NCBI GenBank assembly: GCA_006212015.1 | Contig: SDAY01000001.1 | Span: 49,068-113,067 of the forward strand | Reading direction: 5' to 3' | Length of the DNA: 64,000 nucleotides | Origin: Halothiobacillaceae bacterium | Lineage (GTDB): Bacteria > Pseudomonadota > Gammaproteobacteria > Halothiobacillales > Halothiobacillaceae | Shown: positions 1 to 64,000 of the stretch, one piece after another | Layout of the letters: every line of letters begins with the position of its first letter | How positions within the stretch are numbered: position 1 is the first letter of the stretch | The notes under the pieces: generated by a model | Told to the model about the DNA's origin: nothing | Databases searched by the model: none | Seen by the model: only the letters and a program-made list of their open reading frames with translations | Made by a program: the position numbers and the translations under genes

Positions 1-482
1 CGAGCGAGGGCGCCGCCGCCATCACCGTGCCGGACATCCGCTGGCTGCGCTGCGACCTGAAGACCATCCAGCTGCTCGGCAACGTGCTGGCGCGGCAGGA
101 GGCGGTCGAGCAGGGCGCGGCCGAGGCCATCCTGCTGCGCGACGGCATGGCCATCGAGGGCTCGGCCAGCAACCTGTTCATCGTCAAGGACGGTGTGGTC
201 CACACCACGGCCAAGTCGCCGTCCATCCTCGGCGGCATCACCCGCGAGCTGGTCATCGAGCTTGCGCGCGAACAGGGTTGCACGGTGCTCGAGGCGGGCA
301 TGCCCGAGGCCCTGCTGCGCGCGGCGGACGAGGTCTGGGTGACCAGCTCCACCCGCGAGATCGTGCCCATCACCCGCGTGGATGGCGCAGTCGTGGGCGC
401 GGGCGTGCCGGGCCCGCTCTGGCAGCGCATGTACGCGGTCTATCAATCATTCAAGCAACAAGTACGGGAGGGACTCGCATGA
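1..482 (+). CDS. dat: Aminotransferase class IV (D-alanine aminotransferase-like), 5' end cut by window
   Basis: C-terminal part of a PLP-dependent fold-type IV aminotransferase. The open frame runs in from the window edge (reading from base 3), so the true start lies upstream. The visible part holds the family segments EGSASNLF and TPSILGG-like SPSILGGITRE, followed by EVWVTSSTREIVPI, typical of D-amino-acid transaminase and IlvE relatives that handle the PLP phosphate and the alpha-carboxylate. The catalytic lysine would be upstream of the visible part. The stop overlaps the start of the next gene (ATGA). The order dat-ybeD-lipB-lipA is common in gammaproteobacteria and favours Dat over IlvE or the related lyase PabC, which cannot be fully excluded. 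Confidence 0.85.
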   Translation, partial: SEGAAAITVPDIRWLRCDLKTIQLLGNVLARQEAVEQGAAEAILLRDGMAIEGSASNLFIVKDGVVHTTAKSPSILGGITRELVIELAREQGCTVLEAGMPEALLRAADEVWVTSSTREIVPITRVDGAVVGAGVPGPLWQRMYAVYQSFKQQVREGLA

Positions 483-757
483 GTTTCTGCGCCTTCGACA
501 ACCCGCCGCCGCTGGAATTTCCCTGCGACTATCCGATCAAGATCATGGGCAAGGCCTGCGAGACCTTCGAGGCCGAGATGGTGGCCCTGATCCGCGAGCA
601 TGCGCCCAACCTCGGCGAGGGCGCGGTCAGCGTGCGGCCGAGCACGGGCGGCAAGTACATGGCCATCACCGTTCGCCTGGTCGCCGAATCGCGTCCGCAG
701 GTCGAGGCCATCACCGCCGCCCTGCTGGCGCACCCCAAGGTGATCATGAGCCTCTGA
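479..757 (+). CDS. ybeD: DUF493 family protein YbeD
   Basis: Encodes 92 residues, the normal size for the DUF493/YbeD family, small ACT-like alpha/beta proteins found beside lipB in many gammaproteobacteria. Visible family features are FPCDYPIKIMGK near the N-terminus and SVRPSTGGKYMAITV in the centre. The start ATG overlaps the preceding stop as ATGA, pointing to translational coupling with the aminotransferase gene; a longer in-frame extension upstream would lie inside that gene and is not used. The biochemical role is unsettled; an allosteric or regulatory role near lipoate synthesis has been suggested from context. lipB starts 9 bases downstream, so the genes are probably one transcript. 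Confidence 0.93.
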   Translation: MSFCAFDNPPPLEFPCDYPIKIMGKACETFEAEMVALIREHAPNLGEGAVSVRPSTGGKYMAITVRLVAESRPQVEAITAALLAHPKVIMSL

Positions 758-766
758 CGGCCTGCC

Positions 767-1405
767 ATGCCAACCCACCTGCGCGTGCGCGACCTTGGCC
801 TGCAACCCTACGCGGACAGCTTCGAGGCCATGCGCGCCTTCACCGCCGCGCGCACGCCATCGACGCCTGACGAGCTCTGGCTGGTCGAACACCCCCCAAT
901 CTTCACCCAGGGCCTGAACGGCCAGCCCGAGCATCTGCTCATGCCCGGCGACATCCCCGTGGTCCGGACCGACCGGGGCGGGCAGGTGACCTACCACGGC
1001 CCCGGCCAGCTGGTGGGCTATCTGCTCTTCGATCTGGGCCGCGCCAGACTGGGCGTGCGGGATACGGTCGAGCATCTGGAGCAGGCGGTCATCGGGCTGC
1101 TGGCCGGGCTGGGCATCGAGGCGGCCTCGAAGCGCGACGCCCCCGGCGTGTACGTGGACGGGGCGAAGATCGCCTCGCTTGGCCTCAAGGTTCGCGGCGG
1201 GCGCTGCTATCATGGCCTCGCCCTGAACGTGGCGATGGACCTGGCCCCCTTCTCGCGCATCAACCCCTGCGGCTACGCCGGCCTGCGCATGTGCCAGGTG
1301 AGCGACTTCGCGCCCGGCATGAGCGTCGAGGCGCTCAAGCCGCGTCTCGCCCATCATCTGGCCGAACGTTTGAGGCAGGATGCCTCAACACGAACAACGA
1401 CGTAA
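767..1405 (+). CDS. lipB: Octanoyl-[acyl-carrier-protein]:protein octanoyltransferase LipB
   Basis: Transfers octanoate from acyl carrier protein to the lipoyl domains of 2-oxoacid dehydrogenases and GcvH, the first step of de novo lipoate attachment in the cytoplasm. The 212-residue product has the family signature [12 protein letters not shown] (about residues 70-81), the lysine of the catalytic pair in GAKIASLG (about 134), and the cysteine motif [13 protein letters not shown] (about 168-178) that forms the acyl-thioester. Length matches E. coli LipB (213). It lies 9 bases after ybeD; two hairpins separate it from lipA, which may therefore be only partly cotranscribed with it. Confidence 0.96.
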
Positions 1406-1420
1406 GTCCTTGATTCGTGG

Positions 1421-1451
1421 AGCTCACCGCAAATTCACTTCGCGGTGAGCT
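1421..1451 (+). terminator. Perfect 10-bp hairpin after lipB (no U tract)
   Basis: AGCTCACCGC (1421-1430) pairs perfectly with GCGGTGAGCT (1442-1451) across an 11-base loop, 16 bases after the lipB stop. There is no T run immediately after it, so it is a weak candidate for intrinsic termination. It may instead stabilise the lipB 3' end or act with the second hairpin a few bases on. Confidence 0.5.
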
Positions 1452-1457
1452 GGGCTG

Positions 1458-1481
1458 AATAAAGCCAAGGATGGCTTTATT
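1458..1481 (+). terminator. Perfect 10-bp AT-rich hairpin between lipB and lipA
   Basis: AATAAAGCCA (1458-1467) and TGGCTTTATT (1472-1481) form a perfect stem with a 4-base AGGA loop. The T-rich right arm resembles a bidirectional terminator or attenuator. The in-frame ATG at 1471 falls inside this hairpin, which argues against it as the lipA start and supports the ATG at 1525. Confidence 0.55.
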
Positions 1482-1524
1482 TCGGCATTTACCTTGGGCT
1501 CGAACCCGAATTTATGGACCGCGA

Positions 1525-2496
1525 ATGAACGATTCATCCGATAGCAGCACGATCACCCGCCCCATCACGCGCAATATGCGCAGCGAGGACAAGGTCGCCC
1601 GCATCCCCATCAAGGTGGTGCCGCTCGATACGCCGCTGCCCAAGCCCAAATGGATCCGCTCGCAGGTGCATGGCGGCGCCGAGGTGCAGCGGCTCAAGGG
1701 CATCCTGCGCGAGGCCAGGCTTCATACCGTGTGCGAGGAGGCCAACTGCCCGAACCTTGGCGAGTGCTTCGGCAGCGGCACGGCGACCTTCATGATCATG
1801 GGCGGCATCTGCACCCGCCGCTGCCCGTTCTGCGACGTGGCCCATGGCCGACCCGACCCGCTGGACGCGGACGAGCCGGCCAATCTCGCCCGCACCATCG
1901 CCGCGATGGGGCTCAGGTACGTGGTCATCACCTCGGTGGATCGCGACGACCTGCGCGACGGCGGGGCGGGGCACTTCGCCGCCTGCATCCGCGAGGCGCG
2001 CGTGGCCCGGGCGGGCCTGGCCATCGAGGTGCTGACGCCGGATTTCCGCGGCCGCGAGGCCATCGCCATCGACATCCTCGCCGCTGCCCCGCCGGATGTG
2101 TTCAACCACAATCTGGAGACCGTGCCGCGCCTGTACCGCGAGGCCCGTCCCGGCGCGGACTATGCCGGCTCGCTGCGCCTGCTGAAAGCATTCAAGGCCC
2201 GTGTGCCATCGGTGCCGACCAAGTCCGGCCTGATGCTGGGCCTGGGCGAGACCGACGAGGAGATCGTCGAGGTGCTGAAGGATTTGCGCGCCCATGACGT
2301 CGACATGCTCACCCTGGGCCAGTACCTGCAGCCCAGCGTCCATCACCTGGCGGTCAAGCGCTATGTCTCGCCGGAACAGTTCGACCGTCTCGCCGGCATC
2401 GCCCGGGAACTGGGCTTCCGCCATGTCGCCAGCGGCCCGCTGGTGCGCAGCTCCTACCATGCCGAGCATGGCGGGCTGGCCGTGCTGGAGGGCTGA
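1525..2496 (+). CDS. lipA: Lipoyl synthase LipA (radical SAM)
   Basis: Inserts two sulfur atoms into protein-bound octanoyl groups to make lipoyl cofactors, downstream of LipB. The 323-residue product carries both iron-sulfur motifs of the family: the auxiliary cluster [12 protein letters not shown] and the radical SAM cluster CTRRCPFC, followed by [11 protein letters not shown] and the C-terminal RSSYHAE segment that supplies a cluster ligand. I chose ATG 1525 (MNDSSDSS) over the in-frame ATG 1471 because 1471 lies in a perfect hairpin and lacks a spaced ribosome site; ATG 1576 is a further possibility. Key residues are intact and length is normal for LipA. Confidence 0.96.
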
Positions 2497-2535
2497 GAGC
2501 CTGTGAAAAAAACATGCATACACACATGCCCGCAA

Positions 2536-2647
2536 CGTCATCGCGAGGCCGAAGGCCGTGGCGATCCATGGGTGCAGCGGCCCATGGATGGCTTCCCCAC
2601 CACGGCCTTCTGTCGCGTGGCTCAAGGCAAGAGCGCTCGCAATGACG
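2536..2647. repeat. 112-bp element with inverted CGTCAT..GCGAG ends, copy 1
   Basis: Starts with CGTCATCGCGAG (2536-2547) and ends with CTCGCAATGACG (2636-2647), which are inverted repeats of each other with one mismatch. The inside is also largely self-complementary (ATCCATGG against CCATGGAT; GGCC pairs). Its right half matches the reverse complement of the left half of the element at 12604-12725 and the solo half at 13970-14032. Open frames here (for example 2503-2691) are artefacts of the repeat. It fills most of the lipA-NERD gene spacer. Confidence 0.75.
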
Positions 2648-2687
2648 GCAATGCACGGTCGATTCATTCACAAACCCTGAGCGGCGC

Positions 2688-3248
2688 ATGAGGGGCTGGC
2701 TGCGCGGTCTGGGCGATACGCCCGACAAGGCCGAAAAACGGGTGCGCGAGGCGCTGCTGGCCAGCGGTCTGCCGCATGTGCGTGACGCGGTGATTCCCGA
2801 CCAGGTGGGCGGCTACACGCAGGTCGATCACCTGCTGCTGACCGCCGAGGGCCTGGTCCTGCTGGAGGTCCAGCACCTCACCGGCGAGCTGCACGGTTCC
2901 TCGCATACCCAGCGCTGGACTCGCTTCGGGCGCGGCCGCCGGCACGAATTCGACAACCCGTTCCGGCGCCTGCGCGAGCTGGCGGAGACGCTGGACGCGA
3001 TGATCCTGGGCGACCTGGTGCAGGTGGCGGTTGAACCCCGGCTCGTCGTGACCGGCCCCGCGCGCTTCGTCAAGGGCGTGCCCGAGGGCGTGCTGACCGA
3101 GCCGATGCTGCGGGATCTCCTCGCCAGCCGCGCCCGCGCCATTCCGGCGCGCCAGCGCGCGGTGTGGGACGTGCTGCTCGGTCGCGTGGCCTGCGATCCG
3201 GTCGCGCCGTCCGGCAGCCCCGCCGCCGCCCAGCCCGTTCAGGCCTGA
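2688..3248 (+). CDS. NERD (nuclease-related) domain protein
   Basis: A 186-residue protein that looks like a stand-alone NERD domain, a fold related to restriction-type nucleases. Visible features are an N-terminal E-rich helix (KAEKRVREALL), the strand QVDHLLLTAEGLVLLEVQHLTGEL at about residues 45-68, a W..G-rich turn (TQRWTRFGRGRR), and FDNPFRRLREL, the usual NP..Q-like helix. The expected catalytic E-x-K is EVQ here, so the lysine is missing and nuclease activity is doubtful. No transmembrane segment or fused kinase/helicase domain is seen. mazG starts 5 bases downstream, suggesting coexpression. Function unknown; DNA-related housekeeping is only a guess. Confidence 0.75.
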   Translation: MRGWLRGLGDTPDKAEKRVREALLASGLPHVRDAVIPDQVGGYTQVDHLLLTAEGLVLLEVQHLTGELHGSSHTQRWTRFGRGRRHEFDNPFRRLRELAETLDAMILGDLVQVAVEPRLVVTGPARFVKGVPEGVLTEPMLRDLLASRARAIPARQRAVWDVLLGRVACDPVAPSGSPAAAQPVQA

Positions 3249-3253
3249 AGCCC

Positions 3254-4084
3254 ATGCCCGTCACCCCGCCCGACGCCAGCCTCGACCCCATGCGGGCCCT
3301 GCTGGAGCTGATGGCCGCCCTGCGCCATCCCGAGCAAGGCTGCCCGTGGGACGTGAAGCAAAGCTTCGCCACCATCGCGCCCTACACCCTGGAGGAGGCC
3401 TACGAGGTCCTGGAGGCCATCGCCCGGCAGGACATGGGCGAGCTGCGCGAGGAGCTGGGCGACCTGCTGTTCCAGGTGGTCTACCACGCCCGCATGGCCG
3501 AGGAGGCCGGGCATTTCGGCTTCGATGACGTGGCGCGAGGGATCGTCGACAAGATGGTGCGCCGCCATCCGCATGTGTTCGGCGAGGTCCGTCATGCCGA
3601 CGAAGCGGGCGTGAAGGCGGCCTGGGAGGCGCAGAAGGCCGCCGAGCGTGCCGCCAAGGGCGGGCCGGAACAGCCCCCGAGCGCGCTGGATGGCGTGGCC
3701 CTGGCCCTGCCGGCGTTGACGCGCGCAGTCAAGCTGCAGAAACGCGCGGCGCGGCAGGGTTTCGACTGGCCCGACGCCGATGCCGTGTTCCCGAAGATCG
3801 ACGAGGAACTGGCCGAGTTGCGCGAAGGCATCGCGGCGGGCGATCGGGCCAATGTCTTCGAGGAGATCGGCGATCTGCTGTTCGCCATCACCAACCTTGC
3901 CCGCAAGCTCGGCATGGACCCCGAGGCGGCCCTGCGCGGCTGCAATGACAAGTTCATCCGTCGCTATCAGGGCATGGAGACCGTCGCCGAAGGGCGGAAA
4001 GTGCGTCTGGCCGATCTGACGCTGGACGAGCAGGAGGCGATCTACCGCGAGGTCAAGGCAAGGCTTGCCACGGGCGGCGCCTGA
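3254..4084 (+). CDS. mazG: Nucleoside triphosphate pyrophosphohydrolase MazG
   Basis: Hydrolyses (d)NTPs to NMP and pyrophosphate; in E. coli it also lowers ppGpp-dependent responses. The 276-residue product has the two tandem MazG domains: the first with CPWDVKQSF, EEAYEVLEAI and EELGDLLFQVVYHARM (ExxE12xxD metal site), the second with FDWPDADAVFPKIDEELAEL and EEIGDLLFAITNLAR. I chose ATG 3254 (MPVTPPDAS) because the upstream in-frame extension would overlap most of the end of the NERD gene in another frame. The gene is followed by a long structured non-coding spacer with a hairpin cassette, likely the transcript end. Confidence 0.95.
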   Translation: MPVTPPDASLDPMRALLELMAALRHPEQGCPWDVKQSFATIAPYTLEEAYEVLEAIARQDMGELREELGDLLFQVVYHARMAEEAGHFGFDDVARGIVDKMVRRHPHVFGEVRHADEAGVKAAWEAQKAAERAAKGGPEQPPSALDGVALALPALTRAVKLQKRAARQGFDWPDADAVFPKIDEELAELREGIAAGDRANVFEEIGDLLFAITNLARKLGMDPEAALRGCNDKFIRRYQGMETVAEGRKVRLADLTLDEQEAIYREVKARLATGGA

Positions 4085-4090
4085 AGGCTT

Positions 4091-4138
4091 GTGAATCAAT
4101 CGGCTGCGTCCCGATTTCCGCCCCGATCACGGCCTTGG
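4091..4138 (+). repeat. Left flank module L of the hairpin-cassette repeat, copy 1
   Basis: About 48 bases starting GTGAATCAATCGGCTGCG and ending CACGGCCTTGG. It matches 17551-17587 in the same orientation (GTGAA..AATCG.CTGCG.CCCGAT..CAC.GCCTTGG), except for a 12-base internal insertion here that looks like a duplication of CCCGAT with its surroundings. In both places it directly follows the stop of a protein gene and precedes the hairpin cassette. Confidence 0.65.
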
Positions 4139-4293
4139 CAGGCTGCTGAAATACTCATTTCAGCAGCCTGCCAAGGCGGGACATGGATGTCCCGCACGAA
4201 AGTCGATCACGTCAGTGATTGACTTTCGAATACCACGTCCGGGCGTGTACCGAACGTGGTATGGCTGAAAAACTCATGGATGAGGTTTTTCAG
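4133..4293 (+). repeat. Five-hairpin cassette, copy 1
   Basis: Five adjacent perfect or near-perfect stems with almost no unpaired linker: (a) 4133-4152/4157-4176, 20 bp, loop ACTC; (b) 4176-4184/4187-4195, GCGGGACAT with ATGTCCCGC; (c) 4197-4210/4215-4228, 14 bp with one G.T pair; (d) 4230-4238/4254-4262, ATACCACGT with ACGTGGTAT; (e) 4265-4277/4280-4293, 13 bp with a one-base bulge. The same five stems occur in the opposite orientation at 17612-17769, with compensatory base changes in (a) and (c). It sits in the 3' spacer of mazG. No start-to-stop gene is credible here. Confidence 0.85.
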
Positions 4294-4296
4294 CAT

Positions 4297-4386
4297 CCTG
4301 TTGGGTGTGCTTGCAACGATGGCCGCACAAGTCTCTCCATGCGAATTCACTCGCACACCAAGCGTCATGTGCGAATGAATTCGCAC
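4297..4386. repeat. Right flank module R plus two REP-like palindromes
   Basis: Module R (4297-4330, with GTGCTTGCAACGATGG and CAAG) resembles 17877-17911 and 14194-14226, all in the same orientation. It is followed by two copies of an 18-nt palindrome: ATGCGAATTCACTCGCAC at 4339-4356 (diverged) and GTGCGAATGAATTCGCAC at 4369-4386, which is the exact reverse complement of the copies at 14172-14189 and 17783-17800. The rest of the spacer up to the cellulase start (4387-4658) holds a small hairpin at 4471-4488 but no other gene. Confidence 0.7.
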
Positions 4387-4470
4387 CTGCATGCCGTATC
4401 CATCGACCAAGGGCGAACCGCTTGCAACGGCATCCCCCCGCCGGCCCCGGCGCCGCATGGATGGCTGAAG

Positions 4471-4488
4471 GTCAACGGAACGGTTGAC
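4471..4488 (+). other. Small hairpin in the leader of cellulase 1
   Basis: GTCAAC (4471-4476) pairs with GTTGAC (4483-4488) around GGAACG; GAA/TTC can extend the stem after a one-base bulge. It lies about 170 bases before the chosen start of the first cellulase. No riboswitch motif like the one ahead of the second cellulase was found in this leader. Confidence 0.4.
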
Positions 4489-4658
4489 TTCCCCGCGTGC
4501 ATGGCTTTGCATGGCCTTCGGCGCCGATTGTTTTTCAGGCAGGCCGCTCCTTGGGGTGTGAGGAACGAGCCCCGGCGAGGCGGGTTGTGAAGGCATCGTC
4601 TTCCCTCGGGGTCTTCAATTTCATGCCAATTCAATGGAGCGCAAGGAGCATGACGGGT

Positions 4659-6392
4659 ATGGATCGAACGTTTGCGGGCATGTCCCGTGCAAAGGCCTTG
4701 TTTATTTTTGTCGCGGGGATGGCCCTGGTCGGGGGGGCGACGTCCGCGCAGGCCTATCAGGTGAAGTCGGGCAGGATTTACGACGATCAGGGGCAGCGTG
4801 TTCCCCTGCGCGGGGTGAACTGGTTCGGTTTCGAGACCGAAAGCCATGCCCCGCATGGGCTATGGGCGCGCAGTGTCGACAGCATGATCGCCCAGATGAA
4901 GTCCATGGGGATCAATGCGGTTCGCTTGCCTTTGTCGCCCGCGACGCTGCACGGAGCGCCGGTCTCGAAGGTGGACCATGGCCTGAATCCGCAACTCGTG
5001 GACATGAATGCCTTGCAGCTGCTCGATTACGTTGTGCATGCGCTGGACGCGTCGGGGATGTTTATCCTGCTCGACCATCATCGCCCGGATGATGAGGCGA
5101 TTTCCGAGTTGTGGTACACCGGGCATTACAGCGAACAGCAGTGGCTGGACGACCTCAAGCTGCTCGCGACCCGTTACAAGGATGTATCGCATGTTGTGGG
5201 GATCGACCTCAAGAATGAGCCGCATGGCTCGGCAACCTGGGGGGCGGGCGATCCCGCGATGGACTGGAACCTTGCGGCGGAGCGCGCCGCGCGGGTGGTC
5301 CTGGCGGCCAACGGCAAGCTGCTGGTGTTCGTGGCGGGCGTTGCTGAACAGTCTTCCTGTTCAAGCGCCCGTACGCACGGCTGGGGCGGCAATCTGGAAC
5401 CCTTGCGTTGCAAGCCGCTGGATATCCCAAGGGACAAACTGGTCCTGGCGCCGCATTTCTATGGTCCGGACGTCTACATGCATCCGTATTTCAATGACGC
5501 CCTTTTCCCGGGCAACATGCCGGCGATCTGGCAGGAGCATTTCGGCTTCGCGCGGGACTTGGGCTACGCGGTGGTCCCGACCGAATTCGGCAGTCGTTAC
5601 GGACATGGCGGCCTGGAACTCGACAAGCAGTGGTTTGACGCGGCCGTCGAGTGGATGAAGAGGAAGGATCTGCGTGACGGCTTTTATTGGTCCTGGAACC
5701 CGAACAGCGCCGATACCGGCGGCCTGCTGAAGGATGACTGGCATGGGGCCTGGGGCGACAAGCTGGCCAGGCTTCAGCAGCTTTGGGGCGTCACCGCGCC
5801 CGCGCCGATGCTTGCGCTCGCCTCGGCGACGGAATTTTCCCCGGCGACGCTCGTGGGCGATGAGTACACGGTCGAGCGCATCGTCAACAGTGATTGGGGG
5901 GCGGGATATTGCGTCACCTACACGGTGAGCAACGTGAGCAAGCGCGTCGCCCCCTGGGCGATCTACTTCGGTTTCTTTGATACGCTCGACAAGACCTGGG
6001 GCGCGGCGATCAGGGGTGAGGACACCCTCATCAGGATCAGCGGTGACGGTCAGAATGCCAGGCTGGCGCCGGGGCAAAAGACGGCGTTCGGATATTGCGC
6101 GACACGACCCTCGCCCCTGATCGGTGGCCTGCCCCTGGGCGAGCTTCCGGCGGAATTGAGCTCGCAGAGCGACTGGGGCGGGGGGTATTGCATGCAGGTG
6201 CGCGTGGTCAACGCGTCCGTCGCCATGACGCCATGGCGCACGACCTTTCCCATGGAGGGGCGTATCACGCGCATATGGAATGCGAATATCCAGCCTGCGG
6301 GCGAAGGCAAGGTTCAGGCCGTGGGTCTGGAGTGGAACGCCTATTTGAGCCCGGGCGCGAGCGCGGTGTTCGGGTTCTGCGCGGAGCGCTGA
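4659..6392 (+). CDS. Secreted GH5 cellulase with two CBM2-like domains (paralogue 1)
   Basis: Predicted endo-acting beta-glucanase hydrolysing cellulose or similar glucans outside the cell. The 577-residue product has a Sec signal peptide ending at ..TSAQA before YQVKSG, a GH5 domain (about 33-385) with acid/base Glu187 in LKNEPHG and nucleophile Glu309 in PTEFGSRYG, plus LDHHRPDDEAI and WSWNPNSADTGG. Two C-terminal repeats (about 415-490 and 500-577) with SDWGAGYC / SDWGGGYC, a W near the middle and a PGxxxxFGYC/FGFC end resemble CBM2 cellulose-binding modules. ATG 4659 is chosen because AAGGAG at 4643-4648 is well spaced from it; ATG 4650 and 4680 are alternatives. It is a tandem paralogue of the gene at 6673, with the same architecture. 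Confidence 0.9.
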   Translation: MDRTFAGMSRAKALFIFVAGMALVGGATSAQAYQVKSGRIYDDQGQRVPLRGVNWFGFETESHAPHGLWARSVDSMIAQMKSMGINAVRLPLSPATLHGAPVSKVDHGLNPQLVDMNALQLLDYVVHALDASGMFILLDHHRPDDEAISELWYTGHYSEQQWLDDLKLLATRYKDVSHVVGIDLKNEPHGSATWGAGDPAMDWNLAAERAARVVLAANGKLLVFVAGVAEQSSCSSARTHGWGGNLEPLRCKPLDIPRDKLVLAPHFYGPDVYMHPYFNDALFPGNMPAIWQEHFGFARDLGYAVVPTEFGSRYGHGGLELDKQWFDAAVEWMKRKDLRDGFYWSWNPNSADTGGLLKDDWHGAWGDKLARLQQLWGVTAPAPMLALASATEFSPATLVGDEYTVERIVNSDWGAGYCVTYTVSNVSKRVAPWAIYFGFFDTLDKTWGAAIRGEDTLIRISGDGQNARLAPGQKTAFGYCATRPSPLIGGLPLGELPAELSSQSDWGGGYCMQVRVVNASVAMTPWRTTFPMEGRITRIWNANIQPAGEGKVQAVGLEWNAYLSPGASAVFGFCAER

Positions 6393-6519
6393 ACGGGCTC
6401 AGCGAGGCCTCCGGAAAATTCGGGGGCGTGAACACGGGTTGAAATCCATCAGGGTGTGGTTTATGATCCTCCACGCCGATGGAGTGAATCGCATGATTCG
6501 CCATGAATCATCGGCTGAA

Positions 6520-6601
6520 TCTTGGCAAAACCGCGCGAAAGCCGGTGACGCAAAGCCACGGGTCGTCTCATGAGGGCATGAACGATGGCCGGGTTGCCGC
6601 T
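6520..6601 (+). ncRNA. c-di-GMP-I (GEMM-I) riboswitch
   Basis: Matches the GEMM-I aptamer in order: GGCAAAACC (6524-6532), a GAAA tetraloop closed by GC pairs (6537-6540), GGTGACGCAAAGCCAC (6544-6559) with the near-invariant GACGCAAAGC core that contacts c-di-GMP, a variable P2 arm, then GATGGCCGGGTTGCCG (6584-6599). CGGGTTGCC can pair with the 5' GGCAAAACC side as in the known family. It lies about 70 bases before the ATG of the second cellulase. A short AGGGG/CCCCT hairpin follows at 6604-6620 without a T run, so control of translation or of an alternative fold is more likely than a classical terminator. Whether ligand turns the gene on or off cannot be told from sequence. Confidence 0.92.
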
Positions 6602-6672
6602 GCAGGGGGACAGTGCCCCTTGGCGACGCGACGTCATGCGGTTCGTGCGTGTGTGAAACGAGGGCACAGCGC

Positions 6673-8400
6673 ATGAAACGAATTTTCCAATCACCCATGT
6701 TCAGCGCGCCTCGGGCTGGAACGCTGGCCTTGGGCATCGTTCTGGCCCTGGGCGGCGCCTCCGCCGCGCAAGCCTACCAGGTCCAGTCAGGCAAGATCCA
6801 CGACGACGCGGGCCAGCGCATCGCCCTGCGCGGAGTGAACTGGTTCGGCTTCGAGACAGCGAGCCATGCCCCGCATGGCCTGTGGGCGCGCAATGCTGAC
6901 GACATGATCGCGCAGATGAAGTCCCTGGGCGTCAACGCCGTGCGCCTGCCCGTGGCCCCGGCCACGCTTCATGGCGCTTCCGTGACCAGCGTCAGCCTTG
7001 CCCTGAACCCGCAATTCGCCGGCATGAACGGCCTGCAGGTGCTCGACTACATCGTTCACGCACTCGATCAGGCAGGGATCTACGTGCTGCTCGATCACCA
7101 CCGCCCGGATGACGAGGCCATCTCCGCGTTGTGGTACACCGCAAGCTACAGCGAAAAGCAGTGGCTGGACGACCTGAAGCTCATGGCGGCGCGCTACAAG
7201 GGCGTTCCGCATGTGCTGGGCATCGACCTCAAGAACGAGCCCCATGGCCCCGCGACCTGGGGGGTGGGCAATCCCTCGACGGACTGGAACCTCGCGGCCG
7301 AGCGCGCCGCGCAGGCCGTGCTTTCGGTCAATGACAGGCTGGTGGTCTTCGTGGGCGGCATTGAGGAGCAGGCGACCTGCTCCGGCGCCCATGCGCATGG
7401 CTGGGGCGGCAACCTGGAGCCGCTGCGCTGCATGCCGTTGAGCATCCCGCAGAACAAGCTGGTGTTCGCGCCGCATTTCTACGGCCCGGATATCTACATG
7501 TACTCGTATTTCAGCGACCCCGCGTTCCCCGCCAACATGCCGGCGATCTGGCAGGCCAATTTCGGTTTCGCGCGCGACATGGGCCATGCGGTGATGCCGA
7601 CGGAGTTCGGCAGTCGCTACGGTCATGGCGGCCTTGCGCTCGATAAGGTGTGGTTCGATGCTGCGATCGACTGGATGGTCGGGAAGGATCTGCGCGACGG
7701 CTTCTTTTGGTCCTGGAACCCCAATAGCTCCGATACGGGAGGTTTGCTGAAGGATGACTGGACCAACGTATGGACGGACAAACTGGCCAGGCTGCAGACG
7801 CTTTGGGGCGTCGCGCCGTCCACGCCGCCGGTCGTGCCGCCGCCCGAGTCCCCTGCCGCAAGCGGCGATGCGTTCTCGATCAGCCGCGTCGTGGATTCGG
7901 ACTGGGGTGCGGGCTACTGCGTGAGCTACAGCGTGCTCAACGTCAGCGACCATGCCGCCCAGTGGGCCACGAGCTTCGGTTTCCAGGATAAGCTGGATCG
8001 GGCCTGGAACGCGGTCGTCACGGTTGACGGCGCCAGCATCAAGGCGAAAGGGGAGAGCTGGAACAGCAGCCTGCAGCCTGGCCAGAAGGCGTCGTTCGGC
8101 TATTGCGCGACGCGCCCCGCGCCGTCGAGCGCAGGCGCCACGGCGACGCAGTTCCAGACCCAGCTCACCAGCCTGGGCGACTGGGGCAAGGGTTATTGCA
8201 CGGGTGTGCGCGTCACCAACACCTCCAAGACTGTGGCGGCCTGGAGTGTCACCTTGCCGCTGGAAGGGCGCATCACGAGCGCCTGGAGCGCGAATGTCAC
8301 CGCCGTGGGCGGCGGCAAGGCCAAGGCTTCGGGGCTGAAGTGGAACGCCTACCTGAACCCCGGGGCCTCCACGTCATTCGGGTTCTGCGCGAGCCGCTGA
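6673..8400 (+). CDS. Secreted GH5 cellulase with two CBM2-like domains (paralogue 2, riboswitch-controlled)
   Basis: A 575-residue paralogue of the upstream cellulase with matching order: Sec signal peptide ending ..ASAAQA before YQVQSG, GH5 domain with acid/base Glu189 (LKNEPHG) and nucleophile Glu311 (PTEFGSRYG), a Pro-rich linker (TPPVVPPPESP, about 385-398), and two CBM2-like repeats beginning SDWGAGYC and GDWGKGYC. Its leader contains a c-di-GMP-I riboswitch, unlike the first copy. ATG 6673 (MKRIFQSP) gives a proper signal peptide and has GAGGG upstream. A strong terminator follows. The substrate could be bacterial or plant cellulose; the riboswitch favours a role in biofilm matrix turnover, which is inference. 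Confidence 0.92.
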   Translation: MKRIFQSPMFSAPRAGTLALGIVLALGGASAAQAYQVQSGKIHDDAGQRIALRGVNWFGFETASHAPHGLWARNADDMIAQMKSLGVNAVRLPVAPATLHGASVTSVSLALNPQFAGMNGLQVLDYIVHALDQAGIYVLLDHHRPDDEAISALWYTASYSEKQWLDDLKLMAARYKGVPHVLGIDLKNEPHGPATWGVGNPSTDWNLAAERAAQAVLSVNDRLVVFVGGIEEQATCSGAHAHGWGGNLEPLRCMPLSIPQNKLVFAPHFYGPDIYMYSYFSDPAFPANMPAIWQANFGFARDMGHAVMPTEFGSRYGHGGLALDKVWFDAAIDWMVGKDLRDGFFWSWNPNSSDTGGLLKDDWTNVWTDKLARLQTLWGVAPSTPPVVPPPESPAASGDAFSISRVVDSDWGAGYCVSYSVLNVSDHAAQWATSFGFQDKLDRAWNAVVTVDGASIKAKGESWNSSLQPGQKASFGYCATRPAPSSAGATATQFQTQLTSLGDWGKGYCTGVRVTNTSKTVAAWSVTLPLEGRITSAWSANVTAVGGGKAKASGLKWNAYLNPGASTSFGFCASR

Positions 8401-8437
8401 ACATGGCATGACGGCCCGCTTTTTCCTTGCATGAAGT

Positions 8438-8476
8438 CAGGCCCCGTTGCGTCGAGCGACGGGGCCTGTGATTTTT
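8438..8476 (+). terminator. Rho-independent terminator after cellulase 2
   Basis: A 13-bp stem (8438-8450 with 8456-8468; CAGGCCCC against GGGGCCTG, one wobble inside) closed by the loop GTCGA and followed by TGATTTTT. It lies 38 bases after the cellulase stop and separates it from the convergent DUF1841 gene. Confidence 0.88.
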
Positions 8477-8529
8477 CGGCCCGCCGAAGGATTCGGCGAG
8501 CGGTGACATTCAGGCCTGATCGATCCGGA

Positions 8530-8952
8530 TCACAGACGTTCGCGAATGCATTCCAGATAGGCCTGCTCGTCCGGCCCCAGCGGCCCGGCATCGTTCAGGG
8601 CCCTGAGCAGGCAGGCGATCATGCGGTGCTCGGCCTCCATCATGTCGCCGGTGCGGCGCACCAGGGTCTCGTAGGCGGCGCGGATGCCCGCCGGGCGGTC
8701 GGTGCCGATCTGCTCGCGCAGGCCGAGGTGCATGCCCAGGTGCAGGAAGGGATTGCTCATGCCCTGCTCGGGCGACTCCTCCCAGGCCAGCGTCCTCTCC
8801 TCGTCGGCGAGCAGGGCGTGGTATTCCGGGTGCATCTCCACCACGTCGGCGATCAGGGTGTCGAGCGCCTCCATCGGCAGGCCCTCGCGGCGCTTGCGCC
8901 AGGCCTCCACATACATCAGACGGAGCTTGTTGCGGTCAGGACTGAACAACAT
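8530..8952 (-). CDS. DUF1841 family protein
   Basis: A 140-residue soluble protein matching the DUF1841 family of beta- and gammaproteobacteria: N-terminal F.PDRNKLRLMYVEAW, the central HPEYHALL motif, NPFLHLGMHLGLREQI with conserved histidines, and a closing helical segment MEAEHRMIACLLRAL. No signal peptide or membrane segment. Its start overlaps the end of nth by 17 bases, so the two are probably translated from one mRNA; the same pairing is seen in other proteobacteria. The function of the family is unknown. Confidence 0.88.
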   Translation of the reverse strand: MLFSPDRNKLRLMYVEAWRKRREGLPMEALDTLIADVVEMHPEYHALLADEERTLAWEESPEQGMSNPFLHLGMHLGLREQIGTDRPAGIRAAYETLVRRTGDMMEAEHRMIACLLRALNDAGPLGPDEQAYLECIRERL

Positions 8953-9610
8953 CGGGGAATCTCGCGGGGGCGGGGCAGGGGGCGGTCTTCTGCTTGAAAT
9001 CGCACAGGTCGCAGACCGGGCAGATGCCGCATTTGGGGCTGCGCGCGGTGCAGGTGTAGCGGCCGTGCAGGATCAGCCAGTGATGGGCGTCCTGCATGAA
9101 TGCCTTGGGGATGACCTTGACCAGCCGGTCCTCCACCGCGCGCACGGTCTTGCCGGGGGCGAGGCCGGTGCGGTTGGCGACGCGGAAGATGTGGGTGTCC
9201 ACCGCCATGGCCGGCTGGCCGAAGGCGGTGTTGAGCACCACGTTGGCGGTCTTGCGGCCGACGCCTGGCAGGGCCTCCAGCGCCTCGCGGGTGCTCGGAA
9301 CCTCGCCGCCATGCCGGTCGAGCAGCATGCGGCAGAGGCCGATGACGTTTTTCGCCTTGGACGGATACAGGCCGATGGTCCTGATGTATTCGCGCAAGCC
9401 TTCCTCACCCAGGTCGAGGATGGCTTGGGGGGTGCTGGCGACCGGGAAAAGGCGGCCGGTGGCGAGGTTCACGCCCTTGTCGGTGGCCTGCGCGGACAGC
9501 ACCACGGCGACCAGCAGCTCGAACGGTGTCGAGTAGTGCAGCTCGGTGGTCGGGTGCGGGTTGATCGAGCGCAAACGCTCGAAGAAAAGGCGACGGGTGA
9601 GAGGATTCAT
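8936..9610 (-). CDS. nth: Endonuclease III (DNA glycosylase/AP lyase)
   Basis: Removes oxidised pyrimidines from DNA and cuts the abasic site, the entry step of base-excision repair. The 224-residue product has the helix-hairpin-helix LPGVGRKTANVVL with the catalytic lysine, the catalytic aspartate in AVDTHIFRVANR, and a C-terminal [4Fe-4S] loop with cysteines in YTCTARSPKCGICPVCDLC (C-x6-C-x2-C-x5-C pattern). It is about a dozen residues longer than E. coli Nth owing to a Pro/Ala-rich C-terminal tail that overlaps the DUF1841 gene. It is divergent from motA. Confidence 0.96.
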   Translation of the reverse strand: MNPLTRRLFFERLRSINPHPTTELHYSTPFELLVAVVLSAQATDKGVNLATGRLFPVASTPQAILDLGEEGLREYIRTIGLYPSKAKNVIGLCRMLLDRHGGEVPSTREALEALPGVGRKTANVVLNTAFGQPAMAVDTHIFRVANRTGLAPGKTVRAVEDRLVKVIPKAFMQDAHHWLILHGRYTCTARSPKCGICPVCDLCDFKQKTAPCPAPARFPDVVQS

Positions 9611-9723
9611 GAACTGTGCAAAAGTGGTTCAAGGCATGGGGGCGCTTGCCGATTAACTGTTAGCATACATGGTCAATAAGGTCGCTGGCATACGGCCCAT
9701 GCAATGACAGGGGATTGATTCGC

Positions 9724-10578
9724 ATGTTCATTATTATCGGCTGGGTGATGGTCATCGGCGTCATCCTCGGCGGCTTCATCATGGCGGGCGGCCATCTCGT
9801 CGTGCTGATGCAGCCCGTCGAGGTGCTGATCATCTTCGGCGCGGTCATCGGCGCGACCGTGGCCGGCAACGACATGGTCAAGCTCAAGGCCTTCGGAGGC
9901 GGCATCGGCCAGGCGTTCAAGGGTTCCAGGTACAGCAAGCAGATGTACATGGAGACCCTAGGTCTGCTCTTCAATCTGTTCGCCAAGGCGCGCAAGGACG
10001 GTCTGATGTCGATCGAGGGGGACATCGAGGAGCCGGAGAACAGCGAGATCTTCAAGAAGGCCCCCAAGGTGGCGGCCGACCACCATGCGACCGACTTCAT
10101 CGCCGACTACATGCGCCTGATGATCAGCTCCAGCCTGGACGTGCACCAGATCGACAACCTGATGGACGTCGAGATCGAGACCCACCATCACGAAGCGGCC
10201 ATCCCGGGCAACATGATGGCCAAGATCGCCGACGGCTTGCCGGCCTTCGGTATCGTCGCGGCGGTGCTTGGGGTGGTGCACACCATGGAATCGGTTGGCA
10301 TTCCGCCCGCAGAACTGGGCAAGCTGATCGCGGCGGCCCTGGTCGGTACCTTCCTCGGTATCCTTGCGGCCTACGGCTTTGTCAGCCCGCTGGCCAAGGT
10401 CATGGAGACCCAGGGCGAGGAATCGACCCAGTACTTCAATTGCCTCAAGGCGACCCTGATTGCGTTCATGAATGGCTATCCGCCGCAGGTCGCGGTCGAA
10501 TTCGGACGCAAGACCCTGCCATCGCATGTGCGGCCAGGCTTCCTCGAAATGGAAGAGTTCATCAAGAGCAACAAGTAA
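9724..10578 (+). CDS. motA: Flagellar motor stator protein MotA
   Basis: Inner-membrane stator subunit that, with MotB, couples ion flow to flagellar rotation. The 284-residue product has four membrane helices (two near residues 1-50, two near 165-215), the functional prolines in LPAFGIVAAVLG and FVSPLAKVME, and charged residues of the cytoplasmic loop (ARKDGLMSIEGDIEEPE). ATG 9724 is preceded by AGGGG about ten bases upstream; the TTG at 9715 is too close to that site. motB follows after 31 bases. A single stator pair away from flagellar genes is common; H+ versus Na+ use is not decided here. Confidence 0.95.
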   Translation: MFIIIGWVMVIGVILGGFIMAGGHLVVLMQPVEVLIIFGAVIGATVAGNDMVKLKAFGGGIGQAFKGSRYSKQMYMETLGLLFNLFAKARKDGLMSIEGDIEEPENSEIFKKAPKVAADHHATDFIADYMRLMISSSLDVHQIDNLMDVEIETHHHEAAIPGNMMAKIADGLPAFGIVAAVLGVVHTMESVGIPPAELGKLIAAALVGTFLGILAAYGFVSPLAKVMETQGEESTQYFNCLKATLIAFMNGYPPQVAVEFGRKTLPSHVRPGFLEMEEFIKSNK

Positions 10579-10609
10579 TCCAGGCGCATAGCCCGGCGGA
10601 CGGCAGATC

Positions 10610-11542
10610 ATGCAGACGGAACACCAACGCCCGATCATCATCAAGAAGGTCAAGAAAGGCGGCCACGGCGCGCACGGCGGCGCCTGGAAGATTGCCTTCG
10701 CCGACTTCATGACGGCGATGATGGCGTTCTTCCTGCTGATGTGGCTGCTGGGCTCGACCAGCAAGGAAGATCTCTCCGGCATTGCCGAGTACTTCCAGAA
10801 CCCGACCGTCATCTCCATGAGCGGCGGAACCTCGACCGGCGACCGCACCAGCATCATCAAGGGCGGCGGCGACGACCTGACCAAGCAGGACGGCAACGTC
10901 AAGAAGGGCGAAATCATCGTCGACCCCGAGGACGTGAAGAAGCGCCTGCGCGAGCGTGAGGCCAAGCGCATGCAGGAGACCAAGGACAAGCTGGAGAAGA
11001 TGATCGAGCAGGACAGCGTGCTCAAGGAGTTCAAGAACCAGCTCAAGATCGACATCACGCCCGAGGGCCTGCGCATCCAGATCGTCGACCAGGACAAGCG
11101 GCCGATGTTCGATGCGGGCTCCTCGCACATGGCGACCTATGCCGAGGCGATCTTGCGCAAGGTCGCCCCGGTCGTGAACGAGCTGCCGAACAGGCTCACG
11201 GTGCTGGGGCATACCGACTCGCGTCCGTTTGGCAGCGGTCGGGGTGATTACTCCAACTGGGAGCTTTCCGCCGACCGCGCCAATGCGGCAAGGCGCATGC
11301 TCAACGCCAGCGGGATTGCCGAGGACAAGGTCATGCGCGTGTCCGGCCTGGCCGACTCCGTGCCCTTCAATCCGCAGGATCCCGCCGACCCGATCAACCG
11401 TCGCATCTCCATCATCCTGCTCAAGAAGGATGTGGAGGATCAGTACGTGGCCAATACCGGCGCAGTGCTTCCTCCGTCAGCGGATGCGCCCCCTCCGGAC
11501 ACCGGGCTTTCGGTCCCGGCAACGGTCATTCCAACACAGTGA
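10610..11542 (+). CDS. motB: Flagellar motor stator protein MotB
   Basis: Partner of MotA. The 310-residue product has a basic N-terminus, one membrane helix containing the ion-carrying aspartate in [18 protein letters not shown] (about residues 28-45), a long linker with a charged coil ([20 protein letters not shown]), and a C-terminal OmpA-like peptidoglycan-binding domain with [12 protein letters not shown] and NRRISIILL. The plug region lies after the helix. The C-terminal tail is Pro-rich ([12 protein letters not shown]). It ends 5 bases before pyrD, so the unrelated pyrD gene may share its transcript. Confidence 0.96.
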
Positions 11543-11547
11543 TACCC

Positions 11548-12597
11548 ATGAGCCTGAGCTACGACCTCGCCCGCCGGGCGCTTTTCCTGTTGCCGCCCGA
11601 GACCGCCCATGACCTGGCGCTGGAAGGCATGCATCTTTTCCTGCGCGGGCCGCTCGGCCGCTGGATGCGCTCGCGCGTGCCGGACAGCCCGCGCGAGGTG
11701 ATGGGCCTGACCTTCCGGAATCCGGTAGGCATGGCGGCAGGCATGGACAAGAACGCCCGCTACATCGACGCGCTCGGCAACCTCGGCTTCGGCTTCATCG
11801 AGGTGGGCACGGTCACCCCCCGCCCGCAGCCGGGCAATCCCAAGCCGCGCCTGTTCCGCCTGCCGAAGGCGCGGGCCATCATCAACCGCATGGGCTTCAA
11901 CAACCTCGGGGTCGAGCAGTTCATCGCCCATGTCGAGCACAGCCGCTATACCCGCGAGGGCGGCGTGCTGGGCCTGAACATCGGCAAGAACTTCGACACC
12001 CCGGTCGAGAAGGCGGCGGACGACTACCTGTTCTGCCTGCGCCGGGTCTATCCGCATGCCGGCTATGTCGCGGTGAACGTCTCCTCGCCCAACACGGCGG
12101 GCCTGCGCACCCTGCAGCATGGCGAGGCCTTCGACGACCTGCTCGCCCGGCTCAAGAGCGAACAGCAGCGCCTGGCCGACCAGCATGGCCGCTACGTGCC
12201 GATCGCGGTCAAGGTGGCGCCGGACCTGGCGCCGGATGAAGTGACCACGATCGCGGACGCCCTGCGCCGCCATCGCATCGAGGGCCTGATCGCGACCAAC
12301 ACGACACTGAGTCGCGAGGGCGTCGAGGGCCTGCCGCATGCCGACGAGAAGGGCGGGCTGTCAGGCGCGCCGGTGTTGACGCGCTCGACCGCCATCGTGC
12401 GCCAGTTCAGCGAGGCGCTGGGCGGCGAACTGCCGATCATCGCCGCAGGGGGCATCATGTGCGCCGCCGACGCGCAGGCCAAGATCGACGCGGGCGCGAG
12501 CCTCGTGCAGATCTACACCGGCTTCATCTATCAGGGGCCGGACCTGGTGCGCGAGATCGCCCGCACGCTGGCCTCGCCGGGTTGTGCCGGCGGCTGA
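11548..12597 (+). CDS. pyrD: Dihydroorotate dehydrogenase (quinone), class 2
   Basis: Membrane-associated flavoenzyme that oxidises dihydroorotate to orotate with quinone as acceptor in pyrimidine synthesis. The 349-residue product has the class 2 N-terminal helical extension ([22 protein letters not shown]) for quinone access, FMN site residues [10 protein letters not shown], the catalytic serine segment [11 protein letters not shown], and [37 protein letters not shown] 11548 is chosen; an in-frame GTG at 11539 overlaps the motB stop. The electrons join the same quinone pool as Sqr and complex I. Confidence 0.96.
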
Positions 12598-12603
12598 ATG
12601 CAT

Positions 12604-12725
12604 CGTCATTGCGAGCGAGCCTGCCTTTGGCCACGAGGCCGAAGGCCGTGCTGGGAAGCCATCCAGAACGCCTGCAGAATCAGCAACCTATGGATCGCCA
12701 CGTCGTTTCACTCCTCGCGATGACG
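12604..12725. repeat. 122-bp element with inverted CGTCAT..GCGAG ends, copy 2
   Basis: Begins CGTCATTGCGAG (12604-12615) and ends CTCGCGATGACG (12714-12725), inverted with one mismatch. The left half, reverse complemented, aligns with the right half of the element at 2536-2647 (GGATGGCTTCCC..CGGCCTTC..GGC..CGCTCGCAATGACG). Inner GGAAGCCATCC and GGATCGCC arms also fit a hairpin. It lies just after pyrD and directly before the 235-bp element. Confidence 0.75.
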
Positions 12726-12745
12726 ATTGATTCAGCGCTTCCCTG

Positions 12746-12980
12746 GCAGCCTGTCGGACTTGAGGCGAACGGGCTGCAAAGGCTTGCGGAATCCATCCAT
12801 GGATTCCGCCCTTCGGGTGTCGCTGTGCGACCCCACGCCGCTCCCGACGGCGCTGTTCGGGCCGGTCCATATTTCGCCGCTATTTTTGGGCCATAGTCCT
12901 GGCTATGGCCCGGTAAAATCGTCATGGCTGTCCTCAGCCGGCGACTTTTTCGCTTCAGCCGCTCAAGTCCGACAGGCTGC
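12746..12980. repeat. 235-bp element with perfect 19-bp terminal inverted repeats
   Basis: GCAGCCTGTCGGACTTGAG at 12746-12764 is perfectly repeated in inverse at 12962-12980. Inside are further hairpins: CGGAATCCAT / ATGGATTCCG near 12787-12810 and GGGCCATAG / CTATGGCCC near 12888-12912. No protein with family features is encoded, and no target-site duplication is visible (flanks CCTG and TAGT differ). The size and ends fit a MITE-like non-autonomous element; no matching transposase is in the window. It ends 43 bases before folD and may carry its promoter. Confidence 0.75.
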
Positions 12981-13023
12981 TAGTACAATACCCACCCCTT
13001 TCTTGCCCGCCTGGAGCCCTCCC

Positions 13024-13878
13024 ATGTCCGCCCAACTGATTGACGGCAAGCGCGTCGCCGAGGAGGTCGTCACCTCCGTGCGCGAGGGCGTCGAGCAACT
13101 CAAGGCCCAGGGCCGCCGCGTGCCCGGCCTTGCCGTCATCCAGGTCGGCGAGGACCCGGCCTCCAGGGTCTATGTGGGCAACAAGCGCCGCGCCTGCGAG
13201 CGCACGGGCATCCATTCCGTCGCCCACGACCTGCCGGCCGAGACCCGCGAGCAGGCCCTGCTTGACCTGATCGACCAGCTCAATGCCGATCCGTCCATCG
13301 ACGGCATTCTGGTCCAGCTGCCGCTGCCCGCGCATATCGACGCCGAGGCGGTGATCGAGCGCATCCACCCGGACAAGGACGTGGACGGCTTTCATCCCTA
13401 CAACGTCGGACGCCTGGCCCAGCGCATCCCGCGCCTGCGTCCCTGCACCCCGTATGGCGTGATGCGCCTGCTGGAAACCTGCGGCATCGATCCGAAAGGC
13501 ATGGAGGCCGTGGTGGTGGGCGCCTCCAACATCGTCGGTCGGCCGATGGCGCTGGAGCTGCTGCTGGCGGGCGCGACCGTGACCGTGACCCATCGCTTCA
13601 CCCGGGACCTCGCCGCCCATGTCGGCCGCGCCGACCTGCTGGTGGTGGCCGCCGGCAAGCCGGGTCTGGTCAAGGGCGAGTGGGTCAAGCCGGGGGCGGT
13701 GGTGATCGACGTCGGCATCAACCGCCTGGCGGACGGCCGCCTGGTCGGTGATGTCGAATTCGAGGCGGCCTTCGAGCGCGCCGGGCACATCACTCCGGTG
13801 CCGGGCGGCGTCGGCCCGATGACCGTGGCGATGCTGATGCAGAACACCCTCGAGGCGCGCATGCTGCGCGCGGAGTGA
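13024..13878 (+). CDS. folD: Methylenetetrahydrofolate dehydrogenase/cyclohydrolase
   Basis: Bifunctional enzyme that interconverts 5,10-methylene- and 10-formyl-tetrahydrofolate, with NADP. The 284-residue product has the catalytic lysine segment [14 protein letters not shown] (about residues 49-62), [27 protein letters not shown], the Rossmann motif [18 protein letters not shown] and the end [20 protein letters not shown]. Length is typical (E. coli 288). ATG 13024 starts the conserved N-terminus; the longer upstream reading frame runs through the repeat elements and is rejected. Confidence 0.97.
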
Positions 13879-13969
13879 GCCCTTGCCAACGCGAAGCGGG
13901 CGCAAACCCTCGATGTGCCGCATGTCGCCCCCTGTCAGGCGGTCCATGGGCTGATGACTCCGCAAACCT

Positions 13970-14032
13970 GCCGGATGGCTTCCCCCATGGCCCTCGGCCT
14001 CGCGGCCAAAGGCGAGATCGCTCGCCATGACG
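13970..14032 (+). repeat. Solo half of the CGTCAT-ended element, copy 3
   Basis: About 63 bases that match the right half of the element at 2536-2647: GGATGGCTTCCCC, then CTCGGCCTCGCGGCCAAAGGCGAG and the end CTCGCCATGACG (14021-14032). No matching left end is seen upstream, so it is truncated or a half-element. It lies in the 407-base folD-to-14286 spacer, which is otherwise filled by the REP doublet and REP-like palindromes that follow; only 13879-13969 shows nothing recognisable. Confidence 0.6.
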
Positions 14033-14042
14033 ATGATGCGCC

Positions 14043-14101
14043 TGTAGGAGCGAGCTTGCTCGCGATCCATGCGGGACATCGCGAGCAAGCTCGCTCCTGC
14101 A
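14043..14101. repeat. REP doublet (inverted pair)
   Basis: Two 24-base REP units, 14043-14066 (TGTAGGAGCGAGCTTGCTCG..) and its inverse at 14078-14101, separated by 11 bases. The inner 21 bases of each arm are perfectly complementary, and each unit contains its own GCGAGC/GCTCGC mini-hairpin. The GTAGGAGCGAGC..GCTCGCGA consensus is that of REP sequences well known in Pseudomonas, mobilised by RAYT (TnpA-REP) proteins. No RAYT gene lies in this window. Confidence 0.85.
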
Positions 14102-14112
14102 TCTCCTCGCAG

Positions 14113-14226
14113 GCGCGAATTCATTGGCGCACTGGCCCTGATCGCGGCGGGGTGCCGTTCCTACCTCGTAGGTGCGAATTCATTCGCACTTGCGCCCGGG
14201 GTGCTCGCCACAATTTCTTTACAAGC
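14113..14226 (+). repeat. Two REP-like palindromes and module R
   Basis: GCGCGAATTCATTGGCGC at 14113-14130 and GTGCGAATTCATTCGCAC at 14172-14189 are diverged and canonical copies of the same 18-nt palindrome; the diverged copy changes T-A to C-G in the stem but also has one G/G mismatch. The first is followed by CTGATCGCGGCGGGG, also seen after the copy at 17783-17800. Module R follows at 14194-14226 (GGGGTGCTCGCCACAA..CAAGCG). No hairpin cassette is present at this locus. Confidence 0.7.
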
Positions 14227-14285
14227 GCTGACCGACGGCCCGCGAGGGCGGCAAGCGCTCATCTTGACTTACGGGGGAGCTTCCC

Positions 14286-15128
14286 ATGAACAGACGAACC
14301 ATGCTGAAGGGGCTTGTGCTGGCGGCGGGCATGCTGGCCGGGGGGGTGGCCAGTGGGTTGTCGTGGGCGGCCGATCCGTTCCTCATCGGGGTGGCGCCGC
14401 ACACCAGCGCCCGCGTGCTGATCGAGCAGTACCAGCCGCTGCGCCTGCATCTGGAACGCGCGCTCGGGCAGCCGGTGGCCATCGTCACCGCCCCCGACTT
14501 CACCGAATTCGCCCGCCGCGCGCTGCGCAGCGAGTACGACCTCGCCATCACCACCGGCCATCAGGCGCGCCTGCTGCAGACGGATGCGGGCGGCCTGCCG
14601 CTGCTGACCTACAAGGCGCCGTTCCTTGCCCTCGCCGTGGTCGCGGCCGGGGGGCCGGTCCATACGATGGATGACCTGCGCGGCAGGACCGTGCTCGGCC
14701 TGAGTCCCACCTCGCTGGTCACCCTGTGGGGGCTGCAGTGGCTGCAGGATGCCGGCCTGCGTGATGTCGCCGTGAACTACGTCAGCGCGGCCGACAGCGT
14801 GAGCCAGGTCATCCTCGCCGGGGAGGCCGCCGCCGGTTTCATCTCCCAGCCCAATTACGACAAGCTCTCCCCGGACGTGGCCCGGCGCCTGCGCATCCTC
14901 GAACGCAGCCGGCCGCTCGCGGGCCGCGTCTATGTGCTCGACAGGCGCCATGCCGCGCGGCGGGCGCAGGTCGAGGATGCCCTGTGGGGCTTCGCCGGGA
15001 CGCCCGAGGCGCGCGCCTATTTCGACCAGACCCAGCTCGGCGGCTACCGCCGGCTTGAGGCGGGAGAGCTCGAGCTCATGGAACCCTATGCCGCCCGCGT
15101 CCGGGCCACCCTGGAGGGCGTGAAGTAA
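14286..15128 (+). CDS. PhnD-like periplasmic substrate-binding protein
   Basis: A 280-residue exported binding protein of the phosphate/phosphonate (PhnD) type. The N-terminus MNRRTMLKGLVLAAG has a twin-arginine motif and a hydrophobic core ending at ..SWAAD. The mature part shows the family pattern IGVAPHTSARVLIEQYQPL, RSEYDLAITTGHQARL, DDLRGRTVLGLSPTSLVT and AGEAAAGFISQPNYDKL. No ABC permease or ATPase gene is adjacent. Instead its stop overlaps the start of a membrane GGDEF-EAL protein (TAATG). The likely role is ligand sensing for that protein rather than uptake; the ligand is unknown. Confidence 0.85.
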   Translation: MNRRTMLKGLVLAAGMLAGGVASGLSWAADPFLIGVAPHTSARVLIEQYQPLRLHLERALGQPVAIVTAPDFTEFARRALRSEYDLAITTGHQARLLQTDAGGLPLLTYKAPFLALAVVAAGGPVHTMDDLRGRTVLGLSPTSLVTLWGLQWLQDAGLRDVAVNYVSAADSVSQVILAGEAAAGFISQPNYDKLSPDVARRLRILERSRPLAGRVYVLDRRHAARRAQVEDALWGFAGTPEARAYFDQTQLGGYRRLEAGELELMEPYAARVRATLEGVK

Positions 15129-17545
15129 TGCCGGGATGGATCGGCCGGCGCGTGCGCGGCATGCGCGGTCGTCTGCTCCTGGCCGCCATCCTCGTCGAGG
15201 CGCTGATGCTCACCCTGCTGGTGGGCAACAGCCTGCGCCTGCTGCAGGGCAGCCTGGACGAGCAGGCGCGCCTGCAGGCAAGCCAGCTCGCGCCCGTGCT
15301 GAACGCGGCGCTGGTCGCACCCATGGCGCAGTATGATTACGCGACCGTGCAGGCCATCCTCGAAGAGGTCGTGGCCGTGCGGGGCATCGACTACCTCGCC
15401 GTGCAGGACGCCTCCGGCAAGCTGATCGGCATCAGCGGCTGGGAGCGAGGCCGGCCCCTGCCGCCCGCCGACGAGACGCTGTCATCCTCCCTCAATGACG
15501 ACATCCTGCCCCGCCACGATGTCATTCGCCCCATTGCGCTTGCCGGGCAGACGCTCGGCACCATGCATTACGGGCTGGGCCTCGGCCATATCCTGATGGC
15601 GCGGGATCGGCAGCTCACCCAGGGCGTGGCCATCGCGCTCGGCGAGATCCTGCTCTCCGTCGCCCTGCTGGCCCTCATCGGTCTCCTGATGACGCGCCAT
15701 TTCGCCGAGCTGATCCGGGTCAGCGGCGAGGTGGCCCGGGGCAACTTCGCCTTCGCCCCCCTCGAGGAGGGGGATCACGACATCGGCCGATTGGGGCGGG
15801 CCTTCAACGCCATGGCGCACGCGGTGGATGAGCGCATCCGTGAGCTCGCGGGCCTGCGCGATGCGCTGCAGCGGGAGCGCGATCTCGCCCAGGTGACGCT
15901 GGCCTCCATCGGCGATGGCGTGGTCACCACCGACGCCGAAGGGCGCGTCACCTTCCTCAATGCGATGGCGGAGAAGCTCACCGGCTGGACGCAGGAGGAG
16001 GCAGCGGGGCAGCCGGTCACCGAGGTCGTCGCGCTGTCCGAGGAAGAGGGCGGCCGGTTACCGTCCCATCCCGTCCTTGAGTGCCTGCGGTCCGGCCATG
16101 GCGTCTCGCTCCAAGCGGATGTCGTGCTGGAGTCGCGCGATGGCCGGCGCACCCCGGTGGAGGACAAGGTCGCGCCCATCCTCGACCGCGGGGGTGTGGG
16201 GGTCGGCGCCGTCATGGTGTTTGCCGATGTCAGCGCCACGCGCGAGATCAGCCGCCTGATGGCCTGGCAGGCCAGTCATGACAGCCTGACCCGGCTGGTC
16301 AATCGAAACAGCTTCGAGCAGCACCTGAATCGCCTGCTCGACGAACCGGTCAAGGCCGGCCGCGAGCATGCCCTGCTCTACCTCGACCTGGACCAGTTCA
16401 AGATCGTCAACGACCTGTGCGGGCACACGGCGGGGGACCGGTTGCTGGTGCAGGTGACCTTCCTGATGCACGAGCAGATGCGCAAGAGTGACACCCTGGC
16501 GCGACTGGGCGGCGACGAGTTCGGCGTGCTGCTGCAGGATTGTCCCGAGGAGTGTGCGCTTCGGATCGCCGACGCCCTGCGGGTGGTCGTGCGCGACTTC
16601 CGCTTCGCGTGGGGCGACAAGGTCTTCGAGATCGGCGTCTCCATCGGCCTGGTGATGATCGGCCCCGAGGGGCGCAGCGCGGCCGAGCTGCTAAGCGCCG
16701 CCGATATGGCCTGCTACGCGGCCAAGGAGCAGGGGCGCGACCGCGTCCATGTCTATCGCGGCGAGGATGTGGAAACCATGTCCCGTCAGGCCGAGATGCA
16801 CGTCGCCGCGCGTCTGCGCGAGGCCCTGCGGGAGGACCGCTTCGTGCTGTACGCGCAGGAGATCCGTGCCCTGCGGGGGCACGGCCCGCACTACGAGGTG
16901 CTGGTGCGCATGCTGGACGAGCAGGGGAAGCCGCTCGCGCCCGCCCTGTTCATTCCCGCCGCCGAGCGCTACGGCCTGATGCCGCAGGTCGACCGCTGGG
17001 TGGTCCGCCATGCCCTGCGGCAGGCTGCCGCCTCCTGCGACGCGCACGGCCTCACCCTGGCCATCAATCTGTCGGGGCTGTCCCTGCTCGATCCGGCGAT
17101 GCCGGGCTACATCCGCGAGCAGCTGGCCGAGAGCGGCATGCGGCCCGAGTGCGTCTGCTTCGAGATCACCGAGACCGCCGCCATCGCCCACCTGGGCAAG
17201 GGCGTCGAGTTCATGCGCGAGTTCCGGGCGCTGGGCTGCCGTTTCTCGCTGGACGACTTCGGCAGCGGCATGGCCTCGTTCGGCTACCTCAAGGCCCTGC
17301 CGGTCGATTACCTGAAGATCGACGGCGCCTTCGTGCGTGACATCCTGACCGACCCCATCGACCGCGCCTTCGTCGAGTCCATCCATCACATCGGCAAGGT
17401 GATGGGCAAGATGACGATTGCCGAGTTTGCCGAAAACCAGGCCATCATTGACGAACTTGAGCGCATCGGCATCGACTATGTGCAGGGCTATGGCGTCGCC
17501 CGCCCGCGCCCGCTGGCCGAGGTGCTGGGCGGCCTGTCGGCCTGA
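15128..17545 (+). CDS. Membrane c-di-GMP cyclase/phosphodiesterase (HAMP-PAS-GGDEF-EAL)
   Basis: An 805-residue inner-membrane signalling protein. Order: TM helix (about 14-36), periplasmic domain (37-165), TM helix (about 167-190), HAMP (to about 243), PAS (about 250-370), GGDEF (about 375-540), EAL (about 555-800). The cyclase site GGDEF is intact at residues 461-465, and an RKSD I-site for product inhibition sits five residues before it. In the EAL domain the signature is EVL, with NLSG, FEITET, LDDFGSG, LKIDG and VQGYG preserved, so activity is plausible but not certain (AEFAEN replaces the usual AEGVE). It is translationally coupled to the PhnD-like gene, suggesting that the binding protein presents a ligand to its periplasmic domain. 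Confidence 0.95.
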   Translation: MPGWIGRRVRGMRGRLLLAAILVEALMLTLLVGNSLRLLQGSLDEQARLQASQLAPVLNAALVAPMAQYDYATVQAILEEVVAVRGIDYLAVQDASGKLIGISGWERGRPLPPADETLSSSLNDDILPRHDVIRPIALAGQTLGTMHYGLGLGHILMARDRQLTQGVAIALGEILLSVALLALIGLLMTRHFAELIRVSGEVARGNFAFAPLEEGDHDIGRLGRAFNAMAHAVDERIRELAGLRDALQRERDLAQVTLASIGDGVVTTDAEGRVTFLNAMAEKLTGWTQEEAAGQPVTEVVALSEEEGGRLPSHPVLECLRSGHGVSLQADVVLESRDGRRTPVEDKVAPILDRGGVGVGAVMVFADVSATREISRLMAWQASHDSLTRLVNRNSFEQHLNRLLDEPVKAGREHALLYLDLDQFKIVNDLCGHTAGDRLLVQVTFLMHEQMRKSDTLARLGGDEFGVLLQDCPEECALRIADALRVVVRDFRFAWGDKVFEIGVSIGLVMIGPEGRSAAELLSAADMACYAAKEQGRDRVHVYRGEDVETMSRQAEMHVAARLREALREDRFVLYAQEIRALRGHGPHYEVLVRMLDEQGKPLAPALFIPAAERYGLMPQVDRWVVRHALRQAAASCDAHGLTLAINLSGLSLLDPAMPGYIREQLAESGMRPECVCFEITETAAIAHLGKGVEFMREFRALGCRFSLDDFGSGMASFGYLKALPVDYLKIDGAFVRDILTDPIDRAFVESIHHIGKVMGKMTIAEFAENQAIIDELERIGIDYVQGYGVARPRPLAEVLGGLSA

Positions 17546-17550
17546 GGGCC

Positions 17551-17587
17551 TGTGAAGAAATCGACTGCGCCCCGATCACTGCCTTGG
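17551..17587 (+). repeat. Left flank module L, copy 2
   Basis: TGTGAAGAAATCGACTGCGC..CACTGCCTTGG, in the same orientation as 4091-4138 and likewise just after a gene stop. It is followed by a short unique stretch with a TGGTA/TACCA inverted repeat (about 17588-17606) that is absent from copy 1. Confidence 0.65.
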
Positions 17588-17611
17588 GTGGTACTCGCTG
17601 CTACCAGGATG

Positions 17612-17769
17612 CTGAAAAACCTCATTCATGAGTTTTTCAGCCATACCACGTCCGGTACACGCCCGGACTTGGTATGCGAAAATCAATCACTTACGTGATT
17701 GATTTTCGTGCGGGACATCCATGTCCCGCCTTAGCAGGCTGCTGAAATAAGTATTTCAGCAGCCTGCTA
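17612..17769 (-). repeat. Five-hairpin cassette, copy 2 (inverted)
   Basis: The same five stems as 4133-4293 but in reverse order and orientation: (e) 17612-17625/17628-17640; (d) 17643-17655/17663-17675; (c) 17677-17690/17695-17708, now a perfect 14-bp stem; (b) 17710-17718/17721-17729, identical; (a) 17732-17749/17752-17769, perfect 18-bp stem. Compared with copy 1, the base of stem (a) changes TTGG/CCAA to TAG/CTA and stem (c) changes AAGTCG/TGACTT to AAATCA/TGATTT, keeping pairing. The unpaired bulge in (e) is preserved. It lies in the spacer between the convergent GGDEF-EAL gene and relA. Confidence 0.85.
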
Positions 17770-17782
17770 CGCTCCCTTGCAG

Positions 17783-17911
17783 GTGCGAATTCATTCGCAC
17801 ACTGCCTTGATCGCGGCGGGGGCGCGCTCCTCCATGCAGGAGGCCTGCCCCCGGGCCGAATGACGCGCTGCCGGGTCCTGTTCGGGGTGCTTGCCACGAT
17901 GTCTTCGCAAG
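17783..17911 (+). repeat. REP-like palindrome and module R, copy 2
   Basis: GTGCGAATTCATTCGCAC at 17783-17800, identical to 14172-14189, is followed by CCTTGATCGCGGCGGGGG as at the 14113 copy. A GC-rich hairpin-prone stretch (GCAGGAGGCCTGC) comes next, and module R lies at 17877-17911 (CCTGTTCGGGGTGCTTGCCACG). The block ends 20 bases before the relA stop. Together with the cassette this fills the whole spacer 17546-17931; no gene is seen in it. Confidence 0.7.
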
Positions 17912-17931
17912 CGCCGAGGCCCGGCAGGCGG

Positions 17932-20028
17932 TTACAGCCGGTTCACTTCGTCCACATCCTTCAGGCTTCGCAGCCTGTCCAGCAGTGGGGCGATGCCCTC
18001 CACGCCGGGCAGTTCCAGCACCAGTCGCATGCGGCCCTGGCCGCTGCGCCGGTCCAGACGGTTGTCGCTCGACACCAGGCGCGCCTTGAACTGGGTGAGG
18101 ACGTTGCCGATGTCGCGCAGGAGCTCCGGCCGGTCATCCCCCAGGATCTCGAGATGGGCCCGTACCGGGATGCCCGCCAGGCGCGGCCATTCCACGTCCA
18201 TGACTCGCTCCGGGTGCATGGCGCGCAGGTGGGCGAGGTTGCGGCAGTCCGCCCGGTGCAGGCGCAGCCCCTGGCCGCGCGTGATGTAGCCCGCCACCGG
18301 CTCGCCGGGCGTGGGATTGCAGCAGCGCGCGGGCTCGGCCTGCAGGCCTTCCAGGGTGATGCGGCTTGGCGCGGCGGGGGGCGCGAGCGCGCGCGACGGC
18401 GCCTGGCCGGGCCTGGCGCCGCTGCCCAGTGCGGCGCGGACGGCATCGAGGAAGGCCGCCCGCGAGAGGCGGTTTTCACCCAGCGCCTCCCAGACGGCCT
18501 CTTCGCTCTTCATCTTCAGCGATTGAATCAGCGCTTCGCGCTGTTCGCGCGAAAGTCCCAGGCGGCGCACGGTCTTGTCCCAGTGGGCATGGCCTTCCGC
18601 GCGCGCGGTCTCGTGTTCGCGGCGGACAAACCAGGCGCGCACCTTGGCGCGGGCGCTTTTTGAGGCCAGATAGCCGGCCTTGGGATCGGCCCATTCCCGG
18701 CTGGGGTGACCCTCGGGGGCGCGCATCAACTCGACCCGGTCGGCGTTGTCCAGCGGGGTGTTCAGGGCCACCAGCTTGCCATTGACCCTGGCGCCCCTGC
18801 AGCCGTGGCCGAGCTCGGTGTGGATGCTGTAGGCAAGGTCGAGCGGGGTGGCCCCGCGTGGCAGCTCCATCACATGCCCCTTGGGGGTGAAGACGTAGAC
18901 GGTGCTGGCGGCCAGGGCCGTGCCTTCGCCCTCTTCGAGCGCCATGCGCAGGCGCTCGAGTTCGTCCTGGAAGGGGTCGCCGCTGCTTTTCGCGCCTTCC
19001 TTGTAGCGCCAGTGCGCGGCCACGCCCAGTTCGGCCTGATCGTGCATGGCGCGGGTTCGGATCTGCACCTCCAGCGTCTTGCCATCGAGCGCGTGCACGG
19101 CGGTATGCAGGGACTGGTAGCCGTTGGGTTTGGGGTGGGCGATATAGTCGTCGTATTCACTCGGGATGGCTTCCCAGAGCGTATGAACGATGCTCAGCGC
19201 GGCATAGCAGTCGGCCACGCTCTCCACCTGCACGCGCAGGGCCCGCACGTCGAATAGTTGCTCGAACGAGAGCTTCTTGCGCCGCATCTTCTCGAAGATG
19301 CTGTAGAGGTGCTTCGGGCGGCCGTAGACGCGGGCGTCGATGCCCTCGGCCTTGAGCGCGGCTTCGAGCTGGCCGCGCACGCGGCCGATGTAGCCCTCGC
19401 GCTCGCCGCGCCGTTCGTCGAGGAAGCGGGCGATGCGCTTGTAGGTGTCGGGCTCCAGGTGGCGGAAGGCCAGGTCCTCCAGCTCCCACTTGAGCTGGCC
19501 GAGGCCGAGCCGGTGCGCGATGGGGGCGAACAGCTCCAGCGTCTCGCGGGCGACAAGGCGGCGGAGGTCCATGTCCTCGACCAGGGGCAGGGCGCGCAGG
19601 CGTTCCAGCCGGTAGGCGAGCTTGATCAGGATGACGCGGGCATCGCCGACCATGGCCAGCAGCAGGCGGCGCATGTTTTCGGCCTGCTGGGGGTTCTCGA
19701 AGGCCGCATGGGTTTCGGTGAACGTGTTGAGCCGGTGCAGGTCGGCGACCATGCGCGCGACATGCGGGCCATAGCGCTGCTGCATGGCCTGCACGTTGAA
19801 GCCGGGGCGCAGGCGCGGGTCGGCCAGCACGGCGGCGAGCAGGGTGTCGGTGTCGGCCTTCAGTTCGATCAGGATCAGGGCGACGCGCGGCCCGCGCGGG
19901 CGGGTGGGGTCGCCATCCCAGACCTGGCTGCTCATCTCGCAGGCCTCGCGCAGCAGCGAGCCTTCACCGGCCTGGACGAGCAGGTCGGCGCAGAGTTTGT
20001 CCGGAGATTCATCGAGTGGGTGCCGCAT
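17932..20028 (-). CDS. relA: GTP pyrophosphokinase RelA
   Basis: Ribosome-associated synthetase of (p)ppGpp, the stringent-response alarmone. The 698-residue product has a degenerate N-terminal HD region (LIELKADTDTLLAAVL, without the HD hydrolase pair), a synthetase domain with YGRPKHLYSIFEKM and the EYDDY motif (E-x-D-D class, typical of monofunctional RelA), PNGYQSLHTAV and QIRTRAMHDQAELGVAAHWRYKE, a TGS domain (VYVFTPKGHVMELPRGAT), a ZFD-like cysteine segment (ARCCNPTPGEPVAGYI..HRADC) and a C-terminal ACT domain (RPELLRDIGNVL). I chose ATG 20028 (MRHPLDES); the frame extends 35 codons further into the promoter area of the divergent gene. SpoT is not in the window. Confidence 0.95.
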   Translation of the reverse strand: MRHPLDESPDKLCADLLVQAGEGSLLREACEMSSQVWDGDPTRPRGPRVALILIELKADTDTLLAAVLADPRLRPGFNVQAMQQRYGPHVARMVADLHRLNTFTETHAAFENPQQAENMRRLLLAMVGDARVILIKLAYRLERLRALPLVEDMDLRRLVARETLELFAPIAHRLGLGQLKWELEDLAFRHLEPDTYKRIARFLDERRGEREGYIGRVRGQLEAALKAEGIDARVYGRPKHLYSIFEKMRRKKLSFEQLFDVRALRVQVESVADCYAALSIVHTLWEAIPSEYDDYIAHPKPNGYQSLHTAVHALDGKTLEVQIRTRAMHDQAELGVAAHWRYKEGAKSSGDPFQDELERLRMALEEGEGTALAASTVYVFTPKGHVMELPRGATPLDLAYSIHTELGHGCRGARVNGKLVALNTPLDNADRVELMRAPEGHPSREWADPKAGYLASKSARAKVRAWFVRREHETARAEGHAHWDKTVRRLGLSREQREALIQSLKMKSEEAVWEALGENRLSRAAFLDAVRAALGSGARPGQAPSRALAPPAAPSRITLEGLQAEPARCCNPTPGEPVAGYITRGQGLRLHRADCRNLAHLRAMHPERVMDVEWPRLAGIPVRAHLEILGDDRPELLRDIGNVLTQFKARLVSSDNRLDRRSGQGRMRLVLELPGVEGIAPLLDRLRSLKDVDEVNRL

Positions 20029-20058
20029 GGGATGCAAGGATGGCACAATGCCCGGCCT

Positions 20059-20874
20059 ATGCACGATACCCCCGCATCCTCGCAGCACACCGCGCCTTTT
20101 CGTGGCGGTTTTTTTCGCGCCCTGCTGGCGCATATTCCGGCCTTGCTGCTGACCTTCCTGCTGTGGCGCTACCTGCCAGCCTTGATTGCGCCGCCCTATC
20201 CGGTGTGGGCGTTCTGGCTGGCCGAGGGCGCGATGGCGGCGATGTTCGCGCTCATGCTGCGCTGCGCGCCATGGTGGTGGGGGATCAATGCGCTCTTTCC
20301 CGTGGCGCTGGTTTTGGCCCTGGGGGTCGCGGCCCAGTGGGATATCTCATCGGTCTGGATGGGGCTGGTCTTTCTGCTTCTGCTCCTGGTGTTCTGGAAC
20401 GCCCATGGCGAGCGCGTGCCGCTCTACCTGACCAACAGGACCACGCATGCCGCCCTGCAATCGATTCTCGAACGCGAGCCGGGCGAGGCGCTACGGGTGA
20501 TCGATCTGGGTTCCGGGCTCGGCGGTGCGCTTCAGGCGCTGGCCCATGCGCCGCGCGTGGCCGAGGCGGTGGGAGTGGAAACAGCGCCGCTGCCGTGGCT
20601 GGTCAGTGCCTTGAGGTTCGTTCGCCAGCCGCGCATTCGCATCCTCCGGGCCAGCATCTGGTCGCAACGCCTGACCGCCTACGATGTCGTCTATGCCTTT
20701 CTCTCACCCGAGCCCATGCCGCGCCTGTGGGCCAAGCTGGTCAAGGAGTCGCGCAAGCCCATGCTGCTGATCTCCAACAGCTTCGCGGTGCCGGGTATCG
20801 AACCCGACGAGGTGATCGAACTGGACGATGGCCGTCAAACCGAACTCTTTCTCTACAGGTTGCCAAGAAAATGA
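20059..20874 (+). CDS. Membrane-anchored class I methyltransferase-like protein
   Basis: A 271-residue protein not recognised as a named gene. The N-terminal half has about four hydrophobic helices (residues 20-45, 50-70, 75-95 and 97-115, for example ALLLTFLLWRYLPALI and GLVFLLLLLVFWN). The C-terminal half shows an AdoMet-binding motif I, RVIDLGSGLGGALQALA, then GVETAPLPWLVS (an acidic residue after strand 2) and YDVVYAFLSPEPMPRL. That pattern fits a Rossmann-fold methyltransferase facing the cytoplasm; the substrate is unknown. It starts 30 bases from the divergent relA, and its stop overlaps the truD start (ATGA), so the two are coupled. Confidence 0.75.
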   Translation: MHDTPASSQHTAPFRGGFFRALLAHIPALLLTFLLWRYLPALIAPPYPVWAFWLAEGAMAAMFALMLRCAPWWWGINALFPVALVLALGVAAQWDISSVWMGLVFLLLLLVFWNAHGERVPLYLTNRTTHAALQSILEREPGEALRVIDLGSGLGGALQALAHAPRVAEAVGVETAPLPWLVSALRFVRQPRIRILRASIWSQRLTAYDVVYAFLSPEPMPRLWAKLVKESRKPMLLISNSFAVPGIEPDEVIELDDGRQTELFLYRLPRK

Positions 20875-21896
20875 ATCTTCCCTACGCCCTGGGTGAACCA
20901 ACCGTGCATGGGCGTTTGCGCCAGCAACCCGAGGATTTCGTGGTCGATGAAGTGCTGGGCTTCGTGCCCGATGGGCGTGGCGATCATGTCTGGCTTTCGG
21001 TGCGCAAGCGCGGCGAGAACACCGCCTGGGTGGCCAAGCAGCTGAGTCGCATCGCCGGCTGTTCCGAGCGCGACGTAGGCTATTCCGGCCTCAAGGATCG
21101 TCATGCCGTCACCACCCAGTGGTTCAGCCTGCCCGCGCCACGCAAGGCGGTGAACTGGGCCGCGCTGGGCGAGAGGACGGCGGCGGAGATCGTCGTCATC
21201 ACCCGCCACGGGCGCAAGCTGCGCCGGGGCACCCATCGCGCCAACCGCTTCCTGCTGACCGTGCGCGGCATTGAAGGTGATGTGAACGCCCTTCAAACCC
21301 GGCTTGCGGTCATCCGGCAGCAGGGCGTGCCGAACGGGTTCGCCGAACAGCGCTTCGGTCATGATGGCGGCAACCTGGACGCGGTGCGCGCCTGGTTCGC
21401 GGGCGGCAAACCGCCCCATCGCGGCCAGCAGGGCATGCTGCTCTCCACCGCGCGCAGCGAGCTGTTCAACGCCGTGCTGACGCGGCGGATCGAGAACGGC
21501 GACTGGCTGCAACCCCTGCCGGGCGAGCCGCTGATGCTGGATGGCCGGCACAGCTTCTTCATCGCCGAGGCGGACGATGCCGCGCTGCCCGCCCGCATCG
21601 CCTCCGGCGACGTCCACACCAGCGGCCCGCTGTGGGGCAAGGGCGGCACGCAGGCGGAAGGCGAGTGCGCCGAGTTCGAGCAGGCTGCAATCGAAAATGA
21701 TGCCCTGCTTGCGGAAGGTCTGGTGCGTGAGGGCCTGGAACCCGCAAGGCGACCGCTGCGGGTGATTCCCCGCAACATGCACTGGCAGCTTGATGAGGCC
21801 CATGGCGTGCTGAGGGTGGGCTTCGATCTTCCTTCCGGCAGCTACGCCACGGCGGTGATGCGGGAGATCGTCTCCACGGACGAAGCCGTGGACTGA
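20871..21896 (+). CDS. truD: tRNA pseudouridine(13) synthase TruD
   Basis: Makes pseudouridine at position 13 of tRNA-Glu and others. The 341-residue product has the conserved N-terminal EDFVVDEVLGF, the active-site aspartate in GYSGLKDRHAVTTQWFS (about residue 80), HGRKLRRGTHRANRF, and PNGFAEQRFGHDGGN, then the TruD-specific insertion (PLMLDGRHSFF) and the terminal LPSGSYATAVMREI. Length matches E. coli TruD (349). A long in-frame extension upstream lies inside the methyltransferase gene in another frame and is not used. A bidirectional terminator follows. Confidence 0.96.
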   Translation: MNLPYALGEPTVHGRLRQQPEDFVVDEVLGFVPDGRGDHVWLSVRKRGENTAWVAKQLSRIAGCSERDVGYSGLKDRHAVTTQWFSLPAPRKAVNWAALGERTAAEIVVITRHGRKLRRGTHRANRFLLTVRGIEGDVNALQTRLAVIRQQGVPNGFAEQRFGHDGGNLDAVRAWFAGGKPPHRGQQGMLLSTARSELFNAVLTRRIENGDWLQPLPGEPLMLDGRHSFFIAEADDAALPARIASGDVHTSGPLWGKGGTQAEGECAEFEQAAIENDALLAEGLVREGLEPARRPLRVIPRNMHWQLDEAHGVLRVGFDLPSGSYATAVMREIVSTDEAVD

Positions 21897-21912
21897 TCCG
21901 TGGGCAAAAAGA

Positions 21913-21932
21913 AAGGCGCCCGGAGGCGCCTT
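21913..21932. terminator. Bidirectional terminator between truD and sqr
   Basis: AAGGCGCC (21913-21920) and GGCGCCTT (21925-21932) form an 8-bp stem with a CGGA loop. The AAAAAGAAA run on its left acts as a U tract for the minus-strand sqr transcript; the right side (TTGCTTG) is a weaker tail for truD. It sits between the convergent genes. Confidence 0.75.
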
Positions 21933-21953
21933 GCTTGAGCGGGGTATCCGGCC

Positions 21954-23228
21954 TTACTTGGCCAGACGCTCGATGCCGATGGCCTTCATGATGTACTTCT
22001 CGTACAGCGGCTCGGAGGTGCCGGACTTCATCTTGCGGATGAAGTACTTCTCGAACGCGATCTTGGCCAGATGCACCCACTTGCCCTTGGCGAACCAGTT
22101 GACGTTGCGCGGCGGGATCTGCGGCAGGGCGACGAACACGGCGCCGCGGTCGCCCATGTCGGCCAGGCAGATGGCCTGCCAGGTGCCCTTGTGGGTCGGT
22201 TCCTCGCCGTTCAGTTCCTGCTTGATGTTGTGCACGATGGCGGTGACCATGGACTCGATCATGTAGCCGGTCTTGGGCGCGCCGACCGGGACCGGGGTGA
22301 CCTCGACCGGCGGGATGGCGACGCAGACGCCGGCGGAGTAGATGTTCGGGTATTTCGGGTTGCGCTGCTTGTCGTCGATGAAGACGAAGCCGCCCGGGTT
22401 GACCATGCCATCCACGGCGGCGACCGCGTCCACGCCGCGGAACGGCGGCAGCATCATGGAATGGTTGAAGGCCAGTTCGTGGGTCTTGACCACGTTGCCC
22501 TGCATGTCCAGTTCCTCGACGTGCATCTTGCCGGCCTCGACCTTGGTGGTGCGGGCGTTGCAGATCCACTTGATGTCGTGCATGCGCAGCTCGGATTCGA
22601 GCATGCCCTTGGAGTCGCCCACGCCGCCGAGGCCGAGGTGGCCGATGTACGGCTCGGCGGTCACGAAGGTCATCGGCACCTTGTTGCGGATCTTCTTCTT
22701 GCGCAGGGCGGCGTCGAGGATGAAGACATACTCATAGGCCGGGCCGTAGCAGCTCGCGCCCTGGAAGGCGCCGACGATGACCGGGCCGGGGTTGTCGCAC
22801 AGCTTCTGGAAGTCCTGGTAGGCCAGCTCGGCGTGGTCCACGGTGCATACGGAATGGGTATGGCCGCCATGCGGGCCGGCGCCCTCGATGGCACCGAAGT
22901 TCAGCTTCGGGCCGGTGGTGATGATCAGGTAGTCATAGCTGACGGTCTGGCCATCGCTCAGGTGCAGGGTATTGGCCCCGGGTTCCAGCTTGGTCACGGT
23001 CGCGTGGATGAAGTCGATGCCCTTGCGCTTGAGGTAGGGCTCGATCGGGAAGGTGATCTCGTCACGGGTGCGCCAGCCCACGGCCACCCAGGGGTTGGAA
23101 GGGGTGAACTGGAAATAGTCGGTCGCGTTGATCGCGGTGATCTTGTGGTCCTTGCCCAGCAGTTCGCGGGCCTCATAGGCTGCCGGCATGCCGCCGATGC
23201 CTGCGCCGAGAATGACGATGTGCGCCAT
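21954..23228 (-). CDS. sqr: Sulfide:quinone oxidoreductase
   Basis: Peripheral membrane flavoprotein that oxidises sulfide to polysulfide/sulfur and passes electrons to quinone. The 424-residue product has the FAD motif ILGAGIGGMPAAYEARE at the N-terminus and cysteines at residues 128 (SVCTVDHAE), 160 (GASCYGPAYEY) and 354 (AICLADMGDRG). These correspond to the three catalytic cysteines of the structurally known Acidithiobacillus ferrooxidans enzyme, which it resembles throughout (DYFQFTPSNPWVAVGW, AEPYIGHLGLGGVGDSKGML, PPVEVTPVPVGAPKTGYMIESM). The C-terminal amphipathic region (FAKGKWVHLAKIAFEKYF) fits membrane anchoring. GGAGGC lies eight bases before the ATG. Confidence 0.96.
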   Translation of the reverse strand: MAHIVILGAGIGGMPAAYEARELLGKDHKITAINATDYFQFTPSNPWVAVGWRTRDEITFPIEPYLKRKGIDFIHATVTKLEPGANTLHLSDGQTVSYDYLIITTGPKLNFGAIEGAGPHGGHTHSVCTVDHAELAYQDFQKLCDNPGPVIVGAFQGASCYGPAYEYVFILDAALRKKKIRNKVPMTFVTAEPYIGHLGLGGVGDSKGMLESELRMHDIKWICNARTTKVEAGKMHVEELDMQGNVVKTHELAFNHSMMLPPFRGVDAVAAVDGMVNPGGFVFIDDKQRNPKYPNIYSAGVCVAIPPVEVTPVPVGAPKTGYMIESMVTAIVHNIKQELNGEEPTHKGTWQAICLADMGDRGAVFVALPQIPPRNVNWFAKGKWVHLAKIAFEKYFIRKMKSGTSEPLYEKYIMKAIGIERLAK

Positions 23229-23261
23229 GGATCGATGCCTCCAATGTGTGTGTTCTGGATT

Positions 23262-23320
23262 CCGCTGCCGCTGCCGCTGCCGCGAAATGCTTGTGATATC
23301 GGGTCTTGCTGCGGCAAGAC
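23262..23320 (-). promoter_or_regulatory. sqr leader with a short tandem repeat and a hairpin
   Basis: The upstream region of sqr holds a hexamer tandem repeat, (CTGCCG)3 with partial ends, at 23262-23284, and a perfect 7-bp inverted repeat GTCTTGC / GCAAGAC (23303-23309 / 23314-23320) with loop TGCG. Either could be an operator or part of the mRNA leader. No reliable -10/-35 pair could be assigned. Confidence 0.4.
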
Positions 23321-23445
23321 TCCAGTGATCGTAGCACGCGACCCGCTGGGGGTGCCCATTGGACTGTCTTATGTTCTATAAGCCATAAAAAGCCTGGTGA
23401 AAGGCTTGGTTATGGGCGGAAAGCCTGATGGGCAGGACGTGAAAG

Positions 23446-23463
23446 GCCCGCGACAGGGCGGGC
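23446..23463 (-). terminator. Probable terminator of aat
   Basis: GCCCGC (23446-23451) and GCGGGC (23458-23463) pair across six bases. On the minus strand the stem is followed by CTTTC, a short U-rich tail, 52 bases after the aat stop. A moderate candidate only. Confidence 0.5.
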
Positions 23464-23515
23464 TTCGGTGGGAGAGGACACTGTCATTCATCACTCCCGG
23501 CACGGTCGCGGGGGA

Positions 23516-24172
23516 TCAGGACGCGTACCGCCTGAGCAGGTCGAGAAAGGCCGTGCGCGGAATGGGGCGCGCCCCGAGGCTTTGAAGATGGCGGGTGGAA
23601 AACTGGCAGTCGATCAGAGTGGGAATGAAGCCAAGGATGCCCTGGCACAGTGCCACCAGGGCAACCTTGGAGGCGTCCGATACGCGGCTGAACATGGATT
23701 CGCCGAAGAACACCCGCCCCATCGACACCCCATACAGTCCTCCGACCAGCCGCTCGTCCTGCCAGCACTCGATGCTGTGCGCATGGCCCATGCCATGCAG
23801 CCGGCGGTAGGCCATCCTCATCTCTGCGCTGATCCAGGTGCCATCCTGGCCGGGGCGCGGTGAGGCACAGCCCTCGAGCACGCCCGCAAAGTCGGCATCG
23901 ACACGGACATCGAAAACATGTCGCCCGAGCGTCTTGCGCAGGCTGCGGTGGATGATGATCTCGTCGGGAAAGAGGACGGTGCGCGGGTCGGGTGACCACC
24001 AGAGGATCGGGTCATCCGGCGAATACCAGGGAAAGATGCCGTGGCGGTAGCCTTCGAGCAGACGCACCGGGGAGAGGTCGCCGCCCATGGCCAGCAGGCC
24101 ATTGGGGTCATCGAGGGCTTGGCAAGGATCGGGAAAGCGGATGTCGGCCGGGTCCAGGCCGTAGATGGGCAT
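23516..24172 (-). CDS. aat: Leucyl/phenylalanyl-tRNA--protein transferase
   Basis: Adds Leu or Phe to proteins with N-terminal Arg or Lys, marking them for ClpAP by the N-end rule. The 218-residue product shows the family pattern FPDPCQALDDPNGLLAMGGDLSP, GYRHGIFPWY, ILWWSPDPRTVL, HSIECWQDERLVGGLYGV, GRVFFGESMFS and IDCQFSTRHLQSLGA. ATG 24172 (MPIYGLDPAD) is chosen because the upstream frame runs into yhbY and lacks family similarity. It follows yhbY by 10 bases on the same strand. Confidence 0.95.
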   Translation of the reverse strand: MPIYGLDPADIRFPDPCQALDDPNGLLAMGGDLSPVRLLEGYRHGIFPWYSPDDPILWWSPDPRTVLFPDEIIIHRSLRKTLGRHVFDVRVDADFAGVLEGCASPRPGQDGTWISAEMRMAYRRLHGMGHAHSIECWQDERLVGGLYGVSMGRVFFGESMFSRVSDASKVALVALCQGILGFIPTLIDCQFSTRHLQSLGARPIPRTAFLDLLRRYAS

Positions 24173-24182
24173 GGCCGAAGCC

Positions 24183-24479
24183 TTAGCGCGGCAGGCTGAT
24201 CTGCGAGTCCTTGGCGCGCTTGCGGAACAGCACGGCCATGTGGCCGATGGCCTGGACAAGTTCGGCGCCGGTGCGCTCGCAGATCACCTCGATGACATCC
24301 TGCTTGTCCTCGCGGTCCATGCCGGGCACGCGAACCTTGATCAGCTCGTGGTGTTCAAGCGCCAGCTCGATCTCGGCCATGACGGACTCGGTCAGGCCAT
24401 GCTGGCCAAGCAGCACGACCGGCTTGATGTGATGGGCGAGGGAGCGCAGATGGCGCACCTGGGCGGCGTTCAGCGGCAT
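24183..24479 (-). CDS. yhbY: Ribosome assembly RNA-binding protein YhbY (CRM domain)
   Basis: A 98-residue CRM-domain protein that binds pre-50S ribosomal particles. The single domain is complete: LNAAQVRHLRSLAHHIKPVVLLGQHGLTESV, ALEHHELIKVRV and the GxxG-like loop area, ending GHMAVLFRKR. ATG 24479 begins the conserved region; the 30-codon upstream extension overlaps the end of ctaA and is not used. Small size is normal (E. coli 97). Confidence 0.94.
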   Translation of the reverse strand: MPLNAAQVRHLRSLAHHIKPVVLLGQHGLTESVMAEIELALEHHELIKVRVPGMDREDKQDVIEVICERTGAELVQAIGHMAVLFRKRAKDSQISLPR

Positions 24480-24513
24480 GGTCGAATTCCAGGAATCATG
24501 GCGCGGGAGTGTA

Positions 24514-25518
24514 TCACGCCTTGCCATCGGCCTCGCGGCCGGTCCCTGCAGCTTGGCTGCCAAGGGCATGCTGGGCCGCGCCGAACAGGGCCATCTGCAG
24601 GCCGAACACGATGGTGGCCAGCATCAGGTGCAACGGCTGCAGGACGGCGGGGAAGCCCAGGGTCGCCAGCGACAGCCCGATCATCAGTTCGATCGCGACG
24701 ATCGCCATCATCGCTTTTGCCAGGCGCTGGGCGAGGGCGTTGTCGTCCTGGCGGAGCACGCGCAGGCCGAGCCAGAGGTTGTAGCCCACGATCATGAAGG
24801 CCCCCAGCACATGGATGGTGAGGGGGGAGCCCACCTGCGCGATCCAGCTGGCACGGTCAGCATAGTCCAGCGACAGGGAGATGATGTCGATACGCTCGCG
24901 CACCTGCACGCCCAGGGCGATCTGGACGATGGTCAGCACCATGCCGACGATCAGCCAGGCGCGCGTGGCCAGCGCGCCCTGCAGGCTCATGCGCAGGGTG
25001 TCGCGCAGTGAGTGGTTGATCGCCAGCACCAGGCTTGCGACCACGAGCAGGGAGGCGACCATGTGGGTGGTGATCATGGCCGGGTGCAGGTTGCTGCTGA
25101 CCACGACCTTGCCCAGCCAGCCATTGAAGCCGACCAGCACGAAGGCGGCGAGGGCGTACCAGAACACCGGCCCGTTGGTCGCCCGGTCATCGCGGCGGAT
25201 GCGCCAGGCGGCCCACAGGGTCCACATCGACAGGAAGCCGATGGTCACGCCGGTCAGGCGGTTGAAGAACTCGGTCCAGGTCTTGACCGCGTTGAACTCG
25301 ACATCGGCATAGCCGCGATCGCGGTAGATCTCCTGGTAGTTCTCGGGCAGCTGCGATACATCGGTGGGCGGGATGAGCTGGCCGAAGCAGGTGGGCCAGT
25401 CCGGGCAGCCCATGCCCGCGCCGGTGGCGCGCACCGAACTGCCGACGGCGATGAGGATGTAGACCGCGGCGATGGTGATCAGGGCGATGCGGACAAAGTG
25501 GCGATGACGGTCATTCAT
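24514..25518 (-). CDS. ctaA: Haem A synthase CtaA/Cox15
   Basis: Integral membrane enzyme that oxidises the C8 methyl of haem O to a formyl group, giving haem A for cytochrome oxidase. The 334-residue product has about eight membrane helices, the N-terminal SSVRATGAGMGCPDWPTCFGQLIPP (type 2 signature with two cysteines), ARG-like FFNRLTGVTIGF, and the haem-ligand histidines in TTHMVASLLVV and PLTIHVLGAFM. It starts within the end of the PepSY gene (8-base overlap), indicating coupling. Product needed by the ba3-like oxidase encoded on the opposite strand. Confidence 0.95.
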   Translation of the reverse strand: MNDRHRHFVRIALITIAAVYILIAVGSSVRATGAGMGCPDWPTCFGQLIPPTDVSQLPENYQEIYRDRGYADVEFNAVKTWTEFFNRLTGVTIGFLSMWTLWAAWRIRRDDRATNGPVFWYALAAFVLVGFNGWLGKVVVSSNLHPAMITTHMVASLLVVASLVLAINHSLRDTLRMSLQGALATRAWLIVGMVLTIVQIALGVQVRERIDIISLSLDYADRASWIAQVGSPLTIHVLGAFMIVGYNLWLGLRVLRQDDNALAQRLAKAMMAIVAIELMIGLSLATLGFPAVLQPLHLMLATIVFGLQMALFGAAQHALGSQAAGTGREADGKA

Positions 25519-26497
25519 GATGTGCTTGCTTCAAACGTGCTTTTCGGCTGGCGATTCCGCCGAGGATGAGGATGGGAACGGCGAGGCTGGCCATGACCCA
25601 CAGGAGACGGCCGGGCATGCCCAGCAGTTCACCGGTGTGAAGGTTGTACAGCACTTCACCTTTGGCTGGCGTTGAGTCGGCGTCGCTGGTCAAAAGGCCC
25701 GAGTCGCGCTGCCATGTGAGGCGGCGGGTTCCAAGCGTGCCTGCGTGATTCGGCGTGTCGCACACAAGACTCAGGCGCTCGGCATCGAGCGCGGTGATCC
25801 ATCGCGGTGCATGGGTGGGATGGGTTTTCTGCAGCGCTTCCAGGGCATCCTGCGCGGAATGAAGCGTGATGGCCTCGGCTGGGGCCGTGATGGCCATCCT
25901 GGGTGTGCTGCCATAACCGGGTTGCCAGGCAAGAAAGACCAGACCCGACGCGGCGATCAGCAGAAGGATGGGGGCCGTCGTGAGGCCCAGCAGCGGGTGG
26001 ATGCGTGCCGCCACCCCGCGCGCCATGGCCCTGCTGCGCAGCAGCAACCCGCTCAGGGTGGTTACAAGCAGGCCGATGGCGGCGATCCTGGCCAGCCAGC
26101 GGCCGGTGTCATCGAGCAACAGGGCGGTGTGCAGGGTGTAGGCAAAGGCGAAATAACCGTCGTCAATGGCTCGCTGGCCCCGGATCTCGCCGGAGCGCGG
26201 GTGAATGAAGACCTCGTGACGCAGCCCTTCGCGGTCGACCATCAGCAGCAGCGCGGCGTCGACGGGAGTTGCGGCGGGTGCCAGGCCAATGATCCGGCGA
26301 TCAGGAAAGGCTCGACGCGCTGCATCGATCCATGCATCAGCCGATAGCGGGGGCGCGGAGGACATCGGCGCGCCGAGCAGGTCGACATTGAACATGCGAT
26401 CGCTTTCGCGCGCGAAGCCAAGCATGGCGCCGCTCAGGCTGGCCAGGATCAGCGGGATGGCGAACAGGAAGGCCAGCCACCCATGCAGCGTGCGCAT
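25511..26497 (-). CDS. PepSY-associated membrane protein
   Basis: A 328-residue inner-membrane protein of the PepSY_TM type. It opens with RTLHGWLAFLFAIPLILASLSGAMLGF (first helix, with the conserved His-Trp), then a periplasmic domain with a PepSY-like segment (RHEVFIHPRSGEIRGQ, about residues 92-107), two more helices around 130-190, a second periplasmic part with VLYNLHTGELLGMPGRLLWV, and a final helix. Related proteins accompany haem and metal enzymes and are often annotated as iron- or siderophore-linked. Its place between haem O and haem A synthase genes suggests a role in haem handling or oxidase assembly; this is inference. Confidence 0.8.
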   Translation of the reverse strand: MRTLHGWLAFLFAIPLILASLSGAMLGFARESDRMFNVDLLGAPMSSAPPLSADAWIDAARRAFPDRRIIGLAPAATPVDAALLLMVDREGLRHEVFIHPRSGEIRGQRAIDDGYFAFAYTLHTALLLDDTGRWLARIAAIGLLVTTLSGLLLRSRAMARGVAARIHPLLGLTTAPILLLIAASGLVFLAWQPGYGSTPRMAITAPAEAITLHSAQDALEALQKTHPTHAPRWITALDAERLSLVCDTPNHAGTLGTRRLTWQRDSGLLTSDADSTPAKGEVLYNLHTGELLGMPGRLLWVMASLAVPILILGGIASRKARLKQAHHE

Positions 26498-26512
26498 CGT
26501 GTGGGGTCGTCC

Positions 26513-27403
26513 TTAACGAATGTAGTGATCGACGAGCAGGGCGCTGAACAGGAGCACGAGATAGAGGATCGAATAGCCGAAGGTGGGCATGGCGAGCTTG
26601 TGTTCCGGGTCATGGTACAGGCGCCAGGCATACACCACATAGATCGCGCTGAGAATGGTTGCACTGGCCAGGTAGATCAGGCCGCTCATGCCCACGGTGG
26701 TCGGCAGGATGCTTACGGCCGCAAGCACCATCGTGTAGAGCAGGATCTGATACTTGGTGTGGGGGATGCCTTTCACCACGGGCAGCATCGGAATGCCGGC
26801 GCGCCGGTACTCCTCCACGCGGCGAATGGCCAGCGGCCAGAAATGGGGCGGGGTCCACAGGAAAATGATGAGGAACAGGATCAACCCTTCGATGGTGACC
26901 TGGCCGGTCATGGCAGTCCAGCCGAGCAGGGGGGGCGCCGCGCCCGCTGCACCGCCCCAGACGATGTTCTGCGGCGTGTTGTGCTTGAGATACACGGTGT
27001 AGATCACCGCATAGCCGATCAGGGCAAGGAAGGTCAGCACGGCGGTCAATACATTGACCTGCCAGACCAGGATGCCCATCGAGAGCGCCGCCCATGAAAG
27101 GGCGACGATCAGCACCTCACGGCTGTTCACGCGGCTGGTCGGAAGCGGGCGGCCATGGGTGCGATCCATCAAGGCGTCGTAGCGCTCGTCCAGCAGGTGA
27201 TTGATGGCGGCCCCGGCCGCCGAAGCCAGGGCAATGCCCATCAGGGCAAAGAGCATGCGCTCCCCATCCAGGGTTCCCGGAGGCGTGGCCAGCAGCATGC
27301 CGACGAGGGCGGTGAACACGATCAGGCCGACGACCTTGGGTTTGGCCAGCTCGTAGATCGATCGAATCTTTTCAGGTAGGGGCAGGGCGGCGGCTTGGCT
27401 CAC
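26513..27403 (-). CDS. ctaB: Protohaem IX farnesyltransferase (haem O synthase)
   Basis: Adds a farnesyl group to haem B, giving haem O, the precursor of haem A. The 296-residue product is a UbiA-type prenyltransferase with about nine helices and both aspartate-rich motifs: NHLLDERYDALMDRTHGRPLP (N/DxxxD) and the second near YTVYLKHNTPQNIVWGGAAGAAPPLLGW. The start codon is GTG (MSQAAALPLPEK), preceded by GGGAG; no better ATG lies in frame. It is the first gene of the minus-strand ctaB-pepSY-ctaA unit, divergent from the fcc-oxidase operon. Confidence 0.95.
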   Translation of the reverse strand: MSQAAALPLPEKIRSIYELAKPKVVGLIVFTALVGMLLATPPGTLDGERMLFALMGIALASAAGAAINHLLDERYDALMDRTHGRPLPTSRVNSREVLIVALSWAALSMGILVWQVNVLTAVLTFLALIGYAVIYTVYLKHNTPQNIVWGGAAGAAPPLLGWTAMTGQVTIEGLILFLIIFLWTPPHFWPLAIRRVEEYRRAGIPMLPVVKGIPHTKYQILLYTMVLAAVSILPTTVGMSGLIYLASATILSAIYVVYAWRLYHDPEHKLAMPTFGYSILYLVLLFSALLVDHYIR

Positions 27404-27708
27404 GTGTTCTCATCTCCCGCATGGATGCCTGTTCTTTGGCATGACACCAAATGGTATATCGTTTTTTATATTGTGATAAAAAAACATGCAAGTGAAATCA
27501 TGCTCCATGCACTTGCCTGTAGCGCGAGAAAAGCGAAACGGTGCGCTGCAAGGCGCAAAGTTGATCGCTTTACTTGGTTGTAATGCTCGATAGAGTCAAC
27601 TTATAGTGTGTCAAATGCCACACATCCAGATGGGATGTCGGGGTATGCGGTTTTAACTCCCCATGCCACAGGTCTGGGGTTAAGTCGTTGCTGAGGAGAG
27701 TCGATGAG
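27404..27708. promoter_or_regulatory. Divergent control region between ctaB and fccA
   Basis: A 305-base AT-rich spacer, low in GC compared with its neighbours. It contains a T/A-rich tract near 27455-27487 and a GTGTG..CACAC inverted repeat around 27606-27625. For the plus strand the best promoter match is TTGTAA (27578-27583) and TATAGT (27602-27607), 18 bases apart. For the minus strand a TTGACA (27614-27609) has only a poor -10 partner. No gene is seen in it; the short frames are not protein-like. Confidence 0.5.
27578..27607 (+). promoter_or_regulatory. Candidate sigma-70 promoter of the fcc-oxidase operon
   Basis: TTGTAA (27578-27583) as -35 and TATAGT (27602-27607, five of six consensus bases) as -10 with an 18-base spacer, about 100 bases before fccA. 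Found by eye only. Confidence 0.4.
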
Positions 27709-28017
27709 ATGACCAAGCGAATCCTGGTGATGGGAATCGCCCTGGCTGGAGTGATGTCGGCGTCCGCCGTCTTCGCCGAGCCGAGTGGTGAGATGTTGGC
27801 GCAGACCTGCGCGGGCTGTCATGGCACGCAGGGGAAGCTGACGGGGGCCTCGGCGTTCATGCCGCTGGCGGGGATGAAGGAGGCGACCTTCGTGAAGACC
27901 ATGAAGGACTTCGCCTCGGGCGCGCGCCCGAACACCCTGATGGGTCCGATCGCGAAGGGCTTCACCGAGAGTGAATTCCAGTCGATGGCCGCGTACTTCG
28001 TCAAGCAGCCGAAGTAA
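27709..28017 (+). CDS. fccA: Monohaem cytochrome c, flavocytochrome c sulfide dehydrogenase subunit
   Basis: Small periplasmic cytochrome c of 102 residues. Sec signal peptide MTKRILVMGIALAGVMSASA..FA, then one haem site CAGCH at residues 34-38 and likely methionine ligand in the ARPNTLMGP segment. ATG 27709 has GAGGAGA nine bases upstream. It lies 6 bases before fccB, whose flavoprotein needs a cytochrome partner, so it most likely takes electrons from sulfide oxidation and hands them on. Many FccA proteins are dihaem; this one is the short monohaem form. Confidence 0.9.
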   Translation: MTKRILVMGIALAGVMSASAVFAEPSGEMLAQTCAGCHGTQGKLTGASAFMPLAGMKEATFVKTMKDFASGARPNTLMGPIAKGFTESEFQSMAAYFVKQPK

Positions 28018-28023
28018 GGAGAG

Positions 28024-29415
28024 ATGAAGACCATGAATAATCCCGTGAACGCGATCAATCGCCGCCACTTCCTCAAGCTGCTCGGCGCCTCCGCGCTGGC
28101 CGGCGCCGGCCTGTCGGGCAAGAGCGCCTTCGCCGGCGCCCAGCCGCATGTGGTCGTGATCGGCGGCGGCGTGGGTGGCGCGACCTTCGCCAAGTACCTG
28201 AAGCTGTACGACAAGAGCGTCAAGGTCACCATCATCGAGCGCAACCGCCAGTACCTGCGTCCGTACGGCTCGTCCGAAGTGATCGTCGGCAACGCCACGA
28301 TGAAGGACCTCACCGTGTCCTACGATGCCCTGCAGAAGAACTACGGCATCGACTTTGTCTTTGACACCGTCACCGGCATCGACTTCGACGGCAAGACCGT
28401 CAAGACCGCGGGTGGTCAAAGCCTCGGTTATGACCGCCTGGTCATCTCCCCGGGCATCAGCTTCAACTTTGAAGCCATCGAAGGCCTGACCCAGGAAGTC
28501 TCCGACACCCTCATGCCGCATGCCTGGGATCCGGGCGCACAGACCGAGTTGCTGGCCAAGCAGCTCAAGGCCCTGCCCAAGGGCGGCACCGTGGTCCTCG
28601 GCGTGCCGCAGAACCCGTACCGCTGCCCGCCGGGCCCGTACGAGCGCGCCGGTCTGATTACCCAGTACCTCAAGGAACACAACCCGACCGCCAAGGTCGT
28701 CATCCTCGATGCCAAGAATGGCTTCACCACCGACGTCACCATGCTGCAGGCCTGGAACCGCCTGTACGACTTCAACGTCCCGGAGCAGTTCAAGGGCTTC
28801 GAGAAGTTTGGCGGTCGTGAGAAGGCCGGTCTCGTCAAGCATGACAAGCCGGGCAACCTGCAGTGGGTGATGGGCGAGATGGGCGGCCGCGTGGTCAAGG
28901 TCGATCCCGCCACCAAGACCGTCTACGCCGAAGGCGAGACCGTCAAGGCCGACATGATCAACATCATCCCGCCGCTCAGGGCCGGCCAGCTGGCCATTGA
29001 CGTCGGCCTGACCGACAGCACCGGCTGGTGCCCGGTTGACCGCGTCACCTTCGAGTCCACCCTGCACAAGAACGTGCATGTGATCGGCGACAGCTGCATC
29101 GCGGACGACATGCCCAAGTCCGGCTACAGCGCCAACAGCCAGGCCAAGGTCGTGGCCCTGCAGGTCAAGGCCCTGCTGGCCGGCCAGGCGCCGGGCGAGC
29201 CGGTGTTCCAGAACACCTGCTATGCCCTGGCGGGTCACCCGGACTATGGCCAGTTCGTGGCCGACGTGTTCCGCGTGCAGGACGGCAAGATCAAGCGCAC
29301 CGACAACCCGCGCTACCTGCCGGTGGACCTGAAGGCGACGGACAAGCGCTATGCACTCTCCGCGCTGTACACCCATGCGTGGATGAAGACCTTCACCGAC
29401 GATTGCTTCGCGTAA
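28024..29415 (+). CDS. fccB: Sulfide dehydrogenase flavoprotein subunit (FCSD)
   Basis: FAD-containing periplasmic subunit that oxidises sulfide to sulfur and reduces FccA. The 463-residue product has a twin-arginine signal (NRRHFLKLLGASALAGAG), an FAD motif VVVIGGGVGGATFAKYLK, SPGISFNFEAIEG, a redox cysteine in NPYRCPPGPYERAGLI and another in FQNTCYALAGHPDYG, and the C-terminal FCSD flavin-binding domain (about 390-463). Tat export of the folded flavoprotein with the Sec-exported cytochrome is normal for the family. It is followed directly by oxidase genes in the same orientation, giving a direct route from sulfide to oxygen. Confidence 0.96.
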   Translation: MKTMNNPVNAINRRHFLKLLGASALAGAGLSGKSAFAGAQPHVVVIGGGVGGATFAKYLKLYDKSVKVTIIERNRQYLRPYGSSEVIVGNATMKDLTVSYDALQKNYGIDFVFDTVTGIDFDGKTVKTAGGQSLGYDRLVISPGISFNFEAIEGLTQEVSDTLMPHAWDPGAQTELLAKQLKALPKGGTVVLGVPQNPYRCPPGPYERAGLITQYLKEHNPTAKVVILDAKNGFTTDVTMLQAWNRLYDFNVPEQFKGFEKFGGREKAGLVKHDKPGNLQWVMGEMGGRVVKVDPATKTVYAEGETVKADMINIIPPLRAGQLAIDVGLTDSTGWCPVDRVTFESTLHKNVHVIGDSCIADDMPKSGYSANSQAKVVALQVKALLAGQAPGEPVFQNTCYALAGHPDYGQFVADVFRVQDGKIKRTDNPRYLPVDLKATDKRYALSALYTHAWMKTFTDDCFA

Positions 29416-29445
29416 TCGGACCCACAACTTTAGGAGAAAGTCATC

Positions 29446-29586
29446 ATGACTCCGGAAGAAGAGAAAAAGGTTCTCGCAAGCTCGCCCGTCGGTACCTGGG
29501 TCGTCATGGCGACCTACGGCGTGATTTTTGTCGTGACCTGGCTGGCGATGTACGGCCTGTTCCTCAGTCGCGGCCCGGTTCATTAA
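29446..29586 (+). CDS. Small single-helix oxidase subunit IIa
   Basis: A 46-residue gene, MTPEEEKKVLASSPVGTW.. to ..LSRGPVH, with one membrane helix (about residues 18-40; VVMATYGVIFVVTWLAMYGL). AGGAGAAAG lies just upstream of ATG 29446, and the gene sits between fccB and the CuA subunit with 14 bases to the latter. In Thermus-type ba3 oxidases a protein of this size (subunit IIa, CbaD-like) occupies the same place. It probably supplies the extra helix that subunit II of B-type oxidases lacks. Confidence 0.85.
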   Translation: MTPEEEKKVLASSPVGTWVVMATYGVIFVVTWLAMYGLFLSRGPVH

Positions 29587-29600
29587 GGGGGAGTTGAACA

Positions 29601-30095
29601 ATGGCAACGATTCATATCGATCCGCTGGAAAAACGCTGGATCTGGATGGTTGGCGGCATGGTCGTCATCTTCTACGCCGTACAGATCTACTACGCAGCCG
29701 TGCATAACCTGCATCCGCCCAGCAACGTTGAGGTCATCGACTCCGCCAAGCTGCACCTGAGCGAGGAGTTCGCCGAAGACAAGCTGGGCGTGAAGCAGGA
29801 GGCCGATGGCTCCTACACCGTGACCATGGTCGCGGCGCGCTACGGCTTCTATCCGCAAGAGATCAGTGTTCCCGCGAACACCCCCATCAAACTGCGGATT
29901 GCGAGCTTTGATGTGCTGCATGGCGTGCATGTCCCGTTCAGCAACATGAACACCATGGTCGTCCCGGGTTATGTGTCCGAAGTGCACACCCAGTTCGTCA
30001 AGGAAGGCGACTTCCCGATGATCTGTAACGAATACTGCGGCCTGGGTCACGATTACATGTACTCCAAGCTGCATGTGACCGGCGCCAAGTCCTGA
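29601..30095 (+). CDS. cbaB: Cytochrome ba3-type oxidase subunit II (CuA)
   Basis: A 164-residue subunit with one N-terminal membrane helix (about 12-32) and a periplasmic cupredoxin domain. The CuA ligands are complete: a histidine in DVLHGVHVPFS and the C-terminal CNEYCGLGHDYM (C-x3-C-x3-H-x2-M). It accepts electrons from cytochrome c. Having a single helix, unlike the two-helix aa3 subunit II, places it with B-type ba3 enzymes, in agreement with the preceding IIa gene. The next gene, 17 bases on, is the catalytic subunit. Confidence 0.94.
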   Translation: MATIHIDPLEKRWIWMVGGMVVIFYAVQIYYAAVHNLHPPSNVEVIDSAKLHLSEEFAEDKLGVKQEADGSYTVTMVAARYGFYPQEISVPANTPIKLRIASFDVLHGVHVPFSNMNTMVVPGYVSEVHTQFVKEGDFPMICNEYCGLGHDYMYSKLHVTGAKS

Positions 30096-30112
30096 TCGAG
30101 GAGCATTGAAGA

Positions 30113-31792
30113 ATGAGTATTACTGCAGAACAAGCCGCAGGTCTTGCCGCCAAATCCCGAAGCGGGGTGACGGAGGTTGAGGCCTATGGCAACAAACTTG
30201 GCCTGTGGAGCATGTGGGTGGCCTTCGCCGCCCTGGCCCTCGGTCTGCCGATGGGGCTTTTCCAGGCCGCGGAGCGCAGCGGGTTCTTCCCGGGCATCGA
30301 GAACACGGCGGTCTATTTCGCCTCGACATCGACCCATGGCGTGCTGCTGGCCTTCGTGCTGACCACCTTCTTCGCGATGGGCTGGGGTCACCACACCCTA
30401 GCGCACGTCCTGAAGAAGAAGCCGTTCTTCGGCTGGACCAGCTTCTGGGTCGCCCTGACGGGCACCGTCATCGCAGCCGTTCCGCTGCTGACCGGCTATG
30501 CCTCCGTGCTGTACACCTTCTACCCGCCCGAGATGGGGCACCCGGCCTTCTATCTGGGCGCGACCCTGCTGGTGGTCGGTTCCTGGTTCTGGGTGGCCGA
30601 CATGATCATCGGCATGACCCAGTGGAGAAAGGAAAACCCGGGCAAGCCGGTTCCCTTGGTCGCGTTCATGCATGTCATGACCGCGCTGCTGTGGGGCTGG
30701 ACCAGCATGGGCGTGGCCTCCGAGGCCGTGTTCCAGCTGCTGCCGATGGCCTTCGGCATCTCCGCGACCATCGACCCCGGCCTGGCGCGTACCCTGTTCT
30801 CCTGGACCCTGCACGCCATCGTGTACTTCTGGCTGATGCCGGCGTACATCGCCATGTACATGATCGTGTCGAAGGAGGCGGGCGGCAAGCTGTTCTCCGA
30901 TGAGTTCGCGCGCATCGCCTTTGTCATGCTGTTCATCTTCTCCGTGCCCATCGGCTTCCATCACCTGTATGTGGACCCGATGCAGGCCGCGGGCTGGAAG
31001 CTGCTGCACATGTTCGGCACCATCATGGTGGCCGTGCCGACCTTCCTGACCGGCTTCACCGTGCTGGCCTCGATGGAGATCGCCGGTCGCCTGCGCGGCG
31101 GCAAGGGCCTGTTCGGCTGGATCGGCGCGCTCGACTGGGGCAACCCCTTGGTGCTGGCCGGCGGCCTGTCCCTGCTGATGCTGACCGCGGGCGGTTGGGG
31201 CGGCGTATTGAACGCGGCCTATACCTGGGACGTGATGGTGCACAACACCCAGTGGATCACCGGTCACTTCCACCTGATCTTCGGCGGCACCACGGTGATC
31301 ATGTATCTGGCGGCGGCCTACTGGCTGTGGCCAAGGATCACCGGCAATGCGCTGTTCTCGCGCAAGCTCGCAGTGACCCAGCTGTGGCTGTACTTCATCG
31401 GCATGGTCACCCTGACCGCGCCCTGGCATGTGCTGGGCCTCGTCGGCCAGCCGCGTCGCGTGTCCTCGACCCCGTATGACGCCTTCCCGGAGCTGGTGGC
31501 ATCCTGGAGCGTGTACGAGGCCCTGATGATCGTGGGTGGCGTCATCCTCGTGATCTCCGGTTTCATGTTCATCTACAACCTGCTCATGACCCACTTCAAC
31601 AAGGTTCCGGCGGCGGATACCAAGGTCGAGTACGCCGTGGCCATCCATGAGCCGATGCGCGTGCCGAACATCCTCAACAGCCTGAGCTTCTGGAACTGGG
31701 CGATGCTGGCCTACATGATCGTCAGCTACGGCTATCCGATCCTGCAGTTCGCCTTCATCGGCACGCCTGGCAGCATTCGTTGGGGGACCTGA
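30113..31792 (+). CDS. cbaA: Cytochrome ba3-type oxidase subunit I
   Basis: Catalytic haem-copper subunit that reduces oxygen to water and pumps protons. The 559-residue product has about 13 helices. Visible ligands: the low-spin haem histidine in STSTHGVLLAF, the CuB His-Tyr pair in TLHAIVYFWLMPAYIAMY, the two CuB histidines in GFHHLYVDP, and the haem histidines in ITGHFHLIFGG. The YFWLMP context and the absence of the A-type glutamate motif fit the B family. It needs haem A from CtaA/CtaB and copper from the downstream CcoI/Sco/PCuAC proteins. Confidence 0.95.
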   Translation: MSITAEQAAGLAAKSRSGVTEVEAYGNKLGLWSMWVAFAALALGLPMGLFQAAERSGFFPGIENTAVYFASTSTHGVLLAFVLTTFFAMGWGHHTLAHVLKKKPFFGWTSFWVALTGTVIAAVPLLTGYASVLYTFYPPEMGHPAFYLGATLLVVGSWFWVADMIIGMTQWRKENPGKPVPLVAFMHVMTALLWGWTSMGVASEAVFQLLPMAFGISATIDPGLARTLFSWTLHAIVYFWLMPAYIAMYMIVSKEAGGKLFSDEFARIAFVMLFIFSVPIGFHHLYVDPMQAAGWKLLHMFGTIMVAVPTFLTGFTVLASMEIAGRLRGGKGLFGWIGALDWGNPLVLAGGLSLLMLTAGGWGGVLNAAYTWDVMVHNTQWITGHFHLIFGGTTVIMYLAAAYWLWPRITGNALFSRKLAVTQLWLYFIGMVTLTAPWHVLGLVGQPRRVSSTPYDAFPELVASWSVYEALMIVGGVILVISGFMFIYNLLMTHFNKVPAADTKVEYAVAIHEPMRVPNILNSLSFWNWAMLAYMIVSYGYPILQFAFIGTPGSIRWGT

Positions 31793-31795
31793 TTC

Positions 31796-32533
31796 ATGAA
31801 GGCCAATAACATGGAAAACAAGATCGTATTGAGCGTGGCGGCGCTTGCCGCCGCCCTGATGATGTCCCCGGTCATGGCGGCCGAGCATGCGGCCATGGCG
31901 ACCAAGGGTCCGTCCACCAACGTCAGCTGGACCGCCGAGCAGATGCGCTTTGTCGCCAACGGCGACAAGAACCGCGGCGGGCAACTGAACAGCGAGATGT
32001 TCTGCGCCTCCTGCCACGGTGACGCGGGCGTTGCCCCGACGGGCAACTGGCCTTCGCTGGCCGGCCAGCGCGCCGAGTACACCTTCAAGATGTTGAAGGA
32101 CTACAAGGACGGCAAGCGTCACGGCAGTCATTCGGCCGAGATCATGCAGAAGGTCACCCAGGGCATGAGCGACCAGGACATGGCCGACCTGGGTCAGTTC
32201 TACGCGAGCTTCGACCTGCCGGCCCTGCCGACCGGCGTGACCTTTGATGCGGCGCAGGCCGACATGTCGAAGGCCGTCATCAAGCGTGGCGATGGCAAGC
32301 GCCTGGTCGCGCCCTGCCAGTCCTGCCATGGCTCGAACGGCGAGGGCGCCGTGACGGATACCCCGGCGCTGGCCGGCATGCCGCCGGAGTACTTCATCAA
32401 GACCATGCAGGAGTACAAGTCCGGCGCGCGCGCCAACGATGTCTACTCGCGCATGCGCCTGATCGCGAAGACCCTGACGGATGACGAGATCAGCCAGATG
32501 GCGCATTACTACGCGGGCATGACCGCCAAGTAA
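31796..32533 (+). CDS. Dihaem cytochrome c4-like protein
   Basis: A 245-residue exported cytochrome with a Sec signal (..AALMMSPVMAAE) and two cytochrome c domains with haem sites CASCH and CQSCH, each followed by a methionine ligand region (SAEIMQKVTQGM and VYSRMRLIAKTL). The tandem layout fits cytochrome c4, a donor to terminal oxidases. It starts 3 bases after the oxidase subunit I stop and is the last gene before a strong terminator. ATG 31796 or 31811 are both possible starts. It could link FccA or a bc1 complex with the ba3 oxidase. Confidence 0.93.
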   Translation: MKANNMENKIVLSVAALAAALMMSPVMAAEHAAMATKGPSTNVSWTAEQMRFVANGDKNRGGQLNSEMFCASCHGDAGVAPTGNWPSLAGQRAEYTFKMLKDYKDGKRHGSHSAEIMQKVTQGMSDQDMADLGQFYASFDLPALPTGVTFDAAQADMSKAVIKRGDGKRLVAPCQSCHGSNGEGAVTDTPALAGMPPEYFIKTMQEYKSGARANDVYSRMRLIAKTLTDDEISQMAHYYAGMTAK

Positions 32534-32559
32534 TCCGCTTTTTCGGTTCGTTTCTCCGG

Positions 32560-32595
32560 GGCCCTGCAAACGTCGTTTGCGGGGCCTTTTTTTTT
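32560..32595 (+). terminator. Strong Rho-independent terminator of the fcc-oxidase operon
   Basis: A 13-bp stem, GGCCCTGCAAACG (32560-32572) with CGTTTGCGGGGCC (32574-32586; one G.T-type mismatch), followed by nine T (32587-32595). It lies 26 bases after the cytochrome c stop. Confidence 0.95.
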
Positions 32596-32611
32596 GCCAT
32601 AATGCCGGCTT

Positions 32612-35071
32612 ATGGAAATACAAAAGTGTTATCACTGCGGGCTCGATGTCCCCAAGGGCATGGACCTTCGCTATGTCGTCCTTGGCGAGGAGCGCGCCTT
32701 TTGTTGCGCCGGTTGCCACGCGGCCTGCAAGACCATCGTCGATGCCGGCTTCGAGGACTTTTACAAGTTCCGTGAGCAGGAGGGCGAGATCAATGCCCAG
32801 GTGCTGCCCGATGTGCTCAAGAACCTGACCCTCTACGACCGACCCGAGATCCAGCAGGGCTTCGTGCGTGGCGATGGGGAGTGCCTCGAGGCTGCGCTGA
32901 TCCTGGAAAACATCCGTTGCGCCGCCTGCATGTGGCTCAACGAGCAGCATCTGCGCGCCCATCCCGGGGTGGTTGAGGTTCATCTGGATTACGCCAGCCA
33001 CCAGGCGCGGGTGAAGTGGGATCCCGCCGTCACCAAGCTGAGCGACATCCTGCAGACCATCGCCGCCATCGGCTACGTGGCCCACCCCTATGATCCGGCC
33101 CATCGCGAGCGCCTGCTCGAGGATGAACGTCGGCGCAGCATCGAGCGACTGCTGTTCTCCGGTCTGCTCGGCATGCAGGTCATGATGTTCGCCACCGCGA
33201 CCTACTGGATGGGCGGCTTCAACGAGGCGGGACAGCTCGAGTTGTGGGAGAAGATCGGGCGATGGACCGCCCTGCTCATCACCTCGATCATGCTGGTCTA
33301 TTCCGGGGCCGATTTCTTTGTCGGCGCATGGCGCGACCTGAAGAACAGGCGCCTGGGCATGGATGTGCCGGTGGTCCTTGGCCTGACGACGGCCTGGGGC
33401 GGCAGCCTGTGGGCGACCATCGTCGGCGACGAGGATGTCTATTTCGACTCCATCGGCATGTTCATCTTCTTCGTCCTGCTGTCCCGCGTGGTTGAACTCA
33501 AGGGGCGCATGGCGGCGGCCGATGCGCTGGATCATTTGCTCAAGGTCATTCCGCGCACGGCCTGCCGGGTTCAGGATGGGGAGGACGTGGTGGTTCCCGT
33601 GCTCGACCTGCAGGCGGGGGATGTCCTGCGTCTGTTGCCGGGAGACAGCGTGCCTGTCGATGGAAAACTGCTGAGCCCCTTCGGCAATTTCGATGAGTCG
33701 CATCTGACGGGTGAGTCGATTGCCGTGCCGCACCATGAAGGCGACTGGATCGCCGCCGGCAGCTGCACTATCGACCAATCGGTGCTCATGCGTGTTGAGC
33801 GGGTCAGCGCCGATTCCACCATGAACGAACTCCAGCGTCTGATGGACCGGGGGCTGTCGGAAAAGCCGAAACTGGCCATATTGGCGGAGCGCATCTCGGC
33901 GCCGTTTGTCGTCGTGACGCTCATCCTTGCGGTGCTTACGGCACTGGTCTGGTGGCTGATCGATCCGCATCGGGCCCTGCCCAATACCATTTCGGTGCTG
34001 ATCATCACCTGTCCCTGCGCCCTGGCCCTGGCCACGCCCGTGGCGCTCGCCATCGCGGCGGGCCGATTCGCATCGATGGGGATCCTGCCGATGCGCATGG
34101 CGGCGGTGGAGGCGCTGGCCACGGCCGACACGCTGGTGCTGGACAAGACCGGGACCTTGACTCGCGGGCGGCCCAGGCTTATGGCGTTGCGCATGCTGGG
34201 CGGCATGGACGAGGGGGTTGCGCGCGCGCTGGTGGCGCGTCTGGAGATGCACTCCGAGCATCCCATCGCCCATGCCCTGCGCGAGGGCGTGAAGCCGCTT
34301 GAGGCCGATCTTGAGGTGCGCAATCTTCCGGGGCAGGGGCTGGAGGCCGATCATGGTGGCGCGCTCTGGCGCGTGGGGACGCCGGAGTTCGCCCTGCAAG
34401 GCGGTTCGCTGCCCGAGCAGGATGGCCGCTGGTTCCAGGCCCAGGTCGAGGATGGCGCCATCGTGGTGGCCCTGAGTCGCGATGGCGAGGCGCGCGCCCT
34501 GTTCGTCATGCACGACGATCCCCGCGAGGGCGCGCATGAGTTCGTCCAGCAGGCACGGGAGATGGGCATGCGCCGCGTGGTCGTGCTCAGCGGCGACCAG
34601 CCCGCGGCGGTCGCCCATCTCGCGCGTCAACTGGGCATCGAGGAACACCATGGCGGGATGCGGCCCGAGGACAAGCTGGCCTGGATACAGCAGGCCCAGG
34701 CCGAAGGCGCGGTGGTGATGATGGCGGGGGATGGCATCAACGATGCGCCGACCCTTGCGGCGGCGCAGGTGTCGGTCTCCTTCGGTGCGGCGACCACGCT
34801 GGCCCAGTTGCACAGCGATTTCGTCCTGCTCGGCACCGATCTGCGCGTCATTTCGCGCGCCATCCGCATGGCCCGCCACACCCGATCCAACATCCACGTC
34901 AATCTTTACTGGGCGGCGGGCTACAACCTCATTGCCGTGCCGTTCGCGGCGCTGGGTTTCATCACGCCCTGGATCGCGGCCATCGGCATGTCGCTCAGCT
35001 CCCTGCTGGTGGTCGGCAATGCCCTGCGCCTGCGCCATGTGGCCTTGCCAAACGGCAAGCAAGGGGTATAA
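32612..35071 (+). CDS. ccoI: Copper-type P1B ATPase, CcoI/FixI-like
   Basis: Membrane pump of 819 residues that moves copper across the inner membrane for oxidase assembly. Order: N-terminal cysteine-rich domain (CYHCGLDVPKG, FCCAGCHAACK), HMA-type domain with CAAC, six to eight helices, actuator motif LTGES, the ion-site CPC in ITCPCALALATP, phosphorylation motif DKTGTLTRG, HP in SEHPIAHAL, and hinge GDGINDAPTL. The N-terminal domain is typical of CcoI, usually beside cbb3 oxidase; here the partner is the ba3-like oxidase. No ribosome site is seen before ATG 32612, and a -10-like CATAAT (32598-32603) lies only 8 bases ahead. Confidence 0.93.
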   Translation: MEIQKCYHCGLDVPKGMDLRYVVLGEERAFCCAGCHAACKTIVDAGFEDFYKFREQEGEINAQVLPDVLKNLTLYDRPEIQQGFVRGDGECLEAALILENIRCAACMWLNEQHLRAHPGVVEVHLDYASHQARVKWDPAVTKLSDILQTIAAIGYVAHPYDPAHRERLLEDERRRSIERLLFSGLLGMQVMMFATATYWMGGFNEAGQLELWEKIGRWTALLITSIMLVYSGADFFVGAWRDLKNRRLGMDVPVVLGLTTAWGGSLWATIVGDEDVYFDSIGMFIFFVLLSRVVELKGRMAAADALDHLLKVIPRTACRVQDGEDVVVPVLDLQAGDVLRLLPGDSVPVDGKLLSPFGNFDESHLTGESIAVPHHEGDWIAAGSCTIDQSVLMRVERVSADSTMNELQRLMDRGLSEKPKLAILAERISAPFVVVTLILAVLTALVWWLIDPHRALPNTISVLIITCPCALALATPVALAIAAGRFASMGILPMRMAAVEALATADTLVLDKTGTLTRGRPRLMALRMLGGMDEGVARALVARLEMHSEHPIAHALREGVKPLEADLEVRNLPGQGLEADHGGALWRVGTPEFALQGGSLPEQDGRWFQAQVEDGAIVVALSRDGEARALFVMHDDPREGAHEFVQQAREMGMRRVVVLSGDQPAAVAHLARQLGIEEHHGGMRPEDKLAWIQQAQAEGAVVMMAGDGINDAPTLAAAQVSVSFGAATTLAQLHSDFVLLGTDLRVISRAIRMARHTRSNIHVNLYWAAGYNLIAVPFAALGFITPWIAAIGMSLSSLLVVGNALRLRHVALPNGKQGV

Positions 35072-35110
35072 ATTGCATTTATGTTTCATAGATCAGGTAA
35101 GGAAGGGTTG

Positions 35111-35773
35111 ATGAAGATGCGCATGAAAGGCGGCGCGCCGGTGGCCGTGGCGGTGTTTCTGGTGCTGATCGTCGCGCTGGCCATTTCGGTCTACCTGAAG
35201 ATCCAGCGGGTGAATGTCGACCTGACCCAAGTGGTGGATCAGTCGGTGTTGCGCATCGTGCCGCAGCCGATCCCCGTGCCCGATGCCAAGCTCACACGCA
35301 TGGACGGCAAGCCGTTCGGCAAGAAGGCCCTGGAAGGCAAGTGGACCTTCCTGTACTTCGGTTACACCCTGTGTCCCGATGTTTGCCCGACCGAGCTGAC
35401 CGCGCTGGCGGAGGTGGCCGATCTGCTGCGCCGCGAGGGCGTGCAGTCGAGGTGGCAGCAGGTGTTCGTGTCGGTCGATCCCGAGCGCGACACCCCCGAG
35501 CAGCTCGGCAGGTTCGTGAGTTATTTCGATCCTCAGATCATCGCCGCGACCGGCGAGCAGACCGAGCTGCGCATCATGGCCCAGCCGATCGGCGTGGGCT
35601 GGGAGAAGGCGGCCTTGCCGACGGCCAACGATGCCCCATCGAACTCCTATCTGGTCAATCACACGACCTCGATCCTGCTGGTCAGTCCCGATGCCACGGT
35701 CGTGGGCGTCTATCCGACGCCGCACAACCCCGAGGCCATGGTCAAGGCCTATCTGGCCGTCACCCGCGAATGA
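35111..35773 (+). CDS. Sco/SenC copper chaperone
   Basis: Thioredoxin-fold copper protein that metallates the CuA centre of oxidase subunit II. The 220-residue product has an N-terminal membrane anchor (AVAVFLVLIVALAISVYL), the copper site CPDVCP in YFGYTLCPDVCPTELTAL, and the histidine ligand in YLVNHTTSILLV. ATG 35111 has AGGAAGG just upstream and removes the poor N-terminus of the longer frame from 35081. The stop overlaps the next reading frame. Confidence 0.94.
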   Translation: MKMRMKGGAPVAVAVFLVLIVALAISVYLKIQRVNVDLTQVVDQSVLRIVPQPIPVPDAKLTRMDGKPFGKKALEGKWTFLYFGYTLCPDVCPTELTALAEVADLLRREGVQSRWQQVFVSVDPERDTPEQLGRFVSYFDPQIIAATGEQTELRIMAQPIGVGWEKAALPTANDAPSNSYLVNHTTSILLVSPDATVVGVYPTPHNPEAMVKAYLAVTRE

Positions 35774-35784
35774 GGTACATCTCC

Positions 35785-36246
35785 ATGCGTAACATTCTGA
35801 ATGCCGCCGCCCTCGCGCTTTTCCTGCCGCTGGCCGCGCAGGCCGAGGTCAAGGTCGTCGAACCCTGGATCCCCGAGGCCCCGCCCAATGCACAGGCCAT
35901 GGGCGCCTTCATGGTGCTGGAGAACGACGAGGACCGCGAAGTCAGGGTCGTTAATGCCCATGCGCCGGGTTTCGACACCATCGAGTTGCACAAGTCGGTG
36001 GAAGAGAAGGGCATGCACAAGATGCTCAAGCAGGATGCGCTGGTCATCCCGGCCATGGGGAGCCTTGAGCTCAAGCCGGGCAGCTACCATGTCATGCTGA
36101 TCGGCGTGCAGGAGCCGCGTCCGAAGGCCGGCGATGTCATTCCTGTTCGCCTTGATCTCGAAGGCGGCACGTCGATCACCGTGCAAGTACCGGTCAGGAA
36201 GCGCGCCGACATGATGAAGCGCATGCAGCAGATGCAGGGGCATTGA
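35785..36246 (+). CDS. Periplasmic copper chaperone PCuAC
   Basis: Encodes 153 residues with a Sec signal peptide (MRNILNAAALALFLPLAAQA) and the PCuAC/DUF461 fold: VVEPWIPEAPPNAQAMGAFMVLEN, IELHKSVEEKGMHKM and LKPGSYHVMLIG. The H-x10-M and H-x-M ligands of the Cu(I) site are present. C-terminal Met/His tail (MMKRMQQMQGH). It delivers copper to Sco or CuA. I chose ATG 35785 because GAGG lies nine bases upstream and the signal peptide then starts at once; ATG 35770 is possible. Last gene of the copper-supply set. Confidence 0.93.
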   Translation: MRNILNAAALALFLPLAAQAEVKVVEPWIPEAPPNAQAMGAFMVLENDEDREVRVVNAHAPGFDTIELHKSVEEKGMHKMLKQDALVIPAMGSLELKPGSYHVMLIGVQEPRPKAGDVIPVRLDLEGGTSITVQVPVRKRADMMKRMQQMQGH

Positions 36247-36283
36247 TCCCTCGGGCACTTGCAACCTCGGCATTAGGCCCTAT

Positions 36284-36313
36284 CCTTCACCTCCCCCCTT
36301 GAAGAGGTGAAGG
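36284..36313 (+). promoter_or_regulatory. Perfect hairpin enclosing the rlmE ribosome-binding site
   Basis: CCTTCACCTC (36284-36293) pairs perfectly with GAGGTGAAGG (36304-36313) across a 10-base loop. The right arm contains the whole Shine-Dalgarno sequence of rlmE and ends one base before its ATG. Folding would block translation start. Confidence 0.7.
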
Positions 36314-36314
36314 C

Positions 36315-36938
36315 ATGGGCCGCACCGTCAGCAGCCAGCGCTGGCTGCATGAACACTTTACCGATCCCTATGTGCAGCGTGCCCAGCGCGAGGGCTGGCG
36401 CTCGCGCGCCGTCTACAAGCTGATCGAGATGCAGGAAAAGGATCGCATCCTGCGTCCTGGTCAGGTCGTGGTCGATCTTGGCGCCGCGCCCGGCGGCTGG
36501 ACCCAGTACGTCTCCGGCCTGATGGGGGAGAGCGGCCACCTGTTCGCGCTCGACATCCTGCCGATGGATGGCTTCGCCGGGGTCGATTTCATTCAGGGTG
36601 ACTTCACCGAGCAGGCCGTGTTCGATCAGCTCCTTGCGCGGCTGGATGGGCGCACGGTCGATGTGGTCCTCTCGGACATGGCGCCGAACATGAGCGGGCA
36701 GGATTCGGTGGACCAGCCGCGCTCCATGTACCTTGCCGAGCTGGCCGAGGATTTCGCCCTTCGCGTGCTGGGGCCGCAGGGAACCTACCTTGTGAAGCTG
36801 TTCCAGGGGGCGGGCTTCGACGATTACATCCGGAACCTGCGCGGCAAGTTCGCCAGCGTGGCCATGCGCAAACCGGACGCATCACGCGGTCGTTCGCGCG
36901 AGGTCTATGCCCTGGCGCGGAACCCTCGCGTGCTATAG
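36315..36938 (+). CDS. rlmE: 23S rRNA 2'-O-methyltransferase RlmE (FtsJ/RrmJ)
   Basis: Methylates U2552 of 23S rRNA late in 50S assembly; in E. coli it is a heat-shock protein. The 207-residue product has AdoMet motif [15 protein letters not shown] and the catalytic tetrad [37 protein letters not shown]. Length equals E. coli RlmE (209). Its Shine-Dalgarno sequence lies in a 10-bp hairpin. ftsH follows after 47 bases, the same order as in E. coli. Confidence 0.97.
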
Positions 36939-36985
36939 TGCTCCAACCCCTTTACTCCCTTTTCTAGCCTGATCGAGGCCCAACC

Positions 36986-38923
<1,938 letters not shown>

Positions 38924-38925
38924 GT

Positions 38926-39762
38926 ATGGCGGCCTCCGATCTGCGGGGCTGGGTTCGCGCCCGGCCTCGCGTTTTGGGCATCCTCAACGTGACCCCCGAC
39001 TCCTTCTCGGACGGGGGGCGTTTTTTTGCCCGCGATGCGGCCCTGGCTCAGGCCGAGGCGATGATCGCGGATGGCGTCGACATGATCGATCTGGGGGCGG
39101 AGTCGACCCGCCCCGGTGCCGCTCAAGTCAGCGCCGCCGAGGAGCTGGATCGACTGGGGCCGGTGCTGGAGCGATTGCGTCATTCGTCCGTGCCGCTGTC
39201 CGTGGACACCAGCAAACCCGAGGTCATGCGCGAGGCGATCCGGCTTGGCGTGTCGATGATCAATGACGTGCGCGCCCTGCGCCTGCCCGGTGCGCTTGCC
39301 GTTGCGGCGAATTCCGGGGTGTCCGTCTGTCTCATGCACATGCATGGCGAGCCGGCGGACATGCAGGGCGCCCCGCACTATGATGACGTGGTTGCCGAGG
39401 TGACGGCATTCCTGCTCGACAGGGCAAGGGCATGTACGGACCTGGGCATGCCGGCATCCTCGATTGCCATCGACCCCGGTTTTGGCTTTGGCAAGACCTT
39501 CTTGCACAATCGCATGCTTTTACAGGCCTTGCCGCAGTTGGCAAGGCATGGGTTTCCAGTGTTGGCGGGCATGTCGCGCAAGCGCATGATCGGCGAGTTG
39601 ACCGCTGCGCCCAGTCCAAGGGATCGCGATGCCGGCTCTCTCGCGGCGCATGTCATGGCGCTTGATCGGGGCGCACGCATGCTTCGTGTGCATGCGGTCA
39701 AGCCGGCCGTCGATGCGGTCAATGTCTGGACTGGGTTGTTTGAAGGAGAGATGGACACATGA
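38926..39762 (+). CDS. folP: Dihydropteroate synthase
   Basis: Condenses p-aminobenzoate with hydroxymethyl-dihydropterin pyrophosphate in folate synthesis, the sulfonamide target. The 278-residue TIM-barrel protein has [69 protein letters not shown] and [12 protein letters not shown] 38926 follows the ftsH stop by 2 bases. It overlaps glmM by 4 bases (ATGA). The ftsH-folP-glmM order is that of E. coli. Confidence 0.96.
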
Positions 39763-41096
39763 AGTACTTTGGCACCGATGGCATTCGCGGGCGTGTTGGG
39801 CAATGGCCCATGACCCCTGATTTCGCGCTCAAGCTCGGCTGGGCGGCAGGCAAGGCGCTCGCGGCTGACGGCTTTCGCAAGGTCGTGGTCGGCAAGGACA
39901 CGCGGATCTCCGGTTATATGTTCGAATCCGCGCTCGAAGCAGGTCTGATCGCGGCGGGTGTGGATGTGCGCCTGCTCGGGCCGATGCCGACGCCCGCGAT
40001 CGCCTACCTCACCCGTACCCTTCGCGCATCGGCGGGCATCGTCATCTCCGCGTCCCATAACCCGTTCGAAGATAACGGGGTCAAGTTCTTTGGTGCGGAG
40101 GGAAGCAAGCTCCCCGATGAGGTCGAACTGGCCATCGAGGCTCTGCTCGACGAGCCGCTCGAGGTCGTGCCTCCCGATCGGTTGGGGAAGGCCACGCGTA
40201 TTGACGATGCGGCGGGTCGCTACATCGAGTTCTGCAAGGCGACCTTGGCGCTCGGGACCAGTTTCGCCGGCTTGCGCGTCGTGCTCGATTGCGCGCATGG
40301 GGCAACCTATCACATCGCCCCCAAGGTATTTGCCGAGCTTGGCGCCGAGGTCGTGACCCTTGGGGTCGCGCCGGATGGCTTGAACATCAATGCCGATTGC
40401 GGATCGACCCACCCGCAGGCCTTGATCGACGCTGTGCGCATGCATGGGGCCGACATGGGCATCGCCTACGATGGAGATGGCGACCGCGTTGTCATGGTCG
40501 ATGAGTCCGGGGCGATTCTGGATGGCGACGACATCCTCTACGCCATCGTCCGCGACCGGGTGGAAACCGAGGGTTATGCCGGCGGGGTCGTGGGGACATT
40601 GATGAGCAACCTGGGGCTCGAGGTCGCGGTGCGTGAGCTTGGGCTTCCGTTTGAGCGGGCCAAGGTGGGCGATCGCCATGTCTCGGAAATGCTCCGCGCG
40701 CAGGGGTGGGCCTACGGTGGGGAGAGTTCGGGGCATATCCTCTGCCTCGATCGATCCGGCACGGGGGACGGCATCGTCTCGTCGCTTCAGGTGGTGGCCG
40801 CCATGCGGCGCAGGAATGAGCCATTGAGCGCGTTGCGAAACTCGATCATCAAATTCCCTCAGCTCATGCTCAATGTCCCACTGGCCCGCAAGGTCGAGCT
40901 GTCGAGCATGGAGGATGTCTGGCAGCATGTTCGTGCCATCGAGGCCGGGTTTGCCGGGCGTGGACGTGTCGTCCTGCGAGCCTCAGGCACCGAACCGCTG
41001 GTCAGGGTCATGGTGGAGAGTGATGACGCATCCAGGACGCTGGAGGCGGTCGAGAGCCTGGCTCAGATCGTGCGCGCGGCCGTGGGGCGGCTATAA
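39759..41096 (+). CDS. glmM: Phosphoglucosamine mutase
   Basis: Converts glucosamine-6-phosphate to glucosamine-1-phosphate for UDP-GlcNAc and cell-wall synthesis. The 445-residue product has [13 protein letters not shown] at the start, the phosphoserine motif [19 protein letters not shown], the metal motif [19 protein letters not shown]-like GGESSGHIL and the C-terminal phosphate-binding loop [15 protein letters not shown]. Normal length. Start overlaps folP, so it is translationally coupled. Confidence 0.97.
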
Positions 41097-41157
41097 GTGG
41101 ATTGATTTAAACCCCGCTGCAAAGTAATCTTGTCGGCCGACTCAATACCCCCTGAAC

Positions 41158-41928
41158 ATGCATATGCGTAAGCCGATCGTCGTTGGAAACTGGAAGATGA
41201 ATGGCCGCCAGGCAGGCGTAAACCAGCTCATCGCTGGTTTGCGTGAGGCGGCGGTCGGCCTTGCTGGCGTGGACATGGCGGTGTGTCCGCCTGTCATTTA
41301 TGTGCCGAGCGCGCTGAGTGGACTTGGCGGAAGCCCGGTCAAGGTGGGTGCCCAGGATGTCTCCTTGCATGGGCAGGATGGCGCCTACACCGGTGAGGTT
41401 TCCGCGGCCATGTTGGCCGATGTCGGTTGCACCTACGTCATCGTCGGACACTCCGAGCGTCGGGCCTTGTATGGTGAAACGGACGAGCAGGTGGCCATCA
41501 AGTTCGCCAATGCGCAACGTGAGGGTTTGTGCCCGATTCTTTGCGTGGGTGAAACCCTCGAAGAGCGCGAGCAGGGCGTGACCGAGTCCATCGTTGCCCA
41601 CCAGCTTGATGCCGTATTGTCCAAGGCCGGCATCGGGGCCTTTGATAGGGCGTTGATCGCCTATGAGCCCGTCTGGGCGATTGGCACGGGTCGCACGGCC
41701 ACGCCTGAGCAGGCGCAGGATGTCCATGCATTCATACGGGCGCGGCTCGCCTCGCATGACGCGGGTGTCGCCTCGCGCGTTCGCATTCAATATGGTGGCA
41801 GCATGAAGCCCGAAAATGCGGCCGAGCTTATGGCCATGCCGGATATCGATGGCGGCCTGATTGGTGGGGCGTCGCTCAAGGTGAATGATTTCATGACGAT
41901 TTGCCGTGCGGCAGGGGGTGGTGCATGA
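41158..41928 (+). CDS. tpiA: Triosephosphate isomerase
   Basis: Glycolytic and Calvin-cycle enzyme interconverting DHAP and glyceraldehyde-3-phosphate. The 256-residue product has the catalytic lysine in VVGNWKMNG, histidine in VIVGHSERRALYGE, glutamate in IAYEPVWAIGTGRTATPEQAQ, and the phosphate loops YGGSMKPENAAEL and GGLIGGASL. The start may be ATG 41158 or 41164. In gammaproteobacteria this gene often precedes secG, as here; the stop overlaps the secG start. Confidence 0.96.
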   Translation: MHMRKPIVVGNWKMNGRQAGVNQLIAGLREAAVGLAGVDMAVCPPVIYVPSALSGLGGSPVKVGAQDVSLHGQDGAYTGEVSAAMLADVGCTYVIVGHSERRALYGETDEQVAIKFANAQREGLCPILCVGETLEEREQGVTESIVAHQLDAVLSKAGIGAFDRALIAYEPVWAIGTGRTATPEQAQDVHAFIRARLASHDAGVASRVRIQYGGSMKPENAAELMAMPDIDGGLIGGASLKVNDFMTICRAAGGGA

Positions 41929-42251
41929 CCGCGCTGCTTATGAGTTTTCACGTGTTGGTCGGGGTTGCGTTGATCGGCCTGATCCTGGTTCAGCATGGCA
42001 AGGGTGCCGATGCCGGCGCGGCCTTCGGAAGCGGTGCTTCATCCACCGTTTTTGGTGCGCGCGGTGCCGCGACTTTTCTTAGTCGTGTGACCGCCTGGCT
42101 GGTCGCGACTTTTTTCGTGACAAGTCTGCTGCTTGCGTATATTGTGACGTCCGCTCCGCATCGGGGCAGCGTTGTATCCTCGGATGTTCAGGTTGTCACA
42201 CAGCCCGTATCCGAGGAAAGCAGACCGGCGGATGTGCCGTCGGCAAAATGA
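41925..42251 (+). CDS. secG: Preprotein translocase subunit SecG
   Basis: Small SecYEG subunit that assists protein export. The 108-residue product has two membrane helices (LLMSFHVLVGVALIGLILV and VTAWLVATFFVTSLLLAYI) around the conserved loop QHGKGADAGAAFGSGASSTVFGARG. A hydrophilic tail follows (VTQPVSEESRPADVPS). ATG 41925 overlaps the tpiA stop (ATGA). The tRNA-Leu gene starts 6 bases after the stop. Confidence 0.95.
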   Translation: MTALLMSFHVLVGVALIGLILVQHGKGADAGAAFGSGASSTVFGARGAATFLSRVTAWLVATFFVTSLLLAYIVTSAPHRGSVVSSDVQVVTQPVSEESRPADVPSAK

Positions 42252-42257
42252 GTCATC

Positions 42258-42342
42258 GCGGATGTGGTGGAATTGGTAGACACGCTATCTTGAGGGGGTA
42301 GTGTCGTAAGACGTGTGGGTTCGAGTCCCACCATCCGCACCA
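42258..42342 (+). tRNA. tRNA-Leu (anticodon GAG)
   Basis: An 85-base class II tRNA. Acceptor stem GCGGATG / CATCCGC, D arm GTGGAATTGGTAGACAC, anticodon stem CTATC/GGTAG with loop TTGAGGG (anticodon GAG), a variable arm, T arm with GGTTCGAGTCC, and an encoded CCA. Close to E. coli tRNA-Leu(GAG) in sequence. Location between secG and nuoA is conserved in many gammaproteobacteria. No T-run hairpin follows, so it may be cleaved from a longer transcript. Confidence 0.98.
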
Positions 42343-42482
42343 ATTCAGAGCTTCGGGCAACCGGGGTTCAGTCGGTCTTCAGGGCCGAACATTAAAACAA
42401 TCATCACGATAGGGTGACGGCGAACCAAGTGCCCAAGGGCGCAAGGTTTTTACCCTGCCCGCAATCTGGAGGAGTAAGGCGC

Positions 42483-42839
42483 GTGCTCGAGAGCTACCTT
42501 CCTGTTTTGGTGTTCTTCGTGGTCGGCTTGGCATTCAGTGTTGCCATGCTTGCTGCAGGCTTTCTCTTGGCTCCCCGTCGTCCGGGAAAAGAAAAGGACT
42601 CGCCCTACGAGTGCGGCTTCGCTGCCTTCGAGGATTCGCGCATGAAGTTCGATGTGCGTTACTACCTCGTTGCCATTCTCTTCATCATCTTCGACCTCGA
42701 AATCGCTTTCTTGTTTCCCTGGGCCGTGGCCCTGGATGAGATCGGCACCTTTGGTCTGCTGGCCATGGGGCTGTTCCTCCTGATCCTGGTCGTCGGCTTC
42801 ATCTATGAGTGGAAGAAAGGGGCTCTGGAATGGGAATAG
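42483..42839 (+). CDS. nuoA: NADH-quinone oxidoreductase subunit A
   Basis: Membrane subunit of complex I near the quinone channel. The 118-residue product has three helices and the conserved [33 protein letters not shown]. The start is GTG 42483 (VLESYLPV), eight bases after GGAGGAG; the frame could be extended to 42414 but that part is not like NuoA. Its stop overlaps the nuoB start. First gene of a 14-gene operon; the 140-base leader after tRNA-Leu has no clear terminator or promoter. Confidence 0.95.
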
Positions 42840-43321
42840 AGGGCATGCTCGACAAGGGCTTTGTCACGACCTCCGCTGACAAGCTCATCAACTGGGCGCG
42901 TACCGGCTCGCTCTGGCCCATGACCTTCGGCCTGGCCTGCTGCGCGGTTGAGATGATGCACGCGGGCGCATCCCGTTACGACCTGGATCGTTTCGGTGTC
43001 GTGTTCCGTCCCAGTCCGCGCCAGTCGGACGTGATGATCGTGGCTGGAACGCTGGTCAACAAGATGGCCCCCGCCCTGCGCAAGGTCTATGACCAGATGC
43101 CCGAGCCGCGCTGGGTCATCTCCATGGGCTCCTGCGCCAACGGCGGCGGTTACTACCACTATTCCTACGCCGTGGTGCGCGGGTGTGACCGGATCGTGCC
43201 TGTTGACATCTATGTGCCAGGCTGCCCGCCGACTGCGGAAGCCCTGCTCTACGGCATCATCCAGTTGCAGAACAAGATCCGGCGCACCGATACCATCGCG
43301 CGCCAGCCTGTTGAGGCATGA
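42830..43321 (+). CDS. nuoB: NADH-quinone oxidoreductase subunit B
   Basis: Carries cluster N2, the last iron-sulfur centre before quinone. The 163-residue product has all four ligands: [10 protein letters not shown] (adjacent cysteines), [10 protein letters not shown] and [12 protein letters not shown] 42830 ([10 protein letters not shown]) lies in the end of nuoA. It sits at the junction of peripheral and membrane arms. Confidence 0.97.
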
Positions 43322-43323
43322 CC

Positions 43324-44040
43324 ATGGCCAAGACGCTTGAGCAAATTCGTGGCGATATCCAGGCCCGCTTTCCAGGGCGCATCGCGGATATCGTGATTGA
43401 AAATGAAGAACTGACGGTCGAGCTCGCTCCCGAGGATCTTCCGCACGTCTGTGAAGTGCTGCGCTCGGATGTCGGCTTCAGCTACGAGCAGCTGGTCGAT
43501 CTCTGTGGTGTCGACTACAGCGACTATGGCAAGAGCGAATGGCTGACCGACGACAAGGTCTGCAAGGGTGGCTACAACCGGGGCGTGCAGGAGTCCACCG
43601 CAGGACGAATGAAGTTCGGCGATGATCTTCCGCTTGCGGGTTCCGACCGCCCGCGCTTTGCCGTGGTCTATCACCTGCTTTCCTACCGTCACAACACCCG
43701 TCTGCGGCTTCGTGTCTATTGCGCCGAGGAATCCCTGCCGGTCGTCCCGTCCGTGGTGGATATCTGGTCGGGCGCGAACTGGTTCGAGCGCGAGGCCTTC
43801 GACCTGTTCGGCATCCTGTTCGACGGTCATCCGGACCTGCGCCGCATCCTGACCGATTATGGTTTCGTCGGCCATCCGTTCCGCAAGGACTTCCCGCTCA
43901 TCGGTCATGTCGAGATGCGTTACGACGAGACCAAGGGCCGCGTCGTCTACGAGCCGGTCAGCATCGAGCCGCGCGTGCTCGTCCCGCGCGTGATCCGTCA
44001 CGACCACCGTTTCATCCTCTCTTCCCGGAAGAAGGGCTGA
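43324..44040 (+). CDS. nuoC: NADH-quinone oxidoreductase subunit C
   Basis: Peripheral-arm subunit (30-kDa type), 238 residues, separate from NuoD unlike the fused E. coli NuoCD. Conserved ERE.FDLFGI region WFEREAFDLFGILFDGHPDLRRILTDYGF and HPFRKDFPLIG. ATG 43324 is preferred to ATG 43318, since GAGG at 43313-43316 is then seven bases away. Confidence 0.97.
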   Translation: MAKTLEQIRGDIQARFPGRIADIVIENEELTVELAPEDLPHVCEVLRSDVGFSYEQLVDLCGVDYSDYGKSEWLTDDKVCKGGYNRGVQESTAGRMKFGDDLPLAGSDRPRFAVVYHLLSYRHNTRLRLRVYCAEESLPVVPSVVDIWSGANWFEREAFDLFGILFDGHPDLRRILTDYGFVGHPFRKDFPLIGHVEMRYDETKGRVVYEPVSIEPRVLVPRVIRHDHRFILSSRKKG

Positions 44041-44043
44041 CCC

Positions 44044-45297
44044 ATGCCGGAAATCGTCAACTACACCCTGAACTTCGGTCCCCAGCACCCCTCGGCGCAC
44101 GGCGTGCTGCGCCTGGTGCTGGAGCTGGACGGCGAGACCGTGGTCCGCGCCGACCCGCATATCGGCCTCCTGCACCGCGCGACCGAGAAGCTGGCCGAGA
44201 GCAAGCCGTACAACCAGAGCATCGGCTACATGGACCGTCTCGACTACGTGTCCATGATGTGCAACGAGCACGCCTATGTGATGGCGATGGAGAAGCTCGC
44301 CGGCATCCAGGTGCCGGAACGCGCCCTCTACATCCGCACCATGTTCGACGAGATCACCCGCATCCTGAACCACCTGCTGTGGCTCGGGGCGCACGCGCTC
44401 GACATCGGCGCCATGTCCGTCTTCCTCTACTGCTTCCGCGAGCGCGAGGACCTGGTGGACTGCTATGAGGCGGTCTCCGGCGCGCGCCTGCACGCGACCT
44501 ACTACCGCCCGGGCGGGGTCGCCCGCGACCTGCCGGATGCCATGCCGCAGTACAGCGCGTCCCAGTGGCACAGCGCCAAGGACGTCGCGCGCATGAACGA
44601 GGTGCGCCAGGGCTCCATGCTCGATTTCCTCGAGGATTTCGTTCAGCGCTTCCCGGCCCTGGTGGACGAATACGAGACCCTGCTGACCGACAACCGCATC
44701 TGGAAGCAGCGCACCGTGGGCATCGGCGTGGTGAGCCCCGAGCGCGCGCTGGCCATGGGCTTCACCGGTCCGATGGCGCGCGGTTCCGGCATCGAGTGGG
44801 ACCTGCGCAAGAAGCAGCCCTATGCGGTCTACGACAAGCTCGACTTCGACATCCCGGTGGGCGTGAACGGCGACTGCTACGACCGTTACCTGGTGCGTGT
44901 CGAGGAGATGCGCCAGTCGAACCGCATCGTCAAGCAGTGCATAGCTTGGCTGCGCAAGAACCCGGGGCCCGTGCTGACCCAGGATCACAAGTTCGCCCCG
45001 CCGCGCCGCGAGGAGATGAAGGCCGACATGGAGGCCCTCATCCACCACTTCAAGCTGTTCACCGAGGGTTTCTGCCTGCCGGAAGGCGAGGTGTATACCG
45101 CGGTCGAGCATCCCAAGGGCGAGTTCGGCATCTACCTGATCTCCGATGGCGCCAACAAGCCCTATCGTCTCAAGGTGCGCGCGCCGGGCTTCGCCCATAT
45201 GTCCGGTCTGGACGAGATGTCGCGTGGCCACATGATCGCCGACGTGGTCGCGATCATCGGCACCCAGGACATCGTGTTTGGTGAGGTGGATCGTTGA
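44044..45297 (+). CDS. nuoD: NADH-quinone oxidoreductase subunit D
   Basis: The 49-kDa quinone-site subunit, 417 residues, related to NiFe hydrogenase large subunits. Visible: [69 protein letters not shown], and the C-terminus [18 protein letters not shown]. The histidine of GPQHPSAHG lines the quinone pocket. Stop overlaps nuoE start. Confidence 0.97.
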
Positions 45298-45806
45298 TGA
45301 ATGCGCAAGAACGCGAACGCAAGATCGCTCTGCTGAGCGAGGAAGCCCGAGCCGATATCGAGCACTGGCTCGCCAAGTATCCGGCCGACCGGCGTCAGTC
45401 GGCGCTGCTGGCCGCGCTGCGTGCCGTCCAGCACCAGAATCACGGCTATCTGACCACCGAACTGATGGACGCCATTGCGGCCTATCTCGGCATCCCCGAG
45501 ATTGCCGTCTATGAAGTGGCCACCTTCTATTCGATGTTCGAGACCAAGCCCGCGGGTCGCCACAGCATCTCCGTCTGCACCAACATCTCCTGCTGGCTGA
45601 TGGGCTCCGACCGCATCGTCGGGCATGTCGAGAACAAGCTGGGCATCAAGACCGGCGAGAGCACCCCGGATGGCAAGTTCTTCCTCAAGTGCGAGGAGGA
45701 GTGTCTGGCCGCCTGTGACGGCGGCCCGATGATGCAGGTCGATCATGTGTACTACGAGCGTCTCACCCCCGAAAAGGTGGACGAGATCCTCGACAAGCTG
45801 GATTAA
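45297..45806 (+). CDS. nuoE: NADH-quinone oxidoreductase subunit E
   Basis: The 24-kDa subunit, 169 residues, thioredoxin-like fold with [2Fe-2S] cluster N1a ligated by CTNISC (C-x4-C) and CLAAC (C-x3-C). Helical N-terminal bundle [23 protein letters not shown]-like. ATG 45297 follows GAGGTGG with suitable spacing. Works with NuoF in NADH oxidation. Confidence 0.97.
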
Positions 45807-45810
45807 GCGA

Positions 45811-47097
45811 ATGTCCGTTCAGGTTTGTTTTGCAACCCGCCAGTTTGAAGACCCGTGGAGTCTTGAGAGCTACCTCAAGTCCGGTGGCTATCAGTCCTGG
45901 CGCAAGGTCCTCGCCGAGAAGACCGATCCCGCGGTCATCATCGAGGAACTCAAGGCCTCCAACCTGCGCGGCCGCGGCGGCGCCGGGTTCCCGACGGGCC
46001 TGAAGTGGAGCTTCATGCCGCGCAATGCGCCGGGGCAGAAGTACATCGTCTGCAATTCCGACGAGTCCGAGCCGGGCACGGCCAAGGATCGCCAGATCCT
46101 GCTGAACAACCCGCACGCGCTGGTCGAGGGCATGGCGATCGCCGGCTACACCATCGGCGCGACGGTCGGCTACAACTACATGCGCGGCGAGTTCATGGAC
46201 CTGCCGTTCCAGCGCTTCGAGCAGGCCTTGAAAGAGGCCTATGAGCTTGGACTCCTGGGCAGGAATATCCAGGGGTCGGGCATCGACATGGACCTGTACG
46301 GTTCGCTCGGCGCGGGCGCCTATATCTGCGGCGAGGAAACCGCCCTGCTCGAATCGCTGGAAGGCAAGAGGGGGCAGCCGCGCTTCAAGCCGCCTTTCCC
46401 GGCCAACTTCGGCCTGTACGGCCGTCCGACCACCATCAACAACACCGAGACCCTGTCTTCCGTGCCGGCCATCATGCGCAACGGTGGCAAGTGGTTCGCG
46501 GATCTCGGTGTGCCCAACAGCGGCGGCACCAAGATGTTTTCCGTGTCCGGGCATGTGAACAAGCCAGGCGTGTTCGAGATCCCGATGGGCACCCCCTTCG
46601 CCGACCTGCTGGCCATGGCGGGCGGGGTTCGCACTGGGCGCAAGCTCAAGGCCGTCATCCCGGGCGGATCATCCGTCCCTGTGGTTCCGGGGGATGTCAT
46701 GCTGCAGGTCAAGATGGATTACGACTCGCTCGCAAAGTCAGGGAGCTATCTGGGTTCCGGGGGGCTGATCGTGATGGATGACAGCACCTGCATGGTCAAG
46801 GCGCTGCGTCGCATTTCGCGCTTCTACTTCTCGGAGTCCTGCGGACAGTGCACGCCTTGCCGCGAGGGCACCGGCTGGCTGTATCGCATGCTGTCGCGTA
46901 TCGTCGAGGGCAAGGGTCAGATGTCCGACCTGCAGCGTCTGGACGACGTGGCCAGCAAGATCGAGGGACGCACCATCTGCGCCCTGGGCGATGCCGCCGC
47001 CATGCCGGTGCGCAGTTTCCTCAAGCATTTCCGTCCGGAATTCGAGTATTACATTGAGCACGGCCATAGCCAGGTCGATGCGCGGGCCACCCGCTAA
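45811..47097 (+). CDS. nuoF: NADH-quinone oxidoreductase subunit F
   Basis: NADH- and FMN-binding subunit, 428 residues. Visible: NADH site [18 protein letters not shown] site [26 protein letters not shown], and the [4Fe-4S] N3 ligands [11 protein letters not shown] with a fourth cysteine in [15 protein letters not shown] 45811 ([11 protein letters not shown]) is preferred to a longer frame overlapping nuoE. Site where electrons from NADH enter complex I. Confidence 0.97.
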
Positions 47098-47116
47098 GGG
47101 TCAGCAGGAAGAACCG

Positions 47117-49474
47117 ATGAGCGAAGATCTGATCACCATTGAGGTTGATGGCCAGCGTCTGCAGGGGCGGCAGGGCGACATGCTGATCGAGGTCACCGAT
47201 GCCGCCGGGATTCATATCCCGCGCTTCTGTTACCACCGCAAGCTGTCCGTGGCCGCCAACTGCCGCATGTGCCTGGTCGAGGTCGAGCGTGCGCCCAAGA
47301 CCTTGCCGGCCTGTGCCACGCCGATCAGCGAAGGCATGCGCGTATTCACCAAGTCGCCCAAGGCCATCGCGGCCCAGCGCGCGACCATGGAGTTCCTGCT
47401 CATCAACCACCCGCTGGATTGCCCGGTCTGCGATCAGGGCGGCGAGTGCGAGCTGCAGGACGTGGCCATGGGTTATGGCGACGGCGTGGGCCAGTACTCC
47501 GAGACCAAGCGCGTGGTGAAGGACAAGGACATCGGCCCGCTGATCGCCACCGACATGACCCGCTGCATCCATTGCACCCGCTGCGTGCGCTTTGGCGACG
47601 AGATCGCCGGACTGCGCGAGCTGGGCGCCACCGGTCGCAGCGAGTTCATGGAGATCGGCACCTATATCGAAAAGGCCGTGAGCTCCGAAATCTCGGGCAA
47701 CGTGATCGACCTCTGCCCGGTGGGCGCGCTGACCGCCAAGCCCTCGCGTTACCAGTTCCGCCCGTGGGAGCTGGCCCAGCAACCCGCCATCGCCCCGCAC
47801 GATGGCCTGGGCTCGAACATCTACATGCACACCCGCGAAGGCGAGGTGATGCGCGTCGTGCCGCGTGAGAACGAGGCAGTCAATGAAGTCTGGCTGTCGG
47901 ATCGTGATCGATTCAGCTACGTTGGCATCGGCAGCGAGGATAGGCTGACGTCCCCGATGATCCGTGTCGGCCCGCATTGGCGCGAAGCCAGCTGGGACGA
48001 GGCGCTCGAACTTGCCGCGAAGGGCATGCGCGCGGCGGGGGCCGAGCTGAACACCCTGGTTGCGCCCCATGCCACCCTCGAGGAGATCTACCTGGCACAG
48101 AAGATCACCCGCGGGCTCGGTTCCTCGAACATCGATCACCGCGTCCGCCAGCGCGACTTCCGGGATCAGGACGCATTGCCGGCCATGCCATGGCTTGGCC
48201 ATGATCTGGCCGAGCTTGACTCGATGCAGGCCGTGCTCGTCATTGGCAGCCATATCCGTCACGAGCAGCCCCTGCTTGCCCAGCGACTGCGCAAGGCGGC
48301 GCTCTCCGGGGCGAAGATCAGCTTCGTCAATCAGGCCGCCTTTCCGCAAACCTACAAGGTCCATGCGCAACTGGCCTCGGGCGAGGCCGGCATGCTCGAT
48401 GCGCTCGCCGCCATCCTTGCCGCGCTCAAGCCGGAAGGGCTTAGCGGCGCCGTCGCGAACCTGGTTCATGCCGCTGAGGTTGGCGATGAGCATCGGGCCA
48501 TCGCAGCCTCGCTCAAACAGTCCAAGCGCTCCGGCATCTATCTTGGCGCGCTGGCGCATGCGCATGCCAATCTGTCGATCATCCGCCAGCTTGCACATGC
48601 CATGGCCATGGCGACTGGCTCCAGGCTTGGTGAGATGGCAGCCCATGGCAACAGCGCGGGTGCGTGGATTGCCGGTGCCGTCCCCCATCGCCTGCCGGCC
48701 GGCAAGCCGGCGGATGGCCCCAGGGGCAGGCATGCCATCGATATCCTCAGTCATGCAGGGAGGGCCAACCTTCTCGTCGGCCTGGAGCCGGAACGCGACA
48801 CCCTGGTCGGTGGCAAGGCGCTCTCGATGCTTGCCCAGGCTGATTGCAACGTCGTCCTGACGGCATTCATCACGGAAAGCATGAAGTCCTACGCGCATGT
48901 CATCCTGCCGATGGCCTCCTTTGCCGAAACCTCCGGGACCTATGTGAATACCGAAGGGCGCTGGCAGGGGATGCGCGGCATTGCTCGACCGGTCGGTGAA
49001 TCGCGTCCGGGCTGGAAGATTCTTCGCGTGCTCGGAAATCTTCTCAATCTTGATGGCTTCGATTACATCAGTTCTGAAGACGTGCGTGACGAACTCCGCA
49101 GCGCGTGCGGTGAGCTCAAGCTGGAGTCCACGGTAAGCAAGGCTGAGATGCATCCGCTGGTCAACGCCGATACCGACGGGATGGAACGCATCGGCGGTGT
49201 CTCCATGTATGCACATGACGCGCTGGTTCGCCGCTCCACTGCACTTCAGCAGACGGCTGATGCCGTGGTTGCGGTGCGTATGCATCCCGACGCCATCGAA
49301 CGACAGGGCCTCGTTTCCGCCAGCGTTGTGCGAATTGGGGTCGGTGAGGTCCAGGTCGAACTCCCGTTGCTTGCCGACGAGGGCATGCCTTCGGCGTCGG
49401 TGTGGGTGCCCTACGGGGCCGAGCAGACCATGGCCCTGGGCGATGCGCTTCATGTCCAGGTTCGAGGGGTGTAA
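47117..49474 (+). CDS. nuoG: NADH-quinone oxidoreductase subunit G
   Basis: The 75-kDa iron-sulfur subunit, 785 residues. N-terminal [2Fe-2S] N1b (CYHRKLSVAANCRMC), N5 with His ligand (HPLDCPVCDQGGEC), N4 (CIHCTRCVRF and NVIDLCPVGAL), then a molybdopterin-oxidoreductase-like domain without metal site, and a short C-terminal MopB-like end. No extra N7 cluster motif (CxxCxxxC..C as in E. coli/Thermus NuoG) was noticed after about residue 220. ATG 47117 follows GGAAGAA. Confidence 0.96.
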   Translation: MSEDLITIEVDGQRLQGRQGDMLIEVTDAAGIHIPRFCYHRKLSVAANCRMCLVEVERAPKTLPACATPISEGMRVFTKSPKAIAAQRATMEFLLINHPLDCPVCDQGGECELQDVAMGYGDGVGQYSETKRVVKDKDIGPLIATDMTRCIHCTRCVRFGDEIAGLRELGATGRSEFMEIGTYIEKAVSSEISGNVIDLCPVGALTAKPSRYQFRPWELAQQPAIAPHDGLGSNIYMHTREGEVMRVVPRENEAVNEVWLSDRDRFSYVGIGSEDRLTSPMIRVGPHWREASWDEALELAAKGMRAAGAELNTLVAPHATLEEIYLAQKITRGLGSSNIDHRVRQRDFRDQDALPAMPWLGHDLAELDSMQAVLVIGSHIRHEQPLLAQRLRKAALSGAKISFVNQAAFPQTYKVHAQLASGEAGMLDALAAILAALKPEGLSGAVANLVHAAEVGDEHRAIAASLKQSKRSGIYLGALAHAHANLSIIRQLAHAMAMATGSRLGEMAAHGNSAGAWIAGAVPHRLPAGKPADGPRGRHAIDILSHAGRANLLVGLEPERDTLVGGKALSMLAQADCNVVLTAFITESMKSYAHVILPMASFAETSGTYVNTEGRWQGMRGIARPVGESRPGWKILRVLGNLLNLDGFDYISSEDVRDELRSACGELKLESTVSKAEMHPLVNADTDGMERIGGVSMYAHDALVRRSTALQQTADAVVAVRMHPDAIERQGLVSASVVRIGVGEVQVELPLLADEGMPSASVWVPYGAEQTMALGDALHVQVRGV

Positions 49475-49477
49475 TCC

Positions 49478-50533
49478 ATGACCGAATTCCTTGCCCCGTT
49501 CCTGAACCTGTTTCCCGAAGCCATGCGGGACGTGGTCCTGATCCTGATCCAGAGCCTGATCGTGATCCTGCCGCTGACCGGTGCGGTCGCCTACCTGACC
49601 CTTGCCGAGCGCAAGGTCATCGGCTACATGCAGGTGCGCATTGGCCCGAACCGCGTGGGCCCGCGCGGCGCCTTCCAGCCGCTGGCCGACATGGTCAAGC
49701 TGGTTTTCAAGGAGATCATCGTCCCGAGCCAGGCCAACAAGTTCATCTTCTTCGCCTCGCCGATCATCATCCTGATGGCCGCGCTGGTGTCATGGGTCGT
49801 GGTGCCCTTTGATGACGGCTGGGTCATCGCCGACATCAATGCCGGTCTGCTGTACGTGCTCGCCCTGGGTGCGGCCGGTGTGTACGGGGTGATCCTTGCG
49901 GGCTGGGCCTCGAACTCCAAGTATGCATTGCTGGGCGGCATGCGCTCCGCGGCCCACAAGATTGCCTATGAACTGGCGATGGGCTTTGCCCTGGTCGGGG
50001 TGCTGATGGCAAGCCAGAGCCTCAACCTGCAGGAGATCGTGCGCGGACAGGATGGCGGCATCTTCAACTGGTACTGGCTGCCGCTGCTGCCCATGTTCCT
50101 GGTCTACTTCATTTCAGGCGTGGCCGAAACGAACCGCGCGCCCTTCGACATCGCGGAAGGTGAATCCGAGATCGTGGCCGGCTTCCATGTCGAATATTCG
50201 GGCATGGGCTTTGCCATGTTCATGCTGGCCGAATACGCCAGCATGATCCTGATTTCCGCGCTGACCGCGATCATGTTCCTTGGCGGCTGGTTGTCGCCGT
50301 TCCAGGGGACCTTCCTTGAGAGTGCCTTCGCCTGGATCCCGGGCATCCTCTGGATGTTCGCCAAGATCAGCATCCTGCTGTTCCTTTTCCTGTGGTTCCG
50401 TGCCACCTTCCCGCGCTACCGCTATGACCAGATCATGCGTCTGGGCTGGAAGGTCTTCATCCCGCTGACCATCCTCTGGATCGTCGTCGAGGGCGTGGCC
50501 GTGTACTTCAAGCTTGGCCCCTGGTTTGCGTGA
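49478..50533 (+). CDS. nuoH: NADH-quinone oxidoreductase subunit H
   Basis: Membrane subunit forming the quinone chamber, 351 residues with about eight helices. Conserved: [46 protein letters not shown], and the E-rich loop [36 protein letters not shown]. Starts 3 bases after the nuoG stop. Confidence 0.97.
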
Positions 50534-50546
50534 CGGAGCCCAACCC

Positions 50547-51035
50547 ATGACTGCCATGAAACACTTCTTCAAAACCTGGTTCCTGTGGGAACTCCTGCTG
50601 GGCATGAAGCTGACCGGGCGCTACCTGTTCGCCCGCAAGTTCACCGTCCAGTACCCGGAAGAGAAGACCCCGATGTCGCCGCGTTTTCGCGGTCTGCATG
50701 CCCAGCGCCGCTATGCGAGCGGCGAGGAACGCTGCATCGCCTGCAAGCTGTGCGAGGCCGTATGTCCCGCATTGGCGATCACGATCGAATCCGAGCAGCG
50801 CGAGGACGGCACGCGCCGCACCACGCGCTACGACATCGACCTGTTCAAGTGCATCTACTGCGGTTTCTGCGAAGAGGCCTGCCCGGTGGATGCCATCGTC
50901 GAGACGCGTGTATTCGAGTACCACTTCGAGGCGCGTGGCGAGCACATCATGACCAAGGAAAAACTCCTGGCCATGGGCGACAAGTACGAAGCGCAAATTG
51001 CGGCCGACCGACTCGCCGATGCACGTTATCGCTGA
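50547..51035 (+). CDS. nuoI: NADH-quinone oxidoreductase subunit I
   Basis: Carries clusters N6a and N6b, 162 residues. Two ferredoxin motifs: [13 protein letters not shown] and [17 protein letters not shown]-terminal [14 protein letters not shown] helix contacts the membrane arm. ATG 50547 (MTAMKHFF) selected; the frame opens 33 bases earlier without an initiation site. Confidence 0.97.
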
Positions 51036-51087
51036 CAGGGCTGGCTAGACCGACCCGATACAGCCCAGATATGACAGGTTACCCCGC

Positions 51088-51720
51088 ATGAGCTTCATCA
51101 AGCTGTTGTTCTTCATCTTCTCGTCCATCGCGGTGCTTTCCGCATTCCGCATGGTCACGACCAGAAATTCGGTGCATGCAGCCCTGTACCTGGTTCTGAC
51201 CTTCTTCAGTACCGCGCTGGTCTGGCTGCTGCTTGAAGCGGAGTTTCTCGGCATCGTCCTGCTGCTCGTGTATGTGGGCGCGGTGATGGTGCTGTTCCTG
51301 TTCGTCGTCATGATGCTGGATGTCAACGCCGCGCCCTTGCGCGAGGGCTTCATTCGATTCCTGCCTGTCGGCGCCACGGTGGCCGCGGTGATGATCATCG
51401 AGATGTCGCTTGTGCTTGGTCCCAAGCTGTTCGGCCTGGATGTTTACCCCGCGCCTGCCGCCAAGGCTGCCGACTACAGCAATACCGCCGAACTGGGTGG
51501 CGTTCTCTATACCGTGTACGTCTACCCGTTCGAGATTGCTGCCGTGATCCTGCTGGTGGCGATGGTCGCGGCGATCATGCTCACCCTGCGTCGTCGCCCG
51601 GGGGTGAAATATCAGGATGCCGCGGCTCAGGCCAGGGTCCGCCGCGAGGACTGCATCCGCATGGTCAGCATGCCATCCGAGAAACGCGCGGGCGCGACCA
51701 ACGAAGGGGAAGGCGCATGA
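51088..51720 (+). CDS. nuoJ: NADH-quinone oxidoreductase subunit J
   Basis: Membrane subunit with five helices, 210 residues. Conserved N-terminal [29 protein letters not shown] and the pi-bulge helix [26 protein letters not shown]. The C-terminal cytoplasmic tail is longer than usual ([24 protein letters not shown]-like). Stop overlaps nuoK. Confidence 0.95.
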
Positions 51721-52022
51721 TCGCCCTGTCTGATGTACTGATCTTTGGCGCCGTGCTGTTTGGTCTCTCCCTGGCCGGCATTTTCATCAACCGAAAGAAC
51801 GTGCTGATCCTGCTGATGAGCATCGAGCTGATGCTGCTCGCGGTGAACATCAACTTCGTCGGCTTCTCGCACTTCCTGGGTGATACGGCGGGTCAGGCCT
51901 TCGTATTCTTCATTCTCACCGTGGCCGCTGCCGAAGCGGCCATCGGTCTGGCCATCCTGGTCGTGCTGTTCCGTAATCGCCGCACGATCAACGTGTCCGA
52001 CCTCGATAGCATGAAGGGCTGA
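51717..52022 (+). CDS. nuoK: NADH-quinone oxidoreductase subunit K
   Basis: MrpC-like membrane subunit, 101 residues, three helices with two conserved glutamates in [18 protein letters not shown] and [19 protein letters not shown] that belong to the proton path. Coupled to nuoJ by a 4-base overlap; 5 bases before nuoL. Confidence 0.97.
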
Positions 52023-52027
52023 GAATC

Positions 52028-53980
52028 ATGGAAACCCTTTACCTCTGGATCGTACTCTCGCCGCTCATCGGGGCGATCATCGCGGGCCTCTTCGGCCGCC
52101 AGATCGGGCGCGTGGGTGCGCACAGCGTGACCATTGCCGGTGTCGCCGTGTCCTTCCTCCTTGCCCTGGTGGCCTTCAATTTCCATGTGATCGACGGCCA
52201 TGCGGCGTTCAATGGCCCGGTCTACACCTGGCTTGCCAGCGACCTGTTCAGCTTTGACGTGGGTTTCCTGGTCGACAACCTGACGGCGGTCATGATGGTG
52301 GTTGTCACCGGTGTGAGCCTGATGGTTCACATCTACACCATCGGCTACATGCATGAGGATCCCGGTTACCAGCGTTTCTTCAGTTATATCTCGCTGTTCA
52401 CCTTCTCCATGCTGATGCTGGTGATGAGCAACAACTTCATGCAGCTGTTCTTCGGCTGGGAAGCCGTGGGCCTGGTGTCCTACCTGCTGATCGGCTTCTG
52501 GTACAAGCGCGAGACGGCCATTTACGCCAATCTCAAGGCGTTTCTGGTCAACCGCGTGGGTGACTTCGGTTTCCTGATCGGCATTGCCGCCATCCTTGTG
52601 TACACCAACACCCTCGATTACGCGGCCGTGTTCCAGCAGGCGGATCAGCTGGCCGCCATCCAGGTGGAGTTGATTCCGGGGGTCGAATGGTCGCTGATCT
52701 CCGTGATCTGCATCCTGCTGTTCATCGGTGCGATGGGCAAGTCCGCCCAGGTGCCGCTGCATGTCTGGCTGCCCGATTCGATGGAAGGTCCGACCCCGAT
52801 CTCCGCCCTCATCCACGCGGCCACCATGGTGACGGCGGGCATCTTCATGGTCGCGCGCATGTCGCCCATGTACGAACTGTCCGAGGCCGCGCTCGCCTTC
52901 ATCATGGTCATCGGCGCCATCACCGCGCTGTCGATGGGCCTGCTGGGCATCGTCGCGAACGACATCAAGCAGGTCATCGCCTATTCGACCCTGTCCCAGC
53001 TGGGTTACATGACCGTGGCGCTCGGTGCGTCAGCCTACTCCGCGGCCATTTTCCATCTGATGACTCACGCCTTTTTCAAGGCGCTGCTGTTCCTTGCCGC
53101 CGGTTCGGTCATCATCGCGATGCACCACGAACAGGACATCCGCAAGATGGGCGGCTTGCGCAAGTACATGCCGGTCACCTTCTGGACCTTCCTGATCGGC
53201 GCGCTGGCCCTGATCGGCTTCCCCGGCTTCTCCGGCTTCTTCTCCAAGGACGCGATCATCGAGGCCGTTCATCATTCGACGCTGCCGGGCGCGGGCCTGG
53301 CCTACTGGCTGGTCCTGCTGGGCGTGTTCGTCACCGCGTTCTATACCTTCCGCATGTTCTTCATGGTGTTCTTCGGCAAGGAGCGCATGGACAAGCACAC
53401 CCGCGAGCACCTGCATGAGTCCCCGAAGGTCGTGACCTTGCCCCTGGTCCTGCTTGCCATTCCGGCGGTCATCATCGGCTGGATCGCCATCGAGCCGATG
53501 CTTTTCGGGGATCTCTTCAAGGGCATCATCCATGTATCCGAGTCGCATGACGTGCTGGCCGTTGTCGGCGCAACCTTCCACGGGGCGGGGGCCTTCGTCC
53601 TGCACGGCTTGATGAGTCCCGCCGTAGGGTTGGCGGCGGCGGGAGTCGCGCTGGCCTGGCTGATCACCTTGAAGACACCGGCTGTCGCCGCCCAGGCGGA
53701 GGTACGATTCGCCTGGCTCAACCGCCTGCTCAAGCGTGGTTACGGGTTTGATGCATTCAACCAGGCCTTCTTCGCCAACGGCAGCCTGCGCCTTGGACGC
53801 GGGCTCTGGAAATGGTCCGACATGGCCGTGATCGATGGCCTGATGGTCAATGGATCAGCCCATCTGGTCGGGCGCCTGGCCGCAGTTTCAAGGTTGATGC
53901 AGACGGGCCTCATGTATCATTACGCCTTTGTGATGATCGTTGCCCTGTTGCTGATGATGACCTGGGCGCTGTTCTTCTGA
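52028..53980 (+). CDS. nuoL: NADH-quinone oxidoreductase subunit L
   Basis: Largest antiporter-like proton-pumping subunit, 650 residues, about 16 helices with the long lateral helix at the C-terminal end. Conserved FFGWEAVGLVSYLLIGFWY (with Glu), GKSAQVPLHVWLPDSMEGPTPISALIHAATMVTAG (Lys of the proton path), SQLGYMTVALG and GFPGFSGFFSKDAII. Confidence 0.97.
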   Translation: METLYLWIVLSPLIGAIIAGLFGRQIGRVGAHSVTIAGVAVSFLLALVAFNFHVIDGHAAFNGPVYTWLASDLFSFDVGFLVDNLTAVMMVVVTGVSLMVHIYTIGYMHEDPGYQRFFSYISLFTFSMLMLVMSNNFMQLFFGWEAVGLVSYLLIGFWYKRETAIYANLKAFLVNRVGDFGFLIGIAAILVYTNTLDYAAVFQQADQLAAIQVELIPGVEWSLISVICILLFIGAMGKSAQVPLHVWLPDSMEGPTPISALIHAATMVTAGIFMVARMSPMYELSEAALAFIMVIGAITALSMGLLGIVANDIKQVIAYSTLSQLGYMTVALGASAYSAAIFHLMTHAFFKALLFLAAGSVIIAMHHEQDIRKMGGLRKYMPVTFWTFLIGALALIGFPGFSGFFSKDAIIEAVHHSTLPGAGLAYWLVLLGVFVTAFYTFRMFFMVFFGKERMDKHTREHLHESPKVVTLPLVLLAIPAVIIGWIAIEPMLFGDLFKGIIHVSESHDVLAVVGATFHGAGAFVLHGLMSPAVGLAAAGVALAWLITLKTPAVAAQAEVRFAWLNRLLKRGYGFDAFNQAFFANGSLRLGRGLWKWSDMAVIDGLMVNGSAHLVGRLAAVSRLMQTGLMYHYAFVMIVALLLMMTWALFF

Positions 53981-54022
53981 ACAGCCGCCGCCCCGTTTAA
54001 CGCATAGAACTAGGACGCTTGG

Positions 54023-55537
54023 ATGTTTGCCGATTGGCCCTTGCTTAGCCTGCTCGTATGGCTTCCCATCATCAGTGGCATCGTGGTCCTGATGGTGGGC
54101 GATCGTTCCCCACAGGCCGTACGTCGCCTCAGTCTGTTCGGCAGCCTGCTGGTCTTCCTCATCAGCCTGTTGTTGGTGACCGGTTTCGATTCGACCACCG
54201 CCTCCATGCAGTTTGTGGAGCGCCTTCCCTGGATTTCCACCTTCCACATCGAATACTTCCTCGGTGTGGACGGCATTTCCATGCCCCTGATCATTCTGAC
54301 CACCTTCACCACCGTGCTGGTGGTGCTTGCAGGCTGGGACGTCATCGAGGAGAAGGTTTCCCAGTACATGGCGGCCTTCCTGATCATGGAAGGCATGATG
54401 ATCGGCACCTTCGCCGCGTTGGACGCCATCCAGTTCTATTTCTTCTTCGAAGGCATGCTGATCCCGATGTATCTCGTGATCGGCATCTGGGGTGGTCCGC
54501 GCCGGGTCTACGCGACCCTGAAGTTCTTCCTCTACACCTTCCTCGGCTCGGTGTTCATGCTGGTCGCCCTGATCTACATGTACTTCCAATCCGGCAGTTT
54601 CAGCGTGCTGGACATGCATGCGCTGCCCTTGAACATGACCGAGCAGACCCTGATCTTCCTGGCCTTCCTGATCGCCTTCGCGGTGAAGATTCCGATGTGG
54701 CCCGTGCATACCTGGCTGCCCGATGCCCACGTCGAGGCCCCGACCGGCGGTTCGGTCATCCTGGCGGCAATCATGCTCAAGATCGGCGGCTATGGCTTCA
54801 TGCGCTTCTCGTTGCCGATCACCCCGGATGCGAGCCACGCGCTGGACTGGATGATCATTTTCATGTCGCTGGTCGCGATCGTCTACATCGGTTTCGTCGC
54901 GCTTGCGCAGAGCGACATGAAGAAACTGGTGGCCTACTCGTCGATCTCGCACATGGGCTTTGTCACCCTCGGCATGTTCGTCGTCTTCATGATCATGGCC
55001 AATCCCGTGGGCGAGGGCGGCGCCGCGCTTGCCCTCGAGGGCGCGATGATCCAGATGGTCTCCCATGGATTCATCTCGGCGGCCATGTTCCTTGCCATTG
55101 GCGTCATGTACGACCGCCTTCACAGCCGGGAGATTTCCGCCTATGGCGGCGTCGCCAGCAGCATGCCGATGTTCGCCGCCTTCGTGGTGCTGTTCGCCAT
55201 GGCCAACGTCGGCCTTCCTGGCACCTCGGGTTTCGTCGGCGAGTTCATGGTCATCCTTGCCAGCTACAAGGCCAACTTCTGGATTGCCTTCATCGCGGCC
55301 CTGACCCTGATCATCGGCGCGGCCTATACCCTGTGGATGGTCAAGCGCGTGATCTTCGGAGAGATCCGCCATCAGGAGGTGGCGCGCATGCCCGATCTGA
55401 ATGGCCGTGAGTTCGTGATCATGGCCAGCCTTGCCTTCTTTGTCCTCCTCGTGGGTGTCTGGCCTGATCCGCTGGCCCATGTCATGCATGCCAGCATCGA
55501 CAACCTCGTTCACCACATCGCCCAATCCAAGCTCTGA
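54023..55537 (+). CDS. nuoM: NADH-quinone oxidoreductase subunit M
   Basis: Antiporter-like pump subunit, 504 residues, about 14 helices. Conserved FFFEGMLIPMYLVIGIWGGPRRVYATLKFFLYT, KIPMWPVHTWLPDAHVEAPTGGSVILAAIMLKIGGYGF, SSISHMGFVTLG and LPGTSGFVGEFM. Starts 42 bases after nuoL. Confidence 0.97.
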   Translation: MFADWPLLSLLVWLPIISGIVVLMVGDRSPQAVRRLSLFGSLLVFLISLLLVTGFDSTTASMQFVERLPWISTFHIEYFLGVDGISMPLIILTTFTTVLVVLAGWDVIEEKVSQYMAAFLIMEGMMIGTFAALDAIQFYFFFEGMLIPMYLVIGIWGGPRRVYATLKFFLYTFLGSVFMLVALIYMYFQSGSFSVLDMHALPLNMTEQTLIFLAFLIAFAVKIPMWPVHTWLPDAHVEAPTGGSVILAAIMLKIGGYGFMRFSLPITPDASHALDWMIIFMSLVAIVYIGFVALAQSDMKKLVAYSSISHMGFVTLGMFVVFMIMANPVGEGGAALALEGAMIQMVSHGFISAAMFLAIGVMYDRLHSREISAYGGVASSMPMFAAFVVLFAMANVGLPGTSGFVGEFMVILASYKANFWIAFIAALTLIIGAAYTLWMVKRVIFGEIRHQEVARMPDLNGREFVIMASLAFFVLLVGVWPDPLAHVMHASIDNLVHHIAQSKL

Positions 55538-55551
55538 GCCCCGGACACGCC

Positions 55552-56994
55552 ATGACCCTTGATGCGCTCAACCTGATGCCCGTCCTGCCGGAGATCATTC
55601 TCCTGACCCTGGCCTGCGCCATTCTCCTGATCGACGTGTTCATGCGCGAAGGCCAGCGTGATGTGACCTATGGGCTCACCCAGCTTGCCCTGGTCGTGAC
55701 ATCTGTCGCGGTCCTTTCCGGCATGGGCATGGACCAGCGCCTCAGTTTCGAAGGCAGCGTCATCAACGATGGCCTGTCCGATGTGATGAAGCTCTTCATC
55801 CTGCTGATCACCGCGATGGCGTTTGCCCTGTCGCGCGATTACATGAAGGAGCGCGGCATCCAGAAGGGTGAATACTACCTGCTCGGCCTGTTCGGCGTGC
55901 TCGGCATGATGGTCATGGTCAGCTCGTACAGCCTGCTGCTGATCTATCTTGGTCTCGAGCTGATGTCGCTCGCCATGTACGCCATGGTGGCCGTGCATCG
56001 CGACGACATTCGCGCCTCCGAGGCCGCGATGAAGTATTTCGTCCTGGGCGCGCTTGCTTCCGGCCTGCTGCTGTACGGCATGTCCATGCTCTATGGGGTG
56101 ACGGGCTCGCTCGACATCCCGGCCATCCGTCAGGCCGTGATGGCCGGGACCGCATCGGATACCGCGTTGCTGTTTGCCGCCGTCTTCATCGTTGCCGGCC
56201 TGGTGTTCAAGGTGGGCGCGGCGCCGTTCCACATGTGGCTGCCGGATGTGTATGACGGCGCACCGACCGGCGTCACGCTTTACCTGAGCGCGGCCCCCAA
56301 GATCGCCGCCCTCGCCATCATCCTTCGCCTGCTCGGCGATGCCATGATCGGGATGCTGCCCGATTGGCAAACCCTCCTCATCGTGTTTGCCGTGGCCTCG
56401 CTCTTTGTCGGCAACGTCGTCGCCATCGCGCAGACGAGCTTCAAGCGGATGCTGGCCTACTCCACCATTTCCCATGTCGGCTTCATTCTGCTGGGTGTTC
56501 TTGCGGGTACCAAGGCGGGCTTTGCCTCGGCCTTGTTCTACACCATCACCTATGCACTGATGACCGTGGGTGGCTTCGGCCTGATCGCCTACCTCGCCTC
56601 CAAGGGGCTGGAAGCGGACAAGCTCGATGACCTCAAGGGGCTCAATGATCGAAGCCCCTGGATGGCCTTCATCCTGCTGATCCTGATGTTCTCCATGGCC
56701 GGCATTCCCTTCACCCTAGGCTTCTGGGCCAAGCTTGCGGTCCTGCAGGCTGTGGTCGAGATCGACATGGTATGGCTTGCCGTCTATGCCGTGGTCATGT
56801 CCGTGATCGGCGCGTTCTATTATCTGCGCGCGCTGAAGATGGCCTACTTCGACAAGCCGATTGTCAAGGGCCTGCAGCCGCGTTCATGGGATGCGCGGAT
56901 GGTCTTGAATGTCAACGGGCTGGCCATCCTTGCCCTTGGTCTGTACCCCACCAGCCTGATTGCGCTCTGCGCGACCGTCTTCAACGCAGGCTGA
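55552..56994 (+). CDS. nuoN: NADH-quinone oxidoreductase subunit N
   Basis: Third antiporter-like subunit, 480 residues, about 14 helices. Conserved YLGLELMSLAMYAMVA, KYFVLGALASGLLLYGMSMLYG, KVGAAPFHMWLPDVYDGAPTGVTLYLSAAPKIAAL, YSTISHVGFILLG and GIPFTLGFWAK. Last of the 14 canonical nuo genes. Confidence 0.97.
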   Translation: MTLDALNLMPVLPEIILLTLACAILLIDVFMREGQRDVTYGLTQLALVVTSVAVLSGMGMDQRLSFEGSVINDGLSDVMKLFILLITAMAFALSRDYMKERGIQKGEYYLLGLFGVLGMMVMVSSYSLLLIYLGLELMSLAMYAMVAVHRDDIRASEAAMKYFVLGALASGLLLYGMSMLYGVTGSLDIPAIRQAVMAGTASDTALLFAAVFIVAGLVFKVGAAPFHMWLPDVYDGAPTGVTLYLSAAPKIAALAIILRLLGDAMIGMLPDWQTLLIVFAVASLFVGNVVAIAQTSFKRMLAYSTISHVGFILLGVLAGTKAGFASALFYTITYALMTVGGFGLIAYLASKGLEADKLDDLKGLNDRSPWMAFILLILMFSMAGIPFTLGFWAKLAVLQAVVEIDMVWLAVYAVVMSVIGAFYYLRALKMAYFDKPIVKGLQPRSWDARMVLNVNGLAILALGLYPTSLIALCATVFNAG

Positions 56995-57002
56995 TCGCTT
57001 CC

Positions 57003-57368
57003 ATGACCTCGACGACGGACGTCCTTGTGCTCATCCTTGCCGGCTTTGTGTTCGCCAATCTCCCCTGGTTGAACGAGCGCTTGTTCACCGTCATTCGTCT
57101 GGGCTCGGCTGACAAGCCCTTCCTGGTGCGTCTGCTCGAGTGGGTGCTTGGTTTTGGCGTGACCATGCTGCTTGCCTGGCGGCTTGAGCTGGGCTGCCTG
57201 ACCAGCCCTGCTGCCTTCATCGGGCTGGCGGACTGTCCTGGCGACATCCATCCGAAAGGGTGGGAGTTCTATTCAATCACGCTCGTGCTGTACGGCGTAT
57301 TCGCGCTTCCGGGATTCATCTATTTTGTCGAGCGGCGCCGAAACCGACGCCCTGCCGCGGCACAGTAA
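57003..57368 (+). CDS. DUF2818 family membrane protein
   Basis: A 121-residue protein with four hydrophobic segments: VLVLILAGFVFANLPWL, FLVRLLEWVLGFGVTMLLAW, a weaker middle one, and YSITLVLYGVFALPGFIYFV. It contains FANLPWLNERLF and KGWEFY, typical of DUF2818, a family found straight after nuoN in many beta- and some gammaproteobacteria. The 8-base gap to nuoN puts it in the same transcript. It may be an accessory or assembly factor of complex I; no direct function is known to me. Confidence 0.88.
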   Translation: MTSTTDVLVLILAGFVFANLPWLNERLFTVIRLGSADKPFLVRLLEWVLGFGVTMLLAWRLELGCLTSPAAFIGLADCPGDIHPKGWEFYSITLVLYGVFALPGFIYFVERRRNRRPAAAQ

Positions 57369-57394
57369 TCCTCCCTTCGGGTGCCTGACGGTTC

Positions 57395-58038
57395 TCAGAC
57401 ACGCTCTACGACCCGCATCCCACCTCGCAGCAGGCGTTCCGCCGTGGTCATGAAATGCTTGCGCTTTAGCAGCAGGTTCCACTTGCTGCCCCCGCACTGA
57501 TGCCACAGCACCGCCGAACGTATCCCAGCCAGCAGGGCGGCGCGTATCTGCTGGGCCACGGCCGCCTTGGCGAGTTGGTTGGGGTTGCCGTTGACGATGA
57601 TCTTCGGTGACAGGGTGCTGATGGTCTGCTGGTAGACGCGGGCCAGTGTTTCAACGACTTCCGCCGACAGCGGGCCGGCCGTCATGAACCCATGCTCCAG
57701 CAACTGGAGCTGGCGCTGGATCGTCCCCATCATGTCCGGGTGCTGCAGCAACTGCTTGGCAAGCTGGAGCAGGGTCAGCGCGTGGCGCGTGATGTCCACA
57801 TCCTGCTTGCCCGTCTGGCCTGCAAGCTGTTTTCTGAGATGGCGCAGGCCTTCACCGACATTCGATACGCCGCCATAGACCGATGGCACGTCGGCCGCGT
57901 CAAACCTGAACAGGCTTTCGAGGCTTGCGCGCATGGGGCCTTCCGGGGCCTCGCCTTGATGGGCGAGCTCGCGCACCAGCAGGCAGGCCTGGACGACACC
58001 CGCCAGGGCCAGGGTCTGATCTTCAATCGTATGCGCCA

Positions 58039-58039
<1 letters not shown>
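57395..58039 (-). CDS. hflD: High-frequency lysogenisation protein HflD homologue
   Basis: A 214-residue, mostly helical protein of the HflD/YcfC family. In E. coli it is a membrane-associated factor that counteracts lambda CII; its cellular role is unclear. Visible: TLALAGVVQACLLVRELA at the N-terminus, YGGVSNVGEGLRHLRKQL, PKIIVNGNPNQLA and the C-terminal AGIRSAVLWHQCGGSKW..LLKRK segment typical of the family. Start overlaps the mnmA stop (ATGA). The nudJ-mnmA-hflD order matches E. coli. Confidence 0.93.
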
Positions 58040-59606
<1,567 letters not shown>

Positions 59607-59631
59607 GCGGCAAATCTATCAAAAATGACCC

Positions 59632-59637
59632 TATAAT
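59632..59637 (+). promoter_or_regulatory. Consensus -10 box of the icd promoter
   Basis: A perfect TATAAT at 59632-59637, 37 bases before the icd ATG, in the gap to the divergent nudJ gene. No good -35 is seen at the usual distance (GGCAAA region), so an activator or weak promoter is possible. Confidence 0.5.
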
Positions 59638-59673
59638 GCCCGCTAACGTTTGCCATAAAAGATCGGAGCAGCC

Positions 59674-60930
<1,257 letters not shown>

Positions 60931-60955
60931 CTGCGCTATCGCGCCGCAACAACAG

Positions 60956-60980
60956 AGCCCCGTCAAGTGCGGGGCTTTTT
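60956..60980 (+). terminator. Rho-independent terminator of icd
   Basis: AGCCCCG (60956-60962) pairs with CGGGGCT (60970-60976) over a 7-base loop and is followed by TTTT, 25 bases after the icd stop. Confidence 0.92.
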
Positions 60981-61040
60981 CATGGGGCTGCCAAAAAGAC
61001 CTGCTACAAGGTAGTTATTGATTCTTTAGGCAAAGCCACC

Positions 61041-61613
61041 ATGCGCATCCTCATCATTCTCGGTCACCCGGATCACGAAACCTTCTGCGGCGCCCTGGAG
61101 GATGCCTACGCCCAGGGTGCGGGCATGGCGGGCGCCGAGGTGCGGCGGCTCAATCTCGGCGAGCTGGCCTTCGACCCGCTGCTGCATCAGGGCTACAAGG
61201 TCATCCAGGAGCTGGAGCCTGACCTCAGGCACGCGCAGGAGGCGATCCGCTGGGCCGAGCATATCGTCATCGTCTACCCGACCTGGTGGGGCGACATGCC
61301 GGCGGTGATGAAGGGCTTCTTCGATCGCATCCTCCTGCCGGGCTTTGGCTACAAGGTGCTGTCGCAATGGCGCTGGAAGAAGCTGCTCAAGGGCCGTTCG
61401 GCGCGCCTGATCGTGACCATGGACACGCCGCCGCTGCTGCACTGGCTGCTGTATGGCGCGCCGGGCGTGAAGCTGGTGAAGAACGTCATCCTCGGGTTTT
61501 GCGGCATCGCCCCGGTGCGGGTGAGCGCGTTCGGCTCGATCCGTTATGCGACCGATGTGCAGCGCGCCCGGTGGATCGCCAAGGTGGAGGCGCTGGGCAA
61601 GAGCATGACGTGA
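61041..61613 (+). CDS. Flavodoxin-fold NAD(P)H oxidoreductase
   Basis: A 190-residue protein of the NQO1/KefF/MdaB-type flavodoxin-like family. N-terminal ILIILGHPDHETFCGAL binds FMN/FAD phosphate, then LNLGELAFDPLLHQGYK, the family-typical YPTWWGDMPAVMKGFFDRILLPGFGY, and a C-terminal helical part (GFCGIAPVRVSAFGSIRYA). It likely reduces quinones or aromatic compounds with two electrons in the cytoplasm; the true substrate is unknown. It stands alone between icd and the ygiQ-like gene. Confidence 0.9.
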   Translation: MRILIILGHPDHETFCGALEDAYAQGAGMAGAEVRRLNLGELAFDPLLHQGYKVIQELEPDLRHAQEAIRWAEHIVIVYPTWWGDMPAVMKGFFDRILLPGFGYKVLSQWRWKKLLKGRSARLIVTMDTPPLLHWLLYGAPGVKLVKNVILGFCGIAPVRVSAFGSIRYATDVQRARWIAKVEALGKSMT

Positions 61614-61724
61614 ATCGGGCCCGATTCAGGCCCGATTCAAGCCTGATGTCAGGGGATATTCCCCTTGAAATTCATGCTATTGTGCGCAACCTTCAAAATC
61701 CCCCGCCTTCCAGGTTGCGCGCCC

Positions 61725-64000
<2,276 letters not shown>

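Follow-up and report, generated by a model that had tools for sequence, protein, structure and literature searches.

FCSD oxidises sulfide and reduces cytochrome c, and its physiological partner has long been given vaguely as a soluble cytochrome c. Another FCSD, 5N1T, which we take to be the thiocyanate-linked enzyme of Thioalkalivibrio, has been recruited into a dedicated gene cluster. The solved enzymes of Allochromatium vinosum (1FCD) and Thermochromatium tepidum (3VRD) combine a FAD flavoprotein, with two redox-active cysteines, and a separate dihaem cytochrome subunit, FccA, encoded by an adjacent gene. Monohaem forms of FccA are known from Thiohalobacter, Guyparkeria and Thioalkalivibrio (PMC6504805). 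The coupling of a sulfide-oxidising flavoprotein to a ba3-type oxidase has also been described, for sulfide:quinone oxidoreductase (SQR), through a supercomplex in Aquifex and through co-induction in Methylacidiphilum (PMC10205796).

The window, a stretch of 64,000 nucleotides analysed here as a whole, comes from a 2.39-Mb assembly, 99% complete, of a family whose named members are Halothiobacillus-like. Six of its genes probably form an operon for a dedicated sulfide-respiring branch, in which electrons would pass from FccAB to cytochrome c4, to CuA and to a ba3-type oxidase. As in Aquifex and Methylacidiphilum, a sulfide-oxidising flavoprotein would be coupled to a ba3-type oxidase, but their entry enzyme is a quinone reductase. 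FCSD instead reduces cytochrome c, so that the electrons would by-pass both the quinone pool and bc1, and the link would be one operon. FCSD, the ba3 oxidase, cytochrome c4, the monohaem FccA and SQR-ba3 coupling are all known already; no description of an FCSD-c4-ba3 operon was found in the open-licence papers searched, and the combination is apparently new.

Composition and borders of the unit

The unit and its borders comprise the following features:

27578-27607, plus strand: promoter-like site TTGTAA-18-TATAGT, about 100 bases 5' of fccA, conserved with a congener (G025)
27709-28017, plus strand: fccA, monohaem cytochrome c subunit of FCSD, 102 aa, with a signal peptide and one CxxCH
28024-29415, plus strand: fccB, flavoprotein subunit of FCSD, 463 aa, with a Tat-like RR signal
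29446-29586, plus strand: small one-helix protein of 46 aa, putative oxidase subunit IIa, so named for its conserved position
29601-30095, plus strand: coxII, CuA subunit of the ba3-type oxidase, 164 aa, Pfam COX2, CuA motif CNEYCGLGHDYM
30113-31792, plus strand: coxI, B-type haem-copper oxidase subunit I, 559 aa, Pfam COX1
31796-32533, plus strand: dihaem cytochrome c4, 245 aa, with CASCH, CQSCH and two Cytochrom_C domains (Pfam)
32558-32588, plus strand: intrinsic terminator, a 14-pair stem with a T run after it

The six reading frames lie head to tail between 27709 and 32533, all on the plus strand, with gaps of 6, 30, 14, 17 and 3 bases and a GGAG-type ribosome site at most junctions. A consensus scan for promoters is by itself not above chance (one site found, 2.2 expected), and the promoter-like site is credited because it is conserved: at the matching place, G025 carries TTGTAT-17-TATAGT, and a GTCAAAT..CACA block common to both genomes follows. 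At the other end, no equally strong hairpin occurred in 200 dinucleotide shuffles of the region, and a terminator hairpin, changed in sequence, stands between c4 and the next gene in all four genomes of the genus (the window genome, G023, G024 and G025). The terminator scan found no terminator-like site on the plus strand within the unit. The conserved promoter-like site, the conserved terminator and the lack of an internal one make a single transcription unit a well-supported prediction. The sequence-only reading, which had described closely spaced genes with gaps of 3-30 bases, a single strong terminator at their end and one transcription unit, is borne out on the first two points and supported on the third.

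The FCSD of the unit

FccA is closest to the haem subunits of solved FCSDs, matching 3VRD_A and 1FCD_C, and its gene, as in A. vinosum and T. tepidum, adjoins that of the flavoprotein, here ending 6 bases before it. FccB is recognised by FCSD_central (127.7 bits) and FCSD-flav_bind (51.2 bits), both above the Pfam cut-offs; it matches 1FCD with an E value of 1e-105 and aligns along its length with the flavin subunits of both species. In the alignment with 1FCD, both redox-active cysteines are intact (RCPPGPYER and GWCPVD), as they are in every ba3-linked FccB examined. The enzyme differs from the two solved ones in its monohaem FccA (theirs is dihaem), in an insert in FccB and in the place of its genes within an oxidase operon; from 5N1T it differs in its partner and in the clade of its FccB.

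The insert, 20-37 aa in the central domain (about residues 250-277 of the window FccB), is shared by the FccBs of the same clade (clade 1) and is not found in FCSD of the A. vinosum type. It is possibly a docking loop and a marker of the clade.

The genome holds a second FCSD (L065:8176-9546, on contig C68 of the window genome, G000), in which the corresponding motif reads GWAPVN, the second redox-active Cys being replaced by Ala. Orthologues with GWAPVN occur in G022-G025 (L020, L021, L032, L035). A non-canonical FCSD without the disulfide is hence an accurate description of this second copy and was rejected for the operon FccB. As the operon enzyme keeps both cysteines and the second copy has lost one, the former would be the competent FCSD of the two, provided that sulfide oxidation depends on the disulfide.

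The oxidase and cytochrome c4

The best solved match of CoxI is the ba3 oxidase of Thermus (E 3e-113), followed by 7DEG_A, an oxidase subunit I (3e-78); all others match at 6e-16 or weaker. Its STHGV, HAIVY, GFHH and GHFHL motifs align with the haem and CuB His ligands and the cross-linked Tyr of the Thermus enzyme, and the CoxII motif CNEYCGLGHDYM and an upstream His align with its CuA. By subunit similarity and kept metal ligands, the oxidase is of the B-type (ba3), with its haem types predicted. Because the CuA, haem, CuB and Tyr positions are all kept, a cytochrome c oxidase and not a quinol oxidase is expected.

With the Thermus thermophilus enzyme (1EHK/1XME), the oxidase shares subunits I and II, the metal ligands, the position of the cross-linked Tyr and, putatively, a small IIa-like protein; its operon differs in starting with FCSD genes and ending with a cytochrome c4 gene. 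The best solved match of the dihaem cytochrome is a cytochrome c4, 6Q2U. Pfam and NCBIfam agree with the gene names first given from the sequence, except for the 46-aa IIa protein, which has no match in either, although its reading frame is conserved in place among relatives.

Neighbouring genes and other sulfide routes

On both sides of the unit lie genes for oxidase assembly, haem synthesis and sulfide oxidation:

21954-23228, minus strand: SQR, closest solved match E 2e-172, at the same locus in G025
24514-25518, minus strand: ctaA/COX15, haem A synthase
25511-26497, minus strand: PepSY_TM protein between ctaB and ctaA, its place conserved
26513-27403, minus strand: ctaB, haem O synthase, divergent from the operon
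32612-35071, plus strand: CcoI/CopA-like copper P-type ATPase for oxidase assembly, 3' of c4 in nearly all related clusters
35081-35773, plus strand: SCO1/SenC copper chaperone (family match)
35800-36246, plus strand: PCu(A)C copper chaperone

The SQR gene lies about 4.5 kb from the six-gene unit, beside the haem-synthesis genes. The ba3 locus is flanked by both sulfide-oxidising enzymes, SQR and FCSD, in the window and in G025.

The genome also encodes a bc1 complex (Rieske, cytochrome b and a probable c1 gene at C87) and, on the same contig as the unit, a cbb3 oxidase (ccoNOP with ccoG). A cell free of bc1 is therefore rejected, and the unit is one branch among several sulfide routes. The chain had been called bc1-independent, and this applies to the route, which would by-pass bc1, but not to the cell. 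With bc1, cbb3 and SQR present, bc1 inhibitors are expected to stop only part of the sulfide respiration.

Haem-copper oxidases are generally sulfide-sensitive, which speaks for a mainly protective unit: FccAB would remove sulfide near the oxidase, the respiration of oxygen from other donors would go on, and the energy gained from sulfide would be minor. The adjoining SQR can take the energy-yielding load via bc1, and in Methylacidiphilum the oxidase that withstands sulfide was proposed to be one of the ba3 type (PMC10205796). However, the electrons of FCSD must reach cytochrome c, and besides FccA the operon encodes no c-type cytochrome but c4, so that detoxification and respiration are hard to part; we consider a mainly protective role quite improbable.

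Elsewhere in the window, two tandem GH5 cellulases with CBM2 (4497-6392 and 6613-8400, plus strand) are found in a host that resembles a chemolithoautotrophic sulfur oxidiser. At 14286-17545 (plus strand), a phosphonate-type periplasmic binding protein is directly followed by a HAMP-PAS-GGDEF-EAL protein, possibly a sensor pair for cyclic-di-GMP control.

Recurrence in other genomes

The fccB gene stands directly 5' of coxIIa in all four genus genomes with this oxidase; the units of the window and G025 are whole, and those of G023 and G024 are cut by contig ends inside fccB. The window's order, fccA-fccB-IIa-II-I-c4-ATPase, is also present in G045, an unrelated genome of a single contig and the only member of its order among those compared. 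The sister genus (G014, G016, G019) differs: ctaB faces coxIIa directly, and fccAB lies at the far end, 3' of the ATPase and SCO genes. Compared with this layout, fccAB of the window occupies the promoter-proximal slot. In family f154 (G179, G289, G394), as well as in a Solemya gill symbiont, the oxidase genes are followed by c4, the ATPase and then fccAB. The comparison of synteny suggested by the sequence-only reading gives two results: the order is kept in the three congeners and G045, and fccAB is at the 3' end in the sister genus, f154 and the symbiont.

In many other ba3-c4 clusters of the class, FCSD is missing from the neighbourhood. Whether or not FCSD is present, c4 stays linked to the oxidase genes, which makes ba3-c4 the core and FCSD an addition to it; since most ba3-c4 clusters of the class do without FCSD, the oxidase does not need it. 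Outside the window's family, FCSD and ba3 genes lie within 10 kb of each other in two of the nine genomes holding both, against 0.17 expected (P ~0.011), a test that rests on these two positive genomes. The arrangement had been called not standard, which is fair for the species surveyed, where a minority of the genomes with a ba3 oxidase have FCSD at its cluster. It does recur, and a unique arrangement is rejected by the linkage in the congeners, G045, the sister genus, f154 and the Solemya symbiont.

Repeated recruitment and probable exchange of FCSD

The ba3-linked FccBs, a group defined by gene position before the tree was made, fall into separate clades: one of Halothiobacillaceae, one of the A. 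vinosum type (Solemya symbiont, G179) and one member near other canonical FCSDs (G045). A single clade of these proteins, and with it a single origin by descent or by one transfer, is rejected for FccB (p-AU 2e-9). In the CoxI tree, the FCSD-linked oxidases are found in three places. Both trees scatter the FCSD-linked members, and they imply that FCSD joined a ba3 cluster at least three separate times.

Within the genus, coxI of the window genome and of G025 is 84% identical, whereas the identity of fccB is only 53%. A sister relationship of the two FccBs is rejected (p-AU 7e-39, for a pair picked after the tree had been seen), and that of G025 groups with the FccB of G022. Probably, fccAB was exchanged in place and the slot kept, although differential loss after a duplication is possible as well. 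The same slot holding a different FCSD is the best evidence that FCSD is selected there.

The fccAB and ba3 gene sets each occur alone in other genomes, as a chance or passenger adjacency, functionally meaningless, would allow. Chance is at odds with the order conserved in the three congeners and G045, the repeated appearance of the linkage, in at least three lineages according to both trees, the kept slot with its exchanged FCSD and the conserved borders, and can be regarded as very improbable.

A parallel FCSD cluster in relatives

In relatives, fccAB of clade 1 is clustered with two polytopic proteins of ~490 and ~409 aa, mostly together with a cytochrome c4 (L057:760-3456, L059:5263-7977, L061:9906-12621, L064:4803-7560, L093:8396-11151, L094:420-3118). 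The same two-protein association is seen for fccAB of two other families (G172, G361), and across these clusters the genes occur in two different orders. The larger protein has a C-terminal haem-c motif and a faintly CydA-like N-terminus. Profile searches gave no usable PDB or Pfam match for either protein, and the similarity of the pair to E. coli CydA and CydB is weak. The module was not found in the window's genome. The two proteins may together make up a terminal complex, so far unrecognised, that receives electrons from FCSD.

FCSD and the oxidase of the unit could also be mere co-regulated neighbours, both needed under sulfidic, microoxic conditions, with the electrons of FCSD entering the general cytochrome c pool and going mostly to cbb3. 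The cbb3 genes are on the same contig and bc1 elsewhere in the genome, and fccAB of the sister genus and f154 comes only after the P-type ATPase gene, outside the oxidase operon. Against this, two lineages have fccAB inside the operon, directly 5' of the oxidase genes and upstream of c4, and clade-1 FCSD is repeatedly clustered with another c4. Simple co-regulation is hence judged unlikely.

Proposed sulfide-to-oxygen chain

The unit is real and selected; from its anatomy, we infer a dedicated branch with the following flow of electrons. Periplasmic FccAB, whose active-site residues are intact, would oxidise sulfide to sulfur or polysulfide at the FAD and the redox disulfide. Electrons would then pass from the FccA haem to the dihaem cytochrome c4, and from c4 via CuA of subunit II to the B-type oxidase and O2. 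The role of c4 as the adapter is suggested by its invariable position after the oxidase genes, in clusters that have FCSD and in those that lack it, and by the parallel cluster; alternatively, a soluble cytochrome encoded elsewhere could take the electrons of FccA. B-type oxidases pump protons. The route would run parallel to the SQR-quinone-bc1-cbb3 route of the same genome. The earlier claim that a complete chain from sulfide via cytochrome c to oxygen is encoded here agrees with the gene content and the repeated recruitment.

With FCSD right behind the oxidase promoter, the amount of oxidase would increase in step with the removal of sulfide, an advantage if the enzyme has to work in sulfidic water. 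Tentatively, and on balance doubtfully, FCSD, c4 and the ba3 oxidase may even form a physical sulfide:O2 oxidoreductase complex, FCSD being a plug-in electron-entry module that evolution has joined repeatedly to terminal membrane complexes supplied by c4 (ba3 here; in relatives, the two-protein membrane module with its haem-c domain).

The operon ties FCSD to a named cytochrome and a named oxidase, in an arrangement built more than once, and offers a specific chain, open to testing, that would lead from sulfide to oxygen and involve neither quinone nor bc1. The operon could also help to explain respiration at sulfide levels expected to poison oxidases, while a by-passing branch would lower the energy yield expected per sulfide.
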